NCBI GenBank assembly: GCA_030765785.1
Contig: JAVCCC010000043.1
Location: forward strand, 1 to 43,643
Source of the DNA: Candidatus Aceula lacicola
GTDB lineage: Bacteria; Omnitrophota; Gorgyraeia; Zapsychrales; Aceulaceae
DNA: 43,643 nucleotides
Reading direction: 5' to 3'
Part shown: positions 1-43,643 of the stretch, one piece after another
Numbering within the stretch: the stretch's first letter is position 1
How the letters are laid out: each line of letters begins with the position of its first letter
The notes under the pieces: model-generated
What the model saw: only the letters and a program-made list of their open reading frames with translations
Database searches by the model: none
Told to the model about the DNA's origin: nothing
Made by a program: the position numbers and the translations under genes

Positions 1-30
1 ATCTTGAGCACTATTTTTCGAATTTGTCAT
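1..30 (-). CDS. 5' end of an unidentified gene downstream of metK (possibly ahcY)
   Basis: An ATG at 30-28 (minus strand) is preceded by GAGGAG four bases upstream, a very good ribosome binding site, and opens a frame reading MTNSKNSAQD before the window ends. It lies 18 bases after the metK stop, so it is almost certainly in the same transcript. In many bacteria S-adenosylhomocysteine hydrolase (ahcY) follows metK, and a short polar N-terminus would fit, but ten residues cannot identify a family. That a gene starts here is well supported; its identity is a guess. Confidence 0.55.
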   Translation of the reverse strand, partial: MTNSKNSAQD

Positions 31-48
31 CGTACTCCTCGTTTATTT

Positions 49-1203
49 TTACTTAAGCTCTTTAGCAAGCTTTGCAGCCTTATCTGTTTTTTCCCAAGAA
101 AATTCATTTCGCCCAAAATGACCATATACTGCTGTCTTTCTATAAATTGGCTTTAAAAGATTGAGCGTTTTGATAATACCGCGTGGCGTTAAATCAAAAT
201 TCTTTTTCACAAGCGAAACAATCTTTTGCTCAGAAATTTTCCCTGTATCCATTGTGTCAACTGTAATACTAACAGGTTCAGCTTTACCGATCGCATAACC
301 AAGCTCAACCCAACATTTCTTGGCTAACTTTGCTGCAACAACATTCTTGGCAATATAGCGTGCCATATATGTTGCTGATCGGTCAACTTTGCTTGGATCT
401 TTCCCCGAAAACGCACCACCACCGTGAGACACAACGCCGCCATATGTATCAACAATAATTTTTCGACCAGTGACACCTGTATCTGATTGAGGTCCACCAA
501 CAAGAAACTTCCCTGTCTGATTAACATAAAACTTTGTTTTCTTATCAATCAGCTTGCCTAAAACAGGTCGAATAATAACATCAATCATTTGCTTTCTTGA
601 CTTATCTGTAATCTTCTTACCCGTTTTATCAAGAATCTTTTCTGTATGCTGGCAAGCCAAAACAACAGCGTCTGCACGCATCGGCTTTCCATCTTTATAT
701 TCAATCGTTACCTGACTCTTACAATCTGGGCCAAGATAATCCAATTTCTTTAATTTTCGAACAACTTCAACCTTTTTTACCAATTTATGTGCAAGCATAA
801 TCGGCAATGGCATCAACTCTTTCGTTTCGTCACAAGCATAACCAATCATAATGCCTTGATCCCCTGCTCCGCCAGAATCAACACCTTGAGAAATATCTGG
901 AGACTGGCTAACAATTGCATTTAAAATAGCGCATGTATGTGCTGAAAAACCATATTTATCATGACTATATCCAATGTCTAAAAGAACTTCTTTAACCAGC
1001 TTTTGAATATTAACATATGTTTTTGTTGTAATTTCCCCACCAACAACAACAAGACCTGTTGTGATAAACGTTTCACAAGCAACTCGTCCTTTTGGATCGT
1101 TCTTTAAAACAGCATCCAAAACAGCATCGGAAATCTGATCACAAACTTTATCTGGATGTCCATTTCCAACTGATTCAGATGTAATAAAATATTTTCCTTT
1201 CAC
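49..1203 (-). CDS. metK: S-adenosylmethionine synthetase
   Basis: MetK makes S-adenosylmethionine from ATP and methionine, releasing phosphate and diphosphate, in the cytoplasm; SAM is the main methyl donor. At 384 residues it has the usual bacterial length. The N-terminal motif [20 protein letters not shown] holds the catalytic His and the metal-binding Asp. The mid-protein [16 protein letters not shown] and the C-terminal [17 protein letters not shown] (phosphate-binding loop) are family signatures. The frame is intact and starts at the family's usual position ([12 protein letters not shown]). It is the penultimate visible gene of a minus-strand run ptsN-yvcK-ptsH-ptsI-nucleotidyltransferase-metK, 22 bases after the preceding gene. 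Confidence 0.98.
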
Positions 1204-1225
1204 TTCAAATGCCTCCCTTTACAAT

Positions 1226-1972
1226 TTAAAAATTTATTCTAAAATCAATTTGTGCTTGAGCATATGCATCCATGCTCCCTATGTCGCACCATTTTCCTTC
1301 GAACTGAAATCCTAAAAGTCTCTTTGCCTGACAAAGCCAATTAATATAATCTCCTGCCAAATCAACTTTCCCAGACTCCTCAATATACTCGGCAATCAAA
1401 GAAAGCGTTTGTTGCGGCATATAGTACAGACACATCGCAATCAAACTTGTTTTTGGATTTTCAGGCTTTTCCTCAAAAACAGTAATATTTCGATTTCCAT
1501 TCATCATGGCAACGCCAAATTTCTTTGCCCGCTCTTTCTCCTTGACGTCATAAAGACCGACCGTTACTTTATCTTTTTGATCTTGAGCAAAACTCAAAAA
1601 ATCATCTAAAGCATAATCAAATAAATTGTCACCTCCAACAACAAGCAAATCTTCCTTAACGTCACGCTGATTCACAACAAACTGAACATCACCAATAGAT
1701 CCTAGTCGATCTTCCGCTGTTTTTGTTTTATCATTAATCACCGTAATCGGAAATGAAAAATCTTCTTTTTGAGCAGCCCAACTTTTAAAATTTTCAAAAA
1801 ACTTATCATTTGTAACAACATAAATTTCGCTTAAAGCTGAAACATTCTTTACTTTTTCAATCAAATAATCAATAAGCGGCTTATCGCCAATAGGAAGCAA
1901 TGGTTTAGGCTGATTCCTTGTTAAAGGATATAATCGTGTTCCATAACCTGCTGATAAAATTAAAACTTTCAT
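1226..1972 (-). CDS. Sugar-1-phosphate nucleotidyltransferase (RfbA/GlmU-N-like)
   Basis: A 248-residue NTP_transferase-family enzyme, expected to couple an NTP with a hexose 1-phosphate to give an NDP-sugar for envelope polysaccharides. The start MKVLILSAGYGTRLYPLT is the classic nucleotide-binding G-x-G-T-R-L-x-P-L loop, followed by KPLLPIGDKPLIDY and a metal-binding VVGGDNLFDY segment. The open frame extends 13 codons further upstream into ptsI, but that extension aligns with nothing in the family, so the ATG at 1972 is preferred; a GGAAG lies within the end of ptsI, rather far from it. There is no left-handed beta-helix acyltransferase domain, so it is not full GlmU. Base and sugar specificity cannot be read from the sequence. 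Confidence 0.88.
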   Translation of the reverse strand: MKVLILSAGYGTRLYPLTRNQPKPLLPIGDKPLIDYLIEKVKNVSALSEIYVVTNDKFFENFKSWAAQKEDFSFPITVINDKTKTAEDRLGSIGDVQFVVNQRDVKEDLLVVGGDNLFDYALDDFLSFAQDQKDKVTVGLYDVKEKERAKKFGVAMMNGNRNITVFEEKPENPKTSLIAMCLYYMPQQTLSLIAEYIEESGKVDLAGDYINWLCQAKRLLGFQFEGKWCDIGSMDAYAQAQIDFRINF

Positions 1973-1979
1973 AAAATTC

Positions 1980-3755
1980 TTATTTTCTTCCGCTATAGAC
2001 GTGAGGAGCATATTTCTTTAATTTCATCTTCAAGAAATCCTCAACATGATCAGCTGTCGAAAGTGTCAATGCTTCCTTTGCAACAGATTGTGCATCTGCG
2101 TAGCTGACGCTACGAATAAGCTCCTTAACCTGTAAAATATTAAAAGACGACATGCTAAATTCATCTAATCCCATTCCAAGTAAAAAGAATGCCAAAACCG
2201 GCTCACTAGACATTTCCCCGCATAAACCAACCTCAATGCCAGCTTCATGGCCTGCATCAATTGTTTTTTTAATAAGCCTTAAGACTGCTGGATGTCCTGG
2301 CTGATAAAGATTTGCTGTCTGTTCGTTTGTTCGGTCGACAGCTAATGTATACTGAATTAAGTCATTTGTTCCAATGCTAAAAAAATCAACTTCTTTTGCT
2401 AAAAGATCAGCGGTCATTGCAGCGGAAGGAACTTCTATCATAACGCCAATAGGCATTTTAGTCTTAAACGCAATCTTTTCTTTCTTTAAGCTATTCCTTA
2501 CCTCTTGTAGCATAGCATTTGCTTCTCTAAGCTCACAAACACCCGAAACCATTGGATACATCATTTTTAAATTTCCATAAACCGATGCTCGCAAAATAGC
2601 ACGCAGCTGCGTTTTAAAAATTTCAGGACGGCCTAAACAAAAACGAATAGCACGCCATCCTAAGAACGATTGCATTTCTTTAGGCACTTCAACACTTGAA
2701 GCAAATTTGTCTCCACCAAGATCAAGGGTTCGAATCACAACTGGATTTGGCGCCATCTTCTTTAAAATGTATTTATATGCTTTAAACTGTTCTTCTTCGC
2801 TTGGCAAATCGCTTCGATTCATATAAAGATATTCGGTTCGATACAGACCGATACCACTACTACCTTGCTTTAAGATCACTGGAATTTCTTCCGGAAGCTC
2901 CAAGTTTGCCATAATAGAAACGCGCTTGCCATCTGTTGTTTCTGCCGGCAAATCCTTAATATCATCAAAACGTGTCTTGGATGCTGCGATCTTGCTTTTA
3001 ACAATATTATATTTTTGCTTCGTTTTTTCAGATGGATGAACAATGACCAAACCCTTACGACCATCAACAATTAAATAATCTTGGTTAGCTATGCGAAGCG
3101 TAGCGTCCTTGAGACCGACAACAGCAGGAATTCCTAACGACTTCGCCATAATGGCTGTATGGGAAGTGCGTCCTCCGACATCAGTTGCAAATGCTAAAAT
3201 CTTCTGGTTATACATGCTCGCCGTATCTGAAGGAGAAAAATCATGAGCAATGACAATCGTTTCTTCTGTCAAATCGTTAAGATCATGCAACTTTGTTTCT
3301 TCCATCAAATTCTTTAAAACACGCTTACTAACATCATTAATATCGCTTGTACGATCTCTCAAGTACTCGTCTTCAATCTCAGAAAAAACTTTAATATATT
3401 TCTTCATGACCTGAGAAAAAATATACTCAACACACATCTTTTCTTTCTTGATATTTTTAATGACTTCCTGGATAATTGTTCGATCTTCCAAGACAAGCAA
3501 ATGTGCATCAAAAATTTGCGCGTGTCGAACACCCATGTCCTTTGAAATCTTTGTCTGAACGCTCAGAATTTCTTCTCGTGTTTTAATCAACGCTTCTTCA
3601 AAACGTGCAATTTCAATCGGAATTTCTGTTTCCATGATAGACCGAGGAGAAATATACAAGTCCTGCTTGTCTAAAATAAACGCTGGCCCCGAAGCAACCC
3701 CAGGTGCTGCCGAAATTCCTGTTAAAATCAATTCTCTCTTTTTTGTTTTTGTCAT
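1980..3755 (-). CDS. ptsI: Phosphoenolpyruvate-protein phosphotransferase (PTS enzyme I)
   Basis: Enzyme I takes phosphate from phosphoenolpyruvate onto a histidine and passes it to HPr. The protein has 591 residues, close to the usual ~575. The phosphohistidine is His199 in [21 protein letters not shown]. The C-terminal TIM-barrel PEP-binding part shows [22 protein letters not shown] and [19 protein letters not shown], with a Cys in GLCGEMSS near the end (active-site Cys of the family). All key residues are present, so it should be active. It sits 4 bases after ptsH. No EIIB or EIIC permease is in the window, so the chain here (EI, HPr, EIIA-Ntr) looks regulatory. Confidence 0.97.
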
Positions 3756-3759
3756 ATTT

Positions 3760-4029
3760 TTATTCCGAAACGTTATTTGTTAAAAAATTAACCAGCTCGA
3801 CTGATGCCTCTTTAGCATCATCACCCTCAACAGAAACAATAAGCTTACTTCCTTTTTCGGCAGCTAACATTAAGATGCCCATGATTGATTTTCCGTTAAC
3901 CGATTCAGGTCCTTTGCGCACAGTAATTTCAGAATCAAATTTATTAGCAATCTGAACAAACAACGCTGCAGGGCGCGCATGCAACCCTTGATCCGTCTTA
4001 ACAATAACTTCTTTTTCAACTCTTAACAT
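3760..4029 (-). CDS. ptsH: Phosphocarrier protein HPr
   Basis: An 89-residue HPr-family phosphocarrier. The phosphoacceptor is His17 in the motif [12 protein letters not shown] second conserved site, Ser48 in [12 protein letters not shown], matches the serine that HPr kinase/phosphorylase (HprK) modifies in other bacteria, so regulation by HprK is possible, although no hprK gene is in the window. The gene lies 6 bases after yvcK and 4 bases before ptsI, so the three are co-transcribed. With EIIA-Ntr also in the operon, HPr probably relays phosphate from EI to PtsN in a PTS-Ntr-like chain, possibly tuned by Ser48 phosphorylation. Confidence 0.95.
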
Positions 4030-4035
4030 ATCTGC

Positions 4036-5298
4036 CTAACGCTTAATAACGCGATGTTTTTCAATTAAATTAATAAGGGCTTGTGTTAATTTATGTGCAT
4101 CATGACGCACATAATCATCAACACCCAACAAATCTTCTGCAACAACTTTTGCTCCAAGTTCCCTTATCTTATCCGAATCATCCTCGACAGGATGAGAATC
4201 TTCTTCTTCATAACGCTTCAAAGCATCGCCAGGTGCTTTTGTATTATTGATAAGAGCAACATCAACAACTTTCTGGCTCGTGTGCTCCATCAAAACTCTC
4301 ACGTGATCACTTGCGCTATACCCTTCAGTCTCACCTTGCTGAGTCATAACATTACAAATATAAATCTTAAATGCGCTTGACTTCTCAATCGCTTCAGTCA
4401 TCCCGTTAATAATTAAGTTCGGAATAATACTTGTATAAAGACTTCCCGGACCGAGGATAATAACATCAGCTTTAGCAATAGACTCAAGTGCTTCTTTTGT
4501 CGGCTTAGTATCCTCAGGCTTTAAATACAATCTTTTAATTGGTGTTTTTGCCTTTGGGATCTTTGCTTCACCCTCTGTGGTTGACCCATCCATATATTCT
4601 GCAACCAAATGAACGTTGTTTACAGTCGATGGAACAACTTTTCCACGAATGGCTAAAACTTTACTTGATTCTTTAACCGCCTTCTCAAAATCACCACCCG
4701 TTAACTGAACCATTGCCGTTAAAAAAAGATTTCCAAAATTGTGCCCCTTAAGCTCAGACTCTGTTGAAAAACGAAACTGAAAAAGATCACCCATTAAGGC
4801 CGGTGCATCCGCGAGTGCGACAAGACAATTCCGAATATCCCCAGGTGCGACAATATTAAACTCTTCCCGAAGACGTCCAGACGATCCGCCGCTATCGGCA
4901 ACAGTTACAACGGCTGTTAGATTTGATGTATATTCCTTTAAACCTAACAAAAGATTCGAAAGCCCATGACCCCCACCAATCGCAACAACCTTTGGTCCTC
5001 TCTCAAGATATCGACGCTGATATAAAATATTAACAAGTTCGCGTTCACGCTCTGGCAAAAATACCGTAATCAAAGAAACAATAACTTTCCCAACACCTAA
5101 AACAACAAGAACAATTCCACAAATAATAATAACAAATCCAAAAACACTTACCATTGCGTACGATGTTGCAGCAAAAACAGACCCAAGTGCAACAATGCAA
5201 ATTCCCAAAACAGATGTTAAAAGCCATCGCTTTACCCTCATGCCAGGATAAAACCACTTGACGATACTTCCAATCATGCCGTGATCATTGTCGCTCAT
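4036..5298 (-). CDS. yvcK: YvcK/CofD-like morphogenesis and carbon-metabolism factor with N-terminal membrane anchor
   Basis: The YvcK family (CofD-like fold, UDP-sugar binding in Bacillus) links central carbon metabolism with cell-wall synthesis. Signatures seen from about residue 100: KVVAIGGGHGLSNLLLGLK, VTVADSGGSSGRLREE, PGDIRNCLVALAD, GHNFGNLFLTAM and ILGPGSLYTSIIPNLI. At 420 residues it is about 100 longer than Bacillus YvcK (~317). The extra N-terminus holds two hydrophobic stretches (about residues 25-46 and 50-75), so it should be anchored in the inner membrane with the enzyme-like domain in the cytoplasm. Its place between ptsN and ptsH suggests that PTS proteins and YvcK act together. 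A possible TTGATT-N16-TATTAT promoter at 5313-5340 would leave only ~8 leader bases. Confidence 0.9.
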   Translation of the reverse strand: MSDNDHGMIGSIVKWFYPGMRVKRWLLTSVLGICIVALGSVFAATSYAMVSVFGFVIIICGIVLVVLGVGKVIVSLITVFLPERERELVNILYQRRYLERGPKVVAIGGGHGLSNLLLGLKEYTSNLTAVVTVADSGGSSGRLREEFNIVAPGDIRNCLVALADAPALMGDLFQFRFSTESELKGHNFGNLFLTAMVQLTGGDFEKAVKESSKVLAIRGKVVPSTVNNVHLVAEYMDGSTTEGEAKIPKAKTPIKRLYLKPEDTKPTKEALESIAKADVIILGPGSLYTSIIPNLIINGMTEAIEKSSAFKIYICNVMTQQGETEGYSASDHVRVLMEHTSQKVVDVALINNTKAPGDALKRYEEEDSHPVEDDSDKIRELGAKVVAEDLLGVDDYVRHDAHKLTQALINLIEKHRVIKR

Positions 5299-5346
5299 AT
5301 TCTTAACTTTTTATAATATAAATTAATGCTACAAAATCAATTTTTA

Positions 5347-5817
5347 TCAACTAATACGATCATCTTCGAGCGCAATTAATTTTAAAACAGCTTTTGTGCT
5401 ATCAGCTGATTTTAAGCTATCTCTAAAAAATTTATCTTTTAAAAGGCGAGAAATTCTAGCCAAAGCTTTCAAATGTGGCCCGGCGGAATCGACAGGTGCA
5501 ATGAGAAGAAAAAAGATATGCGCAGGTTCGCCATCAAGAGAATCAAAGTCAACGCCTTCTTTGCTAATGCCAAGACTTGCAACAAGTTTATTCATCCCGT
5601 CAAACTTAGCATGAGGAATCGCCACGCCCTGACCAATAGCCGTCGAACCTAATTCTTCTCGGGCTATAATAACATCGAAAATTTTACCTTTATTCTTTTT
5701 TTCAACAACGTCTGCATCAACCAAAAGCCCGATAAGCTCTTGGATAACTTCTTTTTTTGTTTTTTGTTTTAGATCGACAGAAATCGCCTTCTTACATAAA
5801 AATTCGCTTAACTTCAT
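5347..5817 (-). CDS. ptsN: PTS EIIA-Ntr-type protein (PtsN)
   Basis: A 156-residue PTS EIIA type-2 domain, here without fused EIIB or EIIC. The phosphoacceptor is His69 in GQGVAIPHAKFDG; upstream ARE-ELGSTAIG and downstream FFLLIAPVDSAGPHLKALARISRLL are typical. Single EIIA-Ntr proteins regulate (potassium, nitrogen, carbon) rather than import sugar. The start is clear: AAGGAGGA lies five bases before the ATG at 5817. It follows tRNA-Gly by 47 bases and precedes yvcK by 48. The C-terminus is ordinary. With EI and HPr in the same operon the whole phosphorelay is encoded together, and the absence of a permease supports a regulatory reading. Confidence 0.93.
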   Translation of the reverse strand: MKLSEFLCKKAISVDLKQKTKKEVIQELIGLLVDADVVEKKNKGKIFDVIIAREELGSTAIGQGVAIPHAKFDGMNKLVASLGISKEGVDFDSLDGEPAHIFFLLIAPVDSAGPHLKALARISRLLKDKFFRDSLKSADSTKAVLKLIALEDDRIS

Positions 5818-5864
5818 CTAACTCCTCCTTGAGATGCATTATTGATCAATTTAATATAAATAAA

Positions 5865-5936
5865 AGCGGCGGATGAGGCTCGAACTCACGACATCGTCCT
5901 TGGCAAGGACGCATTCTACCACTGAATTACCGCCGC
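5865..5936 (-). tRNA. tRNA-Gly (GCC)
   Basis: A 72-base cloverleaf on the minus strand. The acceptor stem GCGGCGG/CCGCCGC is perfect, the anticodon stem CGTCC/GGACG closes a TTGCCAA loop with anticodon GCC, and the T arm has GTTCGAG. Discriminator base U. No CCA is encoded. It is the last of three tRNA genes between frr and ptsN. Confidence 0.96.
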
Positions 5937-5964
5937 ATGATTTCTAAAATAAATTTTTATTAAA

Positions 5965-6046
5965 TGGGCGGAAGAGGACTTGAACCTCCATGAGTTGCCC
6001 CACTAGTTCCTAAGACTAGCGCGTCTACCAATTCCGCCATCCGCCC
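5965..6046 (-). tRNA. tRNA-Leu (UAG)
   Basis: An 82-base tRNA on the minus strand with a long variable arm, as expected for class II tRNAs. Acceptor stem GGGCGGA/TCCGCCC, the leucine-type D region GGCGGAATTGGTAGACGC, anticodon stem CTAGT/ACTAG with loop CTTAGGA (anticodon UAG), T loop GGTTCAAGTCC. Discriminator A, as in leucine tRNAs. No CCA is encoded. Confidence 0.96.
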
Positions 6047-6081
6047 GTAAAAATCGATTTAAAAGAACAAAGATTGTTTTA

Positions 6082-6114
6082 TTGGGGCAGAGCCTAAAAA
6101 AGGCTCTGCCCCAA
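6082..6114. repeat. Perfect 14-bp inverted repeat immediately downstream of tRNA-Lys
   Basis: Left arm 6082-6095 and right arm 6101-6114 are exact reverse complements (core GGGGCAGAGCC / GGCTCTGCCCC) around a 5-base A loop. It begins one base after the encoded CCA of tRNA-Lys and lies before tRNA-Leu. Neither strand has a T-run after the stem, so it is not a textbook intrinsic terminator. A tRNA 3'-processing stem, a Rho-type pause, or one copy of a dispersed genomic palindrome are all possible. Confidence 0.7.
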
Positions 6115-6115
6115 A

Positions 6116-6191
6116 TGGTGACCCACCCGCGACTTGAACGCGGCACACCAGCCTTAAAAGGGCTGTGCTCTACCGGATGAGCTAGTGGGTC
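6116..6191 (-). tRNA. tRNA-Lys (UUU)
   Basis: A 76-base tRNA on the minus strand including an encoded CCA end (6118-6116). Acceptor stem GACCCAC/GTGGGTC, D-arm AGCTCATCCGGTAGAGC, anticodon stem CAGCC/GGCTG with loop CTTTTAA (anticodon UUU), T arm GTTCAAGTC. It lies 17 bases after the frr stop. Of the three tRNAs here it alone encodes CCA. Confidence 0.96.
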
Positions 6192-6208
6192 AAAAAATTT
6201 AAAAAGAA

Positions 6209-6775
6209 CTATTTACCAAACTCTTCTAATTCTTTATCTTTAGCTTCTAAAATTACATCAACTTCTTTAATAAATCTATCTGTTAACTTCTGAACAGATT
6301 CATGTCCAGAAAAACTATCATCTTCAGAAATCTTCTTCTCATTCTCTAGCTTTTTTATTTTATCATTAGCATCGCGACGAATGGATCGAATCGACACTCG
6401 TCCTTTTTCTGCCATATCCTTAACAACTTTGGCAAGCTCTGCTCGTCGTTCCTTAGAAAGTTGAGGAATACTTAAACGAACAACCTTTCCATCATTAGAT
6501 GGCATAATCCCAAGCTTTGAATTATTAATAGCACTCTCAATTGCTAAAATGGCTGTAGGATCCCACGGCTGAATCACAACCGTGCGTGCATCAGGAACTG
6601 AAATAGAAGCAATCTGCTTAATCATTGTTGGCGTACCATAATAATCCGCATGGAGCCCTTCAATCAAACCTGGATGAGCTCGTCCAGTTCGAACTTCTGA
6701 AAATTCCCGAGCAACCGATTCGATTGTCTTTTTCATTTTTGTTTCTGTCTCTCGAACGACTTCTTTCCCTATCAT
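6209..6775 (-). CDS. frr: Ribosome recycling factor
   Basis: RRF, with EF-G, splits the post-termination ribosome. The 188-residue frame has the family's usual length (~185) and the hallmarks EVRTGRAHPGLIEGLHADYYGTPT, IASISVPDARTVVIQPWDP and IRSIRRDANDKIKKLE. The C-terminal three-helix bundle (charged helices, residues ~110-188) is complete. The start ATG at 6775 follows a GGGGGTG-type purine tract 13 bases after the pyrH stop. It completes the conserved order rpsB-tsf-pyrH-frr; instead of the uppS-cdsA-dxr genes common downstream, three tRNA genes follow. Confidence 0.98.
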   Translation of the reverse strand: MIGKEVVRETETKMKKTIESVAREFSEVRTGRAHPGLIEGLHADYYGTPTMIKQIASISVPDARTVVIQPWDPTAILAIESAINNSKLGIMPSNDGKVVRLSIPQLSKERRAELAKVVKDMAEKGRVSIRSIRRDANDKIKKLENEKKISEDDSFSGHESVQKLTDRFIKEVDVILEAKDKELEEFGK

Positions 6776-6788
6776 TACCCACCCCCGT

Positions 6789-7508
6789 TTATTTTACGGT
6801 TGTTCCAATTTTTTCACCAAATACCGCTTTCTTAATATTGCCGACTTTGGTTAAATTAAAAACAACGATTGGTAAGTTATTGTCCATACACATGCTAATC
6901 GCTGTTGCATCCATAACTTTTAAATTCTTTCTTAAAACATCTATAAACTTCAAAGTTCTAAACTTCTTTGCATTTTTATCCTTAACAGGATCAGCCGAAT
7001 AAACGCCATCTACTTTTGTTGCCTTTAGAATAACTTCAGCTCCAATTTCTTTTGCGCGAAGTGCGGCTGCGGTATCCGTTGTAAAATAAGGATTGCCTGT
7101 TCCAGCGACAAAAATAACAACGCGATCCTTTTCCAAATGACGCATAGCACGTCTACGAATATACGGTTCTGCAATCGCATGCATATCAATCGCCGTCAAA
7201 ACTCTTGACGACACACCGACATGCTCTAATGCATTTTGAAGCGCCAGCCCGTTTAAAACAGTTGCAAGCATTCCCATATAATCTGCTACGGAACGATTAA
7301 GATCAAATTTCTCGCATTCAACCTGCCCTCGAAAAATATTGCCACCTCCAACAACTAAAGCAACCTTAACGCCAGATTTCCAAATCTCTTTAATCTGCTT
7401 AGCTAGCGAAACGCAAATCTCGGCATCAATACCATGACCTTGAACACCTTGCATGGCTTCGCCACTCAATTTTAAAAGAATACGCTTATAGATTGGTTTT
7501 TTATTCAA
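6789..7508 (-). CDS. pyrH: Uridylate kinase (UMP kinase)
   Basis: PyrH phosphorylates UMP to UDP, the entry to UTP, CTP and UDP-sugars; in bacteria it is a hexamer of the amino-acid-kinase fold. Signatures: [12 protein letters not shown] (phosphate loop), [48 protein letters not shown] and [13 protein letters not shown]. The open frame runs upstream through tsf with no family-like sequence, so I place the start at TTG 7508, giving 239 residues (family ~240) and an 8-base overlap with the tsf stop; AAGG lies 9 bases before it. The exact start is uncertain because no ATG or GTG is well placed. Confidence 0.95.
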
Positions 7509-8031
7509 CTTCCCCGACCTTATATCTATCGAATCGATTAACAAACATATTTTCACCAATCTTTGCAACAAGATTATTAAGACAATCTTGTATTGTTAGC
7601 TTAGAATCCTTAACGAATGGCTGCTCTAAAAGGCATACTTCTTTGCAAAACGCATTTTTATCTTTCTGCTCAGCCAAAACATCTTCAGGAATATCTTCTT
7701 TCCGAACATACTTTGGATTCATTGCAGCGATATGCATGGCAACATCTTTGGAAAACTGAATAAAATCATCATTTTTCGCAACAAAATCTGTCTCGCAATT
7801 AACTTCAGCAAGAACTCCAATTTTTGAACCCAAATGAATATATGCCTCAATGCGTCCTTCTTTGGCTGTGCGACTTCCTTTTTTCGCAGCTAATTCTAAT
7901 CCTCTTTTTCGCAAAACTTCTTTAGCCTTTTCGAGGTCTCCGCCAGTTTCTTCTAAAGCTTTCTTGCATTCAATAACACCACAAGAAGTCATTTCTCTTA
8001 ATTCTTTAATTGCATCTACACCTGTGCCCAT
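7501..8031 (-). CDS. tsf: Elongation factor Ts
   Basis: EF-Ts exchanges GDP for GTP on EF-Tu. The N-terminal UBA-like domain ([22 protein letters not shown], then [18 protein letters not shown]) and the core signature [13 protein letters not shown] are intact. The ATG at 8031 has AAAGGAAG seven bases upstream and opens [13 protein letters not shown]; an ATG 13 codons further out reads a peptide unlike the family. The product has 176 residues, the short one-core-domain type, against 283 in E. coli. It lies between rpsB and pyrH, overlapping the presumed pyrH start by 8 bases. Confidence 0.97.
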
Positions 8032-8100
8032 ATTGCTTCCTTTCATATATATCGTGTCACTATAACTCATTAAATTATTTTTCTGATCACCTGAATTAAA

Positions 8101-8877
8101 CTATTCTTTGGAAACAGCTTCTTGAGGCTTTTCTTCGACAACAGGACTTTCATTCTTTCCTTCTGCCTTTTTTTGAACGGAAACACTTGTCATGTATCCT
8201 TTTCGACCTTCAATGATACCGTCGGTGACTAGCGTTAAAATCAAACGAATTGACTTTAAAGCATCATCATTAGCTGGAATTGGATAATCAACCATATCTG
8301 GATCACAGTTTGTATCGATAATGGCAACAACAGGAATGCCCAGCCTCTTTGCCTCACGCACAGCGATGTCTTCCTTTTTTGGATCAACGACAAAAACTGC
8401 TTGAGGGAGATCTTTCATTTCCCGAATTCCATTAAGATCACGTGAAAGCTTGTTGCGCTCTTTACCCATACGAGCAATTTCTTTTTTTGTTAACTTTTCA
8501 GCAGTGCCATCTTCCAAAATCTTTTCTAAATTAAATAACTTCGCCAAAGATTTCTTGGATGTTTCAAAATTCGTTAAAAGACCACCCGGCCAACGATAAT
8601 TAACATAAAACATATCCGAACGCTTTGCTTCTTGAACAATCACATCTTGCGCTTGTTTTTTTGTCCCTACAAACAAAACGCGTCCACCCTTTGTTGCAAC
8701 TTCTTGCAAAAAATCTTTGGCCTGATTCAGACACTCTGCAGTTTTTTCCAGATCAATGATATAAATCTTGCTTCTGGCGCCAAAGATAAAAGGTTTCATT
8801 TTTGGGTTCCATCTTTTTGTTTGGTGTCCGAAGTGAACCCCTGCTTCTAGCAGTTTCTTGATCAACTCGTTTGTCAT
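8101..8877 (-). CDS. rpsB: 30S ribosomal protein S2
   Basis: S2 binds the head-body junction of the small ribosomal subunit and helps recruit S1. The 258-residue frame starts MTNELIKKLLEAGVHFGHQTKRWNPKM, the standard N-terminus, and shows YIIDLEKT, GRVLFVGTKKQAQD, YVNYRWPGGLLTNFET and VVAIIDTNCDPDMVDYPIPANDDA. The start has GGAGGAAGG directly upstream. The last ~30 residues are a charged, probably disordered tail (QKKAEGKNESPVVEEKP). A good promoter lies at 8948-8976 and leaves a leader of about 64 bases with a small hairpin, where autoregulation by S2 could occur as in other bacteria. Confidence 0.98.
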   Translation of the reverse strand: MTNELIKKLLEAGVHFGHQTKRWNPKMKPFIFGARSKIYIIDLEKTAECLNQAKDFLQEVATKGGRVLFVGTKKQAQDVIVQEAKRSDMFYVNYRWPGGLLTNFETSKKSLAKLFNLEKILEDGTAEKLTKKEIARMGKERNKLSRDLNGIREMKDLPQAVFVVDPKKEDIAVREAKRLGIPVVAIIDTNCDPDMVDYPIPANDDALKSIRLILTLVTDGIIEGRKGYMTSVSVQKKAEGKNESPVVEEKPQEAVSKE

Positions 8878-8901
8878 CCTTCCTCCGTTTAACTGTTTTT
8901 T

Positions 8902-8924
8902 GATAAAAATCTTAGCTTTTTATC
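8902..8924 (-). promoter_or_regulatory. Hairpin in the rpsB leader
   Basis: GATAAAAA (8924-8917) pairs with TTTTTATC (8909-8902) in the presumed rpsB mRNA leader, about 25 bases before the start codon. Leader structures upstream of rpsB bind S2 in several bacteria. The stem is AT-rich and short, so it may be chance. Confidence 0.3.
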
Positions 8925-8947
8925 GTCTTTAGAAAATTAATTCACAT

Positions 8948-8976
8948 AGTATAACTAAGAATGAATATAAATGCAA
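8948..8976 (-). promoter_or_regulatory. Sigma-70-type promoter of rpsB-tsf-pyrH-frr
   Basis: TTGCAT (8976-8971), a 17-base spacer, and TATACT (8953-8948) on the minus strand match the housekeeping consensus well. It sits in the 151-base gap between msbA and rpsB and would start transcription about 64 bases before the rpsB ATG. Confidence 0.7.
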
Positions 8977-9028
8977 CATTTAATTTTTAGCTATTTTTTT
9001 ATCAAAAATAGCCATTTTTTCACTATTT

Positions 9029-10822
9029 TTAGGCCTGAAACTGCGTTTCATAAAGTCTTTTATAAAGAGCGCATTCCTCCAAAAGTCTCGCGTGAGGAGC
9101 CATTCCAGCGACTTTTCCATCTTCTAAAACAACGATTTTAGTCGCCTTTTTAATTGTAGAAAGCCTATGTGCGATTGAAACAACCGTACGCCCCTTCATC
9201 AACTCATCAATTGCTTTCTGAACAAATTTCTCAGATTCCGAATCAAGCTGTGATGTTGCTTCATCAAGAAGTAAGATTGGTGGATTCTTTAAAATAGCTC
9301 TAGCAATCGCAATACGCTGACGCTCTCCTCCTGACAAACGAAAACCTCGATCTCCAATCGATGTATCATATCCATTTGGTAATTTTAAGATAAAATCATG
9401 CGCAAAAGCCTTTTTAGCAGCCTCTTCGACTTGATCCTGAGACGCCTCAAGATGTCCATATGTGATATTAGCGCGTATTGTGTCGTTAAACAAAATCGTT
9501 TCCTGAGTAACAATACCGATCTGGCCACGCAATGATTTAAAACTAACATCTTTAAGATTCACGCCATCAATCTCAACAACGCCTTTAATTGGATCATAAA
9601 ATCTTGGAATCAAATTGACAAGCGTTGATTTGCCAACTCCAGTGGGCCCGACAATTGCCACAATTTCTCCAACATTAATATCCAAACTTATATCCTGTAA
9701 AATAGGCTTTGCTTCATCATCATAATGAAAATCAACATTCTTAATACTTACCTTATCTTTAATAACGCCAATACCTTTTGCCTCTGGACTTTCCACGACC
9801 GTTGGTTCTGAATTAAGAACATCGTATACTCGCTCATTTGCAGCTAATGCCTGCTGAACAAGTGCATTAACATTACTTAACTTCTTGATTGGATTCAACA
9901 TCGACAATAATGCTCCTAAAAACAACCCAAAAATACCAAAAGATACATCCCCAGCAATAACCTGTCGGCCTACCCATAGCAAAACCCCAGCACCAAAAAC
10001 CGCTCCGATAAATTCTGTAATCGGGCTAATGATCAAAGTCCGCTTAACTGATTTCATTTTAATATTATAAAAATCTTGATTTTGACTCTCAAAACGGCTT
10101 GTCTCATAATCTTCCATACCAAAAGCCTTAACCACGCGAACCCCAGAAATCGTTTCAAGCAAAAGCGAATTGATATCAGCCATTTTTCCTTGAGACTGAT
10201 GTGATAACTTTTTTAATTTCCTTCCAATTTGTTTCATAGGAAAAGCAATGACAGCAGCTAAAACAAGCGTGACAATAAAAACCTTAGGATAAATAAAAAG
10301 GATAATCGAGGTAAAAACAAGAATGCGAAATGATTGATAAAAAAGATCTGCAACCCCATAAGAAACAGCATTCTCGACGACTGAAACATCATTTGTAATA
10401 CGCGAGACAAGCTCTCCAGTTCTTTTTTTACTAAAATAATCTAACGATAAATTCTGAATTGTTCCATAAAGGCGATAGCGGATATCCCTCATGACGCGTT
10501 GCGAAACATCATTCATCAAATAACCCTGCAAGAATGTAAAAATGCCTTTTAGAAAAAATATGCCTAACATGCCAAAAGAAACGATATACAAAAGTTTTTC
10601 AGATGGCATAGCATTAACAGAATCAATAAAATTCATCACAAAGGCAGGCGCCTTGCTAGGCAACGCAATTTCCCCTTTTCCGAGAATTTTATCAGCCATC
10701 GGGACTATTAACGATAATTGAAATCCATCAAAAATCGCCGAAACAAACATACAACCTGTTGCTGCAGCTAGGACCCGAACATGGCCTTTTAAGAATTTAA
10801 GAAGTTTGAAATAATTTTTCAT
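9029..10822 (-). CDS. msbA: MsbA-like lipid A / lipid-linked sugar flippase (ABC exporter)
   Basis: A 597-residue half-transporter of the ABC exporter type: six membrane helices in residues ~15-330, then an ATPase domain. The ATPase shows Walker A GPTGVGKST, Q-loop VTQETILF, signature LSGGERQRIAIARA, Walker B ILLLDEATSQLD and switch His in SIAHRLST, so it should hydrolyse ATP. The family flips lipid A-core across the inner membrane; the divergent lpxB operon with an overlapping promoter strengthens that substrate assignment. Heterologous exporters (peptide, drug) share this architecture, so the substrate is inferred. No strong ribosome binding site precedes the ATG at 10822. Confidence 0.85.
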   Translation of the reverse strand: MKNYFKLLKFLKGHVRVLAAATGCMFVSAIFDGFQLSLIVPMADKILGKGEIALPSKAPAFVMNFIDSVNAMPSEKLLYIVSFGMLGIFFLKGIFTFLQGYLMNDVSQRVMRDIRYRLYGTIQNLSLDYFSKKRTGELVSRITNDVSVVENAVSYGVADLFYQSFRILVFTSIILFIYPKVFIVTLVLAAVIAFPMKQIGRKLKKLSHQSQGKMADINSLLLETISGVRVVKAFGMEDYETSRFESQNQDFYNIKMKSVKRTLIISPITEFIGAVFGAGVLLWVGRQVIAGDVSFGIFGLFLGALLSMLNPIKKLSNVNALVQQALAANERVYDVLNSEPTVVESPEAKGIGVIKDKVSIKNVDFHYDDEAKPILQDISLDINVGEIVAIVGPTGVGKSTLVNLIPRFYDPIKGVVEIDGVNLKDVSFKSLRGQIGIVTQETILFNDTIRANITYGHLEASQDQVEEAAKKAFAHDFILKLPNGYDTSIGDRGFRLSGGERQRIAIARAILKNPPILLLDEATSQLDSESEKFVQKAIDELMKGRTVVSIAHRLSTIKKATKIVVLEDGKVAGMAPHARLLEECALYKRLYETQFQA

Positions 10823-10863
10823 AAGTAATACAAATATATAGATATAGATTTTCTAAGGGCTGA

Positions 10864-10892
10864 ATAATAGCATACTGATTGACTTTTGTCGA
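10864..10892 (-). promoter_or_regulatory. Promoter of msbA (extended -10)
   Basis: On the minus strand TCGACA (10892-10887), 17 bases, then TATTAT (10869-10864), with TGC directly before the -10, i.e. an extended -10. The transcript would start ~35 bases before the msbA ATG. Its -35 region overlaps that of the plus-strand promoter at 10879-10907. Confidence 0.6.
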
Positions 10893-10907
10893 GTGATTTG
10901 TTATAGT
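10879..10907 (+). promoter_or_regulatory. Promoter of gfo/idh-lpxB
   Basis: TTGACT (10879-10884), exactly 17 bases, TATAGT (10902-10907): close to the sigma-70 consensus. Transcription would start about 32 bases before the ATG at 10946, which has GAGAG seven bases upstream. Confidence 0.7.
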
Positions 10908-10945
10908 GTCCACATTATAAAAACTAATTTATAGAGAGTAATATT

Positions 10946-11881
10946 ATGACTAATAAATTGAATGTTGCTGTTATTGGCATTGGCCATCTTGGCTCACGTC
11001 ACCTCAAGGTTTATCATGAACTTTCTGACAAAATCAATCTTATTGGTGTCTGCGATATTAAAGAAAAGCGAACCAAAAAACTTGCCGATCGCTACAAGGT
11101 AAAACTTTTCACTGACCCAAAAGATCTTATTGGAAAGGTTGATGCTGTTAATATCTGCACCCCAACGACTTTTCACTTTGATATTGCCAAATACTTTCTA
11201 GAGAATAACGTCCACACTCTCGTCGAAAAGCCCATTACCACAACTGTTGCTCAGGCAGATGAGCTTGTTAAGCTTGCTGAAGAAAAAAAACGCATCTTGC
11301 AAGTTGGACACATTGAACGGTTTAACTCCGCATTTGAAGGTATCAAGCATTTTGCTAAAAATCCAAAATTTATTGAATGTCATCGGCTTAATCATTTTCC
11401 AAACCGATCGCTCGATATTGGCGTTGTCATGGATCTCATGATCCACGATATTGACATCATTTTGGGCCTCGCTAGTTCAAAAGTAAGCGAAGTTCGATCT
11501 GTTGGAGTAAAAGTCCTAACGCCAATGGAAGATATCGCCAATGCTCGCGTCACCTTTGAAAATGGATGCGTCTGCAACCTAACAGCAAGCCGCGTTTCTG
11601 ATGAAGTCACAAGAAAAATTCGTATTTTTCTCGAAGATGCTTATATTTCCCTTGATTACGTTAAACAAGAAGCCTTTATTTACAAAAAACATCGCAAACT
11701 TATCTCCAAGCACTCCCTTCCAATTGAAAAAGAAGAGCCTCTTAAAAAAGAGCTCGAATCATTTATTGATTGTGTTCAAAACAACACGAAACCTATTGTT
11801 TCTGGTGTTGAAGGCCGCGACGCTCTTATGCTAGCTTTAGAAATAACAAATCAAATATGGAACAACAAAAAAACCACTTAA
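10946..11881 (+). CDS. Gfo/Idh/MocA-family dehydrogenase, possibly GnnA-like UDP-GlcNAc 3-dehydrogenase
   Basis: A 311-residue NAD(P)-dependent sugar dehydrogenase. The Rossmann loop VAVIGIGHLGSRHLKVYHEL is N-terminal and the family motif EKPITTT (catalytic Lys) lies near residue 94. HIERFNSAF and VMDLMIHDIDIIL belong to the C-terminal substrate-binding part. Its stop overlaps the start of lpxB by 25 bases, so the two are translationally coupled. In several Gram-negatives a Gfo/Idh enzyme beside lpx genes (GnnA) oxidises UDP-GlcNAc at C3 so that a transaminase (GnnB) can make the diamino sugar for amide-linked lipid A. No transaminase is in the window, so that role is inferred; the family itself is certain. 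Confidence 0.9.
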   Translation: MTNKLNVAVIGIGHLGSRHLKVYHELSDKINLIGVCDIKEKRTKKLADRYKVKLFTDPKDLIGKVDAVNICTPTTFHFDIAKYFLENNVHTLVEKPITTTVAQADELVKLAEEKKRILQVGHIERFNSAFEGIKHFAKNPKFIECHRLNHFPNRSLDIGVVMDLMIHDIDIILGLASSKVSEVRSVGVKVLTPMEDIANARVTFENGCVCNLTASRVSDEVTRKIRIFLEDAYISLDYVKQEAFIYKKHRKLISKHSLPIEKEEPLKKELESFIDCVQNNTKPIVSGVEGRDALMLALEITNQIWNNKKTT

Positions 11882-12996
11882 TTATTGTCGCAGGAGAAGC
11901 ATCTGGAGACGCACATGCTGCCTGCCTTGTTAATGCTATTAAAGATCTCGATTCTAACGTAACGTTTTCCGGTCTTGGTGGCGAAAGAATGGCTTCAAGC
12001 GGAGTCGAACTTTACGCCGACCTCACCAAAATTGCCGTTATTGGTTTTATCGAAGTCCTCAAGCATTACTCCGAATTCAAAAAACTTTTTGATCTTATCT
12101 TAATCAAAGCTAGAGAAACAAATGCAAAAGCTGTCATTTTAGTCGATTATCCAGGCTTTAATCTTAAACTCGCTAAAAAATTAAAGAAAATGGGCATCAA
12201 GGTTATCTATTACATTAGCCCACAAGTTTGGGCATGGAACGAAAAACGTGTCGAATTAATCAAAAATGTCGTCGATAAAATGATTGTTTTGTTTGAATTT
12301 GAAAAAGAATTTTATGCAAAGAAAGGATTAGATGTTGTATACGTCGGCCACCCTCTTGTTGATGAAGCAAAAGCAAATGAAACTCGCGATTCAGTTATGG
12401 AAGAAACGGGATTAGAAAAATCAAAAAAGACAATTGCCCTCTTGCCAGGTTCGCGACAAAAAGAAATCACACGCCTTTTGCCAGTCATGATTAACGCTGC
12501 AAAAAATCTTTATCAAAAAAACCAAGATTTACAATTTCTCATTTTAAAAGCATCAACTATTTCAGATAATCTTCTAAACAAGTATTTATCCAAAGATTTT
12601 CCAATTAAAATTTTAAACAATCGCTCTTACGATGGCATTAATGCTTCAGACTTTTGCCTTGTTGCTTCAGGAACGGCAACGCTTGAGGTTGCCATCTTTG
12701 ATAAACCCATGGTTGTTATTTACAAAACATCTTTTTTGACATGGGCGCTTGCAAAACTATTGATTAAGATTCCCTATATTGGACTTGTCAACGTCGTCGC
12801 TCAAAAAAAAGTTGTTCCTGAATGCGTGCAACTTGATGCCACAGAAATAAAGATTGTATCAGAAACAATTTCCATCCTAAGCGATCCCATTAAGACAAAA
12901 TCAATCAAAAGCGATCTTACTAAAGTAAAGAATGCTCTAGGCGCACCAGGCGCTAGCATGCGTGCAGCAAAAGAAATCCTTTCTTCCTTAAGATAA
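11857..12996 (+). CDS. lpxB: Lipid-A-disaccharide synthase
   Basis: LpxB joins UDP-diacylglucosamine and lipid X into the beta-1,6 disaccharide of lipid A at the inner face of the inner membrane. The 379-residue frame shows IIVAGEASGDAHAACLV at the N-terminus, VDYPGFNLKLAKKLK, YYISPQVWAWNEKRV, VYVGHPLVDE, IALLPGSRQKEI and VASGTATLEVAIFDKPMVVIY, all LpxB hallmarks (GT19 family). Length is normal (~380). The ATG overlaps the upstream dehydrogenase gene. It ends 16 bases before the stop of the convergent receiver gene, with no terminator hairpin visible between them. Confidence 0.97.
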   Translation: MEQQKNHLIIVAGEASGDAHAACLVNAIKDLDSNVTFSGLGGERMASSGVELYADLTKIAVIGFIEVLKHYSEFKKLFDLILIKARETNAKAVILVDYPGFNLKLAKKLKKMGIKVIYYISPQVWAWNEKRVELIKNVVDKMIVLFEFEKEFYAKKGLDVVYVGHPLVDEAKANETRDSVMEETGLEKSKKTIALLPGSRQKEITRLLPVMINAAKNLYQKNQDLQFLILKASTISDNLLNKYLSKDFPIKILNNRSYDGINASDFCLVASGTATLEVAIFDKPMVVIYKTSFLTWALAKLLIKIPYIGLVNVVAQKKVVPECVQLDATEIKIVSETISILSDPIKTKSIKSDLTKVKNALGAPGASMRAAKEILSSLR

Positions 12997-13012
12997 ATAA
13001 TATTTGCTTAAA

Positions 13013-13408
13013 TTATGACCCGGTAGGATGAGCTAGGCGCTCCATGTGCTTGATTAAAACATCTTTGTCGACTGGTTTTGTAATAAAATCATCCCAGCCC
13101 ATATTGTACTTTTCCATCAACGAGTCTTTGTAGGCAGTAATCATGACAATAAAAGCTTCTTTTTTAGGTGAAGTCAACTCTTCTTCTTTAGTTCGAATTG
13201 CCTTTAGCACTTCAAATCCGGTGACTTTAGGCATCGTAACATCAAGAAGGATAAAATCAAAATGAACATTCTTAGAAAGACTGTCTTTGTAAGCGTCTAA
13301 TGCTTCTTGACCGTTTGAAACATCGATGCATTTTGCTCGGCCTTTTAAAGCATCAAGTAATTTCTTTCTATTTTGAGGATCATCCTCAGCGATCAAAACA
13401 TTCCACAT
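13013..13408 (-). CDS. Stand-alone receiver-domain response regulator
   Basis: A 131-residue CheY-like protein with a receiver domain only. The acidic pair is in IAEDDPQNRKK, the phosphoacceptor is Asp56 in FILLDVTMPKVTG, the conserved Thr is in VMITAYKD and the Lys in FITKPVDKD, so it should be phosphorylatable. There is no output domain; it probably acts by protein contact. No histidine kinase is in the window. It lies 95 bases after the last Bat gene and has its own candidate promoter, so it need not belong to that operon. GGAAGAG precedes the ATG. Confidence 0.92.
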   Translation of the reverse strand: MWNVLIAEDDPQNRKKLLDALKGRAKCIDVSNGQEALDAYKDSLSKNVHFDFILLDVTMPKVTGFEVLKAIRTKEEELTSPKKEAFIVMITAYKDSLMEKYNMGWDDFITKPVDKDVLIKHMERLAHPTGS

Positions 13409-13448
13409 GACTCTTCCAATCTTAAAACTTTTTAAACTCCTTAAATCT

Positions 13449-13475
13449 ATTATATCGCTTTTTATTATTTAGCAA
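13449..13475 (-). promoter_or_regulatory. Candidate promoter of the receiver gene
   Basis: A perfect TATAAT -10 (13454-13449) on the minus strand with a TTGCTA -35 (13475-13470) at a short 15-base spacing. It lies in the 95-base gap before the receiver gene, about 40 bases from its ATG. The spacing is suboptimal. Confidence 0.4.
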
Positions 13476-13503
13476 ATTAAAATTCACAATATCAAAAATA
13501 TTT

Positions 13504-14274
13504 CTAAATATGAATCTTTTCAAAATCTTTAGCAGAAATCCACCCAATTTTTCCATCTTCTCGCTTAATTTTTGCCCAACCATCCTGCATCACAAGAACG
13601 TTGATCTTAGAGCCAGGATGAAGAAGAAAATGCGCTGTTGCATCCTCTTGCGGCTCAAACCTAGCATCTGTGTCAACAGTGATTATCGCCGCTTGATCTC
13701 CCGCTGCTAATTTGCTTATCAGCATAAAAGCAACAAAAATAATAACAACAAAAAATAACCCAACAATGACAAAAATATTTTTCTTTGGCAATCTTAACAT
13801 CACGCCTAAAGCAATAAAAAGTCCAAAAACAACATAAAAGATCAAAAGAAACCATGTGAATTCATTATATGTAAATGAATTTTTTATTCTATCTAAAACA
13901 TGAAATAAAAATATTCTTTTTGCAGACAAATCACGTGCCTGGGTGAGAGAATAAACATAATTCTCATTTGATCCAAGATCACCATCTCTTGGAATAAAAA
14001 GTTTTGCACGTTCATAGTTCACAATCGCCATCCCGAGATTACCTATTTTAAAATAACTATTGCCCAAATTATAATAAAGCGCTCCACTAGAAAATCCAGA
14101 ACGAACAACGCCTTCATAAAGCTCAGCAGCTCTCTTGTATTCTCCCTCTTTATACGCAAGATTTGCTTCATAAAACTTTGACAATACATCCTGAGAAATC
14201 GCGTGAGCATCACCCGGTAATGCAAAAATGCTAAAAATAAATAATAAAAAAAGGATTATTCTAAAAATTTTCAT
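13504..14274 (-). CDS. batE: BatE-like protein: TPR, two membrane helices, SH3-like domain
   Basis: The last gene of the MoxR-Bat cluster. From the ATG at 14274 (GAAAG eight bases upstream; 13 codons inside the longest frame) the 256-residue product begins with a signal peptide, MKIFRIILFLLFIFSIFALP, with a cut near AHA. Tetratricopeptide-like helices follow (YEANLAYKEGEYKRAAELYE; ALYYNLGNSYFKIGNLGMAI). Then come two hydrophobic segments (about residues 130-180) and a C-terminal bacterial SH3-like domain (VLVMQDGWAKIKREDGKIGWI). This is the layout of BatE. Its start directly follows the BatD stop. SH3-like domains of this kind often bind peptidoglycan or proteins; the ligand here is unknown. 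Confidence 0.82.
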   Translation of the reverse strand: MKIFRIILFLLFIFSIFALPGDAHAISQDVLSKFYEANLAYKEGEYKRAAELYEGVVRSGFSSGALYYNLGNSYFKIGNLGMAIVNYERAKLFIPRDGDLGSNENYVYSLTQARDLSAKRIFLFHVLDRIKNSFTYNEFTWFLLIFYVVFGLFIALGVMLRLPKKNIFVIVGLFFVVIIFVAFMLISKLAAGDQAAIITVDTDARFEPQEDATAHFLLHPGSKINVLVMQDGWAKIKREDGKIGWISAKDFEKIHI

Positions 14275-14275
14275 T

Positions 14276-16096
14276 TTATATTCTTTCAAAAAAGTCAATA
14301 ATATCTCGAACATCAGAATAACTCATTTTCATGCTTCCTTCTCCTCCTAAAACCGCCCCGTACCTAACACAATCACATTGAGATAAAAGAGATTGCGTTT
14401 TAATTACTATGTCAGACAAAACATTTTCTTTACTTAAAAATTCCTTAATGTCTCTATCGGTAATCATACCCTCAGGCATAGCAAGTTTATGGCTAAAATA
14501 TTGCTGCAAAAGTTTAAAGACAGTATCGTAAAACTCCTGCACCTTGCCCTGATCCATAAATTGCTTTGCCTGCTGCAAACCCTTTTGCGCCTTTTCTGGA
14601 GCGCGTAGACGCTTTGCATAAGCAGTGTCTGTTTCAATTCTTTGCCTTTGCACAAAAACAAAACAAAAAAATATAATAATCAAAAAATATAAAACTACAA
14701 AAAACCAAAGACGAACATCTTGACACATAGCCCATTTTAAAGAAAAAAACGTTCCCGGGTAATCTTTAATAAAAATAATATCGCGCCCCAAGCGATCATC
14801 TTGAGCTAAAACAGGCTGCTGTCCTGAAAGCTCTACAAGCTTCAAAGGCTGATCAGCTTTGGCCTTATTAACTATGAGAGAAAAAGGACCTTGCATGATT
14901 GTTTGATATTTTTTTCTCGATGTATCAAAATATACAAAATTAATCGCAGAAACTTCTTTTATGTCTTTAGTCTTAGGAATCAAGACCTGTTCTAATGTCT
15001 TAACTCCATTTTCTTCTTTAATTTGAGGGTCATAAACCTTAAATTTTTTATTATTTTCAAGAACTGGCATTGCTACTACCTTTAAGTTTCCGTTGCCTCT
15101 GACAGTCATCTTAACTGTCAGAGGATCACCAACATTTACCTCCTTGGGACTTACAGAAGCAGAAAAGTTAAAATTTCCTACGCCAAACGAAAAATTATCA
15201 GGAGCACCCTCAGGCAGAGGCAACACATCCATCTCAAACGATTTTGACGTAAGTTTAATTGGACGAGTCTCATGCGACCCAAAAAAGTTATCGAAGACAA
15301 AGCCAGAGAAAGATCCAAAATCATCAAAAAATGACCCTCTCGATGAATCGCTTTTATATAAAAGATTGCATGCTAGCTCTGCAGGACCCAAAGAAACCTT
15401 ACCAGTTCGAGAGGGATACGCAACAACATTAAATTCAACAATATTATAATGGATACCATCTAGAACATCTTGATATTGCTTAGGCTTCTGAAACTCTTCA
15501 AACACAAAACCTACTTGATCAATCTGAGGAAATTGAATATCTTGAACAGAAACTCCTGAATAAAAAAGCTTGATCATTACTGAAATCTTTTCATTAAGGT
15601 ATGCTTTTCCCTTCTTTGCTTTCAATGTTAAAAATATTTTATCACTAATACTCCCCTGGTCAGGACTTGATGCATTAGGCGAAGTTGCAGCGTTCTTTTC
15701 TTCAACAACTTCTAGATCAATTTGTTTAGAAAAATACTTATTACCGTCAATGGAAATACGAAAACCTGGAATTTTAAAATGGCCCAGACTTTGAGGAAAC
15801 AAAATATACTGATATGATATTGATGAAGACTGCTGTCCATTAACAATAGAAACGCTTGAGGAAGGTCCTAAATATTTTGATTGAAACCCATCGATCTCCG
15901 GCAACTTAATTGGGGAAACACTCTGAGTCCCAGCAATAGTTAAACTAAGCTGAATGGTCTCATCTAAAGCAACTTTTGTTCTATTGACAGATGAGGCAAA
16001 CTGTATATCTTGAGCCAATGCAACCTGACAGAAGCAAAATACAAAAAAAACACAAGATAAAAGTATTCGATTCAATATTTTATTTTTTATTAACAT
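14276..16096 (-). CDS. batD: BatD-like oxygen-tolerance protein
   Basis: A 606-residue BatD family protein. A signal peptide (residues 1-28, ending VALAQ) leads to a periplasmic region of repeated beta-sandwich domains with the typical openings QFASSVNRTKVALDETIQL and FSASVSPKEVNVGDPLTVKM. One membrane helix follows (about residues 460-485, WFFVVLYFLIIIFFCFVFV), then a cytoplasmic tail with helical segments. BatD proteins form part of a membrane complex with the BatA/BatB VWA proteins; in Bacteroides the cluster is linked to aerotolerance. The gene lies 7 bases after the TPR gene and is followed at once by batE. Confidence 0.87.
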   Translation of the reverse strand: MLIKNKILNRILLSCVFFVFCFCQVALAQDIQFASSVNRTKVALDETIQLSLTIAGTQSVSPIKLPEIDGFQSKYLGPSSSVSIVNGQQSSSISYQYILFPQSLGHFKIPGFRISIDGNKYFSKQIDLEVVEEKNAATSPNASSPDQGSISDKIFLTLKAKKGKAYLNEKISVMIKLFYSGVSVQDIQFPQIDQVGFVFEEFQKPKQYQDVLDGIHYNIVEFNVVAYPSRTGKVSLGPAELACNLLYKSDSSRGSFFDDFGSFSGFVFDNFFGSHETRPIKLTSKSFEMDVLPLPEGAPDNFSFGVGNFNFSASVSPKEVNVGDPLTVKMTVRGNGNLKVVAMPVLENNKKFKVYDPQIKEENGVKTLEQVLIPKTKDIKEVSAINFVYFDTSRKKYQTIMQGPFSLIVNKAKADQPLKLVELSGQQPVLAQDDRLGRDIIFIKDYPGTFFSLKWAMCQDVRLWFFVVLYFLIIIFFCFVFVQRQRIETDTAYAKRLRAPEKAQKGLQQAKQFMDQGKVQEFYDTVFKLLQQYFSHKLAMPEGMITDRDIKEFLSKENVLSDIVIKTQSLLSQCDCVRYGAVLGGEGSMKMSYSDVRDIIDFFERI

Positions 16097-16103
16097 TAAT
16101 TAA

Positions 16104-17072
16104 TTACCAATCTTTTTCTACAGAAAATGCGTCACGTTTTTGTGGAGCTAAATTAAGAAGACCTTTTGGCTCTTCATTTTGTTCATAGTTACCGAGCTTC
16201 ATAGCTGCCTCTTGCTTTGACATTTTAGACTGATCCTTAAGCTGCCCTTGAGCTTGCTCTTGATTTTTCTGATCAGCTTCTGAAGACTGAGGCTTGCTCT
16301 GTTCTTGAGAGTCTTTTTCCTGATTCTTAGAAGACTGATCTTCAGACTCTCGACTCTGCTCCTGCTGTTTTTCTTCCAAAGACTGATCTTGCTTACTCTC
16401 TTTGTTCTCTTGATTTTCTTGACTATCGCTAGGTTGCTCCTTATTATCTTGCGACTGATTTTGCTTCTGCTCTTTTTTATTTTTGCTTTCCTTATTTTCA
16501 CCCTTATTCTGCTGCTCTTGGCTTTGCTGATCTGATTTATCTTTTTTCTGATTCTCTTTATTTGGCAAAGGACATTGTTTATCTTGCTGTGACTGTTTTT
16601 TCTTTTTCAATCTCTCAAGCTCTTTTTTTACAAAATCATGATTAAGCTTTGCATCTTCATCTTGCTCATCAAGAATCATTGCTTTTTCATAAGATTGAAG
16701 ACTCTTCTCAAGCGATTGAATAGCAGAATCTAAATTTTCTTTTTCTTTTAAAATACCATTTTCATAAAGAGCATTACCCAAATTATACTGTGCCTTCTCT
16801 TGAAGAATTTCATTGTCACTTAACAAGGTTTTTTGAAAATGTGAAAGCGCTTCATCAAATTTTTCTTGCTGATATAATGAAGCCCCTATATTAAAATTAA
16901 TAATATCAGAATCTGGCTGCTTGTTCAAAGCCTTCTTGTACTTCTCCAAGGCTTCTTCATATTTTTCCTCATGATAAAGCTTATTCCCGCTCTTAACATC
17001 TTGAACTTCCCCAGCAAATAAGGCGCATGGAGCAAACAGCAAACAAATAATTACAAAAGAAACTATTCTCAT
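16104..17072 (-). CDS. batC: BatC-like TPR protein with a Gln/Lys/Glu/Ser-rich tail
   Basis: A 322-residue exported or membrane-tethered protein. After a signal peptide (residues 1-20, FVIICLLFAPCALFAG) there are three or four TPR units (GNKLYHEEKYEEALEKYKKA; IGASLYQQEKFDEALSHFQKT; YNLGNALYENG). From residue ~160 to ~300 the sequence is almost wholly Q, K, E, S, D and N: a long disordered low-complexity tract. This matches the TPR protein between batB and batD in other Bat clusters. It overlaps the end of the preceding VWA gene by 4 bases, so translation is coupled. The polar tail may be a flexible linker that binds partners by charge; no enzyme motif is seen. Confidence 0.82.
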   Translation of the reverse strand: MRIVSFVIICLLFAPCALFAGEVQDVKSGNKLYHEEKYEEALEKYKKALNKQPDSDIINFNIGASLYQQEKFDEALSHFQKTLLSDNEILQEKAQYNLGNALYENGILKEKENLDSAIQSLEKSLQSYEKAMILDEQDEDAKLNHDFVKKELERLKKKKQSQQDKQCPLPNKENQKKDKSDQQSQEQQNKGENKESKNKKEQKQNQSQDNKEQPSDSQENQENKESKQDQSLEEKQQEQSRESEDQSSKNQEKDSQEQSKPQSSEADQKNQEQAQGQLKDQSKMSKQEAAMKLGNYEQNEEPKGLLNLAPQKRDAFSVEKDW

Positions 17073-18070
17073 ATTTTTTGTCTTGTTGAAATTAAAAACT
17101 CCATAACTAATAAAAAAAATGCTATCGCCAAAGGAATTTGAAATCGCTCTGTATATTGCTTTTTCATCTTACTTTCAATTTCACGCTTTTCCATCTTTGA
17201 TAAACGTTTTTCATAAATATAATCTAACCCAAATTCTGCACCGCTAGAACGAACATAGGCCCCATCTGTTAACAATGCTATTTTTTTAAGCATATTTTCA
17301 TCTAATCTAGATTTTACAAAATTACCACTCTTATCCTTTAAAAATTCATAATTACCATCATCGCTTTGAACGCGAATCAGCTCACCTTCAGGAGTACCTA
17401 TGCCTACACAAAAAATCTTAATACCCTTCTGCGCTGCTTGTTTAGCCGCAGCAATTGGATCTCCTTCTAAATTTTCACCATCCGTAATAATTACAACCGC
17501 CTTGTACTGACTAGGAACCTTTTCATATCCCTTCATGGCTTCATTAATAGCACTTGCAAGCGAAGTTCCTCCTCGAGAAATTGTATTCTGACTTAAGTCG
17601 TCTAAAGCAAGCATAAAACCGCTATAATCAACAGTTAAAGGGCATGTCAAAAACGCGGATCCAGAGAAAGCAATCAATCCAATTCGATCTCCCTGAAGCT
17701 TCTTCACAAGATCTTTGACAGCTAATTTCGCACGTTCTAATCGATTTGGCTTAACATCATCAGTAAGCATGCTTTTTGATGTATCAATAGCAACGATAAT
17801 GTCCAGTCCCTGCCTCTTGACTTCCTGCCATTTAAATCCCCATTGTGGCCTTGCAAAAGAAATAGCTACAAAAACAAAAACCAAAGCTAAAATAATACCT
17901 TTTAATATTTCTAATTGCTGATTTTTATTAGCAGCAATATATGGCACTAAATTTTCTGCAACAAATCTTCTTATTATTGTTTTTTTGCGCCTAAATGCCC
18001 AAAACAAAAAAAGACCTACGACTACAGAAAACCACAAAAAGTTTAAATATTGAATCTCTGCAAATCTCAT
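17069..18070 (-). CDS. batB: BatB-like VWA-domain membrane protein
   Basis: A 333-residue protein with an N-terminal membrane segment (~8-25), a second one (~58-73), a von Willebrand A domain (~85-290) and a C-terminal membrane helix (~310-327). The metal-ion-dependent adhesion site is intact: DTSKS (DxSxS), the conserved Thr region TISRGGTSLASAI and ITDGENLEGDP. VWA domains of this type bind partners through a metal ion. It stands between batA and the TPR gene (2-base gap and 4-base overlap). In this family the VWA faces the periplasm and works with MoxR-linked partners; the exact target is unknown. Confidence 0.88.
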   Translation of the reverse strand: MRFAEIQYLNFLWFSVVVGLFLFWAFRRKKTIIRRFVAENLVPYIAANKNQQLEILKGIILALVFVFVAISFARPQWGFKWQEVKRQGLDIIVAIDTSKSMLTDDVKPNRLERAKLAVKDLVKKLQGDRIGLIAFSGSAFLTCPLTVDYSGFMLALDDLSQNTISRGGTSLASAINEAMKGYEKVPSQYKAVVIITDGENLEGDPIAAAKQAAQKGIKIFCVGIGTPEGELIRVQSDDGNYEFLKDKSGNFVKSRLDENMLKKIALLTDGAYVRSSGAEFGLDYIYEKRLSKMEKREIESKMKKQYTERFQIPLAIAFFLLVMEFLISTRQKI

Positions 18071-18072
18071 TC

Positions 18073-19068
18073 CTAAGGAATCCTTAAAAGCAATGTTCTA
18101 GATAACAATATCTCAAGACACAAGATAACTAATCCTAAGGCAACAAAAACCCAAAATAACTGTTGATAATCTCTGTATCCAGATTGTTCAATCTCTGTTT
18201 TTTCAAGTCTATCAATAGCTTTATAAATATCTCTCAAAGATTCTGTATCCATTGCCCAGAAATATTCTCCAGACGTTATTTTTGCAATCTCTTTTAAAGT
18301 ATGGTCATCTAAATTGATCTCGACGTTTTGATAAGCCGTCCTACCCCAAAAATCTTTAGCAGGAAACGGAACTGGTCCTTTAGTGCCAACTCCTATTGTA
18401 TAGATACGAATTTTATTGGTCTCAGCTATTTTTGCAGCTTCAATGGGATCAATTTTCCCAGCATTATTAACCCCATCAGTGAGCAAAATTACAATCTTGC
18501 TTTTTGCCTTACTATCTTTAAGTCTCGCCACAGACGAAGCTATAGCCGATCCAATTGCAGTACCATCTTCTATCAAGCCAAGTCTTAAGCGCTCTAGGTT
18601 TGTTAAAAGCCATTCGTGATCTAAAGTTAACGGACAAATCGTATAAGCAAAACGAGAAAACGCAATAATACCTATCTTGTCATCCTTACGCCCTTCGACA
18701 AATTCCTTAACAACGTTTTTTACAATTTCCAAGCGGTTCACACGTCTATTTTGTAGCTTAAAATCTTCTGCCCCCATGCTACCCGAGACATCAACGGCCA
18801 AAATAATATCAATCCCTTCTGTCTTATGCTTGGTTTCCTCAAGCGCTCGACGCGGACCTGCCAACGCAATCAAAAAGAATAAAACAGTAATCAAGCGCAA
18901 AACAAAAAGATTTTGACTCAAAGTAACTTTAAAGCTTCCAAGAGTATCCTTTAAAAGAATACCAGAAGAAAACCTAAGCGTTGGCTTCTTCTTATGTTTA
19001 TACCTCAAGTAAACCAGCGCAAGAACAACAGGTGCAATAAATAAAATCCAAGGATCTTTAAATTCCAT
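18073..19068 (-). CDS. batA: BatA-like VWA-domain membrane protein
   Basis: A 331-residue paralogue of the next gene. It has an N-terminal helix (DPWILFIAPVVLALVYLRY), a second hydrophobic segment, a VWA domain with an intact MIDAS (AVDVSGSMGAED; GTAIGSAIASSV; LLTDGVNNAG) and a C-terminal helix (LFWVFVALGLVILCLEILL). The frame extends to a TTG at 19092, but the ATG at 19068 has AAGG ten bases upstream and begins right at the helix (MEFKDPW), so I use it; it overlaps the upstream stop by 11 bases. Together with BatB it probably forms a heteromeric VWA complex in the inner membrane. Confidence 0.88.
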   Translation of the reverse strand: MEFKDPWILFIAPVVLALVYLRYKHKKKPTLRFSSGILLKDTLGSFKVTLSQNLFVLRLITVLFFLIALAGPRRALEETKHKTEGIDIILAVDVSGSMGAEDFKLQNRRVNRLEIVKNVVKEFVEGRKDDKIGIIAFSRFAYTICPLTLDHEWLLTNLERLRLGLIEDGTAIGSAIASSVARLKDSKAKSKIVILLTDGVNNAGKIDPIEAAKIAETNKIRIYTIGVGTKGPVPFPAKDFWGRTAYQNVEINLDDHTLKEIAKITSGEYFWAMDTESLRDIYKAIDRLEKTEIEQSGYRDYQQLFWVFVALGLVILCLEILLSRTLLLRIP

Positions 19069-19603
19069 TATCTGTTCGCCTTGTCTGATCAATCAATTTT
19101 TTAGCCAATAAAAAACTATTCTCCATCTCATCAATCTTCGGACCATATTTAGCAAACTTTACCATATCGCAAGAGTCTAGAAATTCACGTAAAAAACTTT
19201 TTTGAGATGCAACCAAAGAAGGAGCCTGCTTAAGTTCCCTTAAAAATTCCTCAGTAGTCATTTCAGGTGCTTTAATCAAAAATTCACCCTCTAAATACCT
19301 TCGAACAATATCTGAGAGCTCAACATAATACTCTTGGATCTTTCCTTCTCGAGGAAAATCCTTAAGCCTTAAATTTTCTAAACGCTCACAAGCAATAGCA
19401 TAAGGTGGCCTGGTCACAACAGGAGCCTGCAGCTTATTTCTTTTCTTAAGATAAAAATAGCGGAATAAGAAAAATCCTCCTAAGGCTAACGCCAAGAAAA
19501 CGATAACAAGTAAAAAAAAATAATTTGCAGGAAATTCAACTGGCGGCTTAATCCCGCGAAGTCCTTCAGATTCTTGAGCAAAACATTCAGTAACAAAAAA
19601 CAT
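19058..19603 (-). CDS. Single-pass membrane protein of the Bat cluster (unknown function)
   Basis: A 181-residue protein always expected at this place in Bat-type clusters, between the DUF58 gene and batA. A short N-terminus that resembles the end of a signal peptide (VTECFAQES) is followed by PPVEFPANYFF, one membrane helix (~28-50, LLVIVFLALALGGFFLF), a basic stretch (YLKKRNK) and a mostly helical cytoplasmic domain (SDIVRRYLEGEF; MTTEEFLRELKQ). AAAGGAT lies nine bases before the ATG at 19603. Similar proteins are annotated only as DUF4381-like or hypothetical. It may link BatA/BatB to cytoplasmic MoxR, which is inference from topology. Confidence 0.72.
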   Translation of the reverse strand: MFFVTECFAQESEGLRGIKPPVEFPANYFFLLVIVFLALALGGFFLFRYFYLKKRNKLQAPVVTRPPYAIACERLENLRLKDFPREGKIQEYYVELSDIVRRYLEGEFLIKAPEMTTEEFLRELKQAPSLVASQKSFLREFLDSCDMVKFAKYGPKIDEMENSFLLAKKLIDQTRRTDNGI

Positions 19604-19605
19604 AT

Positions 19606-20496
19606 TTAACGAATCCTTTTTCTTCGTTTAATAAAAAACTTTGCTAAATCATTGGCATACGGACGATCCGTTGAAATATTAATAAAATCCATTCCAACCG
19701 ATCGAAACAATTCCTCTCTTTTTAAAACTCTCTCTTTAGAGCTCTTACGATATTCTTCTCTAACTCCGAAATTACCCGAATCAACAGAAAACATTTCTCC
19801 TGTCTCAGCATCTTCCAAATCAATAATACCGCAATCAGGGAGTTCACTCTCTCTTGGATCATTAAGAGTAACTGCTATTAAATCATGGCGCTTATTAGCT
19901 ATTGCCAAATCTTTTTTTAGACGAGCTACGATATCAGATTCAAAAAAATCAGAAATCAAAAAAGATACACTTTTTCGCGTTGTGACCCTGCTTAAATATT
20001 CAAGAGCCTCACGTATATCCGTTTTCTGCCCTTTTGGCTGATAGTACAAAACCTCACGAATAACGCGAAGCACGTGACGAATACCTTTTCTAGGAGGAAT
20101 AAATTTCTCTATTCCATCTGTAAAAATAATTAATCCTATTTTATCATTATTTCTAATAGCGGAGAAGGCCAAAACAGCAGCTATTTCTGCAGCAAGCTTG
20201 CTTTTTAATTCATTTACTGTTGCAAACTGACAAGACTTTGATGCATCAACAAGAAGCATTACAGTCATTTCACGTTCTTCAACAAATTTCTTAATATGAG
20301 GCTTTCCTGTTCGTGCTGTAACATTCCAGTCAATTGTTCTAATGTCGTCTCCCGGCTGGTATTCACGAACTTCATCAAATTCCATACCAAGGCCCTTAAA
20401 AACGCTATGATAAGCCCCTGCAAAGACATTTGTAACAAGCCTAGATGTCCTTATCTCAATATGGCGAACATTTTTTAGAATTTCTTTAGGAATCAT
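19606..20496 (-). CDS. DUF58 protein of the MoxR-Bat cluster
   Basis: A 296-residue DUF58 family protein. The N-terminal signature GMEFDEVREYQPGDDIRTIDW and NVTARTGKPHIKKFVEEREM is unmistakable; a VWA-like fold follows (MLLVDASKSCQF, IIFTDGIEKFIPP, FLISDFFES). No membrane segment is seen, so it should be cytoplasmic. DUF58 genes follow moxR in most genomes and are thought to work with the MoxR ATPase, but no reaction is known. The gap to moxR is 17 bases and to the next gene 2 bases. Confidence 0.93.
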   Translation of the reverse strand: MIPKEILKNVRHIEIRTSRLVTNVFAGAYHSVFKGLGMEFDEVREYQPGDDIRTIDWNVTARTGKPHIKKFVEEREMTVMLLVDASKSCQFATVNELKSKLAAEIAAVLAFSAIRNNDKIGLIIFTDGIEKFIPPRKGIRHVLRVIREVLYYQPKGQKTDIREALEYLSRVTTRKSVSFLISDFFESDIVARLKKDLAIANKRHDLIAVTLNDPRESELPDCGIIDLEDAETGEMFSVDSGNFGVREEYRKSSKERVLKREELFRSVGMDFINISTDRPYANDLAKFFIKRRKRIR

Positions 20497-20513
20497 GACT
20501 AACTTCTAATTGT

Positions 20514-21512
20514 TTACGGAACTTCAACTTCATCAAATATTCTTTTAACAATATCCTCAGATGTCTTTTCTTCCGCTTCTGCCTCGTAGGTTGGCGTGAC
20601 ACGATGACGTAAGACATCCATCCCGATGGATTTAACATCTTGCGGGGTCACATAACCACGTCGCTGAATAAACGCATAGGCCTTAGAAGCTATAGCAAGA
20701 TAAATGCTTGCACGCGGCGAGGCTCCATACTGAATCAATCCCTTCAGATCAGAAAGATTATAGTTTTGAGGATTTCTTGTTGCCTCAACAAGATCAATAA
20801 TATACCGCTCAACTTTTTCATCCATATAAATCTCATCAATCAAACTGCGTACTCGTATAATGTCTTGAGGCGTAACAATTTTCTTTACATCAAACTCCTT
20901 TTTTGTAAATGACATGCGTTTTAAAATCTTATATTCTTGCTCTTTTGTCGGATAAGTAATATTAACTTTTAGCATAAAACGATCCACCTGAGCTTCAGGC
21001 AAAGGATATGTACCTTCTTGCTCGATAGGATTTTGCGTAGCCAATACCAAAAATGGATCATCTAATTTTAAAGTCTCTTCTCCTATTGTAACCTGTCTCT
21101 CCTGCATAGCCTCAAGCAACGCACTCTGCACTTTTGCTGGAGCTCGATTAATCTCATCCGCTAAAATAATATTTGCAAAAATAGGACCCCTTTTTACGCT
21201 AAACGTTGACGTCTTTGGCTCATAAATAACTGTACCTGTTAGATCTGCAGGCAACATATCTGGAGTAAATTGTAACCGTTGAAATTTTGCCTGAATAACA
21301 TCCGAAAGAGTTCTGACTGCAGTAGTTTTTGCCAATCCTGGAACGCCTTCGATAAGAATATGACCATTGGCTAAAAGACACACCAAAAGTCTCTCGAGCA
21401 AATATTCTTGGCCAATAATTACTTTTTGCATTTCAAAAAGAATGCCATCTAAGAACGAACCTTCTTTCTTAACCTTTTCGTTAATAACAGTAACGTCACT
21501 TTTTTCTGCCAT
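20514..21512 (-). CDS. moxR: MoxR-family AAA+ ATPase
   Basis: A 332-residue MoxR ATPase, first gene of the Bat operon. Walker A is GVPGLAKTT (residues 56-64), Walker B is ILADEINRAP with Asp119 and Glu120, sensor-1 is LATQNPIEQEGTYPLPEAQVDRF, and GASPRASIYLA is the C-terminal lid region. All catalytic parts are present. MoxR proteins act as chaperones that help load metals or assemble complexes bearing VWA proteins, here presumably BatA/BatB. AAGGAGG lies six bases before the ATG. A promoter candidate lies ~65 bases upstream. Confidence 0.96.
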   Translation of the reverse strand: MAEKSDVTVINEKVKKEGSFLDGILFEMQKVIIGQEYLLERLLVCLLANGHILIEGVPGLAKTTAVRTLSDVIQAKFQRLQFTPDMLPADLTGTVIYEPKTSTFSVKRGPIFANIILADEINRAPAKVQSALLEAMQERQVTIGEETLKLDDPFLVLATQNPIEQEGTYPLPEAQVDRFMLKVNITYPTKEQEYKILKRMSFTKKEFDVKKIVTPQDIIRVRSLIDEIYMDEKVERYIIDLVEATRNPQNYNLSDLKGLIQYGASPRASIYLAIASKAYAFIQRRGYVTPQDVKSIGMDVLRHRVTPTYEAEAEEKTSEDIVKRIFDEVEVP

Positions 21513-21583
21513 CTTCCTCCTCCTTCTATCGTTTTGCTATGTGCCCATATTAATCTTTTTCTTTTTTATATTGCAATAATATA

Positions 21584-21611
21584 ATTTTACACAAAAATCT
21601 TATATTTTCAA
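21584..21611 (-). promoter_or_regulatory. Candidate promoter of the moxR-bat operon
   Basis: TTGAAA (21611-21606), 16 bases, TAAAAT (21589-21584) on the minus strand, inside the 212-base gap between the phosphorylase-like gene and moxR. It gives a leader of about 65 bases. The rest of the gap is AT-rich with no gene seen. Confidence 0.5.
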
Positions 21612-21724
21612 GTAAGACATGGGCATAAAATATACTGCTTGCATATTTATCAGACTTCAAATTTTTAGTTATATTTTGTTAAACTTTTATTAGGAAAAAT
21701 AAAACTTTAAAATAATATCAATTC

Positions 21725-24700
21725 TTAAAAGAAAACGTCAATACGCTTACATTTTCCTGCGCGAATACGCTCAGCATAAGGTGACGGAATCACTTTATCG
21801 TTAAGCTCAATATTCTTTTTTGTACCAGAAAAATCAAGAACAACTTTTTTAATCTTTGACGAAACATCAAATGTATTAACTCGTTTTGGATTATGATAAA
21901 CAACTAATGTCGAGGCAATAAAATTAAAAGCATACGTATTTTTAGGAAACGCTATATCTTGCCATTTCTTAGCGTGATCACAAAAACGAACACATGTTGG
22001 CTTTGTTGTAAACAAAGACTTTTCCAAAATTGGCTTAAACTCAAGCTGCAACTTTCCGTTTTTATCTAAAGTAAAAGGCTTTAATCCTGCATTCATAAAA
22101 AGCCACATATGCAAAGATTCAGCTGTTGACCCGCTAAGACGTGCAACATATCCTCGCCCATGAATATCAGGATCCTCATGTGCGCTACTAACAATAAAAG
22201 AAGAATTCTCTAAGATACTGCGGCTATATTGCTTTGGATCCAAAAATGGTACTAGCGTATTTCTTAAGTTAGAATAAAACTCTTGATAAAGCCCACAACG
22301 TAACAGCTCAAGTAAAAATTTATATTCCATATGTAGCCAAATCGATTCATTTTCAAGCCATCCAGAAGGAAAAATACGCGTACGTCCAATTTCTGATGAT
22401 TCACCAGACAAATGAGCATTAACCTTATACATTTTTAACTTCTTATCAAACAAATTACTTGATCGAACATCTTTATAATATTCCCTTGCACCTTTTGGAT
22501 TTGCCTCGACGCGAAGAGCATGAACAAATCCTTCAAGAAATGGCGGCAAAGCATGTCTTTTAAATTTCGTAGGAATAACAAAAGACACATCTTGATCACT
22601 ACCATCTTTAATCTCTTTATAATTTGTAATTTGATGACTAAAATAAGTGGCAAGCACTCCCTTTTTACCTTTGGCAAGAGAAACACCCTTGTCTACTTTC
22701 TTAATCACAAGATTTAAAAATTTCTTTATCTCTAAAACCGATATAGATTTTTCTTTTCCCGTAATACCTAATAAAACAGATTTTCGATACGCTTCTTTAA
22801 TATCATTTGATTCTTGCCAATAAAAAAAAGCGTTCTTCTGAGTCGAAAGAACACCTGTTAGCTTCGAAATAAAACCAACTAGCTCTTCAAACATGCTAAC
22901 TGATGTTTGATCAGAAACATTCAATTCCTTAAAAGAATTTATTAAAAACAAACAAAATCTCTTTATTTCTAATGCTTCTGAAATTGCAGATCCAAGAAGT
23001 CCTGGCAAGCCATTAAGAGCATCATACCAATTTGGCTTATCCGCTTCCATTTCAACACCAACACCAGAAGGATCGAGCGAAGCTGATTTGTTAGCAACAA
23101 GACATAAAAGCTTTGTTGTCAAATTTGTAAAATAAATAGATCCTTGTCCATTTTTTACTCTCAGCTTGCTATCCCTCTTAGAAGAAAGCATGGTCTCGGA
23201 CATTTTCGTCACAGATTGATATTGACGCGGTCCTCGATCTGTTAAAACGTATCTTTGTCGTCTAGGTAAAACATAATGATTATTATGATAAAAACTAAAT
23301 GCCTTTTTATCTAAAAATAAATTTCCTAAATTCTCAGGATAAACATTTAAATAACTTTCAATAAGATCTAAATTATACGTCCAATGATCTGTCCAAAACC
23401 CTTCACCATGATCCGCTAGCTCGCGAATATGACAAAAAGAAAGAATCGTTGTTAAAAACTCTTTCGGTGTTGTTGTAAGTTTAATATGATTTTCAAAAAT
23501 AAATTTTAAAAGCTCACCTGGAAAGAAATCTTTTTTCAAAAACGCGCTAACTAGTTTTGCATTCTTGCTTTTTACATATTTCTTAACCAACCGATCAGCT
23601 AGATTTGGATCAGACAAACCAAACGCTGTTCCCCTAACAACAAGAGGATTGTATCCGTCAGCTTGACTTAATGATAAAAAGTTAATTATGCCTGTGTCTT
23701 TAAGATCCTGATTAAACCAAATATCATTCCGTCTATTCTGATTAACATCTCGATAGTTTCCGTTTCCTTGCGATAAAAATGTCGGATTTAGAACAAAATA
23801 GTTATAATCTCTTTCAGGATCGCCGTGCTTTCGACTAAAAACATTAAAAACAACATTGCCCTGCTCTGTCTTAATCGAAATTGGAAGACCACCACGCAAG
23901 ACATTGTCAACAAACGTTTGAGACGAATACAAATTAAATTCACGCGAATCACTATTAGTAAAGACTAGATTTCGGATCTCATCAATAATCTCGCGACTTC
24001 GCTCTATCTTTGCATTCAAATAACTACTCGCAATACTTTTCTTAACAATTCGATTAAGTTCGGGCTTACTATGAATATATCCAATCATAGACGTGACAAC
24101 CGTTTTTTGTCCTGGCTTAAGAGAACTTTTTGCAAAACTCATCGCACAAGGAGTCTTATTCCTTGTTTTTTGTTCTTTAGGAGATTTGAAATTCTTTTGA
24201 TCAACAAACGCTTTTGGATAGATAAAATCCTTTGATCTTCCAAAGATACAAGATGGCTGAACAATCGGATCTAAAAGTTTTGGTGATTCTCCATTTCCTT
24301 GAAAACTAAAATAAAAATTACCTTCCGTAATATTTTGAACACATGGCTTATCAGAAACAACGACTTTCAAGTTATAATACGCTGCTTTCATCTTTAAATT
24401 GCTAACCTGAATCCAAGCTTCAGCGGTTCGAGACATATCTTTTAAAAGCTGATACTTTAATCCATAAGGAATAATGACAGGCATCCCATCAATAATCTCA
24501 ATATCATATTTCTTTTTTGATAAATTCTTAACAGAAACTCTTCGAATCAATGCTGCATACTGTTCTTCGGGAAGCGCTGAATAAGTGACCTCAACAGAAA
24601 TGCCAAGCGTTTCATTAATCTCTTTAATTGTTAAATCATGGGCTGACATCGCCATTTTCTGAACACGCTTAAATTTACAATTAATCAAATTTTCTTGAAA

Positions 24701-25009
24701 AGGTTCGTAAAAAACTGTTTTGGCGCCATCTTTAATTTTAAGAAAAGTACGAAAACCTTGAAGAGAAACATCGCGATACGCCTTATTTGCTGGCTGAAAC
24801 TCCATAATCGACTTATCTTTACTCTCAACGCCAAAACTTGAAATACATTGCCCACGATTCACATAAAAAATCCACATCGGTATTCCCCAAACTCCAGCAA
24901 TCCCAGGAAAAAAATTTGTAAACGGTTTTGCATTGCTATAATTTTCAATAACAAATCGATTTTCTTGATCTAAATAATACCGAACTTCTTCTTTCTTTTT
25001 TGTGGTCAT
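21725..25009 (-). CDS. Cellobiose-phosphorylase-like (GH94/GH36-type) cytoplasmic enzyme
   Basis: A 1094-residue protein without signal peptide or membrane helix, so cytoplasmic. The N-terminal ~330 residues look like the beta-sandwich of glycoside phosphorylases; the rest looks like an (alpha/alpha)6 barrel. NYRDVNQNRRNDIWFN, DGYNPLVVRG, GEGFWTDHWTYNLDLIESYL, NWYDALNGLPGLLGS and ARLSGSTAESLHMW are patterns I associate with proteins annotated as cellobiose phosphorylase. Asp663 in NWYDALNG lines up by eye with the general-acid Asp in the GDWND motif of GH94. GH94 enzymes split beta-glucosides with phosphate; substrate cannot be told here, and it may be a glycoside hydrolase of the same clan. 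Last gene of its operon, 30 bases after a CE4 deacetylase. Confidence 0.68.
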   Translation of the reverse strand: MTTKKKEEVRYYLDQENRFVIENYSNAKPFTNFFPGIAGVWGIPMWIFYVNRGQCISSFGVESKDKSIMEFQPANKAYRDVSLQGFRTFLKIKDGAKTVFYEPFQENLINCKFKRVQKMAMSAHDLTIKEINETLGISVEVTYSALPEEQYAALIRRVSVKNLSKKKYDIEIIDGMPVIIPYGLKYQLLKDMSRTAEAWIQVSNLKMKAAYYNLKVVVSDKPCVQNITEGNFYFSFQGNGESPKLLDPIVQPSCIFGRSKDFIYPKAFVDQKNFKSPKEQKTRNKTPCAMSFAKSSLKPGQKTVVTSMIGYIHSKPELNRIVKKSIASSYLNAKIERSREIIDEIRNLVFTNSDSREFNLYSSQTFVDNVLRGGLPISIKTEQGNVVFNVFSRKHGDPERDYNYFVLNPTFLSQGNGNYRDVNQNRRNDIWFNQDLKDTGIINFLSLSQADGYNPLVVRGTAFGLSDPNLADRLVKKYVKSKNAKLVSAFLKKDFFPGELLKFIFENHIKLTTTPKEFLTTILSFCHIRELADHGEGFWTDHWTYNLDLIESYLNVYPENLGNLFLDKKAFSFYHNNHYVLPRRQRYVLTDRGPRQYQSVTKMSETMLSSKRDSKLRVKNGQGSIYFTNLTTKLLCLVANKSASLDPSGVGVEMEADKPNWYDALNGLPGLLGSAISEALEIKRFCLFLINSFKELNVSDQTSVSMFEELVGFISKLTGVLSTQKNAFFYWQESNDIKEAYRKSVLLGITGKEKSISVLEIKKFLNLVIKKVDKGVSLAKGKKGVLATYFSHQITNYKEIKDGSDQDVSFVIPTKFKRHALPPFLEGFVHALRVEANPKGAREYYKDVRSSNLFDKKLKMYKVNAHLSGESSEIGRTRIFPSGWLENESIWLHMEYKFLLELLRCGLYQEFYSNLRNTLVPFLDPKQYSRSILENSSFIVSSAHEDPDIHGRGYVARLSGSTAESLHMWLFMNAGLKPFTLDKNGKLQLEFKPILEKSLFTTKPTCVRFCDHAKKWQDIAFPKNTYAFNFIASTLVVYHNPKRVNTFDVSSKIKKVVLDFSGTKKNIELNDKVIPSPYAERIRAGKCKRIDVFF

Positions 25010-25038
25010 TTTTCTCTCTTATTTCTAAGTAAATTTAA

Positions 25039-25821
25039 TTAATAAGGATCAACAGAGCTTCTAAAAATATTATAAAATCCTATTAGCTTAACCCATATAA
25101 CAGGTCCTGGATCATCTTTGTCTCCAAATCGAACACGATTAAGTTGATACACGTCTTTATTAAATCGATCGTACCCACGATTTGTTGTACAAGCAGATTT
25201 ATATCCAAGCTCTTCAACCTTCTTTTTTGTGAATTCACTAAAACCACCTGAAGGATAACAAAAATTATAAATAGGATGACCAACTTTTCGTTCAATTACC
25301 CTTTTACTATCTCTAATTTCTCTCATTTGCTCTTCTTCAGAAAGCCCCGGTAAATAAGCCTCTGAAAACGTATGGCTCCCAACCATGACGCCGAACTTTT
25401 CCATTTCTCTAATCTGACCCCAAGTCAAATAACCCTCTTGACCAATTTTCTCTGGAACAATAAAAATTGTTGCCGGAAATCCATATTTCTTTAAAACAGG
25501 AAATGCGCGAGTATAATTATCAACATACCCATCATCAAAAGTCAGTACAACTGTATTATGAGAAATCTTATCTTCGCCAGTAATCGCATCAACAAGCGCG
25601 TTCAAGCTAATAACATTATATCGATGTCGCTTTAAAAAAGACATCTGACTCTCAAACTTCTTGAGCGCTACCCCACTTAAATGATGAAAATCTTCAGATT
25701 CATCAACATTATGATACATAATAATCGGAACTGTATATTTACCATAAAGCTCTGCCCCGTATGTCCCAGCGATAACAATAAAAAGAATTACAATAACAAT
25801 AATTCGTTCAAATTTCTTCAT
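25039..25821 (-). CDS. Polysaccharide deacetylase (CE4, NodB-like), membrane-anchored
   Basis: A 260-residue CE4 family protein, expected to remove N-acetyl groups from a GlcNAc-containing polymer at the cell surface. An uncleaved N-terminal helix (IIVIVILFIVIAGTYG) anchors it outside the inner membrane. Motif 1 is VVLTFDDGY with the catalytic and metal Asp pair; motif 3 is CYPSGGFSEF. Motif 2, normally HTxxH, reads SHTFSEAY, so the first metal His is present but the second is not at its usual place, which may mean altered metal binding. IIMYHNV is typical of the IcaB/PgaB-like branch. The phosphorylase-like gene follows 30 bases on. Confidence 0.88.
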   Translation of the reverse strand: MKKFERIIVIVILFIVIAGTYGAELYGKYTVPIIMYHNVDESEDFHHLSGVALKKFESQMSFLKRHRYNVISLNALVDAITGEDKISHNTVVLTFDDGYVDNYTRAFPVLKKYGFPATIFIVPEKIGQEGYLTWGQIREMEKFGVMVGSHTFSEAYLPGLSEEEQMREIRDSKRVIERKVGHPIYNFCYPSGGFSEFTKKKVEELGYKSACTTNRGYDRFNKDVYQLNRVRFGDKDDPGPVIWVKLIGFYNIFRSSVDPY

Positions 25822-25836
25822 AAAATTCCCTCAAAT

Positions 25837-26280
25837 TTAAGATAGCGATTGACGAACTAAATTGCTCACAAGCTTATTGTCAGCACGTCCTTGAGTTTTT
25901 AAACCAACAGCTTTCATAACAGCCCCCATATCCTTCATGCTACTTGCGCCAAGCTCCTGAACAACTTGATCAATAATCTTCTTTGTTTCTTCTTCAGGCA
26001 TTTCTTCAGGCAAATATAAACGTAAAATTTCTAATTCTTTCTTTTCTTTTTCAACTAAATCTTGACGATTTCCTTGCTCAAACTGGGAAATCGAATCTTG
26101 TCTTTGCTTGACCTGCTTTTTAATAACAGCAATCACTTCTTGGTCTTCTAGTTCGTCTACTTTTTTCTCAATGATTACATTCTTTAGCTGTGCCCTTAAA
26201 AAACTTAAAACGGAACTTTTCAAACTATCCTTATCCTTCATAGCCTGAATATAATCCTTTAAAATTTGCTGCTCTAACAT
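25837..26280 (-). CDS. yqeY: GatB/YqeY-domain protein
   Basis: A 147-residue YqeY family protein, related to the tail domain of GatB, the tRNA-dependent amidotransferase subunit. Seen: LEQQILKDYIQAMKDKDSLK, SVLSFLRAQLKNVIIEKK and the C-terminal DMGAVMKAVGLKTQGRADNKLVSNLVR, which is diagnostic. Its role is not established. An ATG nine codons inside the longest frame has AAGGA eight bases upstream, so I start there (26280); the outer start would be a TTG with no binding site. It lies 37 bases after yggU and 16 bases before the deacetylase. Confidence 0.92.
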   Translation of the reverse strand: MLEQQILKDYIQAMKDKDSLKSSVLSFLRAQLKNVIIEKKVDELEDQEVIAVIKKQVKQRQDSISQFEQGNRQDLVEKEKKELEILRLYLPEEMPEEETKKIIDQVVQELGASSMKDMGAVMKAVGLKTQGRADNKLVSNLVRQSLS

Positions 26281-26316
26281 ATCTGTATTCCTTACGTTAT
26301 TGGCCAAAATTGACTA

Positions 26317-26538
26317 TTAAATTCCCTCTATCATAATTGTTTTGTTTCTAGATTTCAATCCTTTTATGATTTCTATTTTTCCCTTTGAAACTTTGAAATA
26401 TTTGGCTAAAAAAGCCAATAAAGCCTTATTTGCCTTGCCATCAGCAGCAGGAGCATTTAAATAAACCTTCAAAATATCGCCTTCTTCTTTTATTAAATTC
26501 TTTTTAGCTGAAGCAATAACTTTTATATTAATTCTCAT
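26317..26538 (-). CDS. yggU: YggU/DUF167 small protein
   Basis: A 73-residue DUF167 family protein. The signature VYLNAPAADGKANKALLAFLAKYFKVSKGKIEIIKG with SRNKTIMIEG is complete. Structures of the family show a small alpha/beta fold; no biochemical role is established. It starts 8 bases after the metalloprotease-like gene and precedes yqeY by 37 bases. Confidence 0.92.
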   Translation of the reverse strand: MRINIKVIASAKKNLIKEEGDILKVYLNAPAADGKANKALLAFLAKYFKVSKGKIEIIKGLKSRNKTIMIEGI

Positions 26539-26545
26539 ATATGTT

Positions 26546-27289
26546 TCAAGACAAAACCATTAACCCAGAATGAGCATGAAGCCATTCCTCGCATTCCTTA
26601 TAATCTGGCAAAACTTTTTGAACGCGATCCCAAAACTTCTTAGAATGATTTGGCGTCTTTAAATGACAAAGTTCGTGGACAACAATGTAATCCATAACTC
26701 GAAAAGGTGCCATCACAATTTTCCAATTCAAATTAATTCGTTTTGTCAAATGATGACAACTGCCCCAAATCTTTTTTTGTGCGCGAACGCTAACTTTACT
26801 AGGGTCTACTTTTAGAAATCGTGCAAAATGAAAAATACGACCTGCCAAGATTTCTCTTGCCTCTTTCTGATACCATCGAATAAATGCCTTCTTAACGGAA
26901 GACTCGATATCTTTTTCTGCCATAGAAGTAGGAACATCCACTTTCCAATAATCCGACAAAAAAGAAATTGATACTTTTTTATTTCGAGTTGGACAATAAG
27001 AAAGTCTGTTCTTTTGGCCTAAAAATAAAAATTCCTCTCCATCGGCAAATGATCGCTTTTCTGATCGAAAATATCGCTTCTGAAATCCTTTAATTTTTTG
27101 CTGAATCCAAAACGCTTTGTCCTGAATAAATTTAATAACCTCTTGCTCATTTGAAAAAGATGGCGCAAAAACACGCACCACTAAATCTTGATCAATTTGA
27201 ATAGCAATAGTTTTTCGTCGAGGAGATCGAACAAAAACATAGGAAAGCGGTCCGGCTGCGGTTACAATTTGACAATTCTTTGTTTTCAC
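26546..27289 (-). CDS. ygjP: YgjP-like zinc metallopeptidase-fold protein (DUF45)
   Basis: A 247-residue DUF45/M48-related protein. The zinc-binding HExxH is His205-Glu206-Leu-Cys-His209 in DYIVVHELCHLKTPNHSKKFW, with the third ligand region NHSKKFW typical of the family. Upstream, WIQQKIKGFQ and WGSCHHLTKRINLNWK are also family hallmarks. E. coli YgjP has been described as acting on UTP, but protease function remains possible. No signal peptide, so cytoplasmic. The gene follows the PilZ/coiled-coil gene by 10 bases. Confidence 0.92.
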   Translation of the reverse strand: MKTKNCQIVTAAGPLSYVFVRSPRRKTIAIQIDQDLVVRVFAPSFSNEQEVIKFIQDKAFWIQQKIKGFQKRYFRSEKRSFADGEEFLFLGQKNRLSYCPTRNKKVSISFLSDYWKVDVPTSMAEKDIESSVKKAFIRWYQKEAREILAGRIFHFARFLKVDPSKVSVRAQKKIWGSCHHLTKRINLNWKIVMAPFRVMDYIVVHELCHLKTPNHSKKFWDRVQKVLPDYKECEEWLHAHSGLMVLS

Positions 27290-27298
27290 GTGACCTAA

Positions 27299-28471
27299 TT
27301 ATTCAAAAAACGAAACATTGATATTAACTTTTTTTACTGGCGTACCAGACAAACCAACTGGAGCACTTACTATTTTTTGCGAAGAAAAAACCTGTCCCTC
27401 TTTTATCATGTACCCCTGATTTCCTTGAGCCAAAGCCAAAGCATCTCTTTGACGCAAGGCTTCTTTTTTTGCCTGTTGCGCTTGCTGCTTTAATGCTGAA
27501 ATCTTTTTATGAGATTCTCGAATTGCTTTTTTATGATCTCGAATATTAACAAGCAATGTTGAATACTTTAGATCCTGCATCTGAATATTTATGTTATCAA
27601 TACGATCTTGATAAACGGATGCCTTTGAAGAAAACAAGTCAGGATTTTCTTGCAATAAAAGATTGATCTCTGTTCTTAAGCCTGCCAATTGCATTTTTAA
27701 ATCATTTCGTTCACCAATTAATACTTTTTTTGAATTATCTAACTCTGCAATGCGCGCTTGTGCCAACGAAGACTTAAGAGTGCTGACTTCTTTTTTTACT
27801 AATTTATTCTCTTCTTGCGTTTGTGTCAGCAAGCTTTCTGTCTGCGTAAGCAAAGCCTTGGTCGTATTATAATTCTTTGTAAGCTCACCAAGCATCAGTT
27901 CCTGCGCTTGATACGCACCTATTGACATGCGATAAAGATCCGCTTGTTTCTTAGAAGATCCAAGCATTAAATGATTCGACTTCTCGATTGTCTTCTGGAT
28001 CGAAGACTGCTGACGCAAAACAACAATGCCCAATCCAACAACAACAATAAAAAGAGTTATGTTTAAAATATCCCCGAATCGATCAAAACGCTCTATTCTT
28101 GAAATACGATCTCCAACTCTTTCTTTCAATCTTTCCATAACCTCAGAAGCGGGATTAATAAATTCAACACCACAAAGTAAACTTTGATTAAAAAAACTTT
28201 TTCGTCTCGACCAAACAATGCGCCCTTGCGTTGGAACAAACTCGCCTTGAGCAGGAGAATCAACATCCAACTGAAGCACTGTGCCGTCTCCAAACGGCTT
28301 CATCGCTTTTGCTTCAATCAAGGCACCCGAGGTGCTGATATCTCTAATTTTACCAATACCCGAAACGTCAGCCCCTGCCATCCACTTGACTGGAAGATGT
28401 TCTTTAACGCGAGACTCTTTTCGAGCTTCCTTGTAAAGTTTTGTTGGAAATCCAAATAAATTGCGAGACAT
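27299..28471 (-). CDS. PilZ-domain membrane protein with a long coiled coil
   Basis: A 390-residue protein from the ATG at 28471, which has AAGGAGG six bases upstream; the frame extends six codons further but without a binding site. Residues ~18-120 form a PilZ domain (RKESRVKEHLPVKWM, IRDISTSGALIEA, GRIVWSRR, CGVEFINP), whose RxxxR and DxSxxG-type motifs usually bind cyclic di-GMP. One membrane helix (~140-160, ILNITLFIVVVGLGIVVL) follows, then ~200 residues rich in heptads (coiled coil) and a short Ser/Val end. PilZ should be cytoplasmic and the coiled coil periplasmic, so it could pass a c-di-GMP signal across the membrane. Function otherwise unknown. It heads the operon running to the phosphorylase-like gene. 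Confidence 0.8.
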   Translation of the reverse strand: MSRNLFGFPTKLYKEARKESRVKEHLPVKWMAGADVSGIGKIRDISTSGALIEAKAMKPFGDGTVLQLDVDSPAQGEFVPTQGRIVWSRRKSFFNQSLLCGVEFINPASEVMERLKERVGDRISRIERFDRFGDILNITLFIVVVGLGIVVLRQQSSIQKTIEKSNHLMLGSSKKQADLYRMSIGAYQAQELMLGELTKNYNTTKALLTQTESLLTQTQEENKLVKKEVSTLKSSLAQARIAELDNSKKVLIGERNDLKMQLAGLRTEINLLLQENPDLFSSKASVYQDRIDNINIQMQDLKYSTLLVNIRDHKKAIRESHKKISALKQQAQQAKKEALRQRDALALAQGNQGYMIKEGQVFSSQKIVSAPVGLSGTPVKKVNINVSFFE

Positions 28472-28514
28472 AGCCCCTCCTTCGAACATACGTATTATCT
28501 ACACATCAAAAATA

Positions 28515-28546
28515 GAAAAAGCAACCCCTTGGCTTTAGGGCTGCTT
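28515..28546 (-). terminator. Intrinsic terminator after the mini-lipoprotein operon
   Basis: On the minus strand AAGCAGCCCT pairs with AGGGGTTGCTT (with wobbles) across a 6-7 base loop and is followed by TTTTT. It lies ~95 bases after the 51-residue lipoprotein gene and 44 bases before the PilZ/coiled-coil gene. Confidence 0.7.
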
Positions 28547-28600
28547 CATTAAATCTTTGTTTATGAGTATACATAGTATATATATTATATTATTATTTAT

Positions 28601-28628
28601 ATTTTAGCACAAATAAACTTTTTGACAA
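28601..28628 (-). promoter_or_regulatory. Candidate promoter upstream of the terminator-like hairpin
   Basis: TTGTCA (28628-28623), 16 bases ending in TGC, TAAAAT (28606-28601): an extended -10 promoter on the minus strand. It would start a transcript ~120 bases before the PilZ/coiled-coil gene that must pass the hairpin at 28515-28546, so that gene may be attenuated, or this site may be chance in AT-rich DNA. Confidence 0.35.
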
Positions 28629-28640
28629 TAAAGGTTTCAA

Positions 28641-28796
28641 TTACCAGCGAACCGTTACAGCGTCCTTTTTCTCTACCTCACGTATTTCCTGCTGTCGTTC
28701 ATTATATTTTTCTTGAAGATCATAATCTTCTTGTGTATAGGCGCACCCTGAGATTAAAAATAAAATAAAAATTAGTAAAAATCTTTTTATATTCAT
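28641..28796 (-). CDS. Small lipoprotein, 51 residues
   Basis: A short gene that a 60-residue cutoff would miss. It reads MNIKRFLLIFILFLISGCAY, a textbook lipoprotein signal with lipobox Leu-Ile-Ser-Gly-Cys18, then a charged helical tail rich in Glu, Lys, Gln and Arg ending AVTVRW. The mature peptide would be only 34 residues, anchored by lipid. The ATG follows the nuclease-like gene's stop by 11 bases, with AAGAGAA between them, so it closes that operon; a terminator follows at 28515-28546. Similar tiny lipoproteins are often outer-membrane tethers or entry-exclusion-type factors; I recognise no family. Confidence 0.75.
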   Translation of the reverse strand: MNIKRFLLIFILFLISGCAYTQEDYDLQEKYNERQQEIREVEKKDAVTVRW

Positions 28797-28807
28797 AATA
28801 AATTCTC

Positions 28808-29605
28808 TTAAAACAAAAGCTGCTGTTCTTCTTTTCGAATAACTTTTTGGTTCTTTAGATCATCAATAGATTTATAATACTGACAATATTCACAATTTTC
28901 GGAAAATTCTGGCGGGTGGTCGCTGCGCAAACAATCATAAGCTTTTTGAATAATATCATCAACCCATGTGTCGTCACCAATATAACCCAAAATTTCAATA
29001 CCAAAATCCAAGCGCCCATCAAAAGACTTTCGATTCTTATCAGCATTGCAATAAACAAAATAACCAGTATTAGAAACGTTGAGGCTTTGTTTTCGTAAAA
29101 GCCATTGATAAATTTCCATTTGGCGCTTGTATGCCTGACGATACTCGCTATTTAGTGAAATCTTTCCATTCGTACTTGTTGCTTTATAATCAACAACAAA
29201 CAATTCGCCATTTGGATTTATCCAAATATCATCAACAGCACCAAAAATAATTAAATTTCTTGTCTCATCGTGGTATCGAACACCTTTAAAATTCTCACGC
29301 CACTCATTCATGCTCTGATGCGAAAATGGAATTGCATCGATTCTATATTTCTGCATCAAAGGATGTGCCATTTTCTCTCGTCTATAAGAATCAAATTCTT
29401 TTTTTAAAAGTTCATCAACTGTACTGTTAAGAGTAAACGCCGGCATGCTCGGATGATCAATTCCAAGACGACGGTCTAGATAAAAACATCGAGGACATTT
29501 TACAAAATTCTCTAATCGGGAACGACTCAAACGAAACGGAGTCTTAGATTGCGGATTAAATAAATTTCTTGATCTCTTATATTCTTTTCTTCGTTCCATT
29601 GTCAT
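28808..29605 (-). CDS. PD-(D/E)XK nuclease-family protein with paired cysteines (Cas4/RecB-nuclease-like)
   Basis: A 265-residue protein with RecB-type nuclease hallmarks: GAVDDIW (Asp125/Asp126), VVDYKAT with Asp139 and Lys141 (the D-x-K core), and a QAYKRQMEIYQWLL helix (Q-x-x-x-Y type). An N-terminal CPRC (Cys37, Cys40) and a C-terminal CEYC (Cys238, Cys241) could hold an iron-sulfur cluster or zinc as in Cas4/AddB, although Cas4 usually has one Cys first and three last. No CRISPR array or cas genes are present, nor a helicase. It overlaps the AsmA stop (TAATG). Reaction on DNA or RNA is expected but unproven. Confidence 0.82.
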   Translation of the reverse strand: MTMERRKEYKRSRNLFNPQSKTPFRLSRSRLENFVKCPRCFYLDRRLGIDHPSMPAFTLNSTVDELLKKEFDSYRREKMAHPLMQKYRIDAIPFSHQSMNEWRENFKGVRYHDETRNLIIFGAVDDIWINPNGELFVVDYKATSTNGKISLNSEYRQAYKRQMEIYQWLLRKQSLNVSNTGYFVYCNADKNRKSFDGRLDFGIEILGYIGDDTWVDDIIQKAYDCLRSDHPPEFSENCEYCQYYKSIDDLKNQKVIRKEEQQLLF

Positions 29606-31470
29606 TACTTAAAAATCATATCTAAGACGTTTCCAATAACTTGTTCTTCAGCAGAAGGCTTCTGTTGTGACCTAGGTTCACCTTGATCCGAATCGGAAGG
29701 CTCATCAAATCCATTTCCTATCTTTAAAACTTTGCCCAAAACTTTTCTAAGCTCCTCTTTTCCTTTGCCTTTCAAAACTTTTGTCCCAAGATGTCCTATA
29801 TCAGGAAGATAAATAAGCTTATCTGGAACTTTTCCTGTAATCATCACAGGGATAGCAATTTCTTTATTTTCATCCATCAAAAAACTAAACTCTTCTGTAG
29901 AATCAACCATGCTTTTTGACAAATCTTGTGAAATAACAATGTTCGCATGAATATCTGCATTTAGATCAAAATCAAGAGTTCCCTTTCCTTCTAACCGAAA
30001 AGCATCAGTCGAAACATTCATGCTATCAAGATAAATTTTATTATTTTCAACATAAGAACTAAGCGTTACGTCGGTCAACGGCGTATCTTTCTGTTTTAAT
30101 TTTTCTTTATACTTCTCAGGAAGATTTTGCTCTAGCTTCTCAACTAGATCAGGAACAAAATTAAGTTTACTCAAAACAACTTCCAAAACATTGATATTTT
30201 CAAGCTTTCCCTCTTTAAGAGTCAAGCTCTGCCGCCCCATCTGCGGTTGAAAAGATAGTAATGATAAAAATCCCTTTCCTTCAATTTCTGCAGAAATCGA
30301 CAAGAGTCCCAATAATTTTATGTCTTGAAAATCTTGATTAATCGCTTTTCCTAAATCAATATCCGAGACATTTAAAGAAATATCATACTGTTGATTATTC
30401 TGATACCCTAGCACAGAACCCTTAGCAGAAATCTTTCCCCCTCCTAAATTCGCTGAAACATTTTCAATAGAAATATTATTTTCCTTAACTTCACCACTTG
30501 CAGCCATAGAGCTTAAAGGCTCTCTTAAACGAGCACTTTCAACTCTTCCATTCTCAAGGCTTCCTTTTAAATAAACAATATTTACATTTTCAGGACCCAA
30601 TTCCATTAAATCAATTTTACAAGACAAAACTCCTTGCGGACTTTTTATAAGCTCAACCTGACTCATAGCAGGTACCATTTCCACAATCTTTTCTGGATTA
30701 AGTGATGCAAGATTCAACGCAACATTTGTATCTCTAAAATAAACAACTGGTTTTTTAAGATCTATCTTTATTTTTCCATCAACCTTTACATTCTTCTCGC
30801 CGGAGAATATCGCTAATTCCAAAACAAAATCAAAAGCATTCGTTAAAGAGAAATTATTAATCCCGAGAGATATCTTTGATACTTTGGTCGCCACAGACTT
30901 GCCACCCATGTCATCAGCAAAGCTTAAGGTTCCATTCTTAACTGCTGCATGTTTTATCAAAACCAACGGCAGAGCAGCTACTGATGAAAGATCAGGAACA
31001 GACTCCGTATCGGTTGAAACAGTTTTCGTCTTTGCCGATTCTGAAGATGAATCTAAGAATTTAAACGTCTGAAAATTGAAAACACCTTGCGCGTTTCGAA
31101 TAATTGAAATAGACGGATCAACGAACTCAATACTAGATACAAAAACTTGTCGCTTCGATATCGTTGGGATCAAATCAAGACCAAGTCGTGCCTGCGAAAC
31201 CGAAAAGAAGTTTTCTTTCGAAAAAGATGGATCATCTAAAACTTGAAAATCTTCTATCGAAACTATCAAACCATCTGCAATAGAAAATGAAAGCGCCAAA
31301 TCCTTTAACAAAACCTGTCTTCCAAGAACATCTTGAGCTTGCGAGACAATCTGAGGCTGAAACTTTTTTATATCGAATGTATTTACAAAAATAATAATTC
31401 CAGAAAAAATAAGAACAATGAGAACAAGAACAACGGCAACAATAATTAATAAAACTTTTGGTATTTTCAT
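29605..31470 (-). CDS. AsmA-family envelope protein
   Basis: A 621-residue AsmA-like protein: N-terminal membrane helix (residues ~5-30), then NTFDIKKFQPQIVSQAQDVLGRQVLL, the standard AsmA opening, and a long, largely beta-strand periplasmic domain (SIEDFQVLDDPSFSKENFFSVSQARLGLDL). A Pro/Gln/Ser-rich stretch leads to the short C-terminus. AsmA proteins are relatives of bridge-like lipid transfer proteins and affect outer-membrane lipid balance. It overlaps the preceding gene by 4 bases (ATGA) and the next by one base, so translation is coupled across three genes. Confidence 0.9.
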   Translation of the reverse strand: MKIPKVLLIIVAVVLVLIVLIFSGIIIFVNTFDIKKFQPQIVSQAQDVLGRQVLLKDLALSFSIADGLIVSIEDFQVLDDPSFSKENFFSVSQARLGLDLIPTISKRQVFVSSIEFVDPSISIIRNAQGVFNFQTFKFLDSSSESAKTKTVSTDTESVPDLSSVAALPLVLIKHAAVKNGTLSFADDMGGKSVATKVSKISLGINNFSLTNAFDFVLELAIFSGEKNVKVDGKIKIDLKKPVVYFRDTNVALNLASLNPEKIVEMVPAMSQVELIKSPQGVLSCKIDLMELGPENVNIVYLKGSLENGRVESARLREPLSSMAASGEVKENNISIENVSANLGGGKISAKGSVLGYQNNQQYDISLNVSDIDLGKAINQDFQDIKLLGLLSISAEIEGKGFLSLLSFQPQMGRQSLTLKEGKLENINVLEVVLSKLNFVPDLVEKLEQNLPEKYKEKLKQKDTPLTDVTLSSYVENNKIYLDSMNVSTDAFRLEGKGTLDFDLNADIHANIVISQDLSKSMVDSTEEFSFLMDENKEIAIPVMITGKVPDKLIYLPDIGHLGTKVLKGKGKEELRKVLGKVLKIGNGFDEPSDSDQGEPRSQQKPSAEEQVIGNVLDMIFK

Positions 31471-32729
31471 TTTTTATGTACCTCAAATGGGTTAAATTCT
31501 TTCTCAGCAAAAAGTCTCCAACATGTTCCGGCTAAAGATCCTGCGAGCTTGTTTTGATTTCCCCCTGTAGGCGTCCTCCACCATGGCGCAAAAGGAAAAA
31601 CCTGTTCAGATGACTTTGTTGCATACGGATAAGCAATGCGTTCCCTAACATAAGGCAAAGCTTTCTTGTCTAAATTATCTAAAATTCTTTTTGCCCTGCT
31701 TGCATATTTATCAAAACGTCTTTTCTCTTCTTCTTTTCCGCTTAAAGAATAAAGATGCTTATAATAATCAGCTGCTTTAAGATAGCTAATGGCTATCATT
31801 GAAGACCACTCAATCGAAATCATCGGTTCTCGCTCAAAGGTCTCTTTTGATTCAAAATCCGTAAAATCATATCCAGCGATTTCATCAGACTCAATATAAA
31901 AATTACTTTCAACAATATCAAGCGCCTCGTCAACACTAAGCCCAAGATCTATCTGAAACTCTTCAGGGCTAAAGGCCAAAATAGAAAAAGCTAATACATC
32001 AGACGCCATAATATCCGTATCTGGCCCTATAGGAATACGCGGTTTTTGTGAAAAAATCTTCTTTCTTAAGAAGCTAACAATCCCAAATTTTTCTTTGGAG
32101 AAAAGATTCTGATCAAATTTATTTAAAAATTTCTTCTGCAAAAAATTAAAGACAACATACGCATCGATATTATTTTCTGCCGACAAAACATGTTTCCAAT
32201 CCGCCGCCCAATCCATAAAAGGTCCCATCACAATCCCGCCATCAATATGATTAAGCTCTACTGCCCACATGGCAATCTTATACGCAAGATCCGTATATTT
32301 CCGCTTTCCTGTAAAAGCATCATGCTGAAGACAAGCGATAGCAATCCACATATTTGGGCCTAAATGCACTGTTGACTCAATGCCTCGCCCACCTGTCTGA
32401 GTCTCAAAGAAATTTGGATATCCAAGACCATTCCAATGTGCCTTAAAAAAATCTAAAATTTTAGCAGCGGATTTATAATCATCCAGTAACAAAAAGGCAA
32501 TCGCCGTTAAAGCTTGGTCATAGGTCGAAGACTGATTATGCAATTGCCTATCAAATGTATTGCTAAAACTTTTTGCAAGTCCACTTTTAAAATTTTGTTG
32601 AGACAATAAATAACGATGCACTTTTTCTGTATCAAGATTTTCCGCATACAAACTTTTTTGAAAATAAAAAACAATAAAAAAAAGTAAAATAAAGAAAAAA
32701 ATTCTTCTAAGAATATTTATAAATTTCAT
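31467..32729 (-). CDS. Exported helical-barrel protein (six-hairpin glycosidase-like), function unknown
   Basis: A 420-residue exported protein. The signal peptide (residues 1-29, FFFILLFFIVFYF, cut near YAE) is followed by regularly spaced helices with repeated patterns: STYDQALTAIAFLLLDDYKSAAKILDFF, GPNMWIAIACLQHD, YKIAMWAVEL, IEWSSMIAISYLKAADYY. This spacing, with aromatic-rich GPFMDWAADWKH and FAPWWRTPTGGNQNKLAG, suggests an (alpha/alpha)6 toroid as found in glycoside hydrolases and polysaccharide lyases. I see no established catalytic motif and do not recognise a family. It sits between the MEMO-AMMECR1 gene (10 bases) and AsmA (overlap). Acting on a surface polysaccharide is a reasonable but unproven idea. 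Confidence 0.65.
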   Translation of the reverse strand: MKFINILRRIFFFILLFFIVFYFQKSLYAENLDTEKVHRYLLSQQNFKSGLAKSFSNTFDRQLHNQSSTYDQALTAIAFLLLDDYKSAAKILDFFKAHWNGLGYPNFFETQTGGRGIESTVHLGPNMWIAIACLQHDAFTGKRKYTDLAYKIAMWAVELNHIDGGIVMGPFMDWAADWKHVLSAENNIDAYVVFNFLQKKFLNKFDQNLFSKEKFGIVSFLRKKIFSQKPRIPIGPDTDIMASDVLAFSILAFSPEEFQIDLGLSVDEALDIVESNFYIESDEIAGYDFTDFESKETFEREPMISIEWSSMIAISYLKAADYYKHLYSLSGKEEEKRRFDKYASRAKRILDNLDKKALPYVRERIAYPYATKSSEQVFPFAPWWRTPTGGNQNKLAGSLAGTCWRLFAEKEFNPFEVHKK

Positions 32730-32738
32730 TGTAGCGGT

Positions 32739-34223
32739 TTAAAAATCCTTTTCCGAGAAAACCTGTGCAGAAAAAATTTCCAAAGTAATAGAAGGGTCTT
32801 TCCATGCATCCGCAGGTAGCCCTGCTTTATGCGCGCATAAATAAGACAAGAATTGTTCGCGATTCCATCCTTGCTCAGTTGCAACCTGTGGTAAAAATAA
32901 TCCTCTATGAGCTGAATCCTTGGTCACAATAACACCGTGAACACCAAGCTCAATTTCTTCTGAATCACTAATCTTCCATGGCTTCGATAAAACAGAAACC
33001 TCAATCTCCAAATCTTCCAGCTCTTTTTTGCTAACAGGAGGAAAGCGCGGATCTTGCGAACAAGACGCAATCGCCATATCTCGAACTGTTTTATAAAGCG
33101 GTCCTCGACCTAAAATATTTCCAATGCATCCTCTTAAATTCCCATCTTTGTGAATTGTAACAAACGCTCCTTCTTCTTTTAAAAATCGCTCATCATCCTC
33201 ACTAACATCCAAAATATTTTCATTCTCAACATATTCTTTTATTGTTTTCGTTGCAATCTCAATCAAACGTTTTTTTTGCACATCACTCAAAAGAATTGTT
33301 TTATCATTGTCTTCACTCAGCTTATCTTGTTTATAAAAAACAGCTGATAAATATCCGACAACAGCACTTTTATCCCCAGTCACATCTCCTGAATCAGCAT
33401 ACTTCAAGATTGAAACATCAAGATTTCTTTTTTGAGCATATAAAAGAGCAGCTGAAACAGAAAAAACACCACACAACTCAGACAAGCCTTTCGAACATCT
33501 CTCCAGCAACTCTCGTGCATCTAAATCTTTAATAAACGAGATAGTTTTGTCATCCATATTCTTTGCTATTTTCGCATTATGATAATGCGACATGTCTGTG
33601 CTGACGACAATCAAAACATCCTCTCGGTCACCGATAATTTCATCCAATGATGATGCAAAACTTTCACATTGATCGTAATCGATCTGTCCAACAATCACAG
33701 GAACGATTCTAAAATCTTTAAAAGTTCTTTGCAAAAAAGGAATCTGAACTTCGAGCGAATGTTCTTTAACAAAAACTTCCGGAATAAAATTGACATTCTT
33801 ATTCTTCTCAATAAGCTTATTAGTAAAATCTTCATCTACCGCAACCAACCCTAGAGGCGTTTCAAATGCACCCTTTGCCCAAACAGATACCCCTGAAAAT
33901 TTAAAATGATGAGTTGGAGCCAAGACCACGATTGTAGAATATTTTTGTTTTTTTGCTGCCTTATATCCATAAGCAGCAACTAGCCCAGAATAAATATATC
34001 CAGCATGGGGAGAAATAATAATTTTTATCTTTTCATTTATTAAATCAGATTTTGCCTGCAAAAAGAATTCATCAATTTGAGAAACAAGCTGAGCCTTGTC
34101 GGAAGGATAAAACTGCCCGCTAACATTTGGAGCTTTAATAAAGTTCTGACTATTGGCATTAGCGCACATAGAGATAATAGTGATGATAACAGTAAAGAAA
34201 TAACGAAAATGTAAAGCCTTCAC
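32739..34223 (-). CDS. Exported MEMO-AMMECR1 fusion (AmmeMemoRadiSam proteins B and A)
   Basis: A 494-residue two-domain protein. Residues ~28-295 are a MEMO1-like domain: SPHAGYIYSG (His73), APTHHF (His105/106) and LCGVFSV (Cys251), matching the His/His/Cys metal ligands of MEMO. Residues ~315-490 are AMMECR1: GAFVTIHKDGNLRGCIGN (Cys366), QDPRFPPVSKKEL and TEQGWNREQFLSYLCAHKAGL. In many genomes the two are separate or joined and stand beside a radical SAM gene; none is here. Unusually, a hydrophobic N-terminus (YFFTVIITIISMCANANS) looks like a signal peptide, implying export. Start is GTG with AAGGA six bases upstream. The family's reaction is unsettled; metal-dependent copper or dioxygenase-type chemistry has been proposed. 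Confidence 0.92.
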   Translation of the reverse strand: MKALHFRYFFTVIITIISMCANANSQNFIKAPNVSGQFYPSDKAQLVSQIDEFFLQAKSDLINEKIKIIISPHAGYIYSGLVAAYGYKAAKKQKYSTIVVLAPTHHFKFSGVSVWAKGAFETPLGLVAVDEDFTNKLIEKNKNVNFIPEVFVKEHSLEVQIPFLQRTFKDFRIVPVIVGQIDYDQCESFASSLDEIIGDREDVLIVVSTDMSHYHNAKIAKNMDDKTISFIKDLDARELLERCSKGLSELCGVFSVSAALLYAQKRNLDVSILKYADSGDVTGDKSAVVGYLSAVFYKQDKLSEDNDKTILLSDVQKKRLIEIATKTIKEYVENENILDVSEDDERFLKEEGAFVTIHKDGNLRGCIGNILGRGPLYKTVRDMAIASCSQDPRFPPVSKKELEDLEIEVSVLSKPWKISDSEEIELGVHGVIVTKDSAHRGLFLPQVATEQGWNREQFLSYLCAHKAGLPADAWKDPSITLEIFSAQVFSEKDF

Positions 34224-34257
34224 GGAAGTCCTTTGGATATTTGGAGGCTTGAGAGTT

Positions 34258-34629
34258 TTACTCTATCTTATTTTGATCTTTATTTTCTTCTAAAAAAGTA
34301 AGCATTTGCTGCGAATAAAAATCCATAAATTTCTTCCCGTCTTCTGATTTTGTATCTGCAAGCCTAACGCCGATTTCATACTCTTCCTCGACTTCGATAT
34401 ATTTTACCCAAGCAACCTTTGCGGCTAAAAGCACTTTTTCTGAATCAGGAAGTCCAACAAAAAGATGAATTTCTTCTCCAACACTTGCCTTGTCTTTGAT
34501 GCAAAAACGCATACCATTGCCGCTAACATCCAAACTAGCTGTCATGACTGGCTGATCCTGAAAAGCAGCAAGCTTATATTCCACAGGTAAAATCATTGAA
34601 AAACGTTTATATGATCTTCTGTCGTCCAT
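34258..34629 (-). CDS. Single-domain PilZ protein
   Basis: A 123-residue PilZ domain protein from the ATG at 34629, which has AAAGGAG four bases upstream. The open frame runs on to a TTG at 34680, but that stretch lies in the upstream terminator and promoter, so the longer start is wrong. MDDRRSYKRFSMILPVEYKL has the basic R-x-x-x-R-type motif and DVSGNGMRFCI the D-x-S-x-x-G motif; VKYIEVEEEYEIGVRL is the closing strand. All parts for cyclic di-GMP binding are present. It is the first gene of an operon with the MEMO-AMMECR1 gene (34 bases on), so c-di-GMP may control these envelope proteins; that is inference. Confidence 0.88.
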   Translation of the reverse strand: MDDRRSYKRFSMILPVEYKLAAFQDQPVMTASLDVSGNGMRFCIKDKASVGEEIHLFVGLPDSEKVLLAAKVAWVKYIEVEEEYEIGVRLADTKSEDGKKFMDFYSQQMLTFLEENKDQNKIE

Positions 34630-34651
34630 ACGTCTCCTTTTATCTCTTTTA

Positions 34652-34680
34652 TGAATACCACTAAAAAGCCCCTGTGTCAA
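34652..34680 (-). promoter_or_regulatory. Promoter of the PilZ-MEMO operon nested in a terminator
   Basis: On the minus strand a perfect TTGACA (34680-34675), 17 bases ending in TGG, and TATTCA (34657-34652). The -10 is poor but has the extended TGn. The -35 sits inside the hairpin of the terminator that ends the giant gene. Expected start is ~16 bases before the PilZ ATG. Confidence 0.5.
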
Positions 34681-34696
34681 TTGACAAAGGGGCTTT
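34663..34696 (-). terminator. Intrinsic terminator of the giant-protein gene
   Basis: AAAAGCCCCT and AGGGGCTTTT form a perfect 10-bp stem that continues, after one mismatch, with short TGTC/GACA pairing around an AATT loop; TTTTT follows on the minus strand. It lies 30 bases after the stop at 34726. Confidence 0.88.
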
Positions 34697-34725
34697 TCTA
34701 AATACTTATATTTTTATTTCTATTA

Positions 34726-37700
34726 TTATCTTATAGCATAATCCGAAGACCAGCTGTGATCGAGTGGCCCTAGCGCAGAACGCGCCAAACTTTTGGCTGG
34801 CTTTTCTAGGTCATCATCAAATCCCAAAAGAACTGGAAGATGCGGCATTGGCCTAATATTAATAATCACTGGTATAAATCCTTCTACATTGATCTGATTG
34901 AGATTTTGAAACTCCATTGGAAGAGGCGATCCACTTATATCTATCTTTATATTTAAATCTTCATAAACTCCTGTTAAATCAATACCACCTATTGAGGAAG
35001 AATTTTTACCTAATTCATTTTCTTCAACAAAATCTGAAAGACCAAATCGCAAAATCTCTCGTGCAACTTGTCTCCCTTCAACTGTAGAGGCAAGCTCGCT
35101 CATAACAATCATAAAATCACCTATAGGAGCCTTAAACTCATAAAGACTCCGCTGAGCTTCTTTTTTCTTTTTAAATATCAATTCAAAATTATCTCTTTCA
35201 GCGCTACCGTCTTTATTATTATAAATTGCAAAAAGATCTTGAAAAATTTCGTCTTTAGAAATTCCATCCCAAATAAGCTCTGGAACAATAACAGATTTTC
35301 CTGCAAGCTGATCGATATTTGGAACAGTAATAAGAGTGTCGCTAATGATAGCGCTTATTTTCTGGATTTGATCTCTAGCAGCTTTCACGATCGACTTTCT
35401 ACCAATTCCTGAACCTTTGTTTCTTGCAAGAGCACGAACAAATTCACGAGCAATGGATTGATTCTTTTCTAACAAACTACTCAAAATAACAAAGAATCCT
35501 TCCTCTGTCATGCGATAAAATTCAAGCGAAGCGGAAGGAAAATGTATCTCGATTTCACCCTCTTTTAGCTCTCCATTTTCTTCTTTAACGCTAAGAGTCT
35601 TAACATGAAGTTTCCAAAACCACTTTCCTATCTCTTTTTTGACATCATTGATAATCTCAGATTTAACAACAAACACTTTCCCCAGCAATACATCAAGATG
35701 ATTAACCGGAAGAATTGATACTAAAGGATCTTTAAAGGATTTAATAATTTCTCGTGCTGACTTCAAACTTAAACTACTTGAAACTTGTTCAAAACGCTTT
35801 TTTGCCTCGCTTAAAGCTTCCTCATAGCCGCTGCTAAAAAGAATTTGTGAAGTCTCATAAAGATCTTTAAGTGTTACATCAAAACCAAAAACTTCCTTTA
35901 AAACGGCTGTAACGTTCTCACCTGTATATTGCTTTGCCATTGGTGCATCTAAAATTGCATGCTGCCTTCCATCATCTTCTTTAGCAAGGCCTATTGTATA
36001 AAGATTTAGTCGAGCATTTGCAACTTTTGACGATTGCATCAAAGCAACAAGACCATCAATAATTTGTTCTTGAACCTTAGGGTTACTTTTGTTAATACTT
36101 GAACTTGCAGATTGTTTTTTAACTTCTGCTAAAATAGATGAACTTTTTCGTTGTGAATGCTCGCTTGGACCCGCATTCCTGTTTAAATCATCAATAATTT
36201 CTTGCTCGCTTAAATCATCAACACCAAATTTCATCCATTCAAAAACAGCTTCTTTTGTAGCATTCTCAATCTTTTTCTTAAAACTGGTAAACCTGCTCGG
36301 CAAATTAATATCTGCAATACGCATAAAGGGTAAAAAATGCTCGTCAATCTCTAGGATAAGACCCCTTCCGGATACAAATTCAACAAGAACCGTTCTCCAG
36401 CCCTTATCAAAAAGTGCTTCTTGTGATTTTATAGAATTTATAAACACATTATAAGCAATTCTATCTTGCTCAGAAGAAAGCTTGCCTTTCTTGTCAAATT
36501 CAGGATTAACAATAATGTTCAAAGGCTTCCGCCCTATTTTAGATGCAACCTTTTCTATAATATTTCGAAAAACTTTCTCACTTAAAACCACTTTCTCATA
36601 CTTTGCGGACAATAAAAAAAGCTTTTGTTCAAAATCAAAAATAACATCTTTAATCATTTGCTTATATTCGAGATCCGCATTAACTCTTAATTTCTGACCA
36701 TTTTTATATTTTAGCTTCAAAGGTTTGCCAAATCTTAAAACACGCACGTTAAACAAAGAAGAATCTTTCACAAAACTAATTTCGACTTCAGTCCCGTTTG
36801 GAAAACGAATTGAAACTTTCAAAGGGTCTGCTGTTTTATCAAAAATAAATTTTGTTGGGTCTCCAGAAATTCGATTAAATTTTTTCTCAAAATTTACCTT
36901 AAAATCATTAATATCTGTTTTATAAGAATACGGTATCGATCTCGAAATCGCATTACCTGTCGGTAGCAATGATATTGCTAATTTTGGCAATACGCTAATG
37001 TCAACCTCCTTTTCCATCACTTCTTCCTTATCTTTACGACTTCTTTGAGCATGCTCATCAATTGCTGACTTAATCCCAAAAGTTAAATCCCAAACAAAAT
37101 CTTTGGCCACCCCACAGGACAAACCTTTTTTAGAAAATACAGAATATTCAACCGTAGGATATTTATAAAGAAGAATCGATCCATCTAAGCTAGATCTCAA
37201 TCTATAAAAACCTTCCGCATCTCTAGCAACCTGCATATAAGGAATATCGTTAAAATAAAGATCTTTAACATTAGCTAGATCACCCATGCTAAAAGGATCC
37301 TCAATAAAATCTCCCCATAAATCCACAAGAGAAAGCTTCTTCTGAGCGCTAAGACTTTCAATATGCTCTAAAATAAATGGAAAATTCTTAAAATCTTTCT
37401 TCTTACCTTCATTCTTAAACTTTATACAATACAATTTCCCTTGTTTTACAAACTCTATGTCTCCATTTCTCTCAGCAGTCTCAATCGTAACAAACTTAAG
37501 GGAAGACTTGATATTGATAAGATTCTCATCAATAATCTTCTGAAGACCTTCATAAAATTTAGAAAGACTGCGAGTTTCAATAAGCGCAGCTTTTTCAATA
37601 ATAATTTTCTCCGCAACATCATAAAAATTAACCACCAAGCTACTGCTCGCGTTTACCTTATCTTTAATATATTTCTTCAATTCTTTTCTCTGGGCAACAA

Positions 37701-40700
37701 AAAGGCGATCTAATCCAAACGAATGCATTCCTCTCATAAAATGAGAATCTAAATTCTTACGAATAAAAGGAACTACCTCTGTCATAACTTTCTCTGTATC
37801 AATATTTGTTTTTACGCCCAAAGCGTCAAGAACAAACAAAAGATCTTCTGTTGTTAAATTTCCAACATTGCTTCCAGATAAAGGATTTCCTCCTTGATGC
37901 AAAATAGAAACATCTAGAACATCAACTCCTGCTTTTATCCCCGCCACACCCTTTGCAACTCCGTAGACACCTCTTGTATGCGCATGCAAAGCCAATGTTT
38001 TTCCATCTAGATTTATTCTCTCTTTTATTTCTTCAATTAAATCTGTAATCTCAGACGGAGACGCCTCACTCGTCGTATCACAAACAACTAATTCATCAAC
38101 ACCCATTCTTACAGCCTGCTGAAACATGCGAACGACTTTTCCAGAAGAAATCTTATCAAATTGCCTTTTTCCCTCTTTGTCTTTATAGCTATACCCAAAA
38201 GAATTGCTTAAATAAAAACGAATTCGAACAGGATTAGGATTCGTTCTTTGCTCCTCGTCCCGATATTGTTTCTCTAATTCTCGAACTCGATTAATCGTTC
38301 CCTGCTTATATCCTAAAGACCCTTCCGCAGTGACTGATTCATCATCTAAATCTCTTCCCATATTTCTTCTCTGATAAATATCAGAAGCACCAACGACAAT
38401 AGAAATCTCATCTAAATTAGGATGAAGCTCAAAAGCTTTATTAACTTGATCTTTCTTAAAAACAAGATAACCAAATTCTGCATCCTTTGCTGAGAACTCA
38501 GCGCTAACATAAGCCGTAAGCTCTTCGGTATAATCCCTCATAAATGGAAAAGAATCTGCTTGCGTAAAAGATGTAACCTCAATCCTTGGTTTCGGTCCCT
38601 TTCCTTCATACGCAAAACTATTAATTATTCTTCGAATAGCTTCTTTAGCTATTTTAATATTAAAAAAATTATTTCCCGTTTTAAGAGTTTGCAAAAGTTC
38701 TCTGATCACTTCGTAAATAATAATTTGTTGTCCATTTAAAGCCTCAGCATATTCTTTTAACGATGTATTGTATTTCTGAGCTAACTTCTCAGTATTATCT
38801 AAAAATAAATCGATCTTGCGCTTTGCTTCGTCATATGGCTTTAAGCTAAGCGCATCAAGTCCTGGCAAAACTGTATTCTCAAAAACTTCTAAAGTTGCCC
38901 CACCAGCCAAAAAAACATGCCCAAATTTATCATGCGAAATTCCAAATTTATTAATCGCAGCAACAGAATCTCCTCCTCCAATTCCAGCATACCCAGAAGA
39001 ATCTGCCATAGCCCTTAAAATACCTTCTGTTCCCTTAGAAAACTTCTCTATCTCGAAAATACCCATTGCACCGTTCGCAAAAGAAGATGACTCCCCTAAG
39101 CCAATAATTCTTGAATATAATTCAATTGTTCTTGGTCCAATATCAACAATTTCCCACCCCTTTGGAATTTTTGATGTTCCTGAAATAAGACGATCTGTAC
39201 TAAAAACCTTAGTCTCTGCACTTTGATCGACTCTACTTGCAGCTAAAACATCTACCGGTAAAACTAGCTTTCCTTTATTAGCTGGATCATCAAGAAGTTT
39301 TCGAGCTTTCTCAACTTCTGCTTGATTAGCGCCAAAAGAATTCTGAACATCAACACCTAACGCTTTTAAGAAAGCATTTCTCATAGCTCCACCAACAAGA
39401 AGAAATTTAAGGTTTTCTGATCTTAAAAGATTCTTCATCACTTTAATCTTATCTGAAACCTTGCTACCTCCCATAACAACAACTTCAACGCCTTTTAAAA
39501 ATTTCTTTAACGCCTCTAACTCTTTTTGAACTAAAAGACCTGTTACTCGAAGAATATTTTTTGGCGCACCAACAACAGATGCGTTCACTCTGTGGGAAAC
39601 GCTAAAAGCATCATTAACAAAAATATCAACACCATCAAAATACTTATCAACCAATTCTTTATTCCTTTGAAGAGCCTCACTATATGCCTCTTGAGCTTCT
39701 CGGAGGCCTTCCTCAGACTTTTCTGCAGCCTTTAACTTACTTGTTGCAGAAACAACAATGTCTTCAGCTTCATTAAAACGCGTATTCTCTAAAAGAAGAA
39801 TCTCGCCTTTTTTCATATCATTCTTTATAAAATCTTTAGCATCCGCTACAGTCTGATAATTTGTATTAAAATGCACCTTCTTAAAATCTTTCTCTAATCG
39901 TTTAGCAATTGGAAATAAGGTAAGGTCAAAGACTCTTTTTCCTTTTGGTCGACCTAAGTGAGACGCCACAATAACTTTTGCTCCACGGCTTACAAGATAT
40001 TTTAAAGTTTCTTTCGATGCAGAAATACGAGAATCGTCTGTAATATTGCCATCAAAGTCTATTGGAACATTATAATCAGCTAAAACAAACACAACAGCCC
40101 CGTCATAATTATCAATATCTCTTAAACTCATCTTATCCAACGAAGCCAAAACGGGACTCGCAGAAAATGCTGGCGAAATAATCTCGCTTGCTGTCCAAAC
40201 CCCACGTCTAAACGCTGGCTTTTCTAGTCGAAACTTCCCCCATTTACATGTAAAATCAAGATGCTCTATCCTTTCATTTCCTTCTACATAATCAAGAAGA
40301 GGCTTTTCTCCTACCGAAGTGTAAAGACGGACTTCTTTTGCTATCCCAAGGTATATTTCCACCTCTTTAATAACCTCTGAAGGCGTCTCTAAATATCCTG
40401 TGATTCTGCCTTCAATTTTCTTTAATTTCTCTCCTACAGTGCTACTCGAAAAAGATTCTTCTTCTGTTTCATTTTCAATCGACGAAACATCAGCAAACCA
40501 CTTAAGAGTCTCATTATCTCGCATGACATTAATGATGTGGTGCTCAAGATCAAAATTTATATAATCTTCCTCTACTTCTCCAGCAAACTTAATAAGATGC
40601 TCGATCGGCTGAGCTCGTCCATCTTGAACAACGCGAATACTTTTGATTACTTCAAAAAGATTCTCAGAAGAAATATCTTCTGGCAAAAACTCAATCACTT

Positions 40701-42834
40701 CAGGAAGCATAGAAACTTCAGGAATAATAACATCAAAAAATTCCCAAAATCCTACCTGAGAATTATTTTGTACATTGATAATAATGCGCCCAGCCTGAAT
40801 AAGTCCTACAGAATTCGTTCCTTTTAAATCAATATTCTCTAGATTAAATAAACTAGATTTACTAACTTCAAGAATCAATTCTTCCCATGTTAAACTAGAA
40901 GAAAATTTTGTTATTAATGCAGAAGAATTTCTCTTGTTCTGAGTAAGCCTTCCAGCCCTTTTAACAATCCAGGTCTCCTCCGGAGCGTTCTGATCGAATG
41001 CAATTCTAACAACGCGTGCATCCGAAAGAAAAACTTCAACTACATCAATATCCTCATCTACTGGAATATCTTCGACAGCATCTATCAAATTAAAAATACC
41101 TTGCATTGGTATCTCGTCCTTCTCTCCATCAGAAAACTCTAAATAAACTCGTTCTGGTAAAACTCCAGGATAAGCTTGATCAATTCTTTCAAAAGCAGCC
41201 GTTAACGATCCTTTGATCTTATCTCCCTCTCGGAGCGCTATGCCTGATGAAGATAAAAACGCGATCTTTTCATTTCCCTTAATAATATGTAGCGCACATC
41301 CCTTAGAAGAATTAATAATTTCTTTTGCCTTTGAAATATTTATTGGCTTTAAAGTTCTTCTATTATAAATACGAATATCTCTATTTACTCCACTTTCAAG
41401 AGCCCCAGCAACATTACTAGGCCCATAATAATAAAAATATTGAGCATTGCCAAAAAAACCTCGAATCGTACTATCAGGTTCTCTGTTTGTCTGAAAACGT
41501 TTCTGGTTAGACCCTTCCCCCAAGCCCCGAGCAGAAGCACTGATTCCCCTTTTCATTTTCCTTAAAAGATCAAGCGTCTCTCGATTCGCCGCTCCAATTC
41601 CTACTCCTTGCCCAAAATCTACAACTTTCACTGTCCCGTCAGCTTTCGTAATCCTTACAACAGGAGATGCAGATCCTACTAGGGCAGCTGTAAACATTGT
41701 GTTATCACCATCTTTAATAATATTCTTTTGATGAATCTTCGTCGGAGAAGAAATTAATTCTAGCCTAGAGCTCACCTCTGCGGCAATCTGAATACCACCT
41801 GAAAAATACTTACGAGGAATATTTCTTTTAGAATGCTGATCATATTCTGGCTTAATGTAATTGTAAGCACCTTTTTTGTAAGCCTCTAAATATTGCTGAT
41901 AAATTTTCTCTTTAATACCCTCTTCATCAAGACCTAGTCCTTTAAATTTATTCTGATCTACATAAATTTGTCCTAACAAGCTTTGATTTAAAGCTTTTTT
42001 AAACCATACCGCTAAAATTAAGGAATGATAAACTTGTCTAAGTGATGCAAAATTTTTACCTTGATTAACTTCTTTTTCAAGCTCCGGCAAAACAATTTCT
42101 CGAACAATATCAGAAGCTAATTTATTTTCTGTCGTTCCTTTTATATTCTTTAAGGATTCATCACTGCTTTGGAGGGCCACATAATCTTCTTCAAGCATAA
42201 CTTTCAAACTTGCTTCTGCAACAAAAACCATGTTGCCTTGCTCATAGACAGAAACTCTATCGGGCATAATCCAAACCTTATTAAATGTATCAATCGGAAT
42301 TTCTGTTGTGCCATACACCTCATAAGCTTTTTTATAAACTTTATCCCAGAACTTTTTTCCAAGATCATCTTCTGGATAAATTAAAGAAGCTGTAATTTGT
42401 TTTAAAATATAATCTTGAGCCAAGAGGTCTCTTCCGATATCGGTTTGCGCAAGAGAGCCTGGAATAATACGATTTTCTTCATAAGGCGAAAGGTTAACCC
42501 AAAGATCTTTTTCTGGAGCTGTTAGAGACGCAAGAAAATATTTAATCATCTTCTCAGCTTCACCCGTTAGTTCATCGCCAGACAAGTTATCATCGCCATC
42601 ATTAACAATAAAATCAAATTCTAAAGGATTCTCAGGATGAATTTGAATGCCTGTTAAAAGCGCTGGATTGTATCCTAGGCTTAAATGAACCATGGACCCC
42701 GGAGTCGGTAAGAGACTTAGCGTTTGTGCAAAGCCAGGAGCGGGAATAATAAAATTTGTTAAGAAAGCAAAAGCAACAAACATCGACACGACCTTATAAA
42801 AATGGCCTTGCCTTTCTCTCTTGAAAGTCAGCAT
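34726..42834 (-). CDS. Giant exported protein with PGK and DRE-TIM (HMG-CoA-lyase-like) domains
   Basis: 2702 residues. Signal peptide 1-36 (FVAFAFLTNFIIPAPGFA). Module 1 (~37-345, LLPTPGSMVHLSLGY to RKYFSGGIQI) resembles the N-terminus of large Omnitrophota proteins. ~366-900 is unrecognised. ~900-1330 is a phosphoglycerate kinase: Asp920, Asn922, Arg936, His959, Arg962, Arg1019, Arg1082, Lys1125, Lys1129, Asn1254, Glu1261 and Asp1289 are kept; the WNGP box reads ANGA, and ~30 helical residues are inserted before NDAF. ~1370-1700 is a DRE-TIM barrel like HMG-CoA lyase: Arg1378, Glu1419, His1617, His1619 and Asn1659 are kept, but Asp is Glu1379 and the catalytic Cys is Asn1650. ~1730-2610 is unrecognised, with Ser-rich linkers. 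The C-terminus (2616-2702, GGIDL onward) is probably a conserved tail. AAGGAG seven bases before the ATG; own promoter and terminator. Role unknown. Confidence 0.9.
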   Translation of the reverse strand: MLTFKRERQGHFYKVVSMFVAFAFLTNFIIPAPGFAQTLSLLPTPGSMVHLSLGYNPALLTGIQIHPENPLEFDFIVNDGDDNLSGDELTGEAEKMIKYFLASLTAPEKDLWVNLSPYEENRIIPGSLAQTDIGRDLLAQDYILKQITASLIYPEDDLGKKFWDKVYKKAYEVYGTTEIPIDTFNKVWIMPDRVSVYEQGNMVFVAEASLKVMLEEDYVALQSSDESLKNIKGTTENKLASDIVREIVLPELEKEVNQGKNFASLRQVYHSLILAVWFKKALNQSLLGQIYVDQNKFKGLGLDEEGIKEKIYQQYLEAYKKGAYNYIKPEYDQHSKRNIPRKYFSGGIQIAAEVSSRLELISSPTKIHQKNIIKDGDNTMFTAALVGSASPVVRITKADGTVKVVDFGQGVGIGAANRETLDLLRKMKRGISASARGLGEGSNQKRFQTNREPDSTIRGFFGNAQYFYYYGPSNVAGALESGVNRDIRIYNRRTLKPINISKAKEIINSSKGCALHIIKGNEKIAFLSSSGIALREGDKIKGSLTAAFERIDQAYPGVLPERVYLEFSDGEKDEIPMQGIFNLIDAVEDIPVDEDIDVVEVFLSDARVVRIAFDQNAPEETWIVKRAGRLTQNKRNSSALITKFSSSLTWEELILEVSKSSLFNLENIDLKGTNSVGLIQAGRIIINVQNNSQVGFWEFFDVIIPEVSMLPEVIEFLPEDISSENLFEVIKSIRVVQDGRAQPIEHLIKFAGEVEEDYINFDLEHHIINVMRDNETLKWFADVSSIENETEEESFSSSTVGEKLKKIEGRITGYLETPSEVIKEVEIYLGIAKEVRLYTSVGEKPLLDYVEGNERIEHLDFTCKWGKFRLEKPAFRRGVWTASEIISPAFSASPVLASLDKMSLRDIDNYDGAVVFVLADYNVPIDFDGNITDDSRISASKETLKYLVSRGAKVIVASHLGRPKGKRVFDLTLFPIAKRLEKDFKKVHFNTNYQTVADAKDFIKNDMKKGEILLLENTRFNEAEDIVVSATSKLKAAEKSEEGLREAQEAYSEALQRNKELVDKYFDGVDIFVNDAFSVSHRVNASVVGAPKNILRVTGLLVQKELEALKKFLKGVEVVVMGGSKVSDKIKVMKNLLRSENLKFLLVGGAMRNAFLKALGVDVQNSFGANQAEVEKARKLLDDPANKGKLVLPVDVLAASRVDQSAETKVFSTDRLISGTSKIPKGWEIVDIGPRTIELYSRIIGLGESSSFANGAMGIFEIEKFSKGTEGILRAMADSSGYAGIGGGDSVAAINKFGISHDKFGHVFLAGGATLEVFENTVLPGLDALSLKPYDEAKRKIDLFLDNTEKLAQKYNTSLKEYAEALNGQQIIIYEVIRELLQTLKTGNNFFNIKIAKEAIRRIINSFAYEGKGPKPRIEVTSFTQADSFPFMRDYTEELTAYVSAEFSAKDAEFGYLVFKKDQVNKAFELHPNLDEISIVVGASDIYQRRNMGRDLDDESVTAEGSLGYKQGTINRVRELEKQYRDEEQRTNPNPVRIRFYLSNSFGYSYKDKEGKRQFDKISSGKVVRMFQQAVRMGVDELVVCDTTSEASPSEITDLIEEIKERINLDGKTLALHAHTRGVYGVAKGVAGIKAGVDVLDVSILHQGGNPLSGSNVGNLTTEDLLFVLDALGVKTNIDTEKVMTEVVPFIRKNLDSHFMRGMHSFGLDRLFVAQRKELKKYIKDKVNASSSLVVNFYDVAEKIIIEKAALIETRSLSKFYEGLQKIIDENLINIKSSLKFVTIETAERNGDIEFVKQGKLYCIKFKNEGKKKDFKNFPFILEHIESLSAQKKLSLVDLWGDFIEDPFSMGDLANVKDLYFNDIPYMQVARDAEGFYRLRSSLDGSILLYKYPTVEYSVFSKKGLSCGVAKDFVWDLTFGIKSAIDEHAQRSRKDKEEVMEKEVDISVLPKLAISLLPTGNAISRSIPYSYKTDINDFKVNFEKKFNRISGDPTKFIFDKTADPLKVSIRFPNGTEVEISFVKDSSLFNVRVLRFGKPLKLKYKNGQKLRVNADLEYKQMIKDVIFDFEQKLFLLSAKYEKVVLSEKVFRNIIEKVASKIGRKPLNIIVNPEFDKKGKLSSEQDRIAYNVFINSIKSQEALFDKGWRTVLVEFVSGRGLILEIDEHFLPFMRIADINLPSRFTSFKKKIENATKEAVFEWMKFGVDDLSEQEIIDDLNRNAGPSEHSQRKSSSILAEVKKQSASSSINKSNPKVQEQIIDGLVALMQSSKVANARLNLYTIGLAKEDDGRQHAILDAPMAKQYTGENVTAVLKEVFGFDVTLKDLYETSQILFSSGYEEALSEAKKRFEQVSSSLSLKSAREIIKSFKDPLVSILPVNHLDVLLGKVFVVKSEIINDVKKEIGKWFWKLHVKTLSVKEENGELKEGEIEIHFPSASLEFYRMTEEGFFVILSSLLEKNQSIAREFVRALARNKGSGIGRKSIVKAARDQIQKISAIISDTLITVPNIDQLAGKSVIVPELIWDGISKDEIFQDLFAIYNNKDGSAERDNFELIFKKKKEAQRSLYEFKAPIGDFMIVMSELASTVEGRQVAREILRFGLSDFVEENELGKNSSSIGGIDLTGVYEDLNIKIDISGSPLPMEFQNLNQINVEGFIPVIINIRPMPHLPVLLGFDDDLEKPAKSLARSALGPLDHSWSSDYAIR

Positions 42835-42924
42835 ATATATACTCCTTATGTTGTCCGTGGCAATTAAACAAACACTTTGATGTAAAGCTTTGATAAGAAA
42901 ACGCTTTTTAAAAACGTTTTATAA

Positions 42925-42952
42925 AAGATAGCATATTCTTGGGAAAAATCAA
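42925..42952 (-). promoter_or_regulatory. Promoter of the giant-protein gene (extended -10)
   Basis: TTGATT (42952-42947), 16 bases ending in TGC, TATCTT (42930-42925) on the minus strand. It leaves a leader of about 85 bases before the ATG at 42834. The surrounding gap (42835-43097) holds only this and the terminator at 43039-43071. Confidence 0.55.
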
Positions 42953-43038
42953 GGCATGAACAGACTCTTAATATATTGCAAGATATTGCGCAACATAATG
43001 TTATAACTTTATTCAAGAAATATTTAAAAATACCAAGA

Positions 43039-43071
43039 AAAATGCCCTTTATTTTCATAAAAGAGCATTTT
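43039..43071 (-). terminator. Intrinsic terminator of the glycine-zipper lipoprotein gene
   Basis: On the minus strand AAATGCTCTTT pairs with AAAGGGCATTT (one G-T wobble) around ~9 bases, followed by TTTC. It begins ~27 bases after the stop at 43098. Confidence 0.75.
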
Positions 43072-43097
43072 AAAACAACTTATTTTAAATATTAATC

Positions 43098-43544
43098 TTA
43101 CTTTTTAGAAACCAGATAGGTGATGACCTTTGGATCAACTCCCTTGTCTTCAAGATATTTAATCGTATCCGCATCTAATTCATAAAACGAACCTGATGAT
43201 TTAAGCTGATCAATAATAACCTCGGCAGGAACGCCTTGCCCTGTCATTTCAACAATTTTCATAATCGGAATATGCTCTGATTCTAACGATGCTGCAGGCT
43301 GTTCGGCTGCTTGCTGATCATCAATACCGCTGCCGATAGTTCCTCCTCCAATAGCACCCACAGCGCCTCCAATCAAAGCTCCTTCAACGCCATGACCTCC
43401 CTGATGTCCAATAACTCCACCTGCAACAGCCCCCAAAAGCCCTCCGATGCCTGCTCCTTTTTTGGTATTCGCCCCCATGGACTCACATCCTAAACACCCT
43501 ACGGCAACAAGTAAAGAAATAACTAAAAGAATTTTACCTCTCAT
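43098..43544 (-). CDS. Glycine-zipper lipoprotein
   Basis: A 148-residue envelope protein. The signal peptide MRGKILLVISLLVAVGC gives a lipobox ending at Cys17 (Cys20 is an alternative). Residues ~30-75 are a glycine zipper (GAGIGGLLGAVAGGVIG; GALIGGAVGAIGGGTIGSG), the kind of small-residue hairpin that inserts in or packs on membranes. After a Gln/Ala linker, the C-terminal ~60 residues (MKIVEMTGQGVPAEVIIDQL; YLEDKGVDPKVITYLV) match a tail common in PVC-group glycine-zipper proteins. GGGAGGAG lies close before the ATG. It probably stabilises the outer membrane; no enzyme function is expected. Terminator follows at 43039-43071. Confidence 0.85.
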   Translation of the reverse strand: MRGKILLVISLLVAVGCLGCESMGANTKKGAGIGGLLGAVAGGVIGHQGGHGVEGALIGGAVGAIGGGTIGSGIDDQQAAEQPAASLESEHIPIMKIVEMTGQGVPAEVIIDQLKSSGSFYELDADTIKYLEDKGVDPKVITYLVSKK

Positions 43545-43643
43545 TTTCTCCTCCCGATAATTGGTTAAAACTAAAACGACTTAGAACAGCACGGCGCTGC
43601 ACTTGCCGAAAAAAATCCAAACAAAGTCATAAATTTAAAAAAG

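What the first reader, a model, noticed from the sequence alone, without database searches (positions are those of the whole stretch)
34726..42834. A 2702-residue exported protein built around two central-metabolism enzyme folds
One intact 8.1-kb frame has a signal peptide, a phosphoglycerate kinase domain and an HMG-CoA-lyase-like barrel, joined by ~1700 residues I cannot assign. Glycolytic and acyl-CoA lyase folds are cytoplasmic enzymes; finding both in series in one predicted secreted polypeptide is, to my knowledge, not described. Giant proteins are reported in Omnitrophota, so this may belong to a class in which enzyme domains are recruited as building blocks or act on a host or prey cell. 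It has its own promoter, ribosome binding site and terminator, so it is an independently expressed unit.
Basis: partly seen in the sequence, partly recalled or inferred. Interest (0 to 1): 0.92.

Follow-up and report, generated by a model that had tools for sequence, protein, structure and literature searches.

The report
Exported giant protein carrying glycolytic enzyme
This bacterial gene encodes a very large, apparently exported protein that carries a glycolysis enzyme with an intact active site. It belongs to a previously undescribed Omnitrophota protein family that seems to move ordinary 'inside-the-cell' metabolic enzymes out of the cell, stripped of nearly every cysteine except those the chemistry needs.

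Summary
An intact 2702-codon minus-strand ORF has a Sec-type signal peptide, a phosphoglycerate kinase (PGK) domain (E 3e-102) and an HMGL-like barrel. It is one of about ten giants in this 1.5-Mb genome. All share a ~350-aa N-module, and all whose C-terminus is assembled share a ~65-aa C-tag. Neither module matches Pfam, NCBIfam or solved structures. The N-module occurs in 90 of 285 sampled genomes of the phylum (Omnitrophota), up to ~80 copies per genome. Between the modules sit swappable cytoplasmic-type enzymes: GAPDH, PGK, enolase, PPDK, PGI, transketolase, transaldolase, isocitrate lyase and others. One relative carries GAPDH-GAPDH-PGK-enolase, in pathway order, in one ORF.

Payloads are almost cysteine-free (0.08% pooled; neighbours ~1%), yet GAPDH (4/4 copies), isocitrate lyase and three radical-SAM-type payloads keep their catalytic or cluster cysteines. 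The window's PGK keeps 15/15 ligand residues. Best reading: an export platform for working metabolic enzymes. Export and activity are inferred, not shown; the place of action is unknown (perhaps a partner or prey cell). Two same-genus orthologues lack PGK, so enzymes are exchangeable cassettes. The HMGL barrel is not a canonical HMG-CoA lyase. The claimed promoter and terminator are at chance level.

The parts
34726..42834 (-). Giant ORF, 2702 aa (coordinates include the stop codon)
   Evidence: same architecture in 9 other own-genome ORFs
42727..42834 (-). Sec/SPI-type signal peptide, residues 1-36 (...PAPGFA|QT)
   Evidence: conserved n/h/c regions and AxA|Q-like site in siblings; 88/90 relatives match a signal-peptide pattern; no SignalP available
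41794..42726 (-). N-module, residues 37-347, ends ...IPRKYFSGG; conserved domain of no known family
   Evidence: 51-62% identity across own-genome siblings; 83-sequence alignment; 90/285 phylum genomes; no PDB, Pfam or NCBIfam match; AF2 pLDDT 80, pTM 0.79, no fold match
40123..41793 (-). Unassigned payload segment, residues 348-904; partly conserved in same-genus orthologues
   Evidence: no Pfam match
38878..40122 (-). Phosphoglycerate kinase domain, residues 905-1319, all 15 checked ligand residues kept, zero cysteines; absent from the two same-genus orthologues
37594..38835 (-). HMGL-like (DRE-TIM metallolyase superfamily) barrel, residues ~1334-1747; canonical RDGLQ not seen, lyase cysteine replaced (GGCP to GGNP)
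   Evidence: 43% identical homologue in L193/L200 with the same GGNP motif
35047..36099 (-). Unassigned payload segment, residues ~2246-2596, conserved in same-genus orthologues
   Evidence: 29-33% identity to L197 and L198
34798..35019 (-). C-tag, residues ~2606-2679 (SIGGIDL...VEGFIPVIINIRPMPHLPVLLGF)
   Evidence: alignments A2 and A7; in the own genome found only in the ten giants; in 59/66 complete N-module ORFs elsewhere; AF2 gives no confident fold

Best explanation
The gene belongs to a lineage-specific export platform. A Sec signal peptide plus a conserved ~310-aa N-module at one end and a ~65-aa C-tag at the other carry exchangeable cytoplasmic-type enzymes out of the cytoplasm as very long polypeptides. 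In this copy the main recognisable cargo is a phosphoglycerate kinase with an intact active site, followed by an HMGL-like barrel that is not a classical HMG-CoA lyase. Sister genes in the same genome carry GAPDH (two copies), enolase and the N-terminal part of PPDK, so together they carry most of lower glycolysis. Proposed working: Sec exports the chain unfolded; the N-module and C-tag anchor it or route it across the outer envelope; the enzymes fold and act outside the producer's reducing cytoplasm. Because PGK, GAPDH and radical-SAM enzymes need ATP, NAD+ or SAM, the likeliest place of action is the content of another cell (prey, host or lysate) or a closed envelope compartment. Shown: architecture, recurrence, payload identity, active-site retention, cysteine loss. 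Inferred: export, activity, roles of N-module and C-tag, destination.
For: Ten own-genome ORFs carry the C-tag, and it occurs in no other ORF there. The eight that are not cut by a contig start have signal peptide plus N-module; the other two keep the rest of the N-module. Elsewhere 59 of 66 complete N-module ORFs also have the C-tag. The N-module occurs in 90/285 phylum genomes, with 14-88 matches in six other genomes of the same order. Payloads are often central-metabolism enzymes. L168 is GAPDH-GAPDH-PGK-enolase, L164 PGK-enolase, L165 PGK-histidine phosphatase, in pathway order. All four genomes with giant enolase are among the nine with giant PGK, of 54 (p = 4e-4). The window's PGK keeps 15/15 ligand residues. 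Payload cysteine is 89 in 105,814 residues; 42 of 83 payloads have none; other frames have a median of 1.03% (p = 1e-38). The PGK domain has 0,0,0,0,0,1,0,0 cysteines in giants and 1-4 in canonical enzymes (p = 2e-5). Catalytic cysteines are kept: four of four GAPDH copies, each having only that one where canonical copies have six; the single cysteine in 3331 payload residues of L111 is the isocitrate-lyase one; three radical-SAM-type payloads keep CxxxCxxC. Obligate anaerobes are reported to exclude cysteine from exported proteins (PMC12453122).
Against: No proteomics, SignalP or activity data. The needed cofactors are not normally available outside cells, and radical-SAM clusters are hard to reconcile with Sec export. 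Some giant PGKs have lost key residues (L166, L167, L170), and the own-genome PPDK lacks the PEP-binding domain, so not all payloads can work. Same-genus orthologues lack PGK. The enolase of L013 keeps four cysteines. Most payload sequence is unassigned. The co-occurrence p-value ignores shared ancestry.
Confidence: 0.7

Rival explanations
1. Exported enzymes used for non-catalytic (moonlighting) purposes: adhesion, prey growth inhibition or a structural surface coat, with catalysis incidental.
For: Purified Myxococcus GAPDH and PGK inhibit E. coli growth (PMC10141889). Several payload copies are eroded or incomplete. Omnitrophota giant ORFs have been proposed as adhesins or coats (PMC10066038).
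Against: Selective retention of catalytic cysteines in otherwise cysteine-free chains, 15/15 PGK ligand residues, and enzymes set in pathway order are not expected if only the fold mattered.
Confidence: 0.15
2. The enzymes act in the cell's own periplasm or an intracytoplasmic membrane compartment reached through Sec, for example as an energy-yielding lower-glycolysis compartment.
For: Sec signal and cysteine exclusion fit a periplasm-derived lumen; GAPDH, PGK, enolase and PPDK form the ATP-yielding segment of glycolysis (general knowledge).
Against: No known ADP, NAD+ or triose-phosphate supply to such a lumen. No ATP/ADP translocase (PF03219) was found in 54 genomes of the order, though the control genomes did not ring either.
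Confidence: 0.2
3. Decaying captured genes: the N-module/C-tag pair randomly picks up cellular genes, as in terminal reassortment of type III effectors, and most payloads are passengers on the way to new or lost functions.
For: Patchy distribution; PGK absent from same-genus orthologues; long branches of giant PGKs; eroded copies (L166, L167, L170); most payload sequence not recognisable.
Against: Non-random set of pathway neighbours, co-occurrence, and retained active sites despite strong divergence.
Confidence: 0.2
4. Not exported: an N-terminally membrane-anchored or cytoplasmic multienzyme protein.
For: All identified enzymes use cytoplasmic cofactors (general knowledge); export was not measured.
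Against: N-in/C-out charge pattern with a conserved AxA|Q-like cleavage site; near-complete cysteine exclusion, while a giant of another kind that shares the HMGL domain, L200, has 46 cysteines in 3484 residues.
Confidence: 0.1

Closest known systems
Giant ORFs of Omnitrophota (Seymour et al. 2023, PMC10066038; Velamenicoccus archaeovorus giant protein)
   Same: Same phylum; very long predicted exported or surface proteins, poorly annotated.
   Different: Those are >20 kb, often with many transmembrane helices and adhesin domains. Here the complete ORFs run from under 3 to about 15 kb, with no clear transmembrane segment after the signal peptide in the window copy, a conserved N-module and C-tag, and cytoplasmic-type enzymes as cargo.
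Type III effectors made by terminal reassortment; polymorphic toxins
   Same: Conserved secretion-linked N-terminal part joined to many unrelated payloads; many copies per genome; cassette exchange (PGK present or absent between orthologues).
   Different: Sec signal instead of a T3SS signal, an added C-tag, giant size, and housekeeping metabolic enzymes in place of toxins. No secretion machine identified here.
Type IX secretion system cargo (C-terminal domain proteins)
   Same: Sec signal plus conserved C-terminal tag on varied large cargo (general knowledge).
   Different: The C-tag is short and predicted without a confident fold; no SprA match, but that test was not informative.
Surface and secreted moonlighting GAPDH, PGK and enolase, including Myxococcus GAPDH/PGK (PMC10141889)
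   Same: Glycolytic enzymes found outside cells and linked to predation.
   Different: Known cases are mostly single cytoplasmic enzymes without signal peptides (general knowledge). Here dedicated extra gene copies with signal peptide, cysteine removal and enzymes in series; a canonical PGK exists separately.
Bifunctional PGK/TIM fusion (NF010569)
   Same: PGK fused in a larger chain; it is the best NCBIfam match of the PGK region.
   Different: Score 323 against a cut-off of 883 bits; no TIM domain was found in the window protein.

Membership tests
Phosphoglycerate kinase (PF00162) | Full-length profile match | tested here: met
   342.9 bits against a cut-off of 27, profile 2-377 of 379
Phosphoglycerate kinase (PF00162) | Substrate- and nucleotide-binding residues | tested here: met
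   15 of 15 checked positions identical to the own-genome canonical enzyme
Phosphoglycerate kinase (PF00162) | Catalytic activity | not testable with these tools
   needs an enzyme assay
HMG-CoA lyase (HMGL-like, PF00682) | Profile match above cut-off | tested here: met
   58.8 bits against 29, but profile positions 70-254 only
HMG-CoA lyase (HMGL-like, PF00682) | N-terminal RDGLQ catalytic/metal motif and GGCP catalytic cysteine | tested here: not met
   N-terminal third not aligned; GGNP in place of GGCP. Filed as HMGL-like, not as HMG-CoA lyase
This exported-carrier family (N-module + C-tag) | Signal peptide, N-module and C-tag on one ORF | tested here: met
   N-module residues 1-347 with signal, C-tag ~2606-2679
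This exported-carrier family (N-module + C-tag) | Cysteine-poor payload | tested here: met
   0.19% overall, PGK domain zero
Omnitrophota giant ORFs (>20 kb, multi-transmembrane) | Length >20 kb | tested here: not met
   8.1 kb
Omnitrophota giant ORFs (>20 kb, multi-transmembrane) | Multiple transmembrane helices | tested here: not met
   only the signal peptide stands out; best other 19-residue hydropathy window is 1.62, borderline
Type IX secretion cargo | SprA translocon in the genome | tested here: inconclusive
   PF14349 no match, but no control genome rang
Type IX secretion cargo | Folded beta-sandwich C-terminal domain | tested here: inconclusive
   AF2 of the C-tag: pLDDT 71, pTM 0.29, no confident fold

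The most novel reading that the evidence does not exclude
Omnitrophota run a dedicated export system that places a working stretch of central metabolism (GAPDH, PGK, phosphoglycerate mutase, enolase, PPDK and others), as cysteine-purged giant multienzyme chains, outside the producing cell and into partner or prey cells or their contents. This would be a metabolic effector system or 'external glycolysis'.
Probability: 0.35. Interest if true: 0.97.

Novelty: categorically new. Interest (0 to 1): 0.9.

Why it matters
Central metabolism is treated as strictly cytoplasmic in bacteria. A family spread through much of a phylum, tens of copies per genome in some members, that fits cytoplasmic enzymes with a signal peptide, a novel N-module and a C-tag would be a new kind of protein export and possibly a new kind of cell-to-cell interaction: delivering metabolism in place of toxins. 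The cysteine pattern (nearly everything lost except catalytic residues) is an unusually clear evolutionary signature that working enzymes were adapted to leave the cytoplasm. It also gives names and testable functions to many giant unannotated proteins in a group thought to include predators and symbionts.

Tried and rejected
Assembly fusion of separate genes: rejected, since the architecture recurs in independent genomes. Recent duplication of the cell's own PGK: rejected, since giant PGKs sit on long branches largely outside the canonical clade (bootstrap mixed) and the window PGK is closer to several other giant PGKs (41-44%) than to canonical ones (31-37%). PGK-HMGL order as a conserved unit: rejected. 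Fold match of the N-module in PDB or viral structures: none at E <= 0.001. N-module in phage records: none. ATP/ADP translocase co-occurrence: 0 of 54, uninformative control. T9SS SprA: no match, uninformative control. Promoter and terminator scans: chance level. Literature: no paper describing such proteins found in the library searched; the library holds no preprints, so West-Roberts et al. 2023 on giant genes, known only from a citation, was not read.

Full report
WHAT IS THERE. The ORF at 34726-42834 is intact, on the minus strand, 2702 aa. It begins with a Sec/SPI-type signal peptide and holds a phosphoglycerate kinase (PGK) domain at 905-1319 (PF00162, E 3e-102) and an HMGL-like match at 1456-1684 (PF00682, E 7e-16). 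Solved PGKs match along both lobes; HMG-CoA lyases match only the second part of the barrel. The genome also has a canonical PGK and three other HMGL-family genes, so these are extra copies.

IT IS ONE OF A FAMILY. Searching the whole protein against its own genome (1.5 Mb, 95.7% complete) found the first ~350 residues again at 51-62% identity in other large ORFs, and the last ~65 residues as well. I fetched these: ten large ORFs of about 1170-2770 aa counting this one, two of them (L015, L016) truncated at contig starts. The N-module aligns with 62% mean column identity and ends in PRKYFSGG. The C-tag reads GGID...GFxPVIINIxPxxNxxxLLG, and in this genome it occurs only in these ten ORFs. The N-module has no Pfam, NCBIfam or PDB sequence match. 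Its AlphaFold model is fairly confident (pLDDT 80, pTM 0.79) but resembles no solved or viral structure at E <= 0.001. The C-tag model has no confident fold.

DISTRIBUTION. The N-module is in 90 of 285 sampled genomes of the phylum, and in nearly all of the same order (there at most about seven candidates per genome were scored). Counted fully, it gave 30, 14, 14, 18, 59 and 88 matches in six other genomes of the order, and 3-4 in two genomes of the same class (some matches are fragments of one gene). An 80-locus sample from GTDB genomes is labelled Omnitrophota in 76 cases; the other four carry Elulimicrobiota, Planctomycetales or no phylum labels. Of 66 complete N-module ORFs in that sample, 59 also have the C-tag.

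THE CARGO. Pfam scans of the siblings found two GAPDH copies with an acyl-CoA dehydrogenase (L009), the nucleotide-binding and swivelling domains of PPDK (L013, first gene), and an enolase with its two domains in swapped order (L013, second gene, next to the first). In 84 payloads from other genomes, recognisable domains include PGI, PGK, PPDK, FBPase, phosphoglucomutase, transketolase, TIM, transaldolase, isocitrate lyase, malate synthase and alanine and glutamate dehydrogenases, besides kinases, methyltransferases, ankyrin repeats and radical SAM. L168 carries GAPDH-GAPDH-PGK-enolase plus a weak class II aldolase in one 2991-aa ORF; L164 carries PGK-enolase; L165 carries PGK then a histidine phosphatase (the phosphoglycerate-mutase superfamily). 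The GAPDH-PGK-(mutase)-enolase parts follow pathway order. In 54 genomes of the order, giant-ORF PGK occurs in nine and giant-ORF enolase in four, all four among the nine (hypergeometric p = 4e-4, ignoring shared ancestry); giant GAPDH occurs in two of those four.

ACTIVE SITES. The window's PGK keeps all 15 ligand residues checked, as does L164; L168 differs at one (E to D) and L165 at three; L166, L167 and L170 have lost important ones. All four giant GAPDH copies keep the catalytic Cys and His, and the enolases keep the main catalytic and metal-binding motifs by inspection. The HMGL-like barrel lacks a recognisable RDGLQ motif and has GGNP in place of GGCP. A 43% identical homologue in a cysteine-rich giant of another kind (L193/L200) has the same GGNP, so this is a conserved distinct subfamily, not an HMG-CoA lyase.

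THE CYSTEINE SIGNATURE. 83 payloads hold 89 cysteines in 105,814 residues and 42 have none; other frames of at least 300 aa in the same loci have a median of 1.03% (p = 1e-38). Those frames are not all genes, so the comparison is approximate, but most genes of the window lie near 0.5-2% too. PGK domains: 0-1 cysteines in giants, 0.5% on average (1-4 each) in canonical enzymes (p = 2e-5). What is kept is telling. Canonical GAPDHs here have six cysteines; each giant copy has one, the catalytic one (4/4 against 0/20 retained, p = 9e-5, or 0.015 if only two copies are independent). L111 has a single cysteine in 3331 payload residues, and it lies in the isocitrate-lyase motif KKCGH. The three payloads with a CxxxCxxC motif (L090, L096, L103) all match radical SAM, two of them below Pfam's cut-off, and carry few other cysteines. 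A 2025 paper states that obligate anaerobes tend to exclude cysteines from exported proteins (PMC12453122). The simplest reading is that working enzymes were adapted to leave the cytoplasm. My own coarse signal-peptide split of the neighbours shows a smaller shift (0.84% against 1.14%), so the purge here is much stronger than that seen in the other frames with a signal-like start.

CASSETTE EXCHANGE. Two same-genus species have orthologues of the window gene: L197 (G177), and L175 plus L198 (G137, split over two contigs, so the join is inferred). They match at the N-module, in the first payload segment, at the HMGL-like region, towards the C-terminus and at the C-tag, but have no PGK. The window PGK is closer to several PGKs in giants of other families (41-44%) than to canonical ones (31-37%), and giant PGKs fall on long branches mostly outside the canonical clade, with modest support. 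Whether PGK was gained here or lost in the relatives is not settled.

MECHANISM. Shown: architecture, recurrence, cargo identity, active-site and catalytic-cysteine retention. Inferred: Sec export, a role for N-module and C-tag in anchoring or routing, and activity outside the cytoplasm. The place of action is open. Because the enzymes need ADP/ATP, NAD+ or SAM, I favour the content of another cell over open medium or periplasm. Predatory and symbiotic traits have been proposed for Omnitrophota (PMC10066038), and purified Myxococcus GAPDH and PGK inhibit E. coli growth (PMC10141889). The radical-SAM payloads are the hardest to explain by any export model.

LIMITS. No SignalP or proteomics; most payload residues unassigned; MAG data; no canonical enolase was found in this assembly, probably an assembly gap, though the search cannot tell; the family may be described in papers not held here.

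Noticed in passing
own genome G000:C8:13149-14096 (L013): The only enolase found in this genome lies inside a giant exported-type ORF, with the C-terminal barrel before the N-terminal domain; same-genus species have an ordinary-sized enolase.
   Followed up: partly
L200 (G045:C71), minus strand, frame at 1: A different 3484-aa giant, rich in cysteine (46) and without N-module or C-tag, shares the HMGL-like barrel at 43% identity.
   Followed up: partly
L090, L096, L103: Radical-SAM-type payloads in exported-type carriers keep CxxxCxxC in otherwise nearly cysteine-free chains; hard to explain for Sec-exported proteins.
   Followed up: partly
L015 and L016 contig starts: Both contigs break inside the N-module with 98% identity over 50 aa; the repeated module seems to break assemblies, so copy numbers may be underestimates.
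   Followed up: no
window 32739-34223: Memo-like and AMMECR1 domains fused in one ORF with a signal-peptide-like N-terminus.
   Followed up: partly
window 21725-25009: 1094-aa ORF without any Pfam match at E 0.001.
   Followed up: no
window 13504-21512: By eye, a MoxR ATPase / DUF58 / von Willebrand A / TPR / BatD-like gene cluster.
   Followed up: no
G286:C56 (L170) and G110:C77 (L171): An 8222-aa open frame containing a degenerate PGK, and a giant PGK broken over several frames.
   Followed up: no
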